64,000 bases of DNA from Buxus sempervirens (Eukaryota; Streptophyta; Magnoliopsida; Buxales; Buxaceae). The position numbers were made by a program, and so were the translations under genes. The DNA lies in the NCBI GenBank assembly GCA_947561395.2, contig OX387193.1, forward strand, positions 33,864,255-33,928,254, given 5' to 3'. Shown piece by piece: positions 1 through 64,000 of the stretch (position 1 is the stretch's first letter; each line of letters starts with the position of its first letter). The notes under the pieces are model-generated. The model searched no databases, had not been told where the DNA came from, and worked only from the letters and a program-made list of their open reading frames with translations.

Positions 1-788
1 TGGACGGTTTTGATCCCTTATTATTACTTGGACTACCCTCTTCATTATTAAACCTGGTTTTTAATTCATCTAATTATGGGTGATTAAGTGCATGGACCAA
101 ATTTCAAAAAATAAAAAAATATAAAAAAGGAAAAACTATACTTTGGCCAGTGATGATAAATCAAATACTTTTCATAAAACCTTTGTTTTTACAAGCATCT
201 GAGCATTCTGAGGCCAATAATATAAAAATTTTACTTTGAATTAAATCCTTTGTCTTTCCACTATTGGAGTTGGCTTTTGTACAAAGGTAGGGAAAAAGAA
301 AAAAAATGTGTGCAGGAAATAAGGCTAATCTCTGTCTCCTAGCCGCTCCTCAAGCTCCCGAATCCGAGCTGCCTGAGCTGCAATAACTCCAGAAGCCCCC
401 TCTGCAGCGGGATCACTCAGCAAGGAAATGACCTCATCTGAAAGAGTCTGCCTAATCCTCATGCTCCTAAGGTCGGCTAAAGCATCCTGGTGCTTCTGCC
501 TCAGTGCTCGGACTTCAAGACAGCGGGCCTGCCGATGCTCCTCAAGTTGCTTTTCCATAGCCAGACGGCGAGATACCTGCTCTGCAAGTTGCCTTTCCAT
601 GTCAAGGCCCCGTATCCTAAGCTCCTGGGCCTCTCGTACCCATATCTGCTGAAGTCGCTTGTGGGAAGCTCTCTCAGACTCTAAAATATCCTCATAAGTA
701 GGAGCCAAGACGACAGGAGGATCTTCAGGTACGTTAGCCTGACTCTGTATCTGCTACCTGATCCAGAAGAGATAGTCCTTCACATGGG
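1..788 (+). mobile_element. Tat-type element fragment (3' internal region)
   Basis: Remnant of a Tat-lineage LTR retrotransposon in + orientation. It parallels the stretch at about 29430-30215 of element B: the same order of spacer, T/A-rich linker and antisense-gene 3' end, at clearly lower than full identity. It ends abruptly at 788, where the LTR of element B begins inside the antisense gene, so this is the older element into which B inserted. Bases 1-324 are spacer without coding potential. Confidence 0.75.
325..788 (-). pseudogene. Antisense ORF (aORF) C-terminal fragment of Tat element
   Basis: The minus-strand reading matches the C-terminal part of the aORF at 29755-31594: shared TYEDILESERA and QQIWVREAQELRI blocks, then a charged, Glu/Arg-rich coiled-coil-like stretch ending ARIRELEERLG. 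One in-frame TAG lies upstream of the first Met at 708, and the 5' part is missing because element B inserted at 789. Extra antisense ORFs between pol and the 3' LTR are known in Tat-lineage elements; what this protein does is not known to me. Confidence 0.7.
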
Positions 789-2548
789 TGTAGACACCCC
801 AAATTGCACTACAGAATGAGAAAGTAATAAAAACATGTAATTAAAGCTTAAAACAGGTCAAAAATGCATAAAAATTGACTAAGCAGGCTTTGCCCGTATT
901 TCATTCACGGGCCGGTCGCGCCCGAGATCGCTTTACGGTCACCGTTGGACCGTAATTCATTTACGGTCACTAAAGACTCGTTCGAGTTTTATTCTTCTCT
1001 CGATTTATCTTTAGTCCAATATATCTTTAAATGAGCGAATTACGTCTTTTATTCGCTGAAGCCACCTTGGTTGGCTATGGATGGGCATTATCTCTGTCTT
1101 TCACTCTATCTAAAGGATCAGGATATATCCTCCTGGACCAACATTGCCCCTGTGTTTGCCTATAAATAGAGGGTCTTTCCTCAAGCAAAAGGCCACGAAA
1201 ATTTGAAGTCTAAGAAGCTCCAAGAGAAGAAGAGGAACCCCTACTGCTTTGCTTGCTCAATCCAGGTAAGTCCCTTTTCCCTTTTATTTTCTGTCTTCAA
1301 TTCTAGATGTAGTAGGATCATCTCTATTGCTGTAGAATAAGGCCATCTTTTGTACTTGTATTCCCAAACTTGTCTCTAAGTACCTCAAGAGTCTCTCTAG
1401 CCGTAAAACGTGAAGAGAGAGCTAGGGGAAAAGAGAACAGGTGGATCCCTAGAATAGAATCCTATATCTGTTTTTCTCCTTTTTTCTAGAATAAAGCCTG
1501 TGATTGTGTTTGTGTAACCAAACCTATCTCCAAGTACCTCAAGAATCATCTCTAGCCATAAAACGTGAAGAGAGAGCTAGGGGAAAAGAGAACAGGTGGA
1601 TCCGTAGGGTAGACCCCCATGTGCTTTAATCTGTGAAATGTGGTTGCTTTGAATATCCTGATCATGTTTTAATGCTTTTTATGATATATCTGAATGAATA
1701 ACATGAATCCATGATGTTTATAGCATGAGACCCCCACTTTTTGATAAAATTTGGATTTTTCCCACTTTTGCACCTACAGCACTATTTTCGTGATTTTTGT
1801 GGTTTTAGGCTAGAATCTTGGATTTATCATGATCAATATGATAGATCTGGATCCAGAGGCCTAAAAATAAATTCTAGGGTTTCATGATGTGGTTTTTAAA
1901 TCGTTTTTCATTATTGAGAGAAAACCCTACGGTCTTAGTTATCCCCTTTTGATGTTTTTCATTAACGTGGGTATTTTTGGTTTTGATTTTCAGATTTAAT
2001 GTGAAATTTGGGCTATATCTATGTGTTGGACTATTCAAGTTCAATTTTGAAATATTTTATAAAAATCATATTTTTCTAGATTTCTAGAATTTGACTTGAA
2101 GCCAGATTTTTGGATTTTTCACTTGAAATTATCTGATTTTATCTCAATTTTATTTTGATCATGAAACCCTAGGAATGGTATGATCATATTTGAAAGTTCT
2201 GGATCAATGAGACTATTCATATGAAAAAACCATATATTTTTGTCTTTTTTGTGATTTTTCATGAATTTTATAGCAAGCCTTTTTTCTTTGAAAAACATGA
2301 ACAATACCTGGCAACCACCTTGTGTGGATGAATAGGGGTGCCTAGAACCTTCTCCTGTTCATAACCTAATCCCCTTACCCATCTCTGGTTGTTTTTTTTA
2401 GGAGGGTTATTTTTACCCGAAAATTGTGCTTATTTAATATTTTGGTGTCCATTCACACCTAAATTGAATGGTGGCGACTCTTTGTTTTGTTTAATCCCGT
2501 GTGATGATAGAGGAAGTCATTGGATTTGATTTTTTCCCATGTCTCACA
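789..2548 (+). mobile_element. 5' LTR of Tat element B
   Basis: Begins TGTAGACACCCC and ends ATGTCTCACA, followed after 2 bp by a PBS. Both termini match the LTRs of element D read on the minus strand. The U3 part holds palindromes of ACGGGC/ACGGTC type (about 890-970), then a TATA box at 1161. The U5 carries a 10-nt copy of the PBS start at 2472-2481. Two near-duplicate stretches around 1375-1450 and 1530-1610 share ACGTGAAGAGAGAGCTAGG. The matching 3' LTR was not found in the window. Confidence 0.9.
1161..1170 (+). promoter_or_regulatory. TATA box of LTR B
   Basis: TATAAATAGA, about 370 bp into the LTR and about 190 bp downstream of the palindrome cluster. The same TATAAATAGAGGC-type box is at the equivalent place in the LTRs of D. 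Transcription would start near 1190. Confidence 0.7.
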
Positions 2549-2550
2549 AC

Positions 2551-2567
2551 TGGCGACTCTGCTGGGG
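2551..2567 (+). other. Primer binding site of element B
   Basis: TGGCGACTCTGCTGGGG, 2 bp after the LTR end. It has the form of the tRNA-Arg-type PBS reported for Ogre/Tat elements. The same 17 bases occur on the minus strand next to the 5' LTR of D. The exact tRNA was not checked. Confidence 0.85.
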
Positions 2568-4063
2568 AGTGCTTGAGGATTTCAGCCTTTTGGTGTTTGT
2601 TCATGTTTTTGATTTTTTGATTTGATTGCTATTTTGTGTTCTTAAGCATGTTGAGTATGTTTTAAATCTGATTTATTGCTTAAGAATTCATGGGGATAGA
2701 AACATGCTTAATTTTGATTTATAGGATTGTTTCTAGAAACATGCGTAGGGGAGGTTCATTTTGCTAAACCATGCTAATTTCTTGCTGTATTTTTATAATA
2801 GCAAGTTTTAATTTTCAGCATGATCTCCATGATGTATTGTTTTGGTGTATAACATGATCATATGTTTGCATGATTAGATGATTTTTTATGAGCATGTTTT
2901 AGGTGCTATATGGACTGCTTTGTATATTTGTTTACTTTATATATGCTTTCCTATTATGCCTTGGTTTGTGTATGCATGGCTGCGAAAAGAGTGGCAAGGG
3001 TTTGGGACGTTGTGAATGCACCCAATTTTTTACAATGCACAGTGCACATTTTATTTTTTACACAGCCTACCCTTAACTTATAGGAAGTTGAACCCGAATG
3101 TGTGTAACTTGGCGCAATGAGGTCGATACTTCGGAAAGCGAAAGTGAAAACATTCACCTTAGAACTTTGGGCTAATGATGTGATGATAACGTGGATCTGT
3201 GATTCTGGTAATCACTAGGCTTGAGTGCTAAGTTGCCATTAAGCCAAAACCCAAAACCCCTACGCTTGAAGGTGGAGTTACACGTTTTTGACTAAAGTAC
3301 ACAATTACGTGGGGATATGGGTTGGTATGATTGTGGGAAGGCCGTGTGCATGGCTTACAAACCAGGGCATAATGCGGATGCCATATTGAAGGTAAACAAG
3401 GTAACAAGGTAATTCTATTGTTTTGCATTATTTTCATGTCGTAGGGGTGTCATGGTGCCCATTGGTTCGGGATAAAATTGGTCCCAAAATATGAATAGTT
3501 TCTAAAATTGGTGCAGCCCATAGGAAGAGTTTCTAACTCTGTTTAGAATCAATCCTACCCAATGTTCATACAAGAGGCAACAAAAAGGGTACCAAATTCT
3601 TGAGTATGGTGTCAATTTGGAGGGTACATGTGCCCTCCCAAGCATGTGTTTTTACAAATAGGCCAAGGTCCACTTTGGGACAGTTTAGAAGCTTTGCAAT
3701 GGGTGAACCGTATGTTTGGATGAGCCATTAAAGTGATCAAACCATGTAAAAACTGGAAAAATATAACAGAGTTCCGTAAAACCGCATTCAGTACATGGGC
3801 TGGGCTTGCCCGTATCGGTTATACGGGCTGGGCTCGCCTGTGTTTTCCATACGGTCACGGCTGGCTCGTAATTTGAGTATGGGCAGGGCTGGACTGTACT
3901 GTGTATACGGTTTTCGCAGAATATTCAATTTTAATCAGCTTTTTCCCACTAAATCTTATTCCTTTAACCTTTAAATAATGATAAAGGGAAATAGGTTTGA
4001 ATAAAATGCTTCAAAAAAAAATAATAATAAATAAATAAATAAAAAGTGTGAAGAGAAAATCCT
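2568..4063 (+). other. 5' leader of element B, non-coding
   Basis: Untranslated leader, homologous to 18641-20146 of element D in reverse. No sense ORF of note. Around 3784-3915 there is a palindrome cluster (for example GCCCGTAT/ATACGGGC around a 5-nt loop) of the same kind as in the LTR U3. Short antisense ORFs at 2954-3157 and 3228-3437 recur in D but show no domain, and I do not call them genes. Confidence 0.6.
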
Positions 4064-4309
4064 TTGGGCCTCTGAAAGCCTTTGAATTTCAGACTTTTTC
4101 TCAAAAACTCCTTGGGCCTCTGAAAGCCTTTGAATTTCAGACTTTTTCTCAAAAACTCCTTGGGCCTCCGAAAGCCTTTGAATTTCAGACTTTTTCTCAA
4201 AAAGCCTTGGGCCTCTGAAAGCCTTTGAATTTCAGACCCTTTCTCAAAATGTCCTTGGGCCTCTGAAAGCCTTTGAATTTCAGACCTTTTTCTTTTGGGC
4301 CTCTAAAAG
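4064..4309 (+). repeat. Leader tandem hairpin repeats of B, left part
   Basis: Five full copies, plus one cut by solo LTR J, of a roughly 47-bp unit whose core is CTCTGAAAGCCTTTGAATTT then CAGA. The arms TCTGAAA and TTTCAGA pair around a 9-nt loop. The array continues at 6669. Confidence 0.85.
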
Positions 4310-6668
4310 TGTAACGCCCCGAACCCGGGTCAGTGCAAACCGGCACCCGACCCGAACCCGGTTCGCTACTGTAACAACCCGAATTTAGTTCAACAACCAA
4401 ATCCGAGGTGTTACTGGCCCATATCAATTACAACATCAATAATATACCAGACCAAAGAAAGCAAAATCCAATCATTTTATTAAACTATCAGAGTTGCGGA
4501 AACAAGTATGTGCAGAAGTGTAGATCAAAATCCTCAACTAAGCATAAAGCTTGACCATCAGTCAGTAATATCAAAGTCTGGTAAAATGAACTGGTTACTA
4601 TCTCTCTCATACATCAAATCCAAATAAATGATAATAAACCAATCAAAATGCTAAGTCTATAACATCAATCCACCTCAGACAAGATCTGGATAATAATAAT
4701 CCTCCGGCGAATACTCGGCTATCTCTCCCTGGAAGTCTAAGAGATCCCCCTCTCGCGTATCAGCTGAAAAAAATGGAATAGAAGTAGGGTGAGATACGAA
4801 TATCTCAGTAGGTAACACATGCATGACTAAACAGTTAATATAAGCAAAGTAACATTTCATGCACGATTAAGCAACATCGATAAATCAGGCTTGCATAATC
4901 ATTTATACCATTCATGAACACAAAACAGTTTGATAAACAGTTCTAGAAATGATTTTCAGCAAGTCTTAATATAAGAACTCAATAGCCAAATCAGTAGCAT
5001 AATCCACACATTGCCAGGATGTACTAAGCAGTCACATCCAACCAATATCCCAATCACATGCATCCCGCACGTGCACAATAATAATAATAATCATATCAAG
5101 TGTTGTGTTTTCAGTGTCATTGTAGGACTCAAAAAGATAGATAAACCTTTTGAGATGATTCTCAACCAATTGCTATACCACCGTGCGACTTAGGAGCGAT
5201 GCTACTAATGATACTCAAGCCCCATGCAGCGCAGCTTAGACAAGAGCCGTAGTCACCGACTTATTGCACACGTACCCATCAGAGTTGGCATGTACCACCA
5301 GCATGCAGCACCAGAATCAATACATGGAGATGGTCGCTTATCCACATGTACAGGGAATCACCAGCGGCTCACCGGGGTGTCCCTCCAGACATAGGACCTT
5401 CCCAGACAAACTAACTTGCAAAGGAAGCGCGTCGCATATAGGAGTAACTCAACCCAAATGACATATCCCTCAGCTATCTAGCTAAGACTATGGATCCATA
5501 ACCAGCTATGCCCACTAGACTCCAAAATTCCCTAAAGTATCATAATTCTATAAGGGTTGGTGCCTAGCGGCATATAATGGTTATATCTGTACATTTACTT
5601 CATTATTCAGTCATTCGAATTCTGAATTCTCTTTATAATGTCTTCTGATTTATAATGCCATTTAGAAGTGTTTAGATAATCAAATGGTAGTTAGGCTTTT
5701 CCAAAATCACATTTCTCATTTACCTTCAAAACTTGGCAACTAATGTCCTAAATATCTCCCTAATTTGTTTTTCTGTAAAACAGGGAATTAGATAGTTTAT
5801 TTTGGTCTTAAAAGACCTTAGTTAATCATTAAAATTGTCTAAAAATAGTTTAGAGTTGAATTAGGTTCGAAATTATGAAAAATTGGAATTTCTGCTTAGA
5901 GCGCCTGGGATCGCTCAAGATCGCTCCGGGCGGTCTCCAGTTGGCGGTAGTTCAACTTCGAGCGCCAACGGTCCGTTGTCCCACGGTCCACGGCGTCCTA
6001 AATTTTATAACCAGTGCCTAGGATCGCCGATGAGCGCCGAGTACAGTCGAGGTCGGCGGTCATACAAAATCGAGTAGAAATAGTTCTAAATAATGATTTT
6101 TCTCGTCTAAACTCATTCTAATGTATTTATAACATGCTTAGATAACTAAATACAACATTACATATCATAGAAACATGCGTTTGTGATTAAACAGAGGTAA
6201 ATCCAATTTTAAAACCAAAACGATGTCACCTACCTCTATACGTTGATTTCTCCTTCTCTATTCTGAACAATGGCGAACCTCTAGCACTGAGAAACTCTCT
6301 GGACGATGAACGCACGCCCAGCCCTTCCTTCTTCTTCTCCTTCTTCTCTTCTCTTTGGTCGTTCAAACAGGTTCGTCGCTTGCGGCTTCAATACGAGTGA
6401 GAATACAAGTATAAAATTAGGTTATTTCTTTATACATATATATACCCCCTGATTCTATGCATCTCCCATGCAACTGTTCTATACACCTTGCCCAATTAGA
6501 ATACATACCTCGATATCTCACGATCGGACGGTCAGATCTGCATCTAATTCTGGATCTCCGCTAAGTTGATCACCCCCTACAATATTAAAATGTTTCTATC
6601 AATCATAACTCTCGGTAATATTATTTACTAATTTAATTTATTATTTAAGGAAAATTCGGGGTTTTACA
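4310..6668 (-). mobile_element. Solo LTR J (Tekay-like)
   Basis: Starts TGTAACGCCCCG and ends GGGGTTTTACA on the + strand, so its sense is minus. Flanks are AAAAG (left) and GAAAG (right), a 5-bp target duplication with one change. It contains no coding sequence and is a solo LTR of 2359 bp inside the leader repeats of B. On the minus strand a 5' splice-like site (AGAG then GTAGGTGA, boundary 6233) and a 3' splice-like site (T-rich then CAG, ending 4764) match those of the other LTRs here. The conserved hairpin TGAGAT/ATCTCA is at about 4790-4810. Confidence 0.85.
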
Positions 6669-7160
6669 GAAAGCCTTTGAATTTCATATCTTTTGGGCCT
6701 CTGAAAGCCTTTGAATTTCAGACCTTTTTCTTTTGGGCCTCTGAAAGCCTTTGAATTTCAGATCTTTTGGGCCTCTGAAAGCCTTTGAATTTCAGATCTT
6801 TGGGCCTCTGAAAGCCTTTGAATTTCAGATCTTTGGGCCTCTGAAAGCCTTTGAATTTCATATTGTTTTCTCAAAAACTCTTTGGGCCTCTGAAAGCCTT
6901 TGAATTTCAGACTTTTATCAAAAATCCTCGGGCCTCTAAAAGCCTTTGAATTTCAGACTTTTTCTCAAAATATCCTTGGGCCTCTGAAAGCCTTTGAATT
7001 TCAGACCTTTTCCAAAAATATCCCTGGGCCTCTGAAAGCCTTTGAATTTCAGACCTTTTCCAAAAATATCCCTGGGCCTCTGAAAGCCTTTGAATTTCAG
7101 ACCTTTTCAAACCCCCCCCCCCCTCGGGCCTCTGAAAGCCTTTGAATTTCAGATCTTTCT
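6669..7160 (+). repeat. Leader tandem hairpin repeats of B, right part
   Basis: About a dozen further copies of the same unit, with spacer lengths from roughly 32 to 52 bp. All are of the TCTGAAA/TTTCAGA stem class. A poly-C run interrupts near 7110. The frame-open readings through this array are repeat artefacts. Confidence 0.85.
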
Positions 7161-7396
7161 CTCTTTTTTGTGGGACCTGTTGGAAGCCCTAGAATATTCC
7201 AACAATTCAATTCAAAAAAAAAAAGAAGAAGCAAATAAAGAAAAAATCCAAACTCGTGTTCACCCAGCTTGCACATAGGCATTCCTAGGCATGTGAATGA
7301 GATTAATTGGGCACTGATATTTTTTCCTTTATTTTGTGACCAGGTACTAATACACTTGCAATCATAGCTCTTATAACCAGATCAAGAGCTCGCGCC

Positions 7397-10189
7397 ATGA
7401 ATCCCATTGAAGACGAAGCTGATGCTCCTCATCCAGATGTTGTCCTACTCCAAGAACAAGTAGCAGGACTAGCCCGAATGCTAGAGAACGTATTGTCCGT
7501 ACAGGCCCAACAAGTGCAGGCCCAACAAATGCAGGCCCAGAACCAAGCATCCACTTCCAACCCTGCACCTCCACCCCAAATCAATATTCCACCTCCAGTA
7601 CAACCAATTCCTGAACCCGTCTATGAACCCACCCCTGAACCTATACTGATCAGGGATGAGACATCTGAGTCAAAAAAGGCTAAGGAAAAGGAAAGGATAA
7701 GGGAAGAGGTTGAAAGAAAGTTCCTACACAAACTGGAAATGATCCAAGATGAACTTAGAGAAGTAAAAGGGGTGAGCAACTTCAGGGGCACCAACTTCGA
7801 GGACTTATGCCTATACCCCAATGTTAACCTGCCGGCTAAGTTCAATTGCCTGGACCTAGATAAATATGATGGCACTGGCTGCCCCATGAGCCATATGAAG
7901 TTATACTGCGGTGCCCTATGCCAGTTTGGTCGAGATGAGGGTGTTCTGATCAAACTCTTCCAAAGGAGCTTAACTGGAACTGCCTTGAGGTGGTTCGCTA
8001 CTCTAGACCATGGAAAGATTAGAAGATGGAAGGACCTAGCAGATGCCTTCCTAGCTCAATACCGGTTCAATTCAGAGATCGTACCAGACAGGTATGATGT
8101 AATGAGAATGAGCAAGGAAATGGACGAATCTGTGAGACAGTACGCCAAGAGATGGAGGGAGACTGCCTCTCAGTTCAGGCCACCTATGCTAGAACAAGAG
8201 ATGATTTCCACCTTCATCAGTACATTGGGTCAACCATTCTACAGCCACCTGGTGGGTCAGACCACCACTAATTTTGCGGCTTTAGTACAAGTGGCCGACC
8301 GAATCGAAGACGGAATCAGGTCGGGTAAAATAATTGACCACTCTGCTATGGTCAGTCAACAAGACCCCAATGTGAAGAAAGGAAGTGGGATGAAGAAGAA
8401 TGGAAACAAGAAAGAAGGGGATGTAAACATGGTGCAGCCACCATCAGGCCCTAACAAGCCCATACAAATCAACATACCTGCTCATTTTCCTACTCCATCT
8501 CCATCTACTCAGGCCCCTATGAGGGTTAATGTTCCAGCAGCACCTTCAGACCAAAAAAGGGTTTTTACTAAGGAGGAAAAGGATGCTTATTTTGCAGCAA
8601 GGAGAAATAGGGTTTTCACCCCTATTCCAATGAGTCTTTCTCAGTTGCTGCCCACCTTATTGCAAGCAGGGTATATCACCTTAAGAGAACCCAATCCGAA
8701 TGCACCCAAGGAGAGAAATTTTGACCCCTCCACCACTTGTGATTACCACATGGGTGCACCTGGGCACCCTACTGACAAGTGCTGGCCTTTGAAACATGCC
8801 ATTCAGGATTTATTGGACCAGAATACCCTGTCTTTCAATACAGGGGCTCCCAATCCTCCTAGAACAGATATTGGACAGAACCCTCTGCCCCAGCATCATG
8901 GGGCAGCTCCATCTAATGTTATAGGTGTCGTCTCTTCTGATAAAATAACCTTTGATCCATTCCAGTTAATTGCTCCAATAGGGACAACGGTCAAGGTTTA
9001 TTTTAACAGAATAAACAAGGAAAAAGAAATAAATGTAATTTCAAAGGGGAATGATAGTGCTGCAAAGAACATTAGCTCATCTCTGGACCGGGTCTCGTCC
9101 CTCATGGCCCAAATGAACATTGCAAAACCACCATTGGTTATCAATTACAGTCCATCCACCTTTACTTCACCCATTCAGTCAAAACCACCATTGGTCATAA
9201 ACTGTGACCCTCTTAATGCATCAGTCACTTCTGTGACCCCTCAACCAAAACAACTCCCACCATTGGTCGTTGATATCCCTCTCACTCAAATTTCATCATC
9301 CAAGTCTAAACTTCCTTCCTTGGTGATAAATGTCCCCAAGCCTTCCTACTCTGAATCGGCTGTACCATGGAACTACAGTGAAGCTTTTACCACTACATGC
9401 CCTACAGCTGAAAGCAAGGAAGAAGTGAACCTCATGATGAGGTCAGGAAAATGTGTAGGGGTGGAAGAAAAACAAAAGGAAACAGAGAAGGAGAAGGAAG
9501 AAGAAAAAAATAAAGGAAAGGCCAAGATAGGGAATGATGCCCCTCAGGTAACTAACAGTGAAGCAGCTAACCTCATTAAGGTAATAAAAAAGAGTGAGTT
9601 CAATGTTGTCGAACAGTTGAATAAAGTCCCTGCCCAGATCTCAATACTGGGCCTATTGTTAAATTCTGAAAAACATAGGGACTCCTTGTTAAGGATACTT
9701 CAGGGGGCACATGTGCCTAAAAACATTGAACCAGACCAACTAGGCCGGATGGTTAGGCAAATATTATCTCACAATGTCATAACTTTTTCAGAGACCGAGA
9801 TCAGCCCAGCAGGGTACCATCATGTAGACCCATTGGACATAGCTGTACTCAGTAAGGGTTGCATGATAGCCCGGGTCTTGATTGATAATGGGTCGGCTCT
9901 CAATGTCTGCCCACTAATAACCTTTGTTAAGCTCGGTCTGGAGCAAAATAAAATAAAGCAAAATGGAAGAATCATAAGAGCATTTGACAGCTCTAAAACA
10001 CACTCCCTAGGGGAGGTTGAACTGCCGGTCACAATTGGACCGTATATTTTCAACATCACATTTGAAGTGATGGATATACCTACAGCCTTCAACCTACTCC
10101 TAGGAAGGCCGTGGATTCATACGGCTAGGGCTATACCATCTACTCTCCACCAAAGAGTCAAATATATCAGAGGGCAAAAGGTGATTACT
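7397..10189 (+). pseudogene. gag-pro: gag-protease of Tat element B, N-terminal part (split by insertion C)
   Basis: Structural polyprotein and protease of the retrotransposon. A proline-rich N-terminus (to about residue 100) is followed by a basic helix and a retrotransposon gag domain (about 150-320, with YDGTGCP and RRWKDLADAFLAQY). A zinc-knuckle-like CDYHMGAPGHPTDKC lies near residue 450 and an aspartic protease core with VLIDNGSALN near 830. The reading is open for 931 codons up to the insertion and resumes in the same frame at 24374. Start chosen at the ATG shared with the gag of D; the frame is open a little upstream (TRSRARAM), preceded by a splice-acceptor-like T-rich CAG ending at 7343. 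A 958-residue reading continues for a short way into the inserted LTR. Confidence 0.9.
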
Positions 10190-10303
10190 TGTAACGCCCC
10201 GGATTCCGTGTTGTTCATTAAAGATATAACACGTCTCACGGAGGTTAGGCAAGGATCGTTAATCAATTTATGATCGCTGGATAATCATACATCTATAACC
10301 TAA

Positions 10304-12138
10304 TGTGAGACATGGGAAAAAATCAATTTACATGATTTCCTCAATCATCACACGGGATTATATTAAACAAAGAGTCGCCACCATTCAATTTAGGTGTGAA
10401 TGGACACCAAAATAATAAATAAGCAAAAAGGCAAATTTTAGGGCAAAATATCCCTCCTAAAAAAAACAACCAGAGATGGGTAAGGGGATTAGGTTATGAA
10501 CAGGGGAAGGTGTTAGGCACCCCTATTCATCCACACAAGGTGGTTGCCAGGCATTGTTCATGTTTAATTAAAAGAAAAAGCTTGCTATAAAAATCAGGAA
10601 AAATCACAAAAAAGACAAAATTGTATGGTTTTTTCATATGAATAGTCTGATTGATCCAGAACTATCAAACATGATCATACCATTCCTAGGGTTTCATGAT
10701 CAAAATAAAATTGAGATAAAATCAAATAAAATCAATTTAAAGTGAAAAATCCAAAAATCTGGCTTCAAGTCAAAATTCTAGAAATCTAGAAAAATATGAT
10801 TTTTATAAAATATTTCAAAATTGAACTTGAATAATCCAAGACATAGATAAAGCCTAAATTTCACATTAAATCTGAAAATCAAAACCAAAAATATCCATAT
10901 TGAAGAAAAACACCAAAAGGGGAGAACTTAGACCGTAGGGTCTTCTCTCAATAATGAAAAACAATTTAAAAACCATATCATGAAACCCTAGAATTTATTT
11001 TCAGGCTTTTGGATCCAGATCTATCATATTGATCATGATAAATCCAAGATCTTAGCCTAAAACCACAAAAAACACGAAAACAGTGCTGTAGGTGCAAAAG
11101 TGGTGAAAACCCAAATTTTAGAAAAAAGCGGGGATCTCATGCTATAAACATCATGGATTCATGTTATTCATTCAGATATATCATAAAAAGCATTAAAACA
11201 TGATCAGGATATTCAAAACAGCCACATCTCACAAATTAGAGCACATGGGGGTCTACCCTACGAATCCACCTGTTCCCCTTTTCCCTAGTTCTCTCTTCAC
11301 GTTTTACGGCTAGAGAGACTCTTGAGGTACTTAGAGATAGGTTTGGTTACACAAACACAATCACAGGCTTTATTCTATGAAAAAAAGAAAAAACAGATAT
11401 GGGGTTTTATTCTAAGGATCCACCTGTTCCCCTTTCCCCTAGTTCTCTCTTCACGTTTTACGGCTAGAGAGACCCTTGAGGTACTTGGAGACAAGTTTAG
11501 GGATACAAAAACAGATATGGCCTTATTCTACAGCAATAGAGATGATCCTATTACATCTAGAATTGAAGACAGAAAATAAAAAGGGATAGGGGACTTACCT
11601 GGATTGAGCAGGCAGAGCAGCAGGGATTCCTTTCTCTTCTCTTGGAGTTCCTTGGGGTTCCTTGGAGTTCTTTGACTTCAAAATTTCGTGGCCCTTAGCT
11701 AGAGGAGAGAGCCTCTATTTATAGACACACCCAGGGGCAAGGTTGGTCCAAGGTTTGGCAGGATAGAGTTTCAGTTTGAGTTAAACACAAGATCATGTCA
11801 ATCCTTTATCCACAAGGATAAATGAGATAATTCGAATGGATAAATAAGAGGATTCGCTTATCCAAGAGAGATATTTGGGTGCAGATAAGGCTCAAAAATA
11901 GAAAAGGTAAAATTCGCACAAAGACCCCCGTGCCCGTATATATATTACGGTCGCGCCCTGCCCGTATTATTAATACGGGCACGCCGTGACCGTATATCAA
12001 CAGCAGATATGACCAGTCCGTAGACAAAATACGGTCATGACCAATTTGGCCAGATTTTACACTTTTTTGACCTGTTTCAAATCCCAATTAATATTTTCAA
12101 TTATTTTCTCATTTTTAGTGCAATTTGGGGTGTCTACA
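10304..12138 (-). repeat. 3' LTR of element D
   Basis: Minus-strand sense: TGTAGACACCCC to CCATGTCTCACA. TATA box (TATAAATA on minus) at 11716-11723. Palindromes including TGCCCGTATT/AATACGGGCA lie at about 11935-12045, upstream of TATA in the sense direction. Confidence 0.95.
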
Positions 12139-12155
12139 GCTGCCCCCTCTTTGCT
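12139..12155 (-). other. Polypurine tract of element D
   Basis: On the minus strand AGCAAAGAGGGGGCAGC directly precedes the TG of the 3' LTR, as expected for plus-strand priming. A nearly identical tract occurs next to the LTR of element E at 35875. Confidence 0.8.
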
Positions 12156-15100
12156 GGTAATTGGAACCAATTACAAGCAGAGAGCAAAAAGACCCACCAA
12201 TTGCACTTTCTAAGATTTTTGTCTAATCAATTGCACTTTGCAAGGATTAAATGGATGATTTTTGAAAAAAGAATTCATTGCGGAAGATTTGCTAAGAAGT
12301 CCCTCAGCTTAAGGGCCAAATCCTCCTCTCTCCTCTCACTGAGCACTCGTGGCTATGAAGTGAGATTTGAGACAAAATTTTTAAACAAAAGTGGGTAAGA
12401 TGGCAATCCTTGCAACTTACAACTAATATAAACATTAATCTCCTAAAAAAATGTGTAGAGAAAATGATGAAAAAGACAATTTTCTGGGCGACCTGCAATT
12501 GTAGCACAATGAACAGCAAAGAACAGACACAACTCAAAATTGCACATTTGAAAGACATCTCATTAATTGAACTCGCTTGGGTCAAACAAAGAAATGATAA
12601 AAACATGGATTCGAAGATAGCCAATGAAACCCCTGCTTGAAGTCTGATGGGGTGGCGTCTCTTCCTTATCTCAGATTTCTTGGAGCTCTCGTGGCTATGA
12701 AAAGAAATTTGAGACAAGCAAATTTTGAAAAGAATGTGGATTTAAAATTGACCACTGCAAACTCAATTGATTTTGATGTTTTTCACTTTTTGAATTTTCT
12801 TGATTGATTTTCTTATTTGATATACCTGGGGTGCCATTTGATGCCCGAACCTGTGCTTGAATATTTTGGAACTTGCTTTTGCTTCTTTATCTTCTTACTC
12901 TCTCAATAACGATGTATGTGCCCTTACTGCCCATAACTTGTCTTCATGTTTTTTAACTGCCCAAGTAAATGCCCTCATCTTGATTGATGGATCATGATCT
13001 GTTGATCTAACCTCATGCCTTTACAACCCATGATCTGTCTTTCATGCCTTCTTGTTGCCTCAGTAAAATCCTTCTTCATGATTGAAGAATTGGGAACCCT
13101 TGTTTAACGAAGAAAACATACCACTGCTTCGAAGCTTCTTTTTTTCTTTCAAATTCGAAGAATAAAGCTTGATTGCTTCTTCCAGATGTTGGAATTCATT
13201 CCAATGAAAACTCAGAAGGAAAAACACTGAGCATGCCCCGGTTTTGATTATTTGAAGAAGTATTTGCCTCTCGGTAGAGATGATCCTCTTTTTTCTTTTT
13301 TCTTTTTTTTTCTTTTTTTTTCTTTTTCTCTTTTTTTTCTCTTTCTTTTTCTTTTTCTTTTTTTTAGCCTTTGCCAAAAAGAAACCCTAATAGAAGAATG
13401 CAAATGCAAACATAAGAAAATAGGTTTTATACTAGTGGCCTCAGAATTCTCTAATGCTTGCAAAACCAATGTTTTATGAAAAGATATAGATTCTCATCAT
13501 AGGCCAAAAATATAGTTTTTGCTTTTTGTGTTTTTTTTTTTTTTGAAAAATGATCCAATCACTTATTAGCATATAGTCCAAAAGAATTAAAATCAAGTTG
13601 AATAATGAAAAGATTATTTCAGAAAATGAAGAAAGACCAAAATCAACCTTTGGAACCTTTAGAGTCATCCCCTTAACCATCGGCTTGTCAATTGATGCTC
13701 CAGATATGACGACTCTTTCAATCTGACTATTTTGCCCCAGTCTTGGAAAGACATTTTCCTTCATCCAATTGAAGAACAATTGTTTCTCCATTGTATCCAT
13801 GATATGGGAATTTATGACTTCAACTTCAGCAATAATTTCCTAATGGCAATTTTGATAGCCATTAACTTGTTCACAGATGATTCATATCATAGTTCTGATT
13901 ATGTTGCTTTAGTCTTGAAAAGAGAATTTTCTCAATCACTTGAAGAGTGGATGTATCTCAAAATAACCACCAACATGAAGACTTCACTTGGATCTCTGCC
14001 AATTCTGGACTTTCCTCTCTAACAATTTTCTTCTTGTAGATAGCTGATTATTTGCCATGTAGTGCCCTTCCGGGTTTTCACTACATTTTCTCCATTTTTT
14101 CTTTTTTCTTTTTTTTTTCTTCTTTTTTTTTTTTATACCCTTCATCACCAGCAACCATGTAGTCAAAACTGCCTTAATTCAAAATTTCTTAATCAAAGAG
14201 GACTTATGAATGGGACGAAACGAAGGCTTGGTGTTAGTTTAGAAAGAAAAGGAATAAAAGGCTCAAATACCATATGATCAAATGGGTTAACTGAAATTGT
14301 AATTTTTAAGGCATTTCTTCCTTGGGAATGAATACAAAATTGCTCCCAGTAATGAAGTTCTTCCCTCAATTTGATTTCTTCATTTGAAACTTATTCTTCA
14401 GTATTGAACTTCTTTTTTCCATTCTTTTTTTCACAATTTTGAAGACATTCTCCAAATAGCATTTGATTATCTTTTTTTTTTCCTTCCTTTTTTTTTCATT
14501 TCTTCGCCCCATTTTCTGAAAACATATTCAAAATCCCTTTTGAACTTCAATAATTGTCCCTTCATTCCCTTTTTTTTATGCCTTAATAAATTTGCCCCAG
14601 TGTGGGGTTACAATTCTCCGTTTAGGTTACTTAGAAAAATGTATCAAGCTCAAAGGGTCTAACTAGGGATTTCAAAAATTTTAGAGATATAAGAAAGAAA
14701 GGCCTCTTATCATTTTAAGAAAAAATTGAATTTTCAGACTTGGTAAAGTCGTACTACATGACTAGTTCAGGATTTTTTCTTCTTTTTTTTTTTTCTTCTT
14801 AATCACCTTCTGTCAACATGAAAGCCTCTTTAAATAGAACTTCTGTTATGAACAAGTTCTTCACCTTTTGATCAATATTATGAATTTGGATGCTTTCCAT
14901 CAAATGATGCCCAATTCTATTTCCAACGAAAAGGTCAGATTCTCCCATATTTTCAAGTGCAAAGCCCCAAAATTTCTTCAAACAATATTATCAACCTCCC
15001 TTTGAACGAATCAGCAAGTGGTGCGATCCTTTTCTGAATTATAATAAAGAAACTTCAAATCTTCTTCTATCTTTTCTGTTGAAGACTGTGGGTCATCTTT

Positions 15101-15424
15101 GGTTCCAAAGGCCATAAAATTGGTCACTTCATAATTTTGCAGAATATTCTTCTCATGACACTTAAAAAGATTTGAATTTTCACATCAAATGTCTTTTTCT
15201 TTGATTTTGGTCTCAAAATTGAGCCCAATGTCAAAGTCATATTCAACTCAATGAAATTCAATAGGAGATATGATTCATAAGTAAAAGGACCTTGCTGAAA
15301 ACTTTTTTTTTTTCTAGAAAAATGTTAAAGGGAAAAATCTTTTTTTTTTTTTTTGAAGAGCCTTTATTAAAATCACTTCCTGAGAACAAGGCTCCTTAGG
15401 ATCCTCAGGAAATGTGCATTCTTC
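12156..15424 (-). other. 3' non-coding region of element D
   Basis: About 3.3 kb without coding potential, where pol would be expected. It has many T-rich runs (for example 13286-13366, 14098-14135, 15302-15355). It holds two copies of a hairpin with a common loop (12334-12365 and 12675-12708) and a conserved box at about 14188-14260 shared with B and E. Short Lys-rich readings on the minus strand come from the T-runs and are not genes. Confidence 0.7.
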
Positions 15425-17123
15425 TTATGGGAGTTTCTTTTCAAAGAACATGGGAGTTCGAAAACTTCCCCTGTTCTCAAAGGCAAAAGTTGACTTTTCT
15501 CCCTTTTTCTGATAATTTCTTTCTCCTGTTGAGTGAGGCAAGCCTTCCTGCTCATAACCAGGAGCATTTCTTTTAAGATAAACCCTGACTGTTGGACCAA
15601 TAGAAGCGATAAGCTGAGAAGGGTCAAATCTTCTTTCTTCAGAGAAAATTGCCCCTATTGCATTTGAGTTGCCTGCCCCATTGTTATCGATAGGTGAGAT
15701 GGGAGTGACTGAATTGAATGATAAGGAATTATTATCCAACAAATCCTGGATTGCATGCTTTAGGGCCAAGCAACGATCTGTGGTATGCCCTGGAGTGCTC
15801 ATATGATAATCACAGATTTCAGATGAATCATAACCCTTCCCCTTACTTGCATGAGGATTTGGTAACCTCAAAGTCACATAACCCTTTTGAAGTAAAGTAG
15901 GCAAAAGCTCAGATGGTCTCATAGGCAGTTTAGAAAATTCCCTTCTCTTCCTTACTTCTGTTTCCTCCTTCACAGGCTGTGCAGAAGGGACATTAATTTG
16001 GATAGGCAGCAAAGGAACTTGATGGGTTGGCTTGATAGGAGGTGGATGGACATTGATTTGAAAGGGTTCCCTAGGAGGTTGCACCATATTCATTTCTGCT
16101 TCTATCCTTTCTTCATTCTTTCTTCTTCCATTACCATTCTCCTTTTTCTGTGTAGAGAAAGTGGTGGAAGCTTTCTGGTTCAACACTGCAGAGTAATCAG
16201 CTATTTTCCCAGACTTGATCCCATCTTCAATTCTGTCTGCCACTTGCACTAGGGCAGCAAAGTTGGTGGTAGTTTGACCCACCAAGTGACTGTAAAATGG
16301 TTGCCCCAATGTCATGATGAAAGTTGAAATCATTTCTGGTTCTTCCACGGGTGGCTTAACTTGTGCAGCCAACTCCCTCCACCTTTTAGCATATTGCCTT
16401 ATGGTCTCATCATTTCTCTTTGTCATCCTCATCATGTCATACCTATCTGGTATAATCTCAGAGTTGAACCTGTATTGTGCCAAAAAGGAATCTGCTAGAT
16501 CCTTCCACCTTCTTATTTTCCCATGATCCAAAGTGGTAAACCACTTCAAAGCAGCTCCAGTTAAACTCCTCTGGAAGAGTTGAATTAGTATGCCGTCATC
16601 CCGGCCAAAATGGCATAAAGCCCCGCAGTATAACTTCAAATGGCTCATTGGGCAGCCAGTGCCATCATATTTATCAAAATCTGGGCATTTAAACTTGGCC
16701 GGTAGACATACATCGGGGTATAGGCACAGATCTTCAAAATTGGTGCCCCCAAAGTTACGTATCCCTTTCACCTCCCTCATTTCATCCTGGATCATCTCCA
16801 GCCTGTGCATGAATTTTCTTTCTATTTCATCCCTCATCTTTCTCTTTTTCCTTCTCTTTCTCAGACTCAACCGTCTCCTCCCTGATCAGTATAGGTTCCG
16901 GGGTGGGTTCAGAAATGGGTTCAGGAATAGGTTGAACCGGAGGTGGAATATTGATTTGAGGTGGAGGTGCTGGGTTGGAAGTGGATGCTTGGTTCTGGGC
17001 TTGCACTTGTTGGGCCTGCACCGATAGTATGTTCTCTAGCATTCGGGCTAGTCCTGCCACTTGCTCCTGAAGCAGGACAATATCTGGGTGAGGAACATCA
17101 GCTTCATTTTCAATAGGATTCAT
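15425..17123 (-). pseudogene. gag: gag of element D, frameshifted and truncated
   Basis: Homologous to the gag of B from the MNPIENEAD start (ATG at 17123): proline-rich N-terminus, basic helix, gag domain with YDGTGCP and RRWKDLADSFLAQY, and zinc-knuckle-like CDYHMSTPGHTTDRC. The frame changes in the A/G-rich codons near 16830-16870, equivalent to one inserted or two deleted bases. The protein stops soon after the knuckle, at 15425, with no protease. The first frame is open further upstream, to 17249. The rest is in one frame of 481 codons. Given the seemingly identical LTRs, the gag product was probably not needed in cis. Confidence 0.9.
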
Positions 17124-17365
17124 GGCGTGAGCTCTTGATCTGGTTACAGGAGCTATGGTTACAAGTGTACTTGGTACCTGGCAAAAATAAAGAGAATATA
17201 TCAGTGCCAATTTAATCTCATTCACAAGCCTATGAATGCCTATGTGCAAGCTGGGTGAACACGCGTTTGGATTTTTTCTATATTTGCTTCTTTTTTTTTT
17301 TTTTTTGAATTGAATTGTTGGAATATTCTAGGGCTTCCAACAAGTCCCACAAAAAGAGAGAAAGG

Positions 17366-18640
17366 ATCTGAAATTCAAAGGCTTTCAGAGGCCCAAAGAA
17401 ATTTTTGGAAAAGGTCTGAAATTCAAAGGCTTTCAGAGGCCTATGGATATTTTGAAAAAAGTCTGAAATTCAAAGGCTTTCAGAGGCCCAAAGGATATGT
17501 GTCTATAATTCAGAGGCTTATAGACGGCCCAAAGAATATGTGTCTATAATTCAGAGGCTTATAGACGGCCCAAAGAAATGATTTGTCTAAAATTCAAAGG
17601 CTTTTAGACGGCCCAAAGAAATGATTTGTCTAAAATTCAGAGGCTTTTAGACGGCCCAAGCAAAGGTTGTGTCTAAAATTCAGAGGCTTTTAGACGGCCC
17701 AAAGGATATGTGTCTATAATTCCGAGGCTTATAGATAGCCCAAAGAAATGATTTGTCTAAAATTCAGAGGCTTTTAGACGGCCCAAAAAGGATATGTGTC
17801 TATAATTCAGAGGCTTATAGACGGCCCAAAAAGGAATGATTTGTCTAAAATTCAGAGGCTTTTAGACGGCCCAAAGAAAAGGTTTGTCTAAAATTCAGAG
17901 GCTTTTAGACGGCCCAAAGGATATGTGTCTATAATTCCGAGGCTTATAGATAGCCCAAAGAAATGATTTGTCTAAAATTCAGAGGCTTTTAGACGGCCCA
18001 AAAAGGATATGTGTCTATAATTCAGAGGCTTATAGACGGCCCAAAAAGGAATGATTTGTCTAAAATTCAGAGGCTTTTAGACGGCCCAAAGAAAAGGTTT
18101 GTCTAAAATTCAGAGGCTTTTAGACGGCCCAAAGGATATGATTGTCTATAATTCAGAGGCTTATAGACGGCCCAAAGAATTGATTTGTCTAAAATTCAGA
18201 GGCTTTTAGACAGCCCAAAGGATATGATTGTCTAAAATTCAGAGGCTTTTAGACGGCCCAAAGGATATGATTGTCTAAAATTCAGAGGCTTTTAGACGGC
18301 CCCAGCAAAGGTTGTGTCTAAAATTCAGAGGCTTATAGATGGCCCAAAGGATTTTTGAGAAAAAGTCTGAAATTCAAAGGCTTTCAGAGGCCCAAAGAAT
18401 TTTGAGGAAAAGTCTGAAATTCAAAGGCTTTCAGAGGCCCAAAGAATTTTTGAGAAAAGGTCTGAAATTCAAAGGCTTTCAGAGGCCCAAAGAGTTTTTT
18501 GAGGAAAAGTCTGAAATTCAAAGGCTTTCCGAGGCCCAAAGAGTTTTTTGAGGAAAAGTCTGAAATTCAAAGGCTTTCAGAGGCCCAAAGAATTTTTGAG
18601 GAAAAGTCTGAAATTCAAAGGCTTTCAGAGGCCCAAAGGA
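17366..18640 (-). repeat. Leader hairpin repeat array of element D (three stem classes)
   Basis: About 29 units of roughly 40-48 bp. On the + strand each unit holds a self-complementary core: TCTGAAA/TTTCAGA (9 units, both edges of the array), GTCTAAAA/TTTTAGAC (12 units) or GTCTATAA/TTATAGAC (7 units), around the loop TTCAGAGGC or TTCAAAGGC. One unit near 18317 is a mixed form with broken pairing. A block of about 217 bp, beginning near 17701, is repeated directly after itself. Confidence 0.9.
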
Positions 18641-20146
18641 TTTTCTCTTTACACTTATTTATTTATTATTATTTTTTTGAAGCATTTTATTCAAACCTAT
18701 TTCCCTTTATCATTATTTAAAGGTTAATGGAAGATTTTAATGGGAAAAACTGATTAAAGTTGAATATTCCGAAAAAACCGTATACACAGTACAGTCCAGC
18801 CCTGCCCGTATTCAAATTACGAGCAAGCCGTGACCGTATGGAAAACACGGGCGAGCCTAGCCCGTATAACTAATAAGGGTAAGCCCAGCCCGTGTATTAA
18901 ATGCGGTTTTACGGAACCCTGTTATGTTTTTCCAGTTTTTACATGGTCTGATCACTTTCATTGTTCATCCAAACGTACGGTTCACCCATTGCAGAGCTTC
19001 TAAACTGTCCCAAAGTGGACTTTGGCCTTTTTGCTAAAACACATGCTTTGGAGGGCACATGTACCCTCTGAATTGACTCCATATTCTAGAATTTGGTACC
19101 CTTGTGTTGCCTCTTGTATGAACATTGGGTAGGATTGATTCTAAATAGAGTGAGAGACTCTTCCTATGGGCTGTACCAATTTTAGAAAATATGCATATTT
19201 TGGGACCAATTTTATCCCGAACCAATGGGCACCATGACACCCCTATGACATGAAAATAATGCAAAACAATAGGATTACCTTGTTACCTTGTTTACCTTCA
19301 ATATGGCATCCGTATTATGCCCTGGTTTGTAAGCCATGCATACGGCCTTCCCACAATCATACAAACCCATATCCCCACGTAATTGTATACTTTAGCCAAA
19401 AACGTGTAACTCCACCTTCAAGCGTAGGGGTTTTGGGTTTTGGCTTAATGGCAACTTAGCACTCAAGCCTAGTGATGACCAGAATCCCAGATCCACGTTA
19501 TCATCACATCATTAGCTCAAAGTTCTAAGGTGAATGTTTTCACTTTCGCTTTCCGAAGTATCGACCTCGTTGCGCCAAGCTACACACATTCGGGTTCAAC
19601 TTCCTATAGGTTAAGGGTAGGCTGTGTAAAAATAAAAGGTGCACAGTGCATTGTAAAAATAGGGTGCATTCACAATGTCCCAAACCCTTGCCACTCTTTT
19701 CGCAGCCATGCATAAACAAACTAAGGCATAATAGGAAAGCATATTTAAAATAAACAAGTAAATAAAGCAATCCTATAGCACCCAAAACATGCTCATAAAA
19801 ATCATCCAAATCATGTCAACATATGCTCATATTATATGTCCAAAATACACCATAGAAAGCATGCTGAAAATTAGAACATGCATATTAAAATACAGCAAGA
19901 AATAAGCATGGTTTATCAAAATAAACCTCCCCTACGCATGTTTTTAGAAATAATCCTATAAATCAGAATTAAGCATGTTTCTACCCCCATGAATTCTTAA
20001 GCAATAAATCAGATTTACAACCTATCCCACATGCTTAAGAACACCAAACAGCAAGCAAAACAAAGACATGCTAAAAACACAAAATAGCAAGCAAATCAAA
20101 AAGTCAAAAACATGAACCAACACCAAAAAGGCTCAAATCCACAAGT
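18641..20146 (-). other. 5' leader of element D, non-coding
   Basis: Homologous to 2568-4063 of B in reverse. It contains a palindrome cluster of ACGGGC type at about 18775-18910. No sense gene is visible. Confidence 0.6.
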
Positions 20147-20163
20147 CCCCAGCAGAGTCGCCA
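20147..20163 (-). other. Primer binding site of element D
   Basis: On the minus strand TGGCGACTCTGCTGGGG, 2 bp inside the 5' LTR. It is the same 17 bases as in B. Confidence 0.85.
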
Positions 20164-20165
20164 GT

Positions 20166-22000
20166 TGTGAGACATGGGAAAAAATCAATTTACATGATTT
20201 CCTCAATCATCACACGGGATTATATTAAACAAAGAGTCGCCACCATTCAATTTAGGTGTGAATGGACACCAAAATAATAAATAAGCAAAAAGGCAAATTT
20301 TAGGGCAAAATATCCCTCCTAAAAAAAACAACCAGAGATGGGTAAGGGGATTAGGTTATGAACAGGGGAAGGTGTTAGGCACCCCTATTCATCCACACAA
20401 GGTGGTTGCCAGGCATTGTTCATGTTTAATTAAAAGAAAAAGCTTGCTATAAAAATCAGGAAAAATCACAAAAAAGACAAAATTGTATGGTTTTTTCATA
20501 TGAATAGTCTGATTGATCCAGAACTATCAAACATGATCATACCATTCCTAGGGTTTCATGATCAAAATAAAATTGAGATAAAATCAAATAAAATCAATTT
20601 AAAGTGAAAAATCCAAAAATCTGGCTTCAAGTCAAAATTCTAGAAATCTAGAAAAATATGATTTTTATAAAATATTTCAAAATTGAACTTGAATAATCCA
20701 AGACATAGATAAAGCCTAAATTTCACATTAAATCTGAAAATCAAAACCAAAAATATCCATATTGAAGAAAAACACCAAAAGGGGAGAACTTAGACCGTAG
20801 GGTCTTCTCTCAATAATGAAAAACAATTTAAAAACCATATCATGAAACCCTAGAATTTATTTTCAGGCTTTTGGATCCAGATCTATCATATTGATCATGA
20901 TAAATCCAAGATCTTAGCCTAAAACCACAAAAAACACGAAAACAGTGCTGTAGGTGCAAAAGTGGTGAAAACCCAAATTTTAGAAAAAAGCGGGGATCTC
21001 ATGCTATAAACATCATGGATTCATGTTATTCATTCAGATATATCATAAAAAGCATTAAAACATGATCAGGATATTCAAAACAGCCACATCTCACAAATTA
21101 GAGCACATGGGGGTCTACCCTACGAATCCACCTGTTCCCCTTTTCCCTAGTTCTCTCTTCACGTTTTACGGCTAGAGAGACTCTTGAGGTACTTAGAGAT
21201 AGGTTTGGTTACACAAACACAATCACAGGCTTTATTCTATGAAAAAAAGAAAAAACAGATATGGGGTTTTATTCTAAGGATCCACCTGTTCCCCTTTCCC
21301 CTAGTTCTCTCTTCACGTTTTACGGCTAGAGAGACCCTTGAGGTACTTGGAGACAAGTTTAGGGATACAAAAACAGATATGGCCTTATTCTACAGCAATA
21401 GAGATGATCCTATTACATCTAGAATTGAAGACAGAAAATAAAAAGGGATAGGGGACTTACCTGGATTGAGCAGGCAGAGCAGCAGGGATTCCTTTCTCTT
21501 CTCTTGGAGTTCCTTGGGGTTCCTTGGAGTTCTTTGACTTCAAAATTTCGTGGCCCTTAGCTAGAGGAGAGAGCCTCTATTTATAGACACACCCAGGGGC
21601 AAGGTTGGTCCAAGGTTTGGCAGGATAGAGTTTCAGTTTGAGTTAAACACAAGATCATGTCAATCCTTTATCCACAAGGATAAATGAGATAATTCGAATG
21701 GATAAATAAGAGGATTCGCTTATCCAAGAGAGATATTTGGGTGCAGATAAGGCTCAAAAATAGAAAAGGTAAAATTCGCACAAAGACCCCCGTGCCCGTA
21801 TATATATTACGGTCGCGCCCTGCCCGTATTATTAATACGGGCACGCCGTGACCGTATATCAACAGCAGATATGACCAGTCCGTAGACAAAATACGGTCAT
21901 GACCAATTTGGCCAGATTTTACACTTTTTTGACCTGTTTCAAATCCCAATTAATATTTTCAATTATTTTCTCATTTTTAGTGCAATTTGGGGTGTCTACA
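20166..22000 (-). repeat. 5' LTR of element D
   Basis: Same length and apparently same sequence as 10304-12138, offset by 9862. The sense TATA box is at 21578-21585 on the minus strand. A PBS-like copy (TGGCGACTCT on minus) sits in U5 at 20233-20242. Confidence 0.95.
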
Positions 22001-22478
22001 CCTAACAGAGTGCACATTCCATTTATGCAAAATTTCAACATTTAAACTGAACTGAAATCATATGGTTCATTCCCAATTACTTTAATACATCTCAATCAAT
22101 TCAAGTTCTCAACTTCGGAACAGATAACCTACAAGTCTAAGGAAGGTAATAGTAGTCTTCCTCCCTATATGCCTCAGCAGGATCTACCCCAGAAATCGCC
22201 TCACCACGAGTATCTGAAAAAATAGAACAACAACATAGTGAGATACGAATATCTCAGCGAGTAGCACATGCATGCAGAAATAGTTGAATCACATTTTAAA
22301 ACTATGCATCGACAACACTACAATACGTTTAAACAGCCAACATCAATTTCCCAAGTTCAGTTCAAACAAATCACATCTCAGTTAAATACAATAACGCATC
22401 GGTTGGTCAATGTCATGACTATCGTTTGGTTGATAAATTAAACATGCCAAGTAGACACTCCACACCTCCATGTACACA

Positions 22479-22600
22479 GTTCCGGCCTACTCAGGGTTTC
22501 GGATACTCTGAAATGACGGCCTACTCAGGGTTTCGTCATCCAATGCAGGCCTACTCCCCGGGTTTCTGCATTGACAACCAGGCCTACTCAGGGTTTCTGG
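22479..22600 (-). repeat. Constant-loop hairpin array in solo LTR C
   Basis: Four hairpins, the same as in F: the loop GCCTACTCAGGGTTT (or its 17-nt variant in the third) lies between arms TCCG/CGGA, ATGACG/CGTCAT, AATGCAG/CTGCATT and CCAG/CTGG. It lies inside the putative LTR intron. Confidence 0.8.
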
Positions 22601-24373
22601 CTGCTCTACACCGGTCGTGGCAACACACAAGGCCATGCAATTCCAACAACCAACAATAACATCACATTACTAAGCTTAAACATCTGGATCCAGGACAAGC
22701 TAGACCAAAACAGTAAACATCGTATAATCTCGATTTCAATATCAAAACAAAACCATTCATTCCACATCATGTAAGAACTCATCACAATTCATCACCTGTC
22801 CCTCTGGACCAAGCAGTACCTCAAGTACATTCCGTATTTTCTCATTTCCATAACACAAGTCATATGAAAGTAAAACTCAATCCATTCATACCAAAGAAAG
22901 CCTTTCAATACGTATAAAGTTTCCAACAAGTGAAACCAGAATTACAAGAACTTCTCAATCAAAGCAGTGTATAGAATAAGGAAAAGTAACTGGTAACTCT
23001 TACTAGTTCGGTGTCCGGCACAATACTCCTAAGTAACCTAAAACCCAACTTGAAACTCATAAGATGTTCACAACATTTTCCTCTATTAATTTCATAGGCA
23101 AAATGGTTTCCCAGGTTCCTAACCAAGTGAATAGTGAAGTGGTTTAACCCCTAAGAAGTGCAATTACTCTTGGTCAAGTCGGAAATTCCATTTCATTAAG
23201 CAAAATAGGTCTGCCGCTCACCTATTGAGGTGGGCGCGAGGTGAGCGCCGGTCGGCGGTGAAGAAAACGGGCAAATTCGACCTGCCGCTCACCCGACACT
23301 AGGTGAGCGCGAGATGGGCGTGAGGTGGGCGTGAGGTGGGCGTGAGGTTCGCGCGAGATGGGCGCCTTGTTTTCTGCTTCGCGCGAGATGAGCGCGAGGT
23401 GGGCGCGAGATTCGCGGTAAGTCATTTTTAACAGGGCGCCTACCTCCGAGGTGAACGCCGGTGAGCGCGAGGTGGGCGGATACCCCCTGTGATTTTTTCA
23501 TTCTCTGTTATTCCAAGATCTACAAGTCTGGCCGGTTGGTTTAGGTCTGTAATGGCTCCAATACACTCCTAATACTCCCAGAACACTTCCCAACCATATT
23601 TGAAATTAATCTAAACACTTTCATTTTCAATTAAAACTTCAATCCGGATACTCTGTTCATGCAACTTTCCGAAAACCCAGAAAACAGAAAACCTCATACT
23701 ATCACTAAATATTCAAGACATGCATCCGAATAAGCTCGAGGAAAACCCAAACACAAACCCAGTGATAAAACAGTGCTACTCACCTGTGCTTATTCCCGAA
23801 CGAGAAAACCTCCGGCCGATCACTTCTCGGCCACGCGCGCGAATGAAAAAAAACTATCGAACTAAACTTCTCGAGCAGAGGGAAATAACCCAAGTAAAAT
23901 CAGCTCCGAAATCCTTCTTCCAGCACTCGCGATAGAGGGTTCTTCACGAACGAAAGCCCTAGTCGCCCTCCAGCCGAAATCGCCAATTTCCTTATGTCCA
24001 GGGTTAACGAAAATATTGCCGAAATTATGCTAAGCGCATTTTCATAAACCCGAACCCTACTTTCCATTTTCGTCTACTTACCTATTACATGCTCGCTCGA
24101 ATACTCTCCCATTTCTTGATCCTATGCATGTTCGCCTACGGAAGACACTACCTATTCAGCATCTATTCCCGTTTAAAATCACATAACTACACCTTAAGAA
24201 TACCAATGATAATAATACTATTTTTCGGAAAAATGGCTATATAACGCCTGTACATATGAGTATGGGCTAAGCCCTCAAACCACAAAATAACCTGATAAAC
24301 ACAGTTTATACATCAGAATAAATAACTAAATAAATAAATAAATATTCACAAAAATTCAGGGTCTTACATTATT

Positions 24374-25213
24374 GTCCTAGCCGAAAATTTGGTTCTCCTC
24401 ATGTGGTCCCCTGATGTACCCTACATAAACATGGAAATGACTGCTGATAAGATGGCGTTTCATTCTTTCCAATTTGAAACTGTTAATTTCATACCTGGGG
24501 GGTATCAGGAAAAAGAAGGAAAGTTGACCTGTGCTGAGAAGATGGTCAAGAATGTGCTGGAAAAGTACAACTTTCACCTTGGAAAATGTCTGGGGGTTAA
24601 CCTGCAAGGAAAGATAGAACCGATAAAGGTTAAGAAGATGGTTCATAGAGCAGGATTGGGGTCCAAGCCAAGGAAATGGAGAAGTCAGAAGGAAATAGAA
24701 AACATAAAATTCCCGCACATCAGGGAAACTTTTCCAAAGCTTTCTCACATGATTCAGCTGTCTCCTCCTGAGGATCAGTCCAAACCTCCATACTATAACA
24801 TAAACCCATTCCAGAAACCCAAGTCCTCAACCGTGCAACCATATGTTCCACCTCCACCTCCACAAGCATTGGGTGGGCCTGGGCCACATACAGAACAGGA
24901 GCAAGACTTTTCTGTGGACGTGGGAGCATTCTTTGCCATGACAGAAGGCAACCAAGAAGAAGTAGCAGAGGAGCTACCTTTTATTGATTGGGCTGCAGTA
25001 GAAGTCCCATCTGGGACAAGCCCTACAGAAGAAGCAGGCGATGCAACTCACCCAGTATTGGTGATTTCAGATGCAGACCCTGAACTTGAGGAGCAGGCTT
25101 GTATCCCTGCCCCAGATTCTTTTATTCTGAACAATTGGGAGGAAACTCCCCTTACTTTTGAAGCCGCGTTTGTTTGGCAAACAGACATGGCTTCCAAAAA
25201 AAAACTCCATTAG
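24374..25213 (+). pseudogene. gag-pro: gag-protease of element B, C-terminal part
   Basis: Continues the frame of 7397-10189 once insertion C and one duplication copy are removed. The N-terminal portion completes the protease region (LAENLVLLMWSPDVPY). A degenerate G-patch-like segment follows (GVNLQGKIEPI...RAGLGSKP), as seen between protease and RT in Ogre/Tat elements, and then a Pro/Glu-rich linker. The frame ends with TAG at 25211-25213, three codons after a run of nine A. Confidence 0.8.
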
Positions 25214-25264
25214 TGGAATGCCCTTTCCCTGAAGGTTTTAATGATCCTTCGTCTTCAGGGAAAG
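25196..25264 (+). promoter_or_regulatory. Candidate -1 ribosomal frameshift signal
   Basis: A run of nine A (25196-25204) is read as three AAA codons in the gag-pro frame, with TAG two codons later. The pol frame is -1 relative to it. Eighteen bases downstream lies a perfect 12-bp inverted repeat, CTTTCCCTGAAG (25223-25234) and CTTCAGGGAAAG (25253-25264), with an 18-nt loop. This fits slippery site plus stem-loop; the spacer is longer than usual. Confidence 0.6.
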
Positions 25265-28200
25265 ATTTTGTAGAAGGCTCTCAAAAAACACAAAAAGATT
25301 TTTCAATTTTTTATAGAAAAGATAAAATTTTCAAAAAGGTCCCAACCACTTATGAACCATATAAGCAAACGGAATTGGATCAGGTTGAGTATGACTTCGA
25401 CCTCGAGCTCGACTTTGACCTAATGGGGGTTGAGGAAGAGACCAAGGACGAAGAAGACGACCCCCCAAAAGAAATCACATATCAATTGGAGCGTCATGAA
25501 AAGGGGGTCCAACCCAATATTGAAGAGACCATATCAGTAAACCTAGGGACCGAAGATGACCCAAAAATAGTGAAGATTGGGATGTGTCTATCTGAAGTAT
25601 AGCGAGAAGAAATGATAAGGTTCTTAGCTGATTATGAAGATGTATTTGCATGGTCGTATCGGGATATGCCAGGTTTAGACACGGACATGGTTGTGCACAG
25701 GCTACCCATTCTACCAAATGCCAAGCCAGTTAAGCAGAAACTGAGAAGGTTAAAACCTGAATGGACATTGAAGGTCAAAGATGAAGTGGTTAAGCAATTC
25801 CAAGCTGGGTTCTTAGCAGTCTCCACTTACCCTGAATGGCTTGCAAATATAGTGCCAGTACCAAAGAAGGATGGAAAGGTCAGAATGTGTGTAGACTATA
25901 GAGACTTGAATAAGGCAAGTCCAAAGGATGATTTTCCACTTCCACACATAGACATCTTGGTGGATAACACTGCTGTACATAGTCTGTTCTCATTCATGGA
26001 CGGGTTTTCTGGGTACAATCAAATTAAGATGGCTAAGGAGGACCAAGAAAAAACGGCCTTCATCACACCGTGGGGTACATTCCATTACACTGTCATGCCA
26101 TTTGGGCTTAAGAATGCTTGGGCAACCTACCAACGGGCCATGACAGCCTTATTCCATCATATGATCCATAAGGAGATGGAGGTTTATGTGGATGACATGA
26201 TAGCCAAATCATGTGAAGAAGAAGACCACTTGATCAATTTGAAGAAGGTGTTTGACCGGCTAAGGAAATATAGTCTAAGGCTTAACCCTGCGAAATGCGT
26301 CTTTGGGGCTACATCAGGAAAATTATTGGGCTTTATAGTAAGCAGGAAGGGAATTGAGATTGACCCAGCTAAAGCCAAAGCAATCATTGAAATGCCATCA
26401 CCTAGAACGGAGAAGGAAGTTCGTGGTTTTCTTGGAAGGATTCAGTACATAAGCCGGTTCATAGCACAGCTCACCGCTATCTGTGAACCAATTTTCAAGC
26501 TTCTAAGAAAGAATAACCCGACAATCTGGAATGACGATTGCCAAGAAGCCTTCGACACAATAAAGGAGTATTTATTGAACCCACCTGTGCTAGTACCACC
26601 GACTCCAGGAAGACCATTGATTTTATACTTGTCAGTTTTGGAGACGTCAATGGGGTGTGTCTTGGGATAGCATGACGATACAAGCAGAAAGGAAAGGGCT
26701 ATTTACTACCTAAGCAAGAAATTTACATAATATGAAGCAAAGTACTCTTCTTTAGAAAAGACTTGTTGTGCCTTAGTGTGGGCAACTCAAAGACTGAGGC
26801 ATTATTTCCTTAGTCATTCCACCTTATTGATATCCCGAATGGACCCTTTAAAGTATCTATTTGAGAAACCAGCTTTAACTGGCAGAACAGCAAAGTGGTA
26901 GTTGTTACTCTCTGAATTTGACCTCACCTATATCACGCAGAAAGCCATTAAGGGCCAAACCATTGCTGATCACTTAGCTGCACACCCTTTACCAAAATAC
27001 CAACCTTTGAAGACTAATTTCCCTGATGAGGCAATCCTGTTTACTGAGGAAGAAGAAGGTGAAAGCTCTTGGCAAATGTTTTTTGATGGGGCCGCCAATA
27101 TGAATGGAAATGGAATAGGGGCTGTGTTGATCAAGCCAGATGGGGCACATATCCCGATCGCAGTGAAGCTAAGGTTCCAATGCACAAACAATATAGCAGA
27201 GTATGAAGCATGCATAATTGGGTTGCAAGCTGCCTTAGACCATGAAGTAGAGGAACTTGACGTATATGGGGATTCGAGTCTTATCATCTTCCAAACAACT
27301 GGTGAATGGAAAACCAAGGATCACAAATTGATCCCCTATCACCAGTATTTGGAAGAAATAAGCACCAAATTTACTCGAATTTCCTTCAATTATATGCCAA
27401 GGGCCAAAAATCAGTTTGCGGATGCTCTAACAACATTGGCTTCAATGGTCAGTATGCCAGAAGGTGTTGATATTAGACCATTGGAAATTGAAGTCAGAGA
27501 TGAACCAGCTTATTGTCTTGTTCTAGAAGAAACCCCAGAAGAAGAAGTACCATGGTTTCAAGATATTAAGAACTTCCTAAATGATCGGAGTTTGCCAGAA
27601 AATGTCACTTCTACAGAGAAAAGAACAATACAGAGGTTGGCAGGACAGTTCTTACTAAGTGGTGGTCAGTTGTACAAAAGATCACACAATGATATACTAC
27701 TTAGATGTGTTGCAAAGACCGAATCAGAAAGGTTAGTTGAAACGGTACATGGAGGAGTGTGTGCACCCCATATGAATGGGCACATGCTTGCCAAGAAGAT
27801 TCTGCGATTGGGATATTACTGATCGACTATGGAGCATGATTGCTATATACATGTCAAAAGGTGTCATTTATGCCAAGTGTATGCGGATAACAAGAATGCA
27901 CCCCCAAGTGAATTACACAACATGACATCTCCGTGGCCCTTCTCCATGTGGGGTATAGACGTCATTGGGATGATCTCTCCAAAGGCATCAAATGGACACA
28001 GGTTTATACTTGTAGCAATTGATTACTTCACCAAGTGGGTAGAGGCAGCTTCATATGCAAACATTACAAGTAGCCAGGTTTTGAAATTCTTGAAGCACAA
28101 TATCATTTGTCGCTACGGTTTGCCAAGTGCCATAGTATCAGACAATGCTTCAAACCTTAAGAACAAGGACACGAGAAAGATGTGTGAATAGTTTCAGATT

Positions 28201-28800
28201 ACCCACCACAAGTCAGCTCCGTATAGACCAAAGATGAATGGGGCAGTGGAAGCAGCAAATAAGAATATAAAGAAGATCATTCAGAAGATGGTAGTGAGTT
28301 TTAAAGATTGGCATGAAATGCTGCCACTTGCTCTACATGCTTACAGAACCTCAATCCGGACTTCTACAGGGGCAACCCCGTACTCTTTAGTATATGGAAT
28401 GGAAGCAGTTTTACCAGTGGAAGTGGAAATACCTTCACTAAGAGTGCTAATGGAAGCTGAATTAGAAGAAGCTGAATGGATACAATCAAGACATGATCAA
28501 CTCAATCTAATAGAGGAAAAGCGATTAAAGGCGCTTTGTCATGGCCAATTGTATCAGAAGAGAATGGCCAGGGCTTACAATAAGAAGGTGAAGCCCAGAA
28601 CTTTCCAAGAAGGAAATTTAGTATTGAAGAAAATTTTACCCTTTTTGGAAGATCCTCGTGGAAAATTCAAACCAAATTGGGAAGGACCTTACGTTGTCAA
28701 GAAGGTCCTATCAGGGGGTGCTCTCATCTTAATGAAAATGGATGGGAAGGATTTTCCTGAGCCAATTAACTCTGATGCAGTAAAGAGATATTTTCCATGA
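25204..28800 (+). pseudogene. pol: pol of Tat element B (RT, RNase H, archaeal-type RNase H, integrase)
   Basis: A single frame over 3.6 kb. Reverse transcriptase lies at about 25610-26450 (MCVDYRDLNKASPKDDFPLP, YVDD at about 26186). Ty3-type RNase H remnants lie at about 26630-26960. A second, archaeal-type RNase H follows at about 27060-27460 (MFFDGAANMNGNG, EYEACIIGL, VYGDSS), a hallmark of the Tat lineage. Integrase at about 27700-28500 shows the HHCC zinc finger (HVKRCHLCQ), the GID and SDN acidic motifs and the Glu in GAVEAANKN. Six in-frame stops and no indels: TAG 25600, TAG 26668, TAA 26728, TAG 26899, TGA 27820, TAG 28189. The final stop is TGA at 28798. Confidence 0.95.
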
Positions 28801-29754
28801 ATGAATATTACTAGGAAATGATCTGAGGCCATTTTTCCTTATATCCCAAAATTTTCATCCCTAGTCAAGTCAATTTGAGCATGTTCGTCTTTTTTGTTAA
28901 ACCTAAACTGGACTTACAGTCTTATACTGGGGCAAGGCCAATAAGGGCAAAGCCAATAGGGGCAAAAAGAAAAAAAAATGAGAAAAAAAGAGAAAAAAAT
29001 AGGGGCAAATGAAAGCCAAATACAAAAGAAGGGGAATGGGATTGAATTCACCATGACTGTAAGTCCGGTTGACCCATTTTTCACACTTAGAAAATTTTGA
29101 GCCTTTAATACCTTTTCTTTCATAAACCGAGCTTAGCCTTTGTTTCGTCCTATTATTAAGCCCTCGGTGATTTTAGTATATTCATTCAACTTTCAAAGTA
29201 AAATTGGCGATGACGGAATGCAGAAGCCGACCCTAGTGAAAACCGTAATTGGCACTAGGGGCAATAAGGGCAAAAAGAAAAAAACAGAAAAAGAAAAAAA
29301 AAGAGAAAAAAAAGAAAAAAAAATCAAAGGTTGAGTTGATCATGTGGTCTAAATTTAATCAGCATGAGCACTGGAAACTGATCAGATTAGCAGGGTCAAT
29401 CATGAAGGTAAAACCATTAGGGGATGATTCTAAAGGTCACGGGGTAGACGGATTTGGTCTCTCCCTATTGCTTGGACTACCCTTTTTATTATCCAACCTG
29501 ATTTAATTCCTTTAATTATATGTGATTAAGTGTTTTGGATCAGCTTTCAAAAATAAATAAATAAAAGAAAAAAAAAACTATACTTTGGCCAGTGATGAGA
29601 AATCAAATACTTTTTCATAAAACTTCTGTTTTTACAAGCATCTGAGAATTCTGAGGCCAATAATATAAAACCTATTTTTGAATTAAATCTATTGTCTTTC
29701 CACTAATGGAGTTTGCTTTTGTATAAAAGTATGAAAAAAAAAAGATAAAAGAAT
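28801..29754 (+). other. Spacer between pol and aORF in element B
   Basis: Non-coding. Purine-rich stretches with repeated GGGGCAA motifs (28929-29020, 29257-29330) are flanked by an inverted repeat: ACTGGACTTACAGTC near 28907-28921 against GACTGTAAGTCCGGTT at 29055-29070. The box AGCCTTTGTTTCGTCC near 29133 recurs in D and E. Confidence 0.6.
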
Positions 29755-31594
29755 CTAATCCCTACTCCCTAACTGCTCCTCAAGCTCCCTAATCCTAGCT
29801 GCCTGAGTTGCAATGATTCCAGAAGCTCCCTCTGCATCAGGATCACTCAAAAAGGAGATGACCTCATCTGAAAAAGAATGCTTGATCTTCAACGCCCTAA
29901 GGTCGGCCAAGGAATCCTGATATTTCTTCCGCATCACTCGGACTTCAAAGCGACGAGCTTGCCTTTGTTCTTCAAGTTTCTTCTCCATGGCAATACGGCC
30001 AGACTTCTGCTCTTCAAGTTTCCTCTCCAGATCAATGACTTTTATCCTAAGTTCTTGAGCCTCCCGTACCCATATTTGTTGAAGCCGCTTATGGGTTGCC
30101 CTTTCAGACTCCAGAATGTCCTCATAGGTAGGAGGAAGAACTGTAGGAGGATCCTCTGGTACTGGGGCATGACTCTGCACCTGCTCTTTGATCCAAAAGT
30201 GATAGTCCTTCACATGGAACTCAGAAAAGACAGGACCCCGCAGAAAGCGAACATAGGACCACTCATTCATTAATTGAGCATTTAGCCCCATGGTGGCTGA
30301 TGTAAGTGGTCCTACAAGGCTCTCATAGCCAGTTGGGATCATAATTCCCTAGGTCGCTCCAAATTGCCGAAGAACGCTCAAAGGAAGATAGAGAACAGCA
30401 GATTTCAAGCCTGCCAGGCCCAGAAAGCTCCTATCTCTGAAGCTGATCACTGTCTCTGGATTGGGTTGATAAGTGCCAGGCCATCTCACTTGATCATCCT
30501 GGAGAGTACCGAAGAAAGTGAACCATCCCCGCTTGCCGCCTTGGATATTAGGACAACCCCTGTGGCTCATCAGAACAGGAACTTTCAACTTTGGAAAGAA
30601 ACGGCGAGTTATCTCTTCAACTTGGCTCAGGTGGTCAAGCAACCAAAGCTGCAGAAAAGGGGAGAATTTCAATTTATGTCAGAAAGAAAAAAAGAAAGAG
30701 AAAAAAAGAAAAAAAAAAGGAAAAAAAAAAGAAGAAAAAAGAAAAAAAAAGAGAAAAAAAAGAAGGAAAAGAAAAAGAGAAGAAGAAGAAGAAAAGAAAA
30801 AAAAGAAAAAAATATATATATATATGTATATTTTTTACCTGTAGGATAGGGGCGCAGGCAAGGAAGCGCTTCTTCTTTCTGAAATAACAGTCAGTAAGGG
30901 CCTGGTATATCTCTACTAAGATCATAGGGGCCAACCTCTCTCGTTCCCTAACTTGGCAGATAACTGAGATGAGAGCCAAGTCAACCTGGTCATCACCCCG
31001 TGGAAAAAGCAGCTGGTTGACCACTACCAAAGTCAAAGCATTAAACCTGGCATCCTTGTCCCCACTCCTTAGAAGTTTTTCAGTCAAAAAGGTCTTGGAC
31101 AAGGTCAGTAGGGTATCAGAATTCCCTAAGTCTTTTTTCCCTATACCCAAGAATGTAGAGGCCTCCTTTTTGTAACTAGGCTTTAGGGGCGGGTTCACAA
31201 CTTTTTCAGAAAATTTTAACCCAAGGATGGTCTCAATTTCTTCTATGGTAGGAGTCATCTCTTTGTCATCAAAACGGAAGAGATTCAGTTTAGGAACCCA
31301 GTGTCCAATCAAAGCTTCAATGATTTCCCACTTGAAGAGAATTTTAGGGATGTGTAGGATATGCCCTAAGTGGATGGAATCCCAACGAATCTCCTCGTCA
31401 AGGGTCATGGAGTTAACCCATCTGTCATAGAAAGAATCTACCACGTTATACCTGGTGAGATTAGGAGGTTTGGATCTAACATGTTGTCTTACAGAAGGAG
31501 ATTTAACGACAGAAGAGAACGGTGCAGGGGAAGCCATGGAAGCGCCAAAGAAGCCAAGGAAAGCGAGAAAAGACGTGCTCAGGGAGTTTTCCAA
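29755..31594 (-). pseudogene. Antisense gene (aORF) of element B, one intron, one nonsense codon
   Basis: Gene opposite to gag-pol, where Tat elements carry extra antisense ORFs. Exon 1 runs 31594-30839 (252 codons), exon 2 30648-29755. The intron 30838-30649 (190 bp) starts CAG then GTAAAA, is very T-rich and ends TTTTCTGCAG; splicing keeps the frame. The first half (YDRWVNSM, ETILGLKF, LLRSGD) resembles plant mobile-domain/DUF7745-like proteins, recognised by general pattern only. The C-terminus is a coiled coil. An in-frame TAG at 30349-30351 breaks it. An alternative start, MASPAPF at 31537, fits a TATA box at about 31630 better, giving a leader of about 65 nt rather than about 10 nt. Confidence 0.75.
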
Positions 31595-31628
31595 CTATTA
31601 AAAGTGTCACAATGACGTTCCCTATGAG

Positions 31629-31800
31629 TTTATATAGAAAAAATCGTAAGGCAGTAAAATCCGTAATTATAATACGGGCATAGTGCGCCCGTATAGGAAA
31701 TACGGACACCCTTGACCGTGAAAACTTCACGGGCAGAGTGCGCCCGTATTAACTTTACGGGCACGGCTTGCTCGTAGACTAAGTACGGTTCCTTCAAAAA
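31629..31800 (-). promoter_or_regulatory. aORF promoter with palindrome cluster
   Basis: On the minus strand TATATAAA (31629-31636) is preceded by palindromes: ATACGGGC/GCCCGTAT around a 7-nt loop, CCGTAT/ATACGG, CCGTGAA/TTCACGG and GCCCGTA/TACGGGC. The same motif type lies upstream of the LTR TATA boxes in B and D. Confidence 0.6.
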
Positions 31801-32052
31801 ATGCAAAAAAATGGGAATTTTTAATTTCCTTGTTTCCCTAGGCTTCACCTGTCCCTGCTTTAACATTCATCATGTAATAAGAACTGAAAAGGAAGAAGGA
31901 AAGAGCACAAATGAATAAAAATCAAACTTCTTTTATATATATGAATGTGTACATCTGTTTGTCAAAATACATATACATCAAAAATCCTAATCTACTGTGC
32001 CTACGCAGGTCCACCCCTACGGCCACGGCCACGTCCTCTGCCTCGACCACGG
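31801..32052. other. Spacer with end of an RG-rich ORF
   Basis: Mostly AT-rich spacer. At 32001-32052 the minus strand encodes the last 16 codons of a protein ending in repeated Arg-Gly, then TAG. It is cut at 32052 by the LTR of element E. The source protein is unknown; it could be a second antisense gene of B or older sequence. Confidence 0.4.
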
Positions 32053-33117
32053 TGTGCGCACCCGATTTCAGTCGCACGACGAGGCGCACGCAAAACGATG
32101 CGTGCCTCGGGGTTTGTTTGGAGTCGCCACTGCCTGATGGGGTGCAGGCAGACACCTGGGTGCCTAAGTTTGTCTATTAAGGCTTGTCTGCGGCTTGAGA
32201 TTCTAAGTAGGTTCTCGGTTGCGGTCTGGGGAAGTCCGTAGACACCCCAGTCCACCCCGTCAAGTGACGGGTCCCATACGTTTCCTTGGTTTGAGTCAAT
32301 TCTGGTCTCTCACTCACCCGATTCCTATTCCAGCATGCACACTTGTTTAAGTCTGGCGGGACCGCCAAAGTGATGCGGGTCCCTTTACTTGATTTTATCT
32401 TTTTAGCTTTAAAGTGAGACGAGTCTGAGTGGGCGGGCCCCGTTGGAAGGCCCGTGGAGTCCTTGGTGGGCTTGGTTGAGCCCACGTGTCCCTTGTGGGC
32501 CTCAGTCTAGCCTGAGAGGCCCTTTGGGCTTTGGTTCAAATGAATTAATTTTACTTTAAGGTTTAAGTTGGATTATTTAAATGGATTTCATGCCAAAAGT
32601 GGGCCGGGACTGTTTGTGGGCCCTTGAGTGGGCCACACAGTCGGTTGCCAAGTGATTTTGATTTATCTTTCTTATCTGTGCCAAAATGGGCCAAGCATTG
32701 GGCTTGGGGCCCTTTACCTGGGCTCGGGCTTGGAAGCCCAAGACTTTCTGAGATAGGGTTTGGAAACCCTAGCCTTGGTTGGTTAATGGGCTTAGTGGGC
32801 CCGATAGGCCCTGCCCTTTGCCTCGGCCAAACCATATCTAAGTCTAGATCAACATACTTCAAAATTGGGCTTGGGTGGGCCTCCAATGGTGTGGCCCACT
32901 CAAATGGATTGATTTTATCTTTATTTAACAAAAGGAGTTTGTCGGGCTTGGTGGGCCCCGTTGGAAGGCCCACCGGGAATTAATTTGGACCGGGTGTCCA
33001 AGGCCCATCTTGGGTTTCCGAGTGACCCGGAAACCCTTCTGGTTCGACTGGTTTGATCAAATGAACCAAAAAAATCAACACAATATCTCAAAATAGCAAA
33101 AAGGGGAATCTGGCAGT

Positions 33118-33222
33118 GTAGCCGGCTTGAGATGCCGGCTACGCACACAGGACGGTGTATCCGGCATTCTTCGCCGGTTACAAACAGATCTCTGTTGATC
33201 CGGCCTGAGTTGCTGGATCAAC
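33118..33222 (-). repeat. Three CCGGC-core hairpins in LTR E
   Basis: GTAGCCGGC/GCCGGCTAC (perfect 9 bp), TGTATCCGGC/GCCGGTTACA (10 bp, one mismatch) and GTTGATCCGGC/GCTGGATCAAC (11 bp, one G-T). Each has a 7-nt loop and they sit in direct succession. Confidence 0.75.
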
Positions 33223-34629
33223 ATAAAAAATCCATTTTTTGGATTTTTCCAATGGGGTTGGTTTCTTGGGCTCCTTGGGGTGTTTCAGGGGTTGTGTGGG
33301 CTCCTGTGTGAGCCCACAGTGGTTCGGAGAAGAGCCACCTTGCTTCTTCTTTGAGGCTCTTCAAGCCAAACTAGAGGGAAAGTGGGGGCTTCCCCTCCTT
33401 CTTTCTCTTGCAATGGGACCAGCACCTAAACGGGGATCAAGCTTCCCTGTTTTGGGTATCTCATGCTCAAAAAGAGACAACCATGGTACACAAATTAAAT
33501 AGCCAAACAATATGAGACATGCTTTAATAGGTAGGTTTCATATCAAGATATGTGAGTGCATGTTATTGTGCTTAAAAAGTGTAGAAAACAGATTTTATAA
33601 TGGCATACCCAGAAAACCTAAACATGCTATTGACATGAGAACAAGTAAATGAGCAAGTGGGACGAATAGTAAACCAAGTAGAGTAACTCCATGGAGCCGA
33701 AATCAGCAACTTGATGGGGTGAAGACATCGTGATCAAACATGCAAAATAACTAGCAAAAATGATATACTTGTATGGTTTAAAAGTAACAACATATATGCT
33801 CCATATAGAGATAGATCCGCACATCCGCAAAAGTGACAATCTAATCATATAAAAATAAAAATAAAATAAAAACGTACCTAGCATGCATCACATGTTGTCC
33901 TAACTTACCCACTTAGTTTAAGAATACAATATCCAAGGAAGGGAAAAGAAGGGGGTTTACTTGGGGGATACATTAGACTTGCATTAGAGGAACATACTCC
34001 TCCTTTAAGTGGAAAGAAACCACTAACAATACAACGGCTTTACACTAAAAAAAATACAGCAAACCTACAATGACCTTTAGACCATTTAGATCAACTAAGG
34101 AGTCCCCTCCTCCTCACTTTAAACTAATGGGAACTTACCTTCCTTACCTTAGAAGAGTGATGATCCATAAAAGACATGAAGAGGTAATAATACAAGAGGA
34201 AAACATCCATAACATGCACAAACAGAATATTATAGCATCTTTGAGGACTCACATGCTCCGAATGAACTCATATTTACATATGTTAAACAACATGGCCCAA
34301 GAAAGCTCACCTTGGGTTTCGACCCCTTGTAGAGGATGTGTGGAGCCTCCTTGGAGCTAGGACCAAGGCTGGACCCTCTCTTGGCACCACCAATAGCAAA
34401 CCTTCCCCCTTTGCTTGAGTGAGAGTGGAGAAGAAGAAGAAAAAAGTGGTAGATGGAGCAAGGTGAGGTGCTTGGGAGAGATGAGAGAGCTTGGGAGAGA
34501 TGGGAGAGAGGTTGGAGCTCTTGGAGAAGAAGAATGGTGGGAGATGAAAAGTGTGCTCAAAAATGAGAGAGCCCCCATACGTATGTGGCTTTGGGGGGTT
34601 TTATTATGTGGCATGAAGGATGGGCATGC

Positions 34630-34653
34630 ATGCATGGGGGGGGGGGGGGGGGA

Positions 34654-34693
<40 letters not shown>

Positions 34694-34875
34694 TGCTTAT
34701 GCATGATGCATGATGCATGGGGGGGTGCATAGGGGACATGGATTTATGAAGGAGAGAGAGAGAGAGAGATGTATGATGCTATGATGCATGATACATGGGG
34801 GGTGCATGCATAGGGAACATTAATCATGAGAGGGAGAGAGAGAGAGATGAGATGAGATGCATACATGGATGCTCA

Positions 34876-34919
<44 letters not shown>

Positions 34920-35000
34920 GTTTGCATGATGGTATGATGTATGGGGGGATGCATAGGGGACATGGATTTATGAAGGAGAGAGAGAGAGAGAAAAAGATGT
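34630..35000. repeat. G-run and GA microsatellites
   Basis: A long poly-G run near 34637 is followed by (GA)n tracts at about 34651-34689, 34753-34769, 34829-34846, 34879-34917 and 34975-34991, with repeated ATGATGCATG-type spacers. Confidence 0.9.
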
Positions 35001-35234
35001 GGTGGGGAATTAAACATGTGGGGTGATTTTCTTAGAAATTGCAAATTGGTCCTTGAGCTATTTTCTCATCAACTTGATATTCACAGATTCGTCCCCAGAT
35101 AATTACAGATATGCCATCAGATATTTTTGACTGTCCTGATTATTTACGGATTTGCCCCCAGACACCTTTTTCTGCTATTTTCTCTACTGTCTTTGCCATG
35201 TGGGCAGTTTTTAGGGTTTCTTGTTTTGCTCATA

Positions 35235-35760
35235 ACTTATTATCCGGGACTCCGATTCGAGCAAACTCAATTGCATTGGAATCGTATCAGGATGACCTGT
35301 CCATTGGGACAAGTTTGGGCAGCTGTTCTGGGGTTTAGCAGAAAGTCAATTTCTGCTCCCCTCAAGTTTGACCGGCTCATAGATCCTTCATCCGGACTCC
35401 GATTTGGGCAAACTCAGTTGCGTCAGAATCGTATTGGAGCCCTCTATCCAATGACATAGGGGTAGGCATCTGGATCGGGTTTTAGCAGAAAGTCAACTTT
35501 CGGCTCTGCTCAAGTTTGACCGCCCGCAGAACCTTCATCCGGACTCCGATTCCTGCAAACTCAGTTGCGTTGGAACCGTGTCGAGATTCTCTATCCAATT
35601 GTATAGAGCAAGGTACTTGGCACGGAATTCGAGGAAAAGTGAACTCTCAGCTCTTCCTTAAGTTTGACCGCCCGCAGAACCTTCATCCGGACTCCGATTC
35701 CTGCAAACTCAGTTGCATTGGAACCGTGTCGAGATTCTCTATCCAATGAGATAAAGCAAG
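35235..35760 (-). repeat. U3 direct repeats of LTR E
   Basis: Four tandem copies of about 140-160 bp, recognisable by ATCCGGACTCCGATT and CAAACTCAGTTGC (near 35241, 35390, 35530 and 35688). They lie at the sense 5' end of the LTR, where enhancers usually sit. Confidence 0.8.
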
Positions 35761-35874
35761 GTGGCCAAATTTTATTTGATCAAAAAGTCAACTTTTCACC
35801 CCTTAGGGTTTGACTTTCTGTCCAGGGTTTGCATTTCTGGCTTTTCCAGGAGAGCAAAAATGAGGTGCTTACAG

Positions 35875-38800
35875 CTGCCCCTCTTTGCCGGAGTCATCTT
35901 GCGGATGAACGGCAAAGAGAAAAAAAAGAATCTCGTTTTTGCGCCTGGCATTTCTGTCGACATGGTCGACAAGCTTAGTCCTTTGAAGTTTTCACTTTGA
36001 GAGGGAAGCGGCCAATGATGTGGCATCACTTCCTGTCTTTAGAGTTTCCTTACCCTTTGCTTTTCGGGTTTTTGTAGGGCAACTCCTCCGCATTTGATTT
36101 AAGTTTGAAAGAGATTAGATTGGACTTGGGCTCGCCAACCTGTTTCGGCGTTGATGCCGGACACTTGACAATATTCTTTTCTTTTTGGTTTTTCCATTAA
36201 AGCTTTTAAGTGTCTTTAGATTTCCTTTGTCTTTTTCTTGGGCTTAGAATAGTTTTTTTTTTTTTTTTTAGACGGGATTTGGTTCAAACGGCGGAAGGAG
36301 GAAAGGGATAAGGTAGGAAGAGAGAAGAAGGAGTCGTTGCTGGTGAGGAGGTGCTCTCAGCGCTGTCCAGTGCCTCAAGGAAGTCCACACACATGCCCTA
36401 CTCTATTTACAAAAGTGGGAAACAAAAATTACAATGGGGGCCAATTTGCCCAGTGGTTCTTCATTTTGCCTTCTTCTTCATGTCTTGATTCTCTATCATT
36501 TCCAGGAATGGAAACAACTTGTTCAGCTTTGTGGAGACACTTTGCTCTGGAGACGCTGTGTCCTTCAGCATTGGGAGATGCTTTACTCCATGAGGACACA
36601 TTCCTGTGCCATTTAGATGTGGGAGGTGCCTTTCTCCTTAGGGATTTCAAAAGTGGGAGTCGCCTTGCTCCTTAGTATTTCAAATGGTGGAAGACGCTTT
36701 GCTCCTTAGGGACACATTTCGTGTCATTCGAATGATGGGAGACGCTTTGCTCCTTGGGGACACATTTCCGTGTCGTTCAGTGGTGGGAGACGCCTTGCTC
36801 CTTAGGGACACATTTCCGTGTCGTTCAGTGGTGGGAGACGCCTTGCTCCTTAGGGATTTCAGATGTGGGAGTCGCCTTGCTTCTTAGGGACACATTTCCG
36901 TGTCATTCAAATGGTGGGAGACACTTTGCTCCTTGGGGACACATTTCCGTGTCGTTCAGTGGTGGGAGACGCCTTGCTCCTTGGGGATTTCGACAGTGGG
37001 AGTCGCCTTGCTCCTTAGGTACTTCAAATGTGGGAGTCGCCTTGCTCCTTAGTATTTCAAGTAGTGGGAGACGCCTTGCTCCATTAGTTTAGGAGTCGCC
37101 TTGCTCCAGGGACGCTTTGCCCTTTCAGTTTTGAGAGACGCCTTGCTCTCGGTGGTTGGGAGACGCCTTGCTCCATTAGTTTCGGAGTCGCCTTGCTCCA
37201 GGGACGCCTTGCCCTTTCAGTCTTGAGAGACGCCTTGCTCTCTGTGGTTGGGAGACACCTTGCTCCTTTAGTTTTGGAGTCGCCTTGCTCCAGGGACGCC
37301 TTGCCCTTTCAGTCTTGAGAGACGCCTTGCTCTCTGTGGTTGGGAGACACATTGCTCCTTTAGTTTTGGAGTCGCCTTGCTCCAGGGACGCCTTGCCCTT
37401 TCAGTCTTGAGAGACGCCTTGCTCTCTGTGGTTGGGAGACACATTGCTCCTTTAGTTTTGGAGTCGCCTTGCTCCAGGGACGCCTTGCCCTTTCAGTCTT
37501 GAGAGACGCCTTGCTCTCTGTGGTTGGGAGACACCTTGCTCCTTTAGTTTTTTAATTCTTGGAGGCACCTTGCTCCATTCTATCTTCAAATTTTGGAGGC
37601 TTCTTGCTCCTTAGGGTTGGGAGACGCCTTACTCCTTCTGTCTTCCATTCTTGGAGGCTCCTTGCTCAATTCTGTCTTCAAATTCAATTTTTTGGGAGAC
37701 GCCTTGCTCCTTAATTCTTCAATTCTTGGAGGCTCCTTGCTCCATTCTATCTTCAAATTCAATTTTTTTGGGAGGCGCCTTGCTCCTTAATTCTTCAATT
37801 CTTGGAGGCTCCTTGCTCCATTCTGTCTTCAAATTCAATTTTTTGGGAGATGCCTTGCTCCTTAATTCTTCAATTCTTGGAGGCACCTTGCTCCATTCTG
37901 TGTTCAAATTCAATTTTTTGGGAGATGCCTTGCTCCTTAATTCTTCAATTCTTGGAGGCACCTTGCTCCATTCTGTGTTCAAATTTTGTTTTTTGGGAGA
38001 CGCCTTGCTCCTTAATTTTTCAATTCTTGGAGGCTCCTCGCTCCATTCTGTCTTCAAATTTTGGAGGCTTCTTGCTCCATTTTGTCTTTGTCCATTACTT
38101 ATTCTGACTTGGTGATTTCTTTTTCTTTCTTGATTGCATTCACAGTTGCCTTTACCAATTGCTGACTCATTCGCCAGTGGCTTTGGCTTCACAAACTTGG
38201 TCAACCGATGTGTGAATACACTGTGATGACTCTTTCTGCGCCCCGTGTGAGAATACATGTTGGCGATTCTTTTCTCCATCCAACGTGTGAGATACGCTGT
38301 GATGCCTTTGTCTGTCTATTTCAGGTCTTGGTTGGTACCTGGAAAAATTCATGTGGAATTCAGTCAATTGGAATTTATTTATCAAAATTATATGCAAACT
38401 CAAGCAATTTTTCTTTGATTAAAATCTCTTGGGAATTCCTAAAGTGTTTGGATTTTTCCCTCTCAGGTGGGCCCATTGGCAGAGCCAGTAATCTTTGGGT
38501 CAGTTACCTAACACTCTCATTTAGACTTAGGAAGTTATGCCTCCCGGCACTCCCTGTAAGGGTTTCAGCATTTTTTTGCCTTCAAATAGCATGCCCCATG
38601 TAGGGACGAAGGGGATTGTTTTGGTTCAGGGGGTTTCTTTGGCACTGTCCCGCCCTGGCTTTTCCTTGATCTCTCTCTTTTTTTCTTTTTCCCACCCTTG
38701 GTTAGGGGTTGTGGAATGTTTTTCTCATTGGCTCCCTCATTCGGGTTAGGTGCCTTGCCCCAGTCCGAGGGCCCTGTCAATTTCCACGGATCATGATCCA

Positions 38801-39602
38801 ATGATCAGAGAGGACTTATTAGTAGGACGAAATGTAGGCTTTGGTTCCAGTGTATAGAAATGAAGGATAAACAGGCTCAAACCCTATATAGCTTCACTCT
38901 ATGGGTAACCATTATGTCTAGCCAAAGTTCTTTTCTATCTTTTTTTTTTTTTTTGGTTCTGTCATTGCTAGTTTGTTCAAGATTCAATGTTACATTCTCT
39001 GTAATCAGAAAGGGCTTCACAGTAGGACGAAATGTAGGCTGGGTTCAAGGATCTAGAAGAAATGATATGAAGGCTCAAAATTGATGAATGGGGTAAGAGC
39101 CATGTCCTGTCCACCTTTTTTTGTTAGGGCTTGCTTCACCTTTGTTCTTGCAACTTTACACTCAACTTTGATTAGCTTCTTCTCCTTTTTCCATCTTTGT
39201 TCTTTTCTTTCTTTCCCTTATTTCTTGGGTCTTTTGCCCCAATTCTTGATTCTTGATCTCGGGGTTTGCCCCAGCCTTTTTTTCTTCTTCTTTTTTTCTT
39301 CTTTTTTTCTTTCAAGGGATTGCCCCAGTCCTTTCTTCGAATTCTTGCTTTCTGGGGTTCTCCCCATTCCTCATTTTTGCCCCATTTGTTCTTAGGGTGC
39401 TTTTCGCTTTGCCCTATCTTCACCTTCATCCTTTTTGTGTCTCCAATTGCACGAAGCTTTATGCCCCCGTTTTGAAGACCAGACATGGTAGGGTTAGTGA
39501 AGGAATTTTTAGGCTCAAAGGGTTTTGCAAGGGTTTCATCTTGTGTCAGATGATTTTTGGAGAAGATCAAGGATGGCCTTCCATCCTTTCACAGAGAATG
39601 TA
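35875..39602 (-). mobile_element. 3' non-coding region of element E, truncated
   Basis: Begins with the polypurine tract (minus: CGGCAAAGAGGGGCAGC) and continues as non-coding sequence comparable to 12139-15424 of D. The box with TAGGACGAAATGTAGGCT occurs twice (38804-38850, 39008-39050). Element homology ends near 39602; gag, pol and the 5' LTR are missing. Confidence 0.65.
36660..38090 (-). repeat. Tandem repeats with GCCTTG-loop hairpins in element E
   Basis: Two higher-order arrays: a period of about 92 bp (37090-37550, five copies) and about 75 bp (37620-38060). The recurring core is a short stem around ACGCCTTG or a variant: GAGAG/CTCTC, AGGG/CCCT, TGGAG/CTCCA or GGAG/CTCC. Frame-open readings here are repeat artefacts. 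Confidence 0.85.
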
Positions 39603-39633
39603 ACACTTAATTATTTTTGCACGATTAACTGGT

Positions 39634-40140
39634 TCAAGTATCATGAGTAAGGAACAATATAATGAGCAAAAATGTTTTCAGAAGAAATGTAGTAAAAGTA
39701 TCATGAGTAACCATAAATACACAATGTATCGAGTTATTCTCATGGCCAAGGACGCCAGGATCCCGCAAGTTGAGGACAATCCCTTTAGAACCATAGCATT
39801 GTAATAACATATTTACAAGTGTACACCATGGGGGAGTCGTGCCCTTCAATCTCTTTTTTGAAGTTATACACCACCACTCATTTACTTCTCCCTCTAACAT
39901 GATGTTAGCCAAAATCATCTTGTAAACCTTGGGGCATCTCATGTGCATCAAAATATGATCAAGAATCCTAATCCATTCATCAACAATGGGCACATTATCA
40001 GGTGCATCACTAAATATTGGAGGCATTTTATTCAGAAATCACCTCAGCTGCTCAAACCCAAGGTGAGGGGGACGACGATGAGTCCTTGTGGCATAACTTG
40101 ACGATCTGCACTGCCCATTTAGATCCTTCTTTGTTGGCAT
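39634..40140 (-). pseudogene. gag: gag-like fragment of another retroelement
   Basis: The minus-strand ATG at 40138-40140 opens a frame with one TGA near 40036. It carries a retrotransposon gag signature (PPIFSDAPD, ANIMLEGEVNEWW). It is truncated after about 165 codons. It lies just downstream of the Helitron helicase on the same strand, so it may be a captured fragment or a separate remnant. It does not resemble the gag of B/D or F closely. Confidence 0.6.
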
Positions 40141-40289
40141 TGTCCTAAATGGTGGGAGAACTAGTTAAGTAACTAAACAACATTTCTAAAACCGAGCTTC
40201 CAAATTTGGTAGATCATATCTATACTTTGTGAAAGTGAATAGTAATTGAAAGAAGTTTCATACCTTTAGTGACCATCCATATGGCTGCT

Positions 40290-40658
40290 ATGATTGAGTG
40301 GAACTTCTTTGTAGACAACATTCCTCGAGTAAGTTTTAGTTTGTCATTCTATTTTTCCATGTTTAACCATGACTTTGGTACTATTCTTTGAAACTCCATG
40401 GGATAGTGCAACATAAAGTTGTCCATGACTGAAAACATGAGCAAGCAAATATATGTCGACATGTGGTAAAGTTTGTCCTTGGGCTTTATTAATTGTAAGT
40501 GCGAAGTTCAACCGAATGGGAAATTACTTCCTTATTAAGGTGCAAGGTAGCTGAATGTTCTTAGATGGTCTTAGCGGTATTAGTGGTAGGAAGACCTGTG
40601 TTCCAATAAAAAGACCAGTAACAATTTCTGCATCGATTAGGTTTCGTTGGAACCCCTG
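40290..40658 (-). pseudogene. Helitron helicase, C-terminal segment
   Basis: The minus-strand reading has the end of a PIF1-like Helitron helicase: FQRNLIDAEIVTG, then NFALTINKAQGQTL (motif VI region) and SHGQLYVALSH, ending near NVVYKEV. Frame breaks are present. It joins the segment at 43411 once LTR K is removed. Confidence 0.85.
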
Positions 40659-43410
40659 TGTAATACTCCGAATTTTTCAAATTTATTTATTAATTTAAAT
40701 CTGTAAACTATTAAGATTAGTTGCTAATTAGATATTTGATTTAAATAGGAAATCATGTAGAGGAGGTAGATCCAAAATATGAAGTCAATCCGACAGCTAA
40801 TTATGAGATACAAGGTAAGAAAGATATCAAGTAATTATTTTTAATTTTATTGGTTGAGTGCTTTAAGCTTGGTGGTGTGGCATTGTATGGTATCATGATT
40901 AATTAAATAATAATATATGAGGAGCATGGGCATACATATAAGAATAGGTAGTTGCTATTGAAGGGTTTCTAATATTTGGAAGACTTAAAAAATAATTAGG
41001 TTTGCAATGTGTGATTGATTTAGACTTGGAGAATTGCTAAAAACTCTTTGTTATTTGCTTTGGACGGCTAAATTAGAGGAAGGAGAAAGGAGAAGACTCT
41101 ATGTGCAGCCTTGAGAGGAGATTTTCATGGGCTTGCTGTTGCTATGTGGAGAAGGGATCATTCTTTGAAAGTTTTGTTTGGTTTGGATTGTGAAGAAGGT
41201 AAGTAGCAACCTTTACATGGCGAAAACTTGCATGATTTATGTTTATACGTGAAACACGATGTTCCTTGGATTTCCAAAGATTGAGAAGCATGTTTGAATG
41301 TTTTTTGATGAGTTTGGTTGACATTTAAAGTATGGAAAAATAACTATTGTTCTTCTCGTTTAGTTTTCTGTTTATTGTAACTTTTGGATAAAAACTATTA
41401 TTTTAATGAGTAGATTTGTTAGTAATTGTTTTGGGATGATTTAATATGTTTAAAGAATGATTTTAAATGTGTTAAAAGTGATCTTGAATGATGGAAATAA
41501 GTTTTGGAAAAAGAAATAGAAAATTCAGAATTCTGTTGAAAAACCAAGATTTTGTGTATTTGTACTAGCTCCCAAATCGACGTTCAAACGCCCTATCAGG
41601 TGCTAGTTATATGTTGAGGTCGCCCAATACGTAGTTCGAACGTTCTATTAGGCACCCCGTCTGTGTTATATTTTTGTAAAAACTAGAACCCGAGAGTGAT
41701 TTGTTTGGACGCCCAAGCCATTGTTTGGACACCTAATCAAGCATTGGTTTTGAACAGGATTTCTAGTTAACACCCAATACGTTATTTGAATGCTACATTG
41801 GGTGTCTAAATGAGTGATTTTGAAAATTTGAATTTTAAGCGAACGCCCAATACATGGCTTGAACGACGTATTGAGAGTCCAACCCAGATTTTCTAGTTTT
41901 AGGTTTTTACCTAGTTTCTCAATATAAAATGATTTTTGAGCAGAGACAACACATGTACAAATAAGATTTGGGCATTTAGAAGTAATTTCCAGTGGCCAAA
42001 TAATTTTATAAAAATTATATAAAATTTTGGGTATGTTCTACTGAAATAGCTCATATTTTAGTTCCAAGAGGGAATTTGACCTTAAGTTTGATTTTTTTGT
42101 GAATTTATTGGTTTCAACAATTGTAAAAGTATGTTTTAAAGATGTTTTAAGCTCTGGAATGGTAAGAAATTATTTTCCTACAGATTTAGGTAGATTGAGC
42201 CTAATTTTTGGATTTGGACAATTTTGTGAAAATTTGTTTTTTTTTTTTTTTTTTTTGGTGAGGGGGATGATTTTATTTATTATTTTTCTCCGTGATGGAG
42301 TACATCTTGCCATGATGGCAGTAAACATAAAATTTTCTCCATGAGGGAGTGGTTTTGCCAAGAGGGTACTATTGACTTTAAATTGACCATGAGGGCTATG
42401 ATTCTTGATTTCTTTGCCATGATGGCACTACCTTATGTTTTGGTCATGAGGACCATATGTTTTGGTTTTGTTTGTGGTAATTATCAGGCTTAACTTGTTA
42501 TGGATCCATAGTTTAGCTAGTAGTGAAGTCTGTCTATCTTTGTTTGGATTAAGTCTAGTTCCTTTATTATTTCCTCAATGACAGAGAGGCCTTCTATGAG
42601 AGATGAGCTGCAGCAATTCCTTTTCCACCATTAGGGTGAGGTCTCTTATATTCCACCATAAGGGTGATGATACAGCCGGATATGTTGCAGTTTGTTCTCA
42701 GATTGGATTTGTTGGACTAGGTCTTGACCTTTCAAAGTGTTCATATTTCACGAGCCCTGTGAAATCACATACACTTGTGTTTGTTTTGATTCTCATGAGG
42801 AGAATACTTGTTGATTTTATTTTAGAAAGTAGTTGTTAAATGCTCAATTGCTTTGAATTGTGATTAGTCAGATTTCTTGCTGAATTTGTTATACCTCGTG
42901 AACTGTATTTTATGTTAGCAACATGGGACTATTTTGTTCATACATGTTGTTACTTACTGGGATTTTATCTCACCCCATGTTTTTAATGTTTGGCTTTCAG
43001 ATCCTATTGGTGAGGATGATATTGATGGGTAGAGCCACAGGGTGTTGATCATCAGGACGATTACTTTGATCTTATGTAGGGATTTTATTTTGAGTAAATG
43101 GATTGTAGTAGGATTTATTTCAGTTATTATTGGCAGTATATTATTTGATTTGATGATTAGAGAGTTGAGAGAGTTAGTTGACACTTTCCTTTATCCAGAC
43201 TTATTGTTAATTGATTTTGGATTAGTTGATCATGTTTCCTTATTTATTTGAAGGATATTAATAAAATTTGAATTTGATAGCGTACTCTGATGCTCGTTTA
43301 ATTATTATTGATTTAAATTTTGTCTGGATATTAGTTGCTTTGGGCCTACAGAGCTAGCACTTTGGGTTTGGATTATTCATGAGGAATATATCTGGATTCG
43401 GGGCGCTACA
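40659..43410 (+). mobile_element. Solo LTR K
   Basis: Starts TGTAATACTCCG and ends GGGGCGCTACA (2752 bp). Flanks are CCCTG and CCCCG, a 5-bp duplication with one C-to-T change at a CpG. No coding sequence. Putative splice donor AAG then GTAAGTAGCAAC (41199) and acceptor GGCTTTCAG (ends 43000). A TATA-like TATAAGAATAGG is near 40937. Confidence 0.85.
42288..42666 (+). repeat. Constant-loop hairpin array in solo LTR K
   Basis: Eight small hairpins with 5-nt loops of ATGAG type (ATGAG, ATGAT, GTGAT, AAGAG, ATTAG, ATAAG) and arms CTCC/GGAG, TGCC/GGCA, TGCC/GGTA, TGGTC/GACCA and CACC/GGTG. A ninth at 42385 is degraded. Confidence 0.8.
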
Positions 43411-43802
43411 CCCCGACATAGTATCCTTACGCCATTGCAAAGGCCTATTTTTGGATCAATATTTCTCAATAAAATGATTGGCGATCCCAGCTTCAATCGT
43501 AGTTTATGAAGAGATAATCCACCTAGTGCGATTGAGTTAAGAAACTCTTGTTGATATAGGTTTTGAGTATCATCTTCAACTGTATTGAATGAATGGTCAA
43601 CGAGTTCTTCTCCTGGAAATACTGAAATTATAGCTTCATTCACTCTCTCGACACATTCATTTATTGGTGCTAAAATAGCCCTTTTTGTCATGTATGCACG
43701 ATCTTGTGCTTTGCTAATCAAAGATGGGAAGATGGCAACAATTAGAGCTAACATTTCCTCGTTATTGTTCCAAGGGATTACCATGTCTTCAGGTATTCTG
43801 AC
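43411..43802 (-). pseudogene. Helitron helicase, middle segment
   Basis: The minus-strand reading VRIPEDMVIPWNNNEEML through KRAILAPINECVERVNE and KLGSPIILLRNIDPKIGLCNG is the PIF1-type helicase region of Helitron RepHel proteins. It is bounded on the right by element F (duplication CTGAC) and on the left by LTR K, and is open over its whole length. Confidence 0.9.
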
Positions 43803-46290
43803 TGTAACGCCCCGGATCCGTGTTGTTCAATAAAGATATAACACGTCTCACAGAGGTTAGGCAAGGATCGTTAATCAATTTATGATTGCTGAATAATCAT
43901 ATAGCTATAACCTGACAGAGTGCACATTTCCATTTATGCAAAATTGTAACATTTAAACTGAACTAGAATCGTATGGTTCAACCCCAATTAAACTTTAATA
44001 CATCTCAATTTATTCAAAGTTCTCAAATTCAGAACAGATAACCTACTAGTCTAAGGAAGGTAATAGTAATCCTCCTCCCTATAAGCCTCAGTAGGATCTA
44101 CCCCAGTAATCGCCTCACCACGAGTATCTGAAAAACAAGCAAGACAAACAACGGAGTGAGATACGAATATCTCAGCAAGTAGCACATGCATGCAGAAATA
44201 GTTGATCACAATTTAAACTATGCATCGACAAACGCTGAATACGGTTAAACAATCAACATCAATTCTCAAATCGAAATTCAAGACTGGTTCTAATCAAACA
44301 AATCACATCTCAGTTAAGTACGGTAACACATCGATTGGTCAATGTCAGGACTATCGTTTAGTTGATAAATTAAACATGCCAAGTAGACACTCCACACCTC
44401 CATGTACACAGTTCCGGCCTACTCAGGGTTTCGGAACTCTGAAATGACGGCCTACTCAGGGTTTCGTCATCCAATGCAGGCCTACTCCCCGGGTTTCTGC
44501 ATTGACAACCAGGCCTACTCAGGGTTTCTGGCTGCTCTACACCGGTCGTGGCAACACACAAGGCCATGCAATTCCAACAACCAACAATAACATCACATTA
44601 CTAAGCTTAAACATCTGGATCCAGGACAAGCTAGACCAAAACAGTAAAACATCGTATAATCTCAATTCCAATATCAAAATAAAACCATTCATTCCACATC
44701 ATGTAAAACCCATCACAAGTCATCACCTGTCCCTCTGGACCAAGCAGTACCTCAAGTACTTTCAGTATTTTTTCATTTCCGTAACACAAGTCATTTGAAA
44801 GTAAAACTCAATTCATTCATACCAAGGAAATCTTTACAATACATTTAAAGTTTCCAAACCAGTGAAACCAGAATAGAATAACTCCTCAATCAAAACAGTG
44901 TATAAAACAGAGGAAATCTAACTAGTAACTCTTAGTGGTTTGGTATCTGGCATAACATTCATGAATAACCTAAACTCAACTTGAAAGCTTTTAAGAAGTT
45001 CACTAAATTTTCCTCTAATAGTTTCCTAGGCAAAATAGATTCTCAGGGTTCCCAAACAAGTGAATAGTGAAGTGGTTTAATCCTCAAGTAACCCAAATAC
45101 TCTTAGTTAAATCAAATCTCCAATTCAGTAAGCAAAATAGGGTCTGCCGCTCACTTCCTGAGGTGGGCGCGAGGTGAGAGCCGGTCGGCGGTGAAGAAAT
45201 GGGGTAAAATCGACCTACCGCTCACTCGACGCTAGGTGAGCGTGAGCTGAGCGCGAGACGGGCGTAAGGTGGGCGCGAGATTCGCGCGAGATGAGCGCAG
45301 GGTTTTCTGCTGAGCGCGAGCTGAGCGCCAGCCGGGCGTGAGCTCGGCGGTGGGTCGTGTTTAACGGGGCGCCTACCTCTTAGGTGAGCGCTGATGAGCG
45401 CGAGGTGAGCGGATACCCCCTGTGATTTTCATTTCTCTGTTATTCCAAGATCTACATGACTGGCCGGTTTGTTTATGTCTGTAATTGTTCCACTACACTC
45501 CTAATACTCCCAGAAGACTTCCCAACCATATTTGGATTTAATCTAAATACATTTAATCTCAAGATAAATTTCGGTCTCCGACTCTGTTTCATGCCATTCC
45601 AGAAAACTAAAAGAAAACTCAAGAGATCATTTAAACTACAACCATGCATCAGAATAATCTCGAGAAAACATAAAACACAAAACCCCAGTTGTAAATCAGT
45701 GCTACTCACCTGAATGCGCTTATTCCAAAGTATAGCAAAACCTTGGCCGATCACCACTCCGGCCACGCACGCGAACACAGAAACTACCCAACCAATTCGT
45801 CTCGAACAGGGAGAAAGAACCCACTCAACTTCAACTCCGAAGCCCTTCTCTTACCCCTCGCGATACTTGTTCTTCACGAGCACAGAACCCTAGTCGCCAC
45901 ACTCTCCAGCCGATTCTCCTGAGCTCCTGAGTATTAGACTAACAACAATATTTCCGTAAGTACATACGCGTATTCTCTTAAACCTAAAACCCTACTTTCC
46001 CTATTTGTACATTACGTTGCGAGATACATATGCTGCTCGATCAACCCTTTTAACCCCTTGATCCTATGCATGCTCGCCCACCGGAAACACTACATGTTCC
46101 GCATCCATTTACGTTAATAAGCACATAACTATACTTTAATAATAATAATGATAATAATATGATTTTTCAGAAAAATGGCTATATAACTCCTGTACATACG
46201 AGTATGGGCTAAGCCCTCAAACCACAAAATAACCTGATAAACACAGTTTATACATCAAAATAAATAACTCACAAAAATCAGGGTCTTAAA
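43803..46290 (-). repeat. 3' LTR of element F
   Basis: Same family as solo LTR C. Internally it holds the hairpin array (44411-44531), a GC-rich GAGCGC block (45140-45410), and a splice donor-like CAG/GTGAGTAGCAC with intron side starting 45709. The inner end reads TTAAA instead of TTACA. Confidence 0.95.
44411..44531 (-). repeat. Constant-loop hairpin array, 3' LTR of F
   Basis: Same four hairpins as at 54869-54989, offset by 10458. Confidence 0.85.
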
Positions 46291-46306
46291 TCCTCCCCTC
46301 CTACAA
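46291..46306 (-). other. Polypurine tract of element F
   Basis: On the minus strand TGTAGGAGGGGAGGA lies directly before the 3' LTR. Confidence 0.75.
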
Positions 46307-46330
46307 GAAATTTCGTCCTCGAAATTTACC

Positions 46331-49300
46331 TCAAGGAGGAACAAACAATTCCGGATACTTCTTCTTCATCTCTTCCTCACCTTCCCAAGTGCATTCTTCC
46401 ACAGTATGATTCTGCCATAGCACTTTCACTAAGGGAACAACCTTGGTGCGAAGAATCTGCTCACGACGGTCTAGAATCTGAACTGGCCTCTCTTCGTATG
46501 TCAGATCTTCTCGGATCACTAAAGGTTCAGGATTTATCACGTGACTAGGATCCGCTATGTACTGCCGCAACATGGATATATGGAATACATCATGGACTCC
46601 TGCCAAATGGTTTGGCAAAGCTAGTTTATAAGCTACCGGGTTAATCACCTTCACAATCTCAAACGGCCCAATAAAGCGTGGAGACAACTTCCCTTTCTTC
46701 CCGAATCTCAGGATTCCTTTGGAAGGCGATATCTTCAAGAACACTTGGTCTCCCACTTCAAATTTCAGCTCACGTCGTCGGGTATCTGAATAACTTTTCT
46801 GACGACTCTGCGCAGTCAACAACCGCTGTCTAATCAATTTCACCTTTTCCATACTATCTTGTATAATCTCAGGCCCAAAGTACTGTTTCTCTCCTATCTC
46901 CACCCAACACACAGGAGATCTACAAATCCTGCCATAAAGTGCCTCGTAGGGTGCCATTTGTATACTAGCCTGATAGCTATTATTGTAAGCAAATTCAGCT
47001 AAGTGTAAATACTTACTCCAATTCCCACCCCAATCTAGGACACAACATCTCAACATGTCCTCCAGAGTCTGGATAGTTCTCTCTGACTGGCCGTCGGTCT
47101 GTGGGTGGAAACTAGTACTAAAACTCAACTTAGTTCCCATGGCCTCCTGGAAACACTGCCAAAAATGCGAGGTAAACCGAGAATCCCTATCCGATACAAT
47201 GGACACTGGAACCCCATGCAACCGGACTATCTCTCGAGTATACAGCTCAACCAATGATGCCAAAGTCTGAGTGGTCTGGTAAGGCAAAAAGTGAGCTGAT
47301 TTGGTTAGTCTATCCACAATCACCCATACGACGTTGTGATTCTTAGCTGTAGGCGGTAGCCCATTCACAAAATCCATCGATATATGTTCCCATTTCCACT
47401 CAGGAACCGGCAAAGGTCGCATCAAACCTGGAGGTCTCCTATGCTCTGCCTTCACTTGTTGACAAGTAAGGCACCTTGCTACATACTCCGCAATGTCCTT
47501 CTTCATTCCTGACCACCAATACACTGTCCTTAGATTCTTGTACATCTTGGTACTCCCAGGGTGAATTGCATATTTGGACCTGTGACTCTCGTCTAGGATC
47601 AATCCCCTGACTTCAGCATTATTTGGAACACAAGTCCGCCCGCGAAATCTCACCAATCCATCCTGAACATCAAAATCTTTCGTGGCCTCATCATCCTTCT
47701 CTACTAACCCTTTGATGCGTAACAAATCAGAATCTGCCAACTGACCCTCCCGTATACGCTGAATCAACTCTGGCTCTGCTTGGACTCGTGCCATGATCAA
47801 TCCATGCCCATGAGTGCTGAACTCCCCAGGCCAACCTACAACTGTATCAACAAGAGTGCACTGACTAGCCATGAAAGTAGCTAGTGTGGCCACCTCATCT
47901 TGGGAAACAACCCTACGACTCAGTGCATCTGCGATCACATTAGCCTTGCCCAGGTGATAATGTAATGTGAAATCATAATCCTTTAGAAGATCCATCCATC
48001 TCCTTTGCCTCATATTCAGCTCTCTCTGGGAAAATATATATCTTAAGCTCTTGTGATCTGAGAATATCTCGAATTTGGCTCCCATCAAATAGTGCCTCCA
48101 CAACTTAAGTGCAAACACGATCGCTGCCAACTCCAGATCGTGCGTAGGATAGTTCTTCTCATGAGTGCGTAGCAACCTTGAAGCATAGGCTACCACACGC
48201 CTTTGCTGCATCAAGACACAGCCCAACCCTATTCGAGAAGCATCACAATAGATCGAAAATCCCTCACTCACTGATGGCACAATCAAGACTAGAGCTAAAG
48301 ACAGTTTACCCTTCAATTCTTGGAAACTAGACTCACACTTGTCGTTTCACTCAAATTTCACAGCCTTCTTAGTGAGATTTGATAAAGGTGCCGCCACTCA
48401 AGAAAAGTTCTTGATGAACCTTCTATAATAACCCGCCATTCCCAAGAAACTCCGTACTTCAGTCACCGACGAAGGTCTAGGCCAATCTGCCACAGCCTGA
48501 ACCTTAGCTGGGTCCACTGCTATCCCATCTCCTGAAATCACATGCCCCAAGAAACTTACTTCTCTTAACCAAAATTGGCACTTGCTGAACTTGGCATACA
48601 ATCTGTGCTCTCTCAACGTCTGCAATATGGTTCGGAGGTGCCGTACATGATCCTCTCTATTTCGAGAATACACTAGAATATCGTCAATGAACACAACCAC
48701 AAAGCTATCTAAGTGGGTGTGAAATATCCGATTCATCAGGTTCATGAAAACAGCTGGGGCATTAGTCAGCCCAAAAGGCATAACCAGAAACTTGTAGTGC
48801 CCATATCGAGTACGGAAAGCTGTCTTCTCTATATCCTCTAGGGCTACTCTCAACTGGTGGTATCCAGATCTCAGGTCGATCTTAGAAAACCAAGACGCTC
48901 CCCTCAACTGGTCGAACAAGTCATCAATCCGAGGCAATGGATACTTATTCTTGATGGTGACTTGATTCAACTGGCGGTAATCTATACACATCCTCATCGT
49001 CCCGTCCTTCTTCTGGACAAACAGGACCGGTGCACCCCATGGTGACACACTGGGTCTAATAAAACCCTTTGCTTCCAATTCATCCAACTGTTTCTTCATC
49101 TCATGATTTTCAGGTTGTGACATTCTGTATGGTGGTTTGGATACAGGTGCCGTACCAGGTAAGAGTCGTATACTGAACTCAACCTCTCTAGGTGGTGGTA
49201 ATCCCGGTAGATCGTCTGGGAATATGTCATCAAACTCTGCTACTACAGGCACACTAGAAAGACTAAGTGCCGTAGCCTTTGCCTCCTCAACCTCAATGGA

Positions 49301-50548
49301 TGCTACCAAACTGATCCGTGTTCTCAACCCTTCACATCGGAAACAGTGCACTGGCTGGTCTGGCTGACATACCATAATGGTACCCCTATAGCAATCTATG
49401 CTCACATGATGTCGAAAAAGCCAATCGATGCCTAAGATCACATCAAATTCCCCGAATTCCAGTTCTACCAAGTCCCCTGGCAACTCCAAAGAACCCAATC
49501 TGATCATGCAATCCCTAAATACGGTCTGTACTCTAGTGGTTTCCACCAATGGTGTGTGTACAAGTAACTCGGACTCGAGTGTGGAAGGAACCAAACCAAT
49601 ACGGCATGCACATAAAGGAGTAATGAAAGACCTAGAAGCACCCGAATCGAATAAGCATACGGCTGATCTACCATGAATGAAAAGAATACCTCCAACCAAC
49701 TGTGGCGCCTCTGGCTCCTCCTCACGAGCCTCCTCGACATGCCCTCCCTCAGGCTCATCCTCCTGAGCTGCTACTACGTATACTCTAGTTTGCTGGGGGC
49801 GTGGGGGTGGTGCCTGCCGTCTCTGAGGTGCCTGCTGCCTTTGTGGTAACTGCTGCCTCTGATATCCCCCACTGCTCTGACCCGGAAATCTCGACGGTGC
49901 TGGAAGTGCTGGCACGGGTCTAGAATACTGAAATCTCGAAGCCTCGGCCGGTCGGGTGTCCATAGGTGCAGTAAGGGCTGGCTTGAGTAACTGGTAAGTG
50001 TTCGGGTGGGGACAGTCAGCAACCCGATGCCCATGCTGGCCACATCTAAAACACGCGCCTGGAGGTGACACGCACGGACCTGGGATGTGAAATCGGCCGC
50101 AACTGAAGCAACCCCCTGAGCCTCTCCTATCTCTCTGTCCATAGTCGATCCTCGGTCTCTTGTCCCTGTCCAGGACCCTCCGTGTCTCTGTGCCGCTAGG
50201 CTGTGCTTTAACCCTGCTCTGCTCAACCCCTGAATCTCTAATCTCTCTCTCAACCCGCAGAGCTCTCCCCACTAGGTCAGAGTATCTGGTGCACATCAGC
50301 ACCGAGACTATGCGCTTGATGTCTGCCCTCAGTCCTCTCTCAAAATGTTGGGTGCGCCTCTGCTCATCATGCACTATATGGTGAGCAAATCGAGAAAGAA
50401 CCACGAACCTAGCCTCGTACTGTGCTACGGTCAAGGATCCCTGAGAGATATCCATGAACTCTCTCTCCTTCTGCAACCTCACCTCTGCAGAGAAATACTG
50501 CTCATAAAAGACCTGCCTGAACTGGTCCCAAGTCATCTGGATCCCATC
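46331..50548 (-). pseudogene. gag-pol: gag (C-terminal part)-pol of element F
   Basis: One frame. From 50548: rest of the gag domain ([14 protein letters not shown]), a CCHC zinc knuckle ([14 protein letters not shown]), protease with LFDSGAS (about 49650), and reverse transcriptase with [10 protein letters not shown] (about 48680). Next come RNase H (IYCDAS, SDHKSL) and integrase with its HHCC finger (CLTCQQ), SMDF, SDRDSRF and TDGQSERT. A type II-like chromodomain closes the protein (VLWQNHTVEECTWE...YPELF). Only two nonsense codons: TGA at 48398-48400 (Arg expected) and TGA near 48346 (Trp expected). It is therefore almost intact apart from insertion G upstream. Confidence 0.95.
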
Positions 50549-51134
50549 TACCGTGTAAAACCCCGAATTTTCACCTAATAAATAAAAAAATAATAAATAA
50601 AATAAAATATGAGTTAAGTCCTAATTAAAATAAAAAGTGAAGATTTAGAGGATAATTAATCCAAATAAGTTCTAAGTTGAAAATAAAGAAAGAATTTTAA
50701 TGAAATTAGCCTAAAAGAATAAAAAGGGTATTTTGGTAATTTCCAAAAAAATGGTAATTAGTAAATAGATCATCAAATAATAATTAGAATTAGAAAATAG
50801 AAGAAAACAAATTATTTTGACAAGTTAGAAATTAAAAGAAATTAATAAAAGCCTAAAAGTGGGAAAAAGGGGTAATTAGGAGATTTCACGTCTTAATTTG
50901 GAGAAAATAAGGTTTTAAGTGATAGAAATGTTTAATTAAATATTTTGCATGAAAATAGGTTATTTTCATGAGTTTCGATAATAAGAAACTTAATTAGTAT
51001 TGTTTAAGTAGAAAATAGAATGTGGAGAAAAAGTAGGAATTAAATTAGAAGGATTAGACATTAACTAAACCATGGTTGGGTTAGCCCAAATTAAATTAGC
51101 CAATTAGGGTTGGTTTAGGATTTCTAAAGCCTAG

Positions 51135-51144
51135 TATAAATAGG
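51135..51144 (+). promoter_or_regulatory. TATA box of solo LTR G
   Basis: TATAAATAGG, about 580 bp into the LTR and about 490 bp upstream of the putative splice donor at 51629. Confidence 0.65.
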
Positions 51145-52996
51145 AGACTAAGGTTAGACAAGAGGGAATTTTCGTGGGTTTCTTATGGAGAGAAAAGAGA
51201 GGGAAGAAAGGAAAAAGGGAGGTACTGCAGAGGTCCGACCAGCAGACTTTGAGCAACGATCCCCGGAGATCTAGTCGTTGGATCGTCATGAAATTTGGAG
51301 GGTATGCTCTATACATGATATGCTTAAATCTGAACGGTTAAGATTGGATTTGGATGAGTCTAAGGTGGTGCGAATTAACCCAGAAGTTGGTGCAAAATCG
51401 GATGTTGGAAGAAAAAGGAGTTGCAGAGATGGCCGACTAGTCAACTTCGAACGGGGAGATAGAAAGATCCAACCGTTGGAATGAGCTGAAATTTTAGGGT
51501 TTTGTTCTACTCATGGAGGACTTCAGACTGAACGGTGGAGATCAAAATTGAAGAAGTTTAGAGGGGTCCGGTCGAGCTCCAAAAACGTGCACAGAAGATG
51601 TTCGGAAAAATGTGGATTCATCAAAAAGGCAAGTAGCAAACACTTGAAACTGGAGGAATTGCATATTTTCTTGTGTTTTTGATGATTGATCGTATCGGTT
51701 CTTAAATTGAATTTCATTGGAAAAGTTAGATGTTTATAAAGTTTCGATTTGGTGATGTGAAGCTCTTTTAGGAATCAAGAAAAATGTTGTTCATAGGTGG
51801 AATTAAATTAGAAAGAAACCCTAGTTAAGTTTTAATTACCAAGATGTGAGTGGCATTGTTTTACAACCGAGTTTTCGGATTAATTCGTGTATTTGATTGA
51901 ATGAATGCATTGTTTATGATTGAAGTATTCTCGGTGTGTTTTCTGGGCAAACCAGTTACGGAGGGTTTTGTACAGTGAATTTGGGGATAACTGGAAATCA
52001 TGTAGATTAAATCCAAATTAGGTTTGGATGTGTCCTGGGAGTATTAGGAGGCTATATAAATGGTTACAGACTGAAAAATTTCAGCCAGAGTTGGATTTCT
52101 GGGATTAACAGAGACCTGGGAATCGTAGTGGGCTACCGCCCACTTGGCGCCTACCTGGCGCCCACTTAGGAAGTGAGCGCCAAGAAAAAAAGACCCGGCG
52201 CCGAGTTAGCGCCCACCCCGCGCTCAGCTCGCGCCTACCTCAAGTTTGAGCGCCTTTCTCGCGCTTTTCTCGCGCCCGTCTGGCGCCTAGCTCGCGCCCA
52301 CTCGTCCACGAGTGAGCGCCAGCTTCAGTTATACGAGCGGACTTACCGCCCACTTGGCGCCTACCTGGCGCCCACTTAGGGAAGTGAGCGCCCAGTTGTT
52401 TTTCGTGCAGAATCCTATAATTTCGTAAAACCAAGGGGGTTCTGGATACTAGAGGGTCTTCGACCACTTACCCAACTAATTGATTACGACATTAGAGATA
52501 ACAATTTGCTTGTGAGAACATTGAAAATAGATCCTAGTTTTAGTAAAGGCTTATGAAGTAGAGGTTGGGAAATAAGTCGACGATGTTCGGGATATCTACA
52601 TACTAGGGCTTTATTTTAGTCCTCTTGAAGCATGCACTGTTTGGTACTTGATTTGTTTTATTAAACCCCGTTTTGATGGCAAGCTTTGAATTAAGTTGTA
52701 AATATTATTTACTTGATTTCTTGTGTGAGTTGATGTTCTGGTTGGAACACTGGTGTGAGTTGATGTTCTGGTTGGAACACTTGTGTGAGTTGATGTTCTG
52801 GTTGGAACACTTGTGTGAGTGGATGTTCTGGTTGGAACAATGGGTGATGTGTACTAATGCAGAGTTTTAAACAGTTATTTATCGGTTTTGGTTTAGCTCG
52901 TCCTGGATCCAGAGTCTAAGCTTAGTAATGTGATGTATATGCTTTATTGGTGTAATGGCATGGCCATGGAGTGTTGCCACGACCGGTGTAGAGCAG

Positions 52997-53114
52997 CCAG
53001 AAACCCAGAGTAGGCCTGGTTGTCAGTGCCGATACCCGGAGTAGGCTGGCATTGGATGACGATACCCTGAGTAGGCCGTCATTTCAGAGTGTCCGATACC
53101 CTGAATAGGCCGGA
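52997..53114 (+). repeat. Constant-loop hairpin array in solo LTR G
   Basis: Four hairpins in the same sense order as in F. Arms CCAG/CTGG, CAGTGCC/GGCATTG (one G-T), ATGACG/CGTCAT and TCCG/CGGA. Loops are 15, 17, 15 and 15 nt, of the form ATACCCTGAGTAGGC. Confidence 0.85.
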
Positions 53115-53655
53115 ACTGTGTACATGGAGGTGTGGATGTCGCTCTGGCATGGTTGATTAACCAATCTAAGCAACTACATGACATTGACCATTCGATGTTT
53201 TATCGGTATTGTTATTGAAAATATGAGTTGATAATAATAATGGGATTTGATTTAAACTTTGGAATTATCCTTGTTAATGTTGTTGGTTTAATCGTACACC
53301 TCATGATTTATTTTGTAAACATGGACTGATTTCATGCATGCACCTTGCTACTTGTTGAGATTTATTCTCACTCCGGTTTCTCCCATTTTTCAGGTACTCT
53401 TGGTGAGGACGTTAAGTTGTGGGTTAGTTGTAGCTGGGTAGTCTATATAGATGTAGGATTGCTCATATAATTGAAACCCTTTTTATATTATAATTGTTGA
53501 TTAATAAAGAGAATTTGAATTCCAGTTTCCGCTTTTACTCTGATTATAAAGTTAGAAAAAGTTTTAAATTATTCCATATTTTAGTTGCTTTTGTTGCTTA
53601 TCATAACACCTCGGGTTTTTGGGAATTGGACCCGGAACCGGGGCGTTACATACCG

Positions 53656-54106
53656 CCTGCCTCCGTAATGACTGCCACCAATGCTGAGCCTCGCCCTCTA
53701 GGGTGAAGGTAGCCAGTCTCACCCTCCGGTCCTCTGGACAGTCCATAGTGTCAAACATGCGCTCCACTCTAGCTACCCAGCTCTCTGCCTCCATCGGATC
53801 TAGAACTCCATAAAATGGCGGGGCAGTCAGCTTCCTGAACTGATCAATGTCCCTTAAGGACAACTCCTCTCTCACCCGCTGCTGATCCACCACAGCTCCA
53901 TGACCATTTCGCTGGCCATTTCCGTTCCCAGTTTGACTCATCCTCTCCTCCCTCTCCATCGCAAGGAGGTGGGCAAGCGAGCCAACCGCAGCCCAAATGT
54001 CCTCCACTGGTGGTGGGGCTCCCCGTGGTGGTGCAGGTGGCTGCTCCTGTGGTATATCCCTCTCTGGACAATCCACAGCTCTCGCACGTCTGCCTCTACC
54101 GGCCAT
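53656..54106 (-). pseudogene. gag: gag of element F, N-terminal part
   Basis: Starts MAGRGRRARAV at 54106. After a Pro-rich stretch, the gag domain begins (FRKLTAPPFYG, DPMEAESWV, LEGEAQHWWQSL) and is interrupted at 53656 by LTR G. The frame resumes at 50548. A Met lies 18 bases upstream in frame (54124); the downstream one is chosen because it starts the conserved basic N-terminus. Confidence 0.9.
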
Positions 54107-54242
54107 GTATACCTGTAAGCACAAAATACCATATTAGTTAGGAACTCTCTTCTAATTCTCATGGTTCTATCTAACGTACGCACAATATTTCCCCAGGGTT
54201 TTCTATGGTCTTACTACCTAGGAACCTCAAATTTCCAGCTTG

Positions 54243-54256
54243 GGTCTCTGATACCA
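54243..54256 (-). other. Primer binding site of element F
   Basis: On the minus strand TGGTATCAGAGACC, 4 nt inside the 5' LTR. It resembles the initiator-Met tRNA PBS (TGGTATCAGAGC) typical of chromoviruses. Confidence 0.85.
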
Positions 54257-54260
54257 TCTC

Positions 54261-56768
54261 TGTAACGCCCCAGATCCGTGTTGTTCAATAAAGATATAAC
54301 ACTTCTCACGGAGGTTAGGCAAGGATCATTAATCAATTTATGATTGCTGGATAATCATATAGCTATAACCTGACAGAGTGCACATTTCCATTTATGCAAA
54401 ATTGTAACATTTAAACTGAACTAGAATCGTATGGTTCAACCCCAATTAAACTTTAATACATCTCAATTTATTCAAAGTTCTCAAATTCAGAACAGATAAC
54501 CTACTAGTCTAAGGAAGGTAATAGTAATCCTCCTCCCTATAAGCCTCAGTAGGATCTACCCCAGTAATCGCCTCACCACGAGTATCTGAAAAACAAGCAA
54601 GACAAACAACGGAGTGAGATACGAATATCTCAGCAAGTAGCACATGCATGCAGAAATAGTTGATCACAATTTAAACTATGCATCGACAAACGCTGAATAC
54701 GGTTAAACAATCAACATCAATTCTCAAATCGAAATTCAAGACTGGTTCTAATCAAACAAATCACATCTCAGTTAAGTACGGTAAGACATAGATTGGTCAA
54801 TGTCAGGACTATCGTTTAGTTGATAAATTAAACATGCCAAGTAGACACTCCACACCTCCATGTACACAGTTCCGGCCTACTCAGGGTTTCGGAACTCTGA
54901 AATGACGGCCTACTCAGGGTTTCGTCATCCAATGCAGGCCTACTCCCCGGGTTTCTGCATTGACAACCAGGCCTACTCAGGGTTTCTGGCTGCTCTACAC
55001 CGGTCGTGGCAACACACAAGGCCATGCAATTCCAACAACCAACAATAACATCACATTACTAAGCTTAAACATCTAGATCCAGGACAAGCTAGACCAAAAC
55101 AGTAAAACATCGTATAATCTCAATTCCAATATCAAAATAAAACCATTCATTCCACATCATGTAAAACCCATCACAAGTCATCACCTGTCCCTCTGGACCA
55201 AGCAGTACCTCAAGTACTTTCAGTATTTTCTCATTTCCGTAACACAAGTCATTTGAAAGTAAAACTCAATTCATTCATACCAAGGAAATCTTTACAATAT
55301 ATTTAAAGTTTCCAAACCAGTGAAACCAGAATAGAATAACTCCTCAATCAAAACAGTGTATAAAACAGAGGAAATCTAACTAGTAACTCTTAGTGGTTTG
55401 GTATCCGGCATAACATTCATGAATAACCTAAACTCAACTTGAAAGCTTTTAAGAAGTTCACTAAATTTTCCTCTAATAGTTTCCTAGGCAAAATAGATTC
55501 CCAGGGTTCCCAAACAAGTGAATAGTGAAGTGGTTTAATCCTCAAGTAACCCAAATACTCTTAGTTAAATCAAATCTCCAATTCAGTAAGCAAAATAGGG
55601 TCTGCCGCTCACTTCCTGAGGTGGGCGCGAGGTGAGCGCCGGTCGGCGGTGAAGAAATGGGGTAAAATCGACCTACCGCTCACTCGACGCTAGGTGAGCG
55701 TGAGCTGAGCGCTAGACGGGCGTGAGGTGGGCGCGAGATTCGCGCGAGATGAGCGCAGGGTTTTCTGCTGAGCGCGAGCTGAGCGCCAGCCGGGCATGAG
55801 CTCGGCGGTGGGTCGTGTTTAACGGGGCGCCTACCTCTTAGGTGAGCGCCGATGAGCGCGAGGTGAGCGGATACCCCCTGTGATTTTCATTTCTCTGTTA
55901 TTCCAAGATCTACATGACTGGCCGGTTTGTTTATGTCTGTAATTGTTCCACTACACTCCTAATACTCCCAGAAGACTTCCCAACCATATTTGGATTTAAT
56001 CTAAATACATTTAATCTCAAGATAAATTTCGGTCTCCGACTCTGTTTCATGCCATTCCAGAAAACTAAAAGAAAACTCAAGAGATCATTTAAACTACAAC
56101 CATGCATCAGAATAATCTCGAGAAAACATAAAACACAAAACCCCAGTTGTAAATCAGTGCTACTCACCTGAATGCGCTTATTCCAAAGTATAGCAAAACC
56201 TCGGCCGATCACCACTCCGGCCACGCACGCGAACACAGAAACTACCCAACCAATTCGTCTCGAACAGGGAGAAAGAACCCACTCAACTTCAACTCCGAAG
56301 CCCTTCTCTTACCCCTCGCGATACTTGTTCTTCACGAGCACAGAACCCTAGTCGCCACACTCTCCAGCCGATTCTCCTGAGCTCCTGAGTATTAGACTAA
56401 CAACAATATTTCCGTAAGTACATACGCGTATTCTCTTAAACCTAAAACCCTAATTTCCCTATTTGTACATTACGTTGCGAGATACATATGCCGCTCGATC
56501 AACCCTTTTAACCCCTTGATCCTATGCATGCTCGCCCACCGGAAACACTACATGTTCCGCATCCATTTACGTTAATAAGCACATAACTATACTTTAATAA
56601 TAATAATGATAATAATATGATTTTTCGGAAAAATGGCTATATAACGCCTGTACATACGAGTATGGGCTAAGCCCTCAAACCACAAAATAACCTGATAAAC
56701 ACAGTTTATACATCAAAATAAATAACTAAATAAATAAATAAATAACTCACAAAAATCAGGGTCTTACA
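54261..56768 (-). repeat. 5' LTR of element F
   Basis: On the minus strand TATA-like TTATATAGCC lies near 56635. Putative intron from 56167 (CAG then GTGAGTAGCAC) to 54586 (TTTTTCAG), 1582 nt, which would remove most of the LTR from the leader of the gag mRNA. The hairpin TGAGAT/ATCTCA is at about 54615-54635. Confidence 0.9.
54869..54989 (-). repeat. Constant-loop hairpin array, 5' LTR of F
   Basis: Loop GCCTACTCAGGGTTT (15 nt; 17 nt in the third unit) between GTTCCG/CGGAAC, ATGACG/CGTCAT, AATGCAG/CTGCATT (8 bp with the outer C-G) and CCAG/CTGG. Confidence 0.85.
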
Positions 56769-58069
56769 CTGACAAAGTTGTCATCCAAAGTTGGCTCGAG
56801 CCCCTCGCCAATTCTCAATAAGAACTCTGAAAATTGAGGATCAGTTACGGCACGCATATTTTTGGTCAAGTGAATGATTTGGACATTTGCCCAAATTTTT
56901 TACTTAATAATGCATGCATTGATTGGTTCCTAACAGGTCCCATGCCGGACTACATGAAGAACTTGTCTTAAATCTCCACCTAGAATAACAATCTTCCCTC
57001 CAAAAGGATGGTCAACACCAATAAGATCTTTAAGATTCCTGTCCATAACCTCAAATGGATGTCTATGTTTCATTGTAGCTTCATCCCAGATAATAGCAGA
57101 TGCACAGCGCAACAATTTAGACAATTAAAATTGTTGCTTATCATACAAAAAGATTCACTGGTTAATCGAATTAGGATCTTAAATCTTGAATGCACCGTAT
57201 GGCCTTCTGGAAGTATAATTCCAGTAATTCCTGATATAGCAATTGCGAGGCATATTTTATGCTCTTGTCTAAGAGTTGCTAATACTGCACGATATAGGAA
57301 TGTTTTTTTCCTTGTTCCACCAGGACAATCGATAAAGAAGATCGAGGCTTTGCCTTGGTTGACGGCGTCGATGATCTTATCGAATGCGTATCTTTATCCA
57401 GGATTCAATGTAGACACATCAGTCAAATCTTCTTTCAACACAGAGATTGCTTCTTCTTCATATATCATTCTGTGATTTGTCATACCTACTTGACCATCTC
57501 ATATTCAAATACAGATTTTGCATACTGTCGCAACACATCATTAAGTTCACTTGAAGACAATTTGTAATAGAAGCGGTATCTCCATAGCTTGTGGAATCGA
57601 AATCTTTGGTTAAGTAGGGATAAAACTCATTCCAAAGTTGACGCATACCTGTAGACTCATAGTAAACTAAGATTGTTGTGAATAGCCTATGTAGTGCCGT
57701 AGGCATATGTACAATCGAAGCCTCTTCCAAAAAATCTCTGATGCTATGATCACTTTCTATCAATCCCATTTGCTCAGCCGCATGCTTGAATGACGTAAAT
57801 CTATTCCCATGAACTGTTAGAAGATCATCAAATGATGTTAGTCCTCTAACATAATTTAGAAGGATGCGTAAATAATATGGTTCATCTTCTACTAGAGAAA
57901 CTGTGTATATCCTTCCTACTACACGTTGTGTAGTACATCTTCTTCTCCAACATTTTGTCATTGCATCCATTTATATTTTTCTAGAAATTCACAATATAAT
58001 AACGATCGAGCTTTTGCATTTGCTAAATTTATATAGAAGAATTTAGTTAGCATCGTTCTTGATGACGTT
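56769..58069 (-). pseudogene. Helitron RepHel, central segment (end of Rep and start of helicase)
   Basis: In minus order: AKARSLLYCEF remnant, then YLRILLNYVRGLTSFDDLLTV and MPTALHRLFTTILVYYE. A Walker A region follows, read CPGGTRKKTFL, which has an extra residue and lacks the GKT of GGTGKT. Then come the Walker B WDEA (about 57090), GGDLRQVL and HLTKNMRA. Several stops and frame shifts. It is dead: the ATP-binding loop is damaged. Confidence 0.9.
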
Positions 58070-58223
58070 TGTAACGACCCAACCCAGTGAGGTATTGTCC
58101 GCTTTAGGCCTAAGCCTGCACGGTTTTGTCCTCAAAAGGCGCTTCACTAGTTAGAGTGTTCTCCCTGACTCTTATATCATACTGGTTATTCATCCGTTTC
58201 CAATGTGGGATCAGGATATCACA
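58070..58223. mobile_element. TRIM-like solo LTR
   Basis: A 154-bp unit, TGTAACGACCC...ATATCACA, with perfect ACGTT duplications (58065-58069, 58224-58228). Internal TTGTCCGCTTTAGG and CAATGTGGGAT look like the compact LTRs of plant TRIM elements (recognised from general pattern, not searched). It splits the Helitron reading. Confidence 0.8.
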
Positions 58224-58602
58224 ACGTTTCATTGGATAAAACAACTTCAATAGGCTGGTGGCCATAATATGTTAGTTGTTGCCTATTAGGAAGGTGAATT
58301 TGCATTGTGTCAATAGAAAGATATATCTTTGAGGTTGGGAACTTAAAAATCTTCCACATAGCTTCCTGTGGACAAACCCAACGTGCATCAATGAACTGCA
58401 TTACCTCATCGTTATCATAATTGATTCTAGGACAAACTTCCATTGTTACACGATCTAAACCCTTGTGAATATACTTATACAAATACTTAACTAATTTGAT
58501 GCTCAAGCAAATTTTAATATTGATGTGACAGTTGTACTTCTTCAAGAGCCAATTATTATAAGGAACAACCATCTGTTGTCAAGTTGACAGCAATGTCTTG
58601 TA
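58224..58602 (-). pseudogene. Helitron Rep, core segment
   Basis: The minus-strand reading VVPYNNWLLKKYNCHINIKIC, VKYLYKYIHKG and DARWVCPQEAMWKIF is the conserved Helitron Rep region after the HUH motif. It is open for 117 codons, preceded by one stop (LLST then TGA), and bounded by LTR H on the right and the TRIM-like LTR on the left. Confidence 0.9.
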
Positions 58603-61113
58603 TGTAACGCCCCGGATCCGAACCTCATATCCAAACCCGGAGTGTTAAAGTAACAGTGGCCCAAAAACATACTAAACCAGACAATAATTTTAAAATAGAA
58701 CTTTATTCATAATCAGAGTGCGGAAGAAAAATATTAAACCTAAATATAAGTGTGGATTACATAAATCAAAGTATCCAATAATTCCATCAATCAATAGTAA
58801 CCATCAAATAAAAATGTCTGGTAGGGGTTTAACTATAGTACTCTGAAATAACCCATGATCAACTACTATAAACTTCCTAATCAACTGAAACATAAAATAA
58901 TATTGTTCCCTAATCCTACATAGTGAAGTAGTCTTCTTCTCTGTAATCAGAATAGTCCCCTTGCGAATCAGGTTCCACAATGTCCTCACCAAGATAATCT
59001 AAAAACAAATCCGATAAAACGATGTGAGATAATAAAATCTCAGCAAGTAGCCATGTAGAAAAGAAACATTTATATAGTTCTGAATATGCAAACGAATAAT
59101 CAAATTAATCCAGCAATTCAAATCTCAAAACAAACATTCACGATAACTCTTACAGGACGCATGAAATAGGAGATAGAGAATCGACAAGCTATGCCAATAT
59201 GCTACCTAACAGGTTTACAGGTGGACCAGCCACTATCGGTCAGGTTATTTGACACCCAATGGAAGAACTCAACCGATACCGGAGTGAGTTAGCATGTATG
59301 TCCCAACCAATCCAAGAGTGGGTAACGTAGCAACCGACTAATACAGGAGCGGTACTATCCTCGTGATGATGGAATGCCTATGACCTAGAATCCGAACTCT
59401 AATAACATTCCACTTACTAGTTACTCTATGGATCCATGTAAGAGCTAAGCCCACTCAACAGCGGCAAACCAAAACCAAGTAGTAGACATATGTCACCAAA
59501 TCCATATATGCAAAAATCAATAATATAGGCATACGCCAAGTCACATACGTGGAGAGATACATGTCCAAAATCATGGTTTCAATAGGCAAATATGATCTGA
59601 GTGTACATTAAAATCAAATTTCATTTAAAAGAAAAGAGTTTGGAACGATAAACTTGGATAAAAGCTATTTCAGTAAAACGTATCCAAAATCTTTATAAAA
59701 ATTCGATTTAATCAACGGCCAATGCGAACAATCTCTAAACACTCTAATCTTATTGGTACATAAGTTGGAAATCAATAAAAACAATTTTATATTGAAAAAC
59801 TAGGCTGATTTCAAAATATCAGAAAATACTGTCAGGGGCACTTGTGTGGCCATCCGTTAAAACAGGTTTTGAAAAGGTTCTTAGAGAGTTCGTCACTCAA
59901 GAGGGCGCTCAAGCGACGACTCGGGCATTCGATTTATCGAAATCTGTCAACTCTCAGGTTTCAGAACTTTGAAAAAAAAAAAGCACAGGCGGAGCGCCTT
60001 GAGTAGCGCTCGAGCGGCGACAAGCGTCTGCTCTTTACAATTGGCGCTTGGGGTGACGCTCGAGCGTCATTGTAGGCATTCGCTATATTTCGTAGATTTC
60101 TGAAATTCGTGATTTTTCAAATTTTAGATTCATTTTTCCCGAACTTTTAACATCTCAAATCACTTCCAAATCTTGGGTTTTTATCTTCAAAGTACTCTAA
60201 ACTATGCCAGATGATCAAATACATCAAATAACAAACTTTCATAACAAATTATTCACAAACAACCGAAAATCTCTTGTTTAAACAAGTTCATCGATAAACC
60301 AACACATATTCGTTTATGCAAGTTGTAAGGGACTACTTACCTCTCTTCTTAGATTAGATCCTTCACAAACAATTGGGAAACCACTCTCTTGATATTCCAA
60401 ACGAACACAGCAACTCATTTCTGATTTAAATCATTATAAACATGATCTCAGAAAATTTTTCAGCAAACTAAACCATACATGAAATCCATAGATTGAATTT
60501 TAGATTTATTCTCCTACCTTAGATCCCACAAAAACACTCCTTCTTCTCCTTCTGGTCTGATCAAAGCCAAAGCAATGGTTATCAAACACTCTAGAATTCC
60601 AAACATATAAAGGAAAGGCTGCGGCTGTTTCCTTTCTCTCTCTCTCTCTCTCTCTTTTTCCTTCTTTTCTCTCTAACGTGAATGGCAACCTTCTAATTTT
60701 ATTTTCTTTTCATATTTTCGTCCACCACTACTAATTAAACCTAATAATCTTTCTTTTTACCTTCCTACCCTTCAAACTATTCAAACCATTGTATTAACTC
60801 TCAATAAAGTTTATCTTAGTCGATCACACCCTTCTCTAGTGGGATTCAGCCACTTATATAAAGAATTAAATTTTTATTTCTTTTAAATTACTGATTAGTT
60901 AATTTCTCATCATCCAACATCTATAAAATTAATGATACTAATTATCTTAAAACAAAAATATAAACTCACCTTATATTTTAATTCTCCTAGTTCTCCGGGT
61001 CACCCTGCAACTCTCCAGGTTGAACCAATTCCTCATTCTTTGCAATATTAATATTAACAATTAATATAGTTATTTTATCTCATTTATTTATTAATAAAAT
61101 CTATGATTTTACA
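58603..61113 (-). mobile_element. Solo LTR H
   Basis: Starts TGTAACGCCCCGG and ends ATGATTTTACA (2511 bp), with perfect TTGTA duplications (58598-58602, 61114-61118). Sense is minus. No coding sequence. Putative intron 60340 (AGAG then GTAAGTAG) to 58999 (GTTTTTAG). GC-rich block with GGAGCGCC at about 59905-60075; CT microsatellite at 60634-60656. Confidence 0.9.
59266..59353 (-). repeat. Constant-loop hairpin array in solo LTR H
   Basis: Three hairpins with 13-nt loops ACCGATACCGGAG, ACCAATCCAAGAG and ACTAATACAGGAG, and arms AACTCA/TGAGTT, CCCA/TGGG and ACCG/CGGT. Confidence 0.7.
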
Positions 61114-61720
61114 TTGTAACGAACAATCCGTTATCATGTCTTCTATAAATGGGATATGATTCATTGCCTTGTATTGTTGAATGTGAAAATTGACATGGAT
61201 AACCTTCGCTGCTTTTGCCATGCCTCATACATGAGCACCTTGAATTCAACTGTCCATACAGGCCATGAATCATATGTCATGAAACTGTAACATGTAAACT
61301 GGGTTCACTAGTTGCATCTGGGATTTTAGCTCATACAATGCCGCCATAGTTACTGAGTTTATCAATCTCAGACATAATGATCAGCATGTGTACATGAGGA
61401 AAGGCCTCGTTTTTGGAATTCAATGACGTGAACATGTGCAATAAAGACGCCAAGTACCCCTCTGTCTAAAACATCTTTCTTGAGATCTTCACACTTTACA
61501 TGAAATATCCGTGTTGTTAAATCGAGACAATCCTGGACTGTTTGGCCTAGAAGGAGCTCTCTAGTTATTTCATCCCACATTGGATTGCCTATCATTGTGA
61601 TGAATAAGTCAAGTTCGCTGTATTTCTGTACTAAAGCCATTGCATCTTGATAATGATGGTACTTATCTCTTGGACTCCCAATGTATGAGGAAGGAAGAAT
61701 GATTCTTCGTCCAACGTTAC
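61114..61720 (-). pseudogene. Helitron Rep, N-terminal segment (Helitron-like N domain)
   Basis: The minus-strand reading RRIILPSSYIGSPR, HYQDAMALVQKY, LDLFITMIGNP and VIEFQKRGL is the Helitron-like N domain. The HUH-type motif follows as PHVHM, but only after a one-base insertion in the codons just before it (near 61400). The reading then continues through stops (MIHGLYGQLNS, YPIYRRHDNG) to LTR H. The upstream part is cut by LTR I at 61721. Confidence 0.9.
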
Positions 61721-64000
61721 TGTAAAATCCCGAATTTTTAATAATATTAAAAATTAGGATTTTATGGTTGCTAATTGATTTAATTGGTGGAAAATTTCAG
61801 GAAAGAAGAAAGGGAAGTTATTTAGAGGAAATTTCATCATTGAATTATGAGGATTAATTAAGTTGGTAAGTAGTATTTAAGATTTGCTCATTGACTAAAC
61901 TTATGGGGTTAAGAAGTGTGACAATCATAGAATCAAATCAAGTTTAATCATGCTCATGCAGGTAGTAAATGGTGGTGTGGTGTAGCAACGGATTAGGACA
62001 ATTGAATACCTGAGTTGGGCGGCAACTATAAATAGCTACCAAACTTCGGTTAGAAGGTTTAGTCGCTGGATCGATAATCCTAGAGCATCTGAGAAGGAAG
62101 GGAGAGAGATCTAGGGTTTGAAGATTGAAGGTAGACGACAGTTCTAGAGAAGACAGAATAGTTCGAATCTAGAGGGCATTGGATTGGAGAAGGAGTTGGA
62201 ATTTGTTTGGAGCTAAACGTCAGTGCATGGTTTGATTTGATCTGGTGGAATTCTACAAAACAGAGAGTAATCAGGTGAGTTACGATTATAATCTGTAAAT
62301 TAGTCAGAATTATGAACTATTAGAGGTTAGAGATCAGAACGGGGGAGGTTTTTGAGGAATTATGTTGTGTTTGATTCGTGGATTGAGCTCAGATTTGTGA
62401 TCTCCGGAAGGAATTGAGTTGAATTTGAACTAAACAGAGGTAAGTAGCACCTTTAGAAATCTAGTTTATTGTTTGATTTTGTTTGTTAAGAACCTGATCA
62501 TGATTTGAACGAAATAAACTCTGTTTGTATGTATAATGGAGGATAATTTGAAATTCGTTGATATTCTGTTTCGATTAAATCGATGGGTGTGCATCTGAGT
62601 TGTTAAGTGGTTATAGAATGGAATTGAATTGGTTTGGAAGAGGGAAATTGGGTCAGAGATCATGAAGTTCAGGTTTCAAAAAGGAGATGTTACGATTTTA
62701 ATGGATCGCTCAGCCAGGGCGCTTAGGCGAAGCGATCAAATTGGTGCAAATCTTATATGGGTGCCTAGCACATCGCCTAGGTGATGTGCCAGGTGACCCA
62801 CACTTCACAAAAATTGCAGAGATGTCTAGACTAGGCGCTTAGGCGCCCATGCTAGACAACCATTGAAGCTTAGGCTTTTAGTTGCTATAAAATTTGGGGA
62901 TTTTATTCATGGAATTATTTTAAACAAATCTAAAGAGTGAACAATTAAAGTTAATTAGATTAAGAAATATTTCTGGAAGGGATCAATAATTCATTTTATT
63001 AAGTAATTGTGCAACTGTTACAAGAGTAATCTTCTTTAAATGTATGTGGTTTCTAATTTTTAAAATAAAATGAGTTAATGAAAATAATTGCAATGTCTTA
63101 AACTATCAGAAAATGCAACAATGGTTTTGGAAATTATAATTTAATTTGAGTTTGAGATTTGGTTCCAGATTCTAATTTCCTCCATGTACTCAGGGATGCC
63201 CCATGTACTTGGGATGATGATGCCTATGTGTACTCAAGGATGCCCCGTGTACTCGGGATGAGATGATTGTATTTGAGTCGAGTTTGTGCTTATTTGATAT
63301 CATATTAGTTTTGTTTTCGAGTCTAGTTGGCATAGCTCGATATGGATCCATTTAGGAGCTAGATAGTGGAAAGGATTATTCTTTGCTAGATGTAATTCTT
63401 TGTTCATGCACGCATTCCATCGTTTACTCGATGAGGCCTTCTCTGTACTGGTGGGCTGCGGCTTTCCCTCATCTTATCGTGTACTTGGACTATGACTGGT
63501 AGTACATGCTAACCCTTCGCTGTACTGGTAGGGTTCTCCCGCAATAAGACGATGATCTTGTACTCAACTTCACACATAAGCCAGGAGGTGGCACAGTGGA
63601 CATTGACTTTACACTAGTTAAAGGCAGTCTTCTTTCATGAGTCCTACTGGGACTTAATGTTTTAAATTAAAAATTGCGGATTATTTTTACTTGATGAATT
63701 ATTTGATTATAATTGTATTAAAATTGGAAATTGAGGATGTATTATTATGGTTAATCGGATATATATTGTGTTATTGTTATCGTGATATGTTTTACAACTG
63801 AATCATGTTTTAGAACTATAAAATTGTATTTGTAGCATGCATGTCCTACTTGCTAGGATATTTGTATCTCACTACGTTTTGTTCCACAAGTAGACACTAA
63901 CGATTACCCGGAGTATAGGGAGGAGGACTACTACATGGAGGAGTAGTAGTCATTATTTATTTAGTCTTTTGTTGTTTGAGATTACATTGGATGGTGAGTA
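61721..64000 (+). mobile_element. LTR I (runs out of the window)
   Basis: Starts TGTAAAATCCCG after the flank GTTAC (61716-61720). TATA box TATAAATA at 62027. Donor-like AG then GTAAGTAGCACC at 62440; acceptor-like site ending 63890 (weaker, CCACAAG). GC-rich hairpins with AGGCGCTTAGGCG at 62707-62860. The right end and internal region, if any, lie outside. Confidence 0.8.
63187..63535 (+). repeat. TGTACT-loop hairpin cluster in LTR I
   Basis: CCCA/TGGG and CCCG/CGGG each around TGTACT (63200-63213, 63244-63257). Larger ones with the same core in the loop: GATGAGG/CCTCATC (63430-63473) and AACCCT/AGGGTT (63511-63535). Confidence 0.6.

Follow-up and report, generated by a model that had tools for sequence, protein, structure and literature searches.

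Repeated hairpins with a common loop and differing, still pairing stems in the LTRs of a Ty3/gypsy retrotransposon of Buxus sempervirens

The window analysed here is a 64-kb stretch of the Buxus sempervirens genome (C19:33864255-33928254), and the genome that was searched with sequences from it comprises 676.5 Mb in 247 contigs. Within the window lies element F, a Ty3/gypsy LTR retrotransposon with the gag-protease-RT-RNase H-integrase order between its LTRs (Table 1). The two F LTRs are 99.1% identical, and a 5-bp repeat read from the sequence, CTGAC, stands outside both of them. The chromodomain match of the second ORF (PF00385; 22.3 bits, E 1.3e-4) falls under the curated cut-off of 25.1 bits. 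The PBS-like TGGTATCAGAG that follows the 5' LTR is presumably of the PBS type matching the initiator Met tRNA. Since the minus strand carries both the gag-pol ORFs and this PBS-like sequence, it is also the RNA sense of the hairpin array described below; the initial annotation had written the array on the antisense strand. A Plant mobile domain match was also found within the window.

Table 1. Features of the window with position, strand and remarks; hairpins are written with the loop in brackets.
Feature	Position	Strand	Sequence or remark
5' LTR of element F	54261..56768	-	ends TGTAACGCCCC / GGGTCTTACA
3' LTR of element F	43803..46290	-	partner of 5' LTR
PBS-like TGGTATCAGAG	54246..54256	-	directly after F 5' LTR
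ORF: Gag, zinc knuckle, protease, RT	48398..50536	-	Pfam matches
ORF: RNase H, integrase, weak chromodomain	46331..48316	-	Pfam matches
F hairpin H1 (sense)	54963..54993	-	GCAGCCAG[AAACCCTGAGTAGGC]CTGGTTGT
F hairpin H2 (sense)	54930..54962	-	CAATGCAG[AAACCCGGGGAGTAGGC]CTGCATTG
F hairpin H3 (sense)	54901..54929	-	GATGACG[AAACCCTGAGTAGGC]CGTCATT
F hairpin H4 (sense)	54868..54896	-	AGTTCCG[AAACCCTGAGTAGGC]CGGAACT
Conserved island around array	54840..55100	-	LTR positions about 1681-1920
Matching array, F 3' LTR	44410..44535	-	
Matching array, LTR C	22478..22604	-	one extra base in H4 arm
Diverged array, solo LTR E	52993..53117	+	loop ATACCC in 3/4 units
Putative splice donor CAG|GTGAGTAGC	56167..56167	-	upstream of array in sense; motif level
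Putative acceptor region TACTTGCTGAGATATTCGTATCTCAC...TTTTTCAG	54586..54640	-	downstream of array in sense
X array, three hairpins	59261..59370	-	ACCG[CTCCTGTATTAGT]CGGT, CCCA[CTCTTGGATTGGT]TGGG, AACTCA[CTCCGGTATCGGT]TGAGTT

Read in the sense, the F array consists of four adjacent hairpins of 7-8 bp each, separated by 0-4 bases and capped by G-AAACCCNGAGUAGGC-C. The loop is 15 nt long and identical in three of the four units, and is 2 nt longer in the remaining one. The initial annotation had placed such hairpins, with one common loop, at 54869-54989, 44411-44531 and 22479-22600. The array sequences are indeed present there, and each holds exactly three copies of GCCTACTCAGGGTTT: the common loop is exact in all hairpins but the third in plus-strand order, which reads GCCTACTCCCCGGGTTT in both F and C. 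The arms, which had been said to differ completely, are still complementary; the wording was too strong, as every one of the F units closes with a G-C pair. What had been taken for a 4-bp hairpin, CCAG/CTGG, is in the sense an 8-bp stem, GCAGCCAG/CUGGUUGU, with two G-U pairs. The array in the other F LTR is the same one, as claimed, but in LTR C one arm has gained an extra base (CGGATAC), which forms a bulge. A fourth array, diverged and on the opposite strand, had been missed. It belongs to LTR E, a solo LTR (50554-53650, TSD TACCG) located within F, and its H2 stem is CAGTGCCG/TGGCATTG. In the predicted sense fold of F, C and E, a short outer stem encloses the four hairpins. LTR C (region 22000-24368) seems not to be a simple solo LTR: because its missing sense 3' end is matched at 10190-10301, we read it as split by an element with LTRs at 10304-12141 and 20166-22003. 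These two LTRs are 99.9% identical.

Several comparisons place the arrangement above chance. Allowing 3 mismatches, GCCTACTCAGGGTTT has 14 matches in the 64-kb window, as compared with 1.53 expected from shuffles. When the four left arms of F were assigned to the four right arms in all 24 ways, only the true assignment paired all four, with 8, 8, 8 and 7 paired bases. Both strands were also searched for any 10-mer that recurs with three different arms, each of 6 or more pairs (G-U included); once tandem-repeat tracts are set aside, the two F arrays are the sole matches, and they match in the sense orientation alone. A blind scan for the same loop with different stems, limited to Watson-Crick pairs, gave the arrays of F, C and E a score of 45 on both strands, and the best score elsewhere in the 64 kb was 24. 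An ordinary tandem repeat or minisatellite is ruled out, as the loop alone repeats and the arms differ and pair. The folding energy of the array as a whole is unremarkable, with a z of -1.15 for the global fold in the sense (27 of 200 shuffles equally good) and of -2.30 in the antisense (3 of 200). The structure of the array, as opposed to its function, is well supported.

Between E and F, no other part of the LTR is as well conserved as the array. In a comparison of the two LTRs by 60-nt steps, identity was 82-95% in the four steps of 1681-1920, as opposed to 25-73% in all others. Between C and F there is no difference in 1741-1920. Three H2 pairs distinguish the window copies of E and F (A-U to C-G, A-U to G-U and G-C to G-U), and all of them pair in the sense; at the last of these, most other E-type copies keep G-C.

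Copies of the array number in the hundreds in the genome. A two-loop pattern with an unusual stem base gave 154 + 150 = 304 exact matches, and the reversed control gave 0. First-look candidates numbered 808 for the F-array query, 2114 for the E-array query and 2389 for a diverged-array query, with 40 scored per query. A total of 119 arrays was read from 116 loci. The alignment termed A3 contains 86 genome arrays and two window arrays (88 copies, 85 distinct rows). The 33 arrays left out of it were mostly identical or near-identical, the others including three-unit or cut arrays (L090, L097, L100 and L132) and secondary matches (L106 and L109); L152 also stands outside A3. At six loci (L088, L089, L091, L098, L103 and L109) the first array is followed downstream by a second, in which the H1 and H4 stems differ and, in five of the six, H3 is without the loop. 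Viral contigs held 18 single matches to the loop pattern and 9 to the flank pattern, which we take as chance because none had two units, and no relative of the integrase ORF was found among them. Another flank pattern had 0 matches in other sequence collections, and there was no match in the plasmid collection and 0 matches among bacterial and archaeal contigs.

The initial annotation had read the array as selected for its structure, a view that covariation in a family alignment would support and independent change of the two arms would oppose. Taking the four hairpins with the outer stem, 96.0% of the cells of A3 are paired, as compared with 94.3 ± 0.2 in shuffled alignments. Two-sided change occurs in 10 pairs (6.3 ± 1.4 shuffled; 3 of 500 shuffles reach 10), double change in 40 cells (11.9 ± 3.0; 0 of 500 shuffles), and the covariation score is 0.110 (0.086 ± 0.002; 0 of 500 shuffles). 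Slid controls gave 2-5 two-sided pairs and 3-6 cells. Pair 15-33 of H1 is A-U in 65 rows, C-G in 14 and U-G in 3, and is unpaired in 3. Across lineages, the stems of H1 appear as GCCAG/CUGGU, ACCCG/CGGGU and CACCG/CGGUG, and those of H4 as GUUCCG/CGGAAC, AAUCCG/CGGAUU and UAUCCG/CGGAUA. Ten units aligned on the loop, picked by hand for their difference, were 95.7% paired against 65.9 ± 4.3 in shuffles, with a covariation score of 0.803 against 0.217 ± 0.064 (0 of 500 shuffles); the four F units were unselected. RNAalifold on the 88 copies kept H1 and proposed another fold for the remaining three hairpins, which scores 0.111; of its 29 pairs 8 change on both sides, with 27 double-change cells. 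Because this fold covaries about equally, the A3 counts cannot choose between it and the four hairpins. Selection on structure is supported by stems that change with pairing kept between the units of an array, between E and F, and between sub-lineages in homologous hairpins.

The check as a whole came out mixed: the alignment has its excess of double changes, but the arms of old copies do decay independently. Pair-breaking changes are mostly C-A or A-C, as expected of dead insertions, and the loss of pairing in old copies is CpG-type decay. Because such decay on both arms can mimic compensation at the tips, we give weight only to changes between lineages. On a tree built from the loops and flanks, the internal branches carry 3 double and 14 single changes that keep a pair, 8 that restore pairing and 15 that break it; two of the three double changes share one column and depend on the rooting. 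At the tips, pairing is kept by 13 double and 72 single changes and broken by 70. By source of the copies, the paired cells are 60/60 (window), 178/180, 743/750, 643/690 and 882/960, where the pattern behind the 690-cell group favoured broken pairs and gaps make up 3 cells of that group and 16 of the 960-cell group.

The hairpin-array design seems to exist with another loop in a second family, X. The X loops are of their own 13-nt type, CTCC(T/G)G(T/G)AT(T/C)(A/G)GT, which by eye has C-C-N-G-N-N-U-N-G-G in common with the F loops, and the X array lies downstream of a landmark, TAGCT..GGATCCAT, that is common to F-type LTRs. Its score is 39 under a loose rule, reached by 0 of 60 and 0 of 100 shuffles, and below 15 under a stricter stem rule. 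Of 1631 genome candidates for the X query 40 were scored, and 39 copies were retrieved, of which 38 were aligned with the window copy and one (L190), with its end misplaced, was left out. In this alignment the array is conserved, with a mean column identity of 94%, and 96.1% of cells are paired. Covariation within the family is weak, with 19-41 of 500 shuffles reaching each of five measures, and the three hairpins are not all within the minimum-energy fold of a longer region.

Two further LTRs of the window were noticed by eye. LTR G (62950-63600 +) has an apparent same-loop array with a TGTACT loop, and LTR D (42290-42800 +) an apparent array with an ATGAK loop and the stems CTCC/GGAG, GGTC/GACC and TTCTC/GAGAA. 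The loose rule gives them scores of 18 and 20, respectively, and 0 of 60 shuffles reach either, in regions that were chosen by LTR homology after the hairpins had been noticed. The stricter window scan puts D at 15 and both G and X at less than 15, with unrelated places at 15, 18 and 24. Since this is near background, we treat G and D only as leads and rest X on its genome copies. Nothing convincing was found in LTR A, where 3 of 60 shuffles reach its score. A survey of the landmark gave 17 matches in the window and loci, 8 without and 9 with the F loop. Among those without it, only X scored (39, 0 of 100 shuffles) and the other seven, including D, G and A, were at 0. Only two of the nine with the F loop scored (45), which indicates that the array statistic misses decayed arrays.

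At the level of motifs, the array lies in what looks like an intron of the LTR. Of the 7 diverged LTRs examined, 5 (F, C, E, G and D) have a single donor-like G[TC][AG]AGTAGC after AG, located upstream of the array zone, and X and A have none. Downstream of the array, a motif search found a TACTTGCTGAGAT...CTCAC-like stretch in 6 of the 7 LTRs and also in C, there with a mismatch, and the pyrimidine-rich CAG after this stretch is clear in F, C, E, A and D, not in G. The array is about 280 nt before the putative acceptor and some 600 nt upstream of the PBS, inside the LTR. Directly after the acceptor-like site, F (54480-54590 -), G (63900-63960 +) and X (58900-59000 -), read by eye, have in common a short, apparently coding end, ..YREEDY..stop, which hints at a small peptide encoded by LTR exons.

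Plant retrotransposon LTRs have been treated mostly as promoters and fast-evolving filler, and to our knowledge it is poorly known how abundant plant retrotransposons select their own RNA. Then, what could such an array do? Its function, including transcription through the array, splicing, the binding partner and packaging, is what we infer from here on; in the initial annotation, too, a loop-binding factor and a role in packaging or silencing escape were conjecture. Our best explanation, put forward tentatively, is that the array is a conserved sense-RNA element of a chromovirus-type LTR retrotransposon that would provide multi-site docking on the unspliced genomic RNA, plausibly bound by Gag for packaging. 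We propose a repeated RNA-protein docking site because the loop is constant and the stems are free but paired. The apical loop would be the recognised part, and the stems would need only to pair. Because the array lies between the putative splice sites, inside the putative intron of a long LTR leader, it would be confined to the unspliced, genome-length RNA, which is the form that needs packaging. The four stem-loops may form a docking platform that marks the genomic RNA, with the element's own Gag/nucleocapsid as the plausible binding partner, like a retroviral packaging region. A design with a constant loop and free stems separates recognition (loop) from scaffold (stem) and is directly testable, and a repeated RNA structure conserved across hundreds of copies within one genome would make a well-defined target for protein pull-down and for RNA probing.

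The SL-C/SL-D pair of retroviral stem-loops has a role in packaging. In the part of the source available to us (PMC5874298), SL-C and SL-D of the gammaretroviral (MuLV) leader are neighbouring stem-loops with GACG tetraloops that are tied to RNA dimerization, and they resemble the F array as adjoining stem-loops with one common loop in a genomic leader. The F array differs in its 15-nt loop AAACCCNGAGUAGGC instead of GACG, in its four units, in belonging to a plant element known here from sequence alone, and in lying within the LTR, far upstream of the PBS. A GACG kissing-loop pair is ruled out, as the loop is AAACCCNGAGUAGGC and there is no GACG apical tetraloop. BARE of barley is a Copia-type element. 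Like F it is a plant LTR element, and the accessible part of PMC3735527 reports that its packaged RNA is separate from its translated RNA, with splicing; it differs in that the reported intron is in the coding region, and no hairpin array is described in that part. The docking design, the putative intron position, the GACG hairpins and the RNA pools of BARE are the reasons why we rank packaging or genomic-RNA selection first, followed by splicing/export, a DNA-level site, an antisense RNA and no function.

Other structured RNAs were compared. Retrozymes, which carry hammerhead ribozymes, resemble the array as structured RNA in plant LTR elements (PMC4918200). A hammerhead retrozyme or another known Rfam family is ruled out by the lack of any Rfam match at gathering thresholds in the window; the single weak match in 54600-55200 was to SCARNA7 (E 2.2). 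Chromoviruses that prime themselves from a 5' hairpin resemble the putative chromovirus F in having a hairpin structure (PMC3601003, in part). F differs in having a tRNA-type PBS, with the array placed within the LTR about 600 nt before it, and self-priming is unlikely for F given the PBS-like TGGTATCAGAG after the LTR. No such array is described in the accessible parts of PMC10578108, PMC6911290 and PMC3601003, and a literature search, with most subscription papers outside its reach, found no description of one.

An extended form of the packaging reading, which we consider rather unlikely, would make the array a retrovirus-like, multi-site genomic RNA tag in the LTR intron of plant chromovirus-type elements, in which the apical loop serves as a lineage identity code (CCNGAGUAGG in one family, CCNGKAUYGG in the other), the stems may drift if they stay paired, and the Gag of each lineage selects only its own unspliced RNA. 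It is likewise rather unlikely that the hairpins have no packaging role and regulate the retention or removal of the LTR intron through a host RNA-binding protein. Control of splicing or export would agree with the position of the array between donor-like and acceptor-like motifs and with the spliced class and the separate translated and packaged RNA pools of BARE (PMC3735527, in its available part). The same facts fit packaging equally well.

Repeated sites for a transcription or silencing factor that happen to sit in short palindromes would account for the exact 15-mer repeats in the LTR and for the AAACCCT in three of the four F loops, a motif which we take to resemble the plant telo-box. 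We regard such a DNA-level element as unlikely, since arms that differ and yet pair are needless for a DNA-binding site, and the array is conserved even though the E-type loops are ATACCC in three of the four units.

Which strand acts is relevant to a further alternative, in which an antisense transcript or RNA from either strand is the functional molecule, for instance a small-RNA precursor. Folding energy does not favour the sense strand, as many diverged copies have the more stable fold in the antisense, and in some related copies the closing pair of H2 is A-C in the sense and would be G-U in the antisense. The wobble pairs, in contrast, favour the sense strand: A3 has 341 G-U cells in the sense as compared with 90 A-C/C-A cells, and four of its pairs are G-U in most rows. 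These fixed G-U pairs suit the sense alone, the hairpins are short, and we know of no antisense promoter, all of which makes an antisense molecule improbable. An array without function, in which the pairing is left over from a single successful master copy, would fit the many copies identical by descent and the free decay of dead copies, but is very improbable given that the LTRs of E and F align poorly beyond the island, that stems have been replaced with pairing kept, and that family X has a parallel array.

Apart from the array, these LTRs and their neighbours contain other repeats. In E-type LTRs (52720-52850 (+) and L088), tandem repeats of about 30 nt with a TGTTC/GAACA hairpin lie about 150 nt upstream of the array. 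The LTRs of F (55590-55870 (-)) and E (52120-52390 (+)) each have a GC-rich stretch of repeated GCGCTCACCTCGCGCCCACCT-like words, and a neighbouring element contains at 17356-18644 a long minisatellite, whose period is about 43-48 bp.
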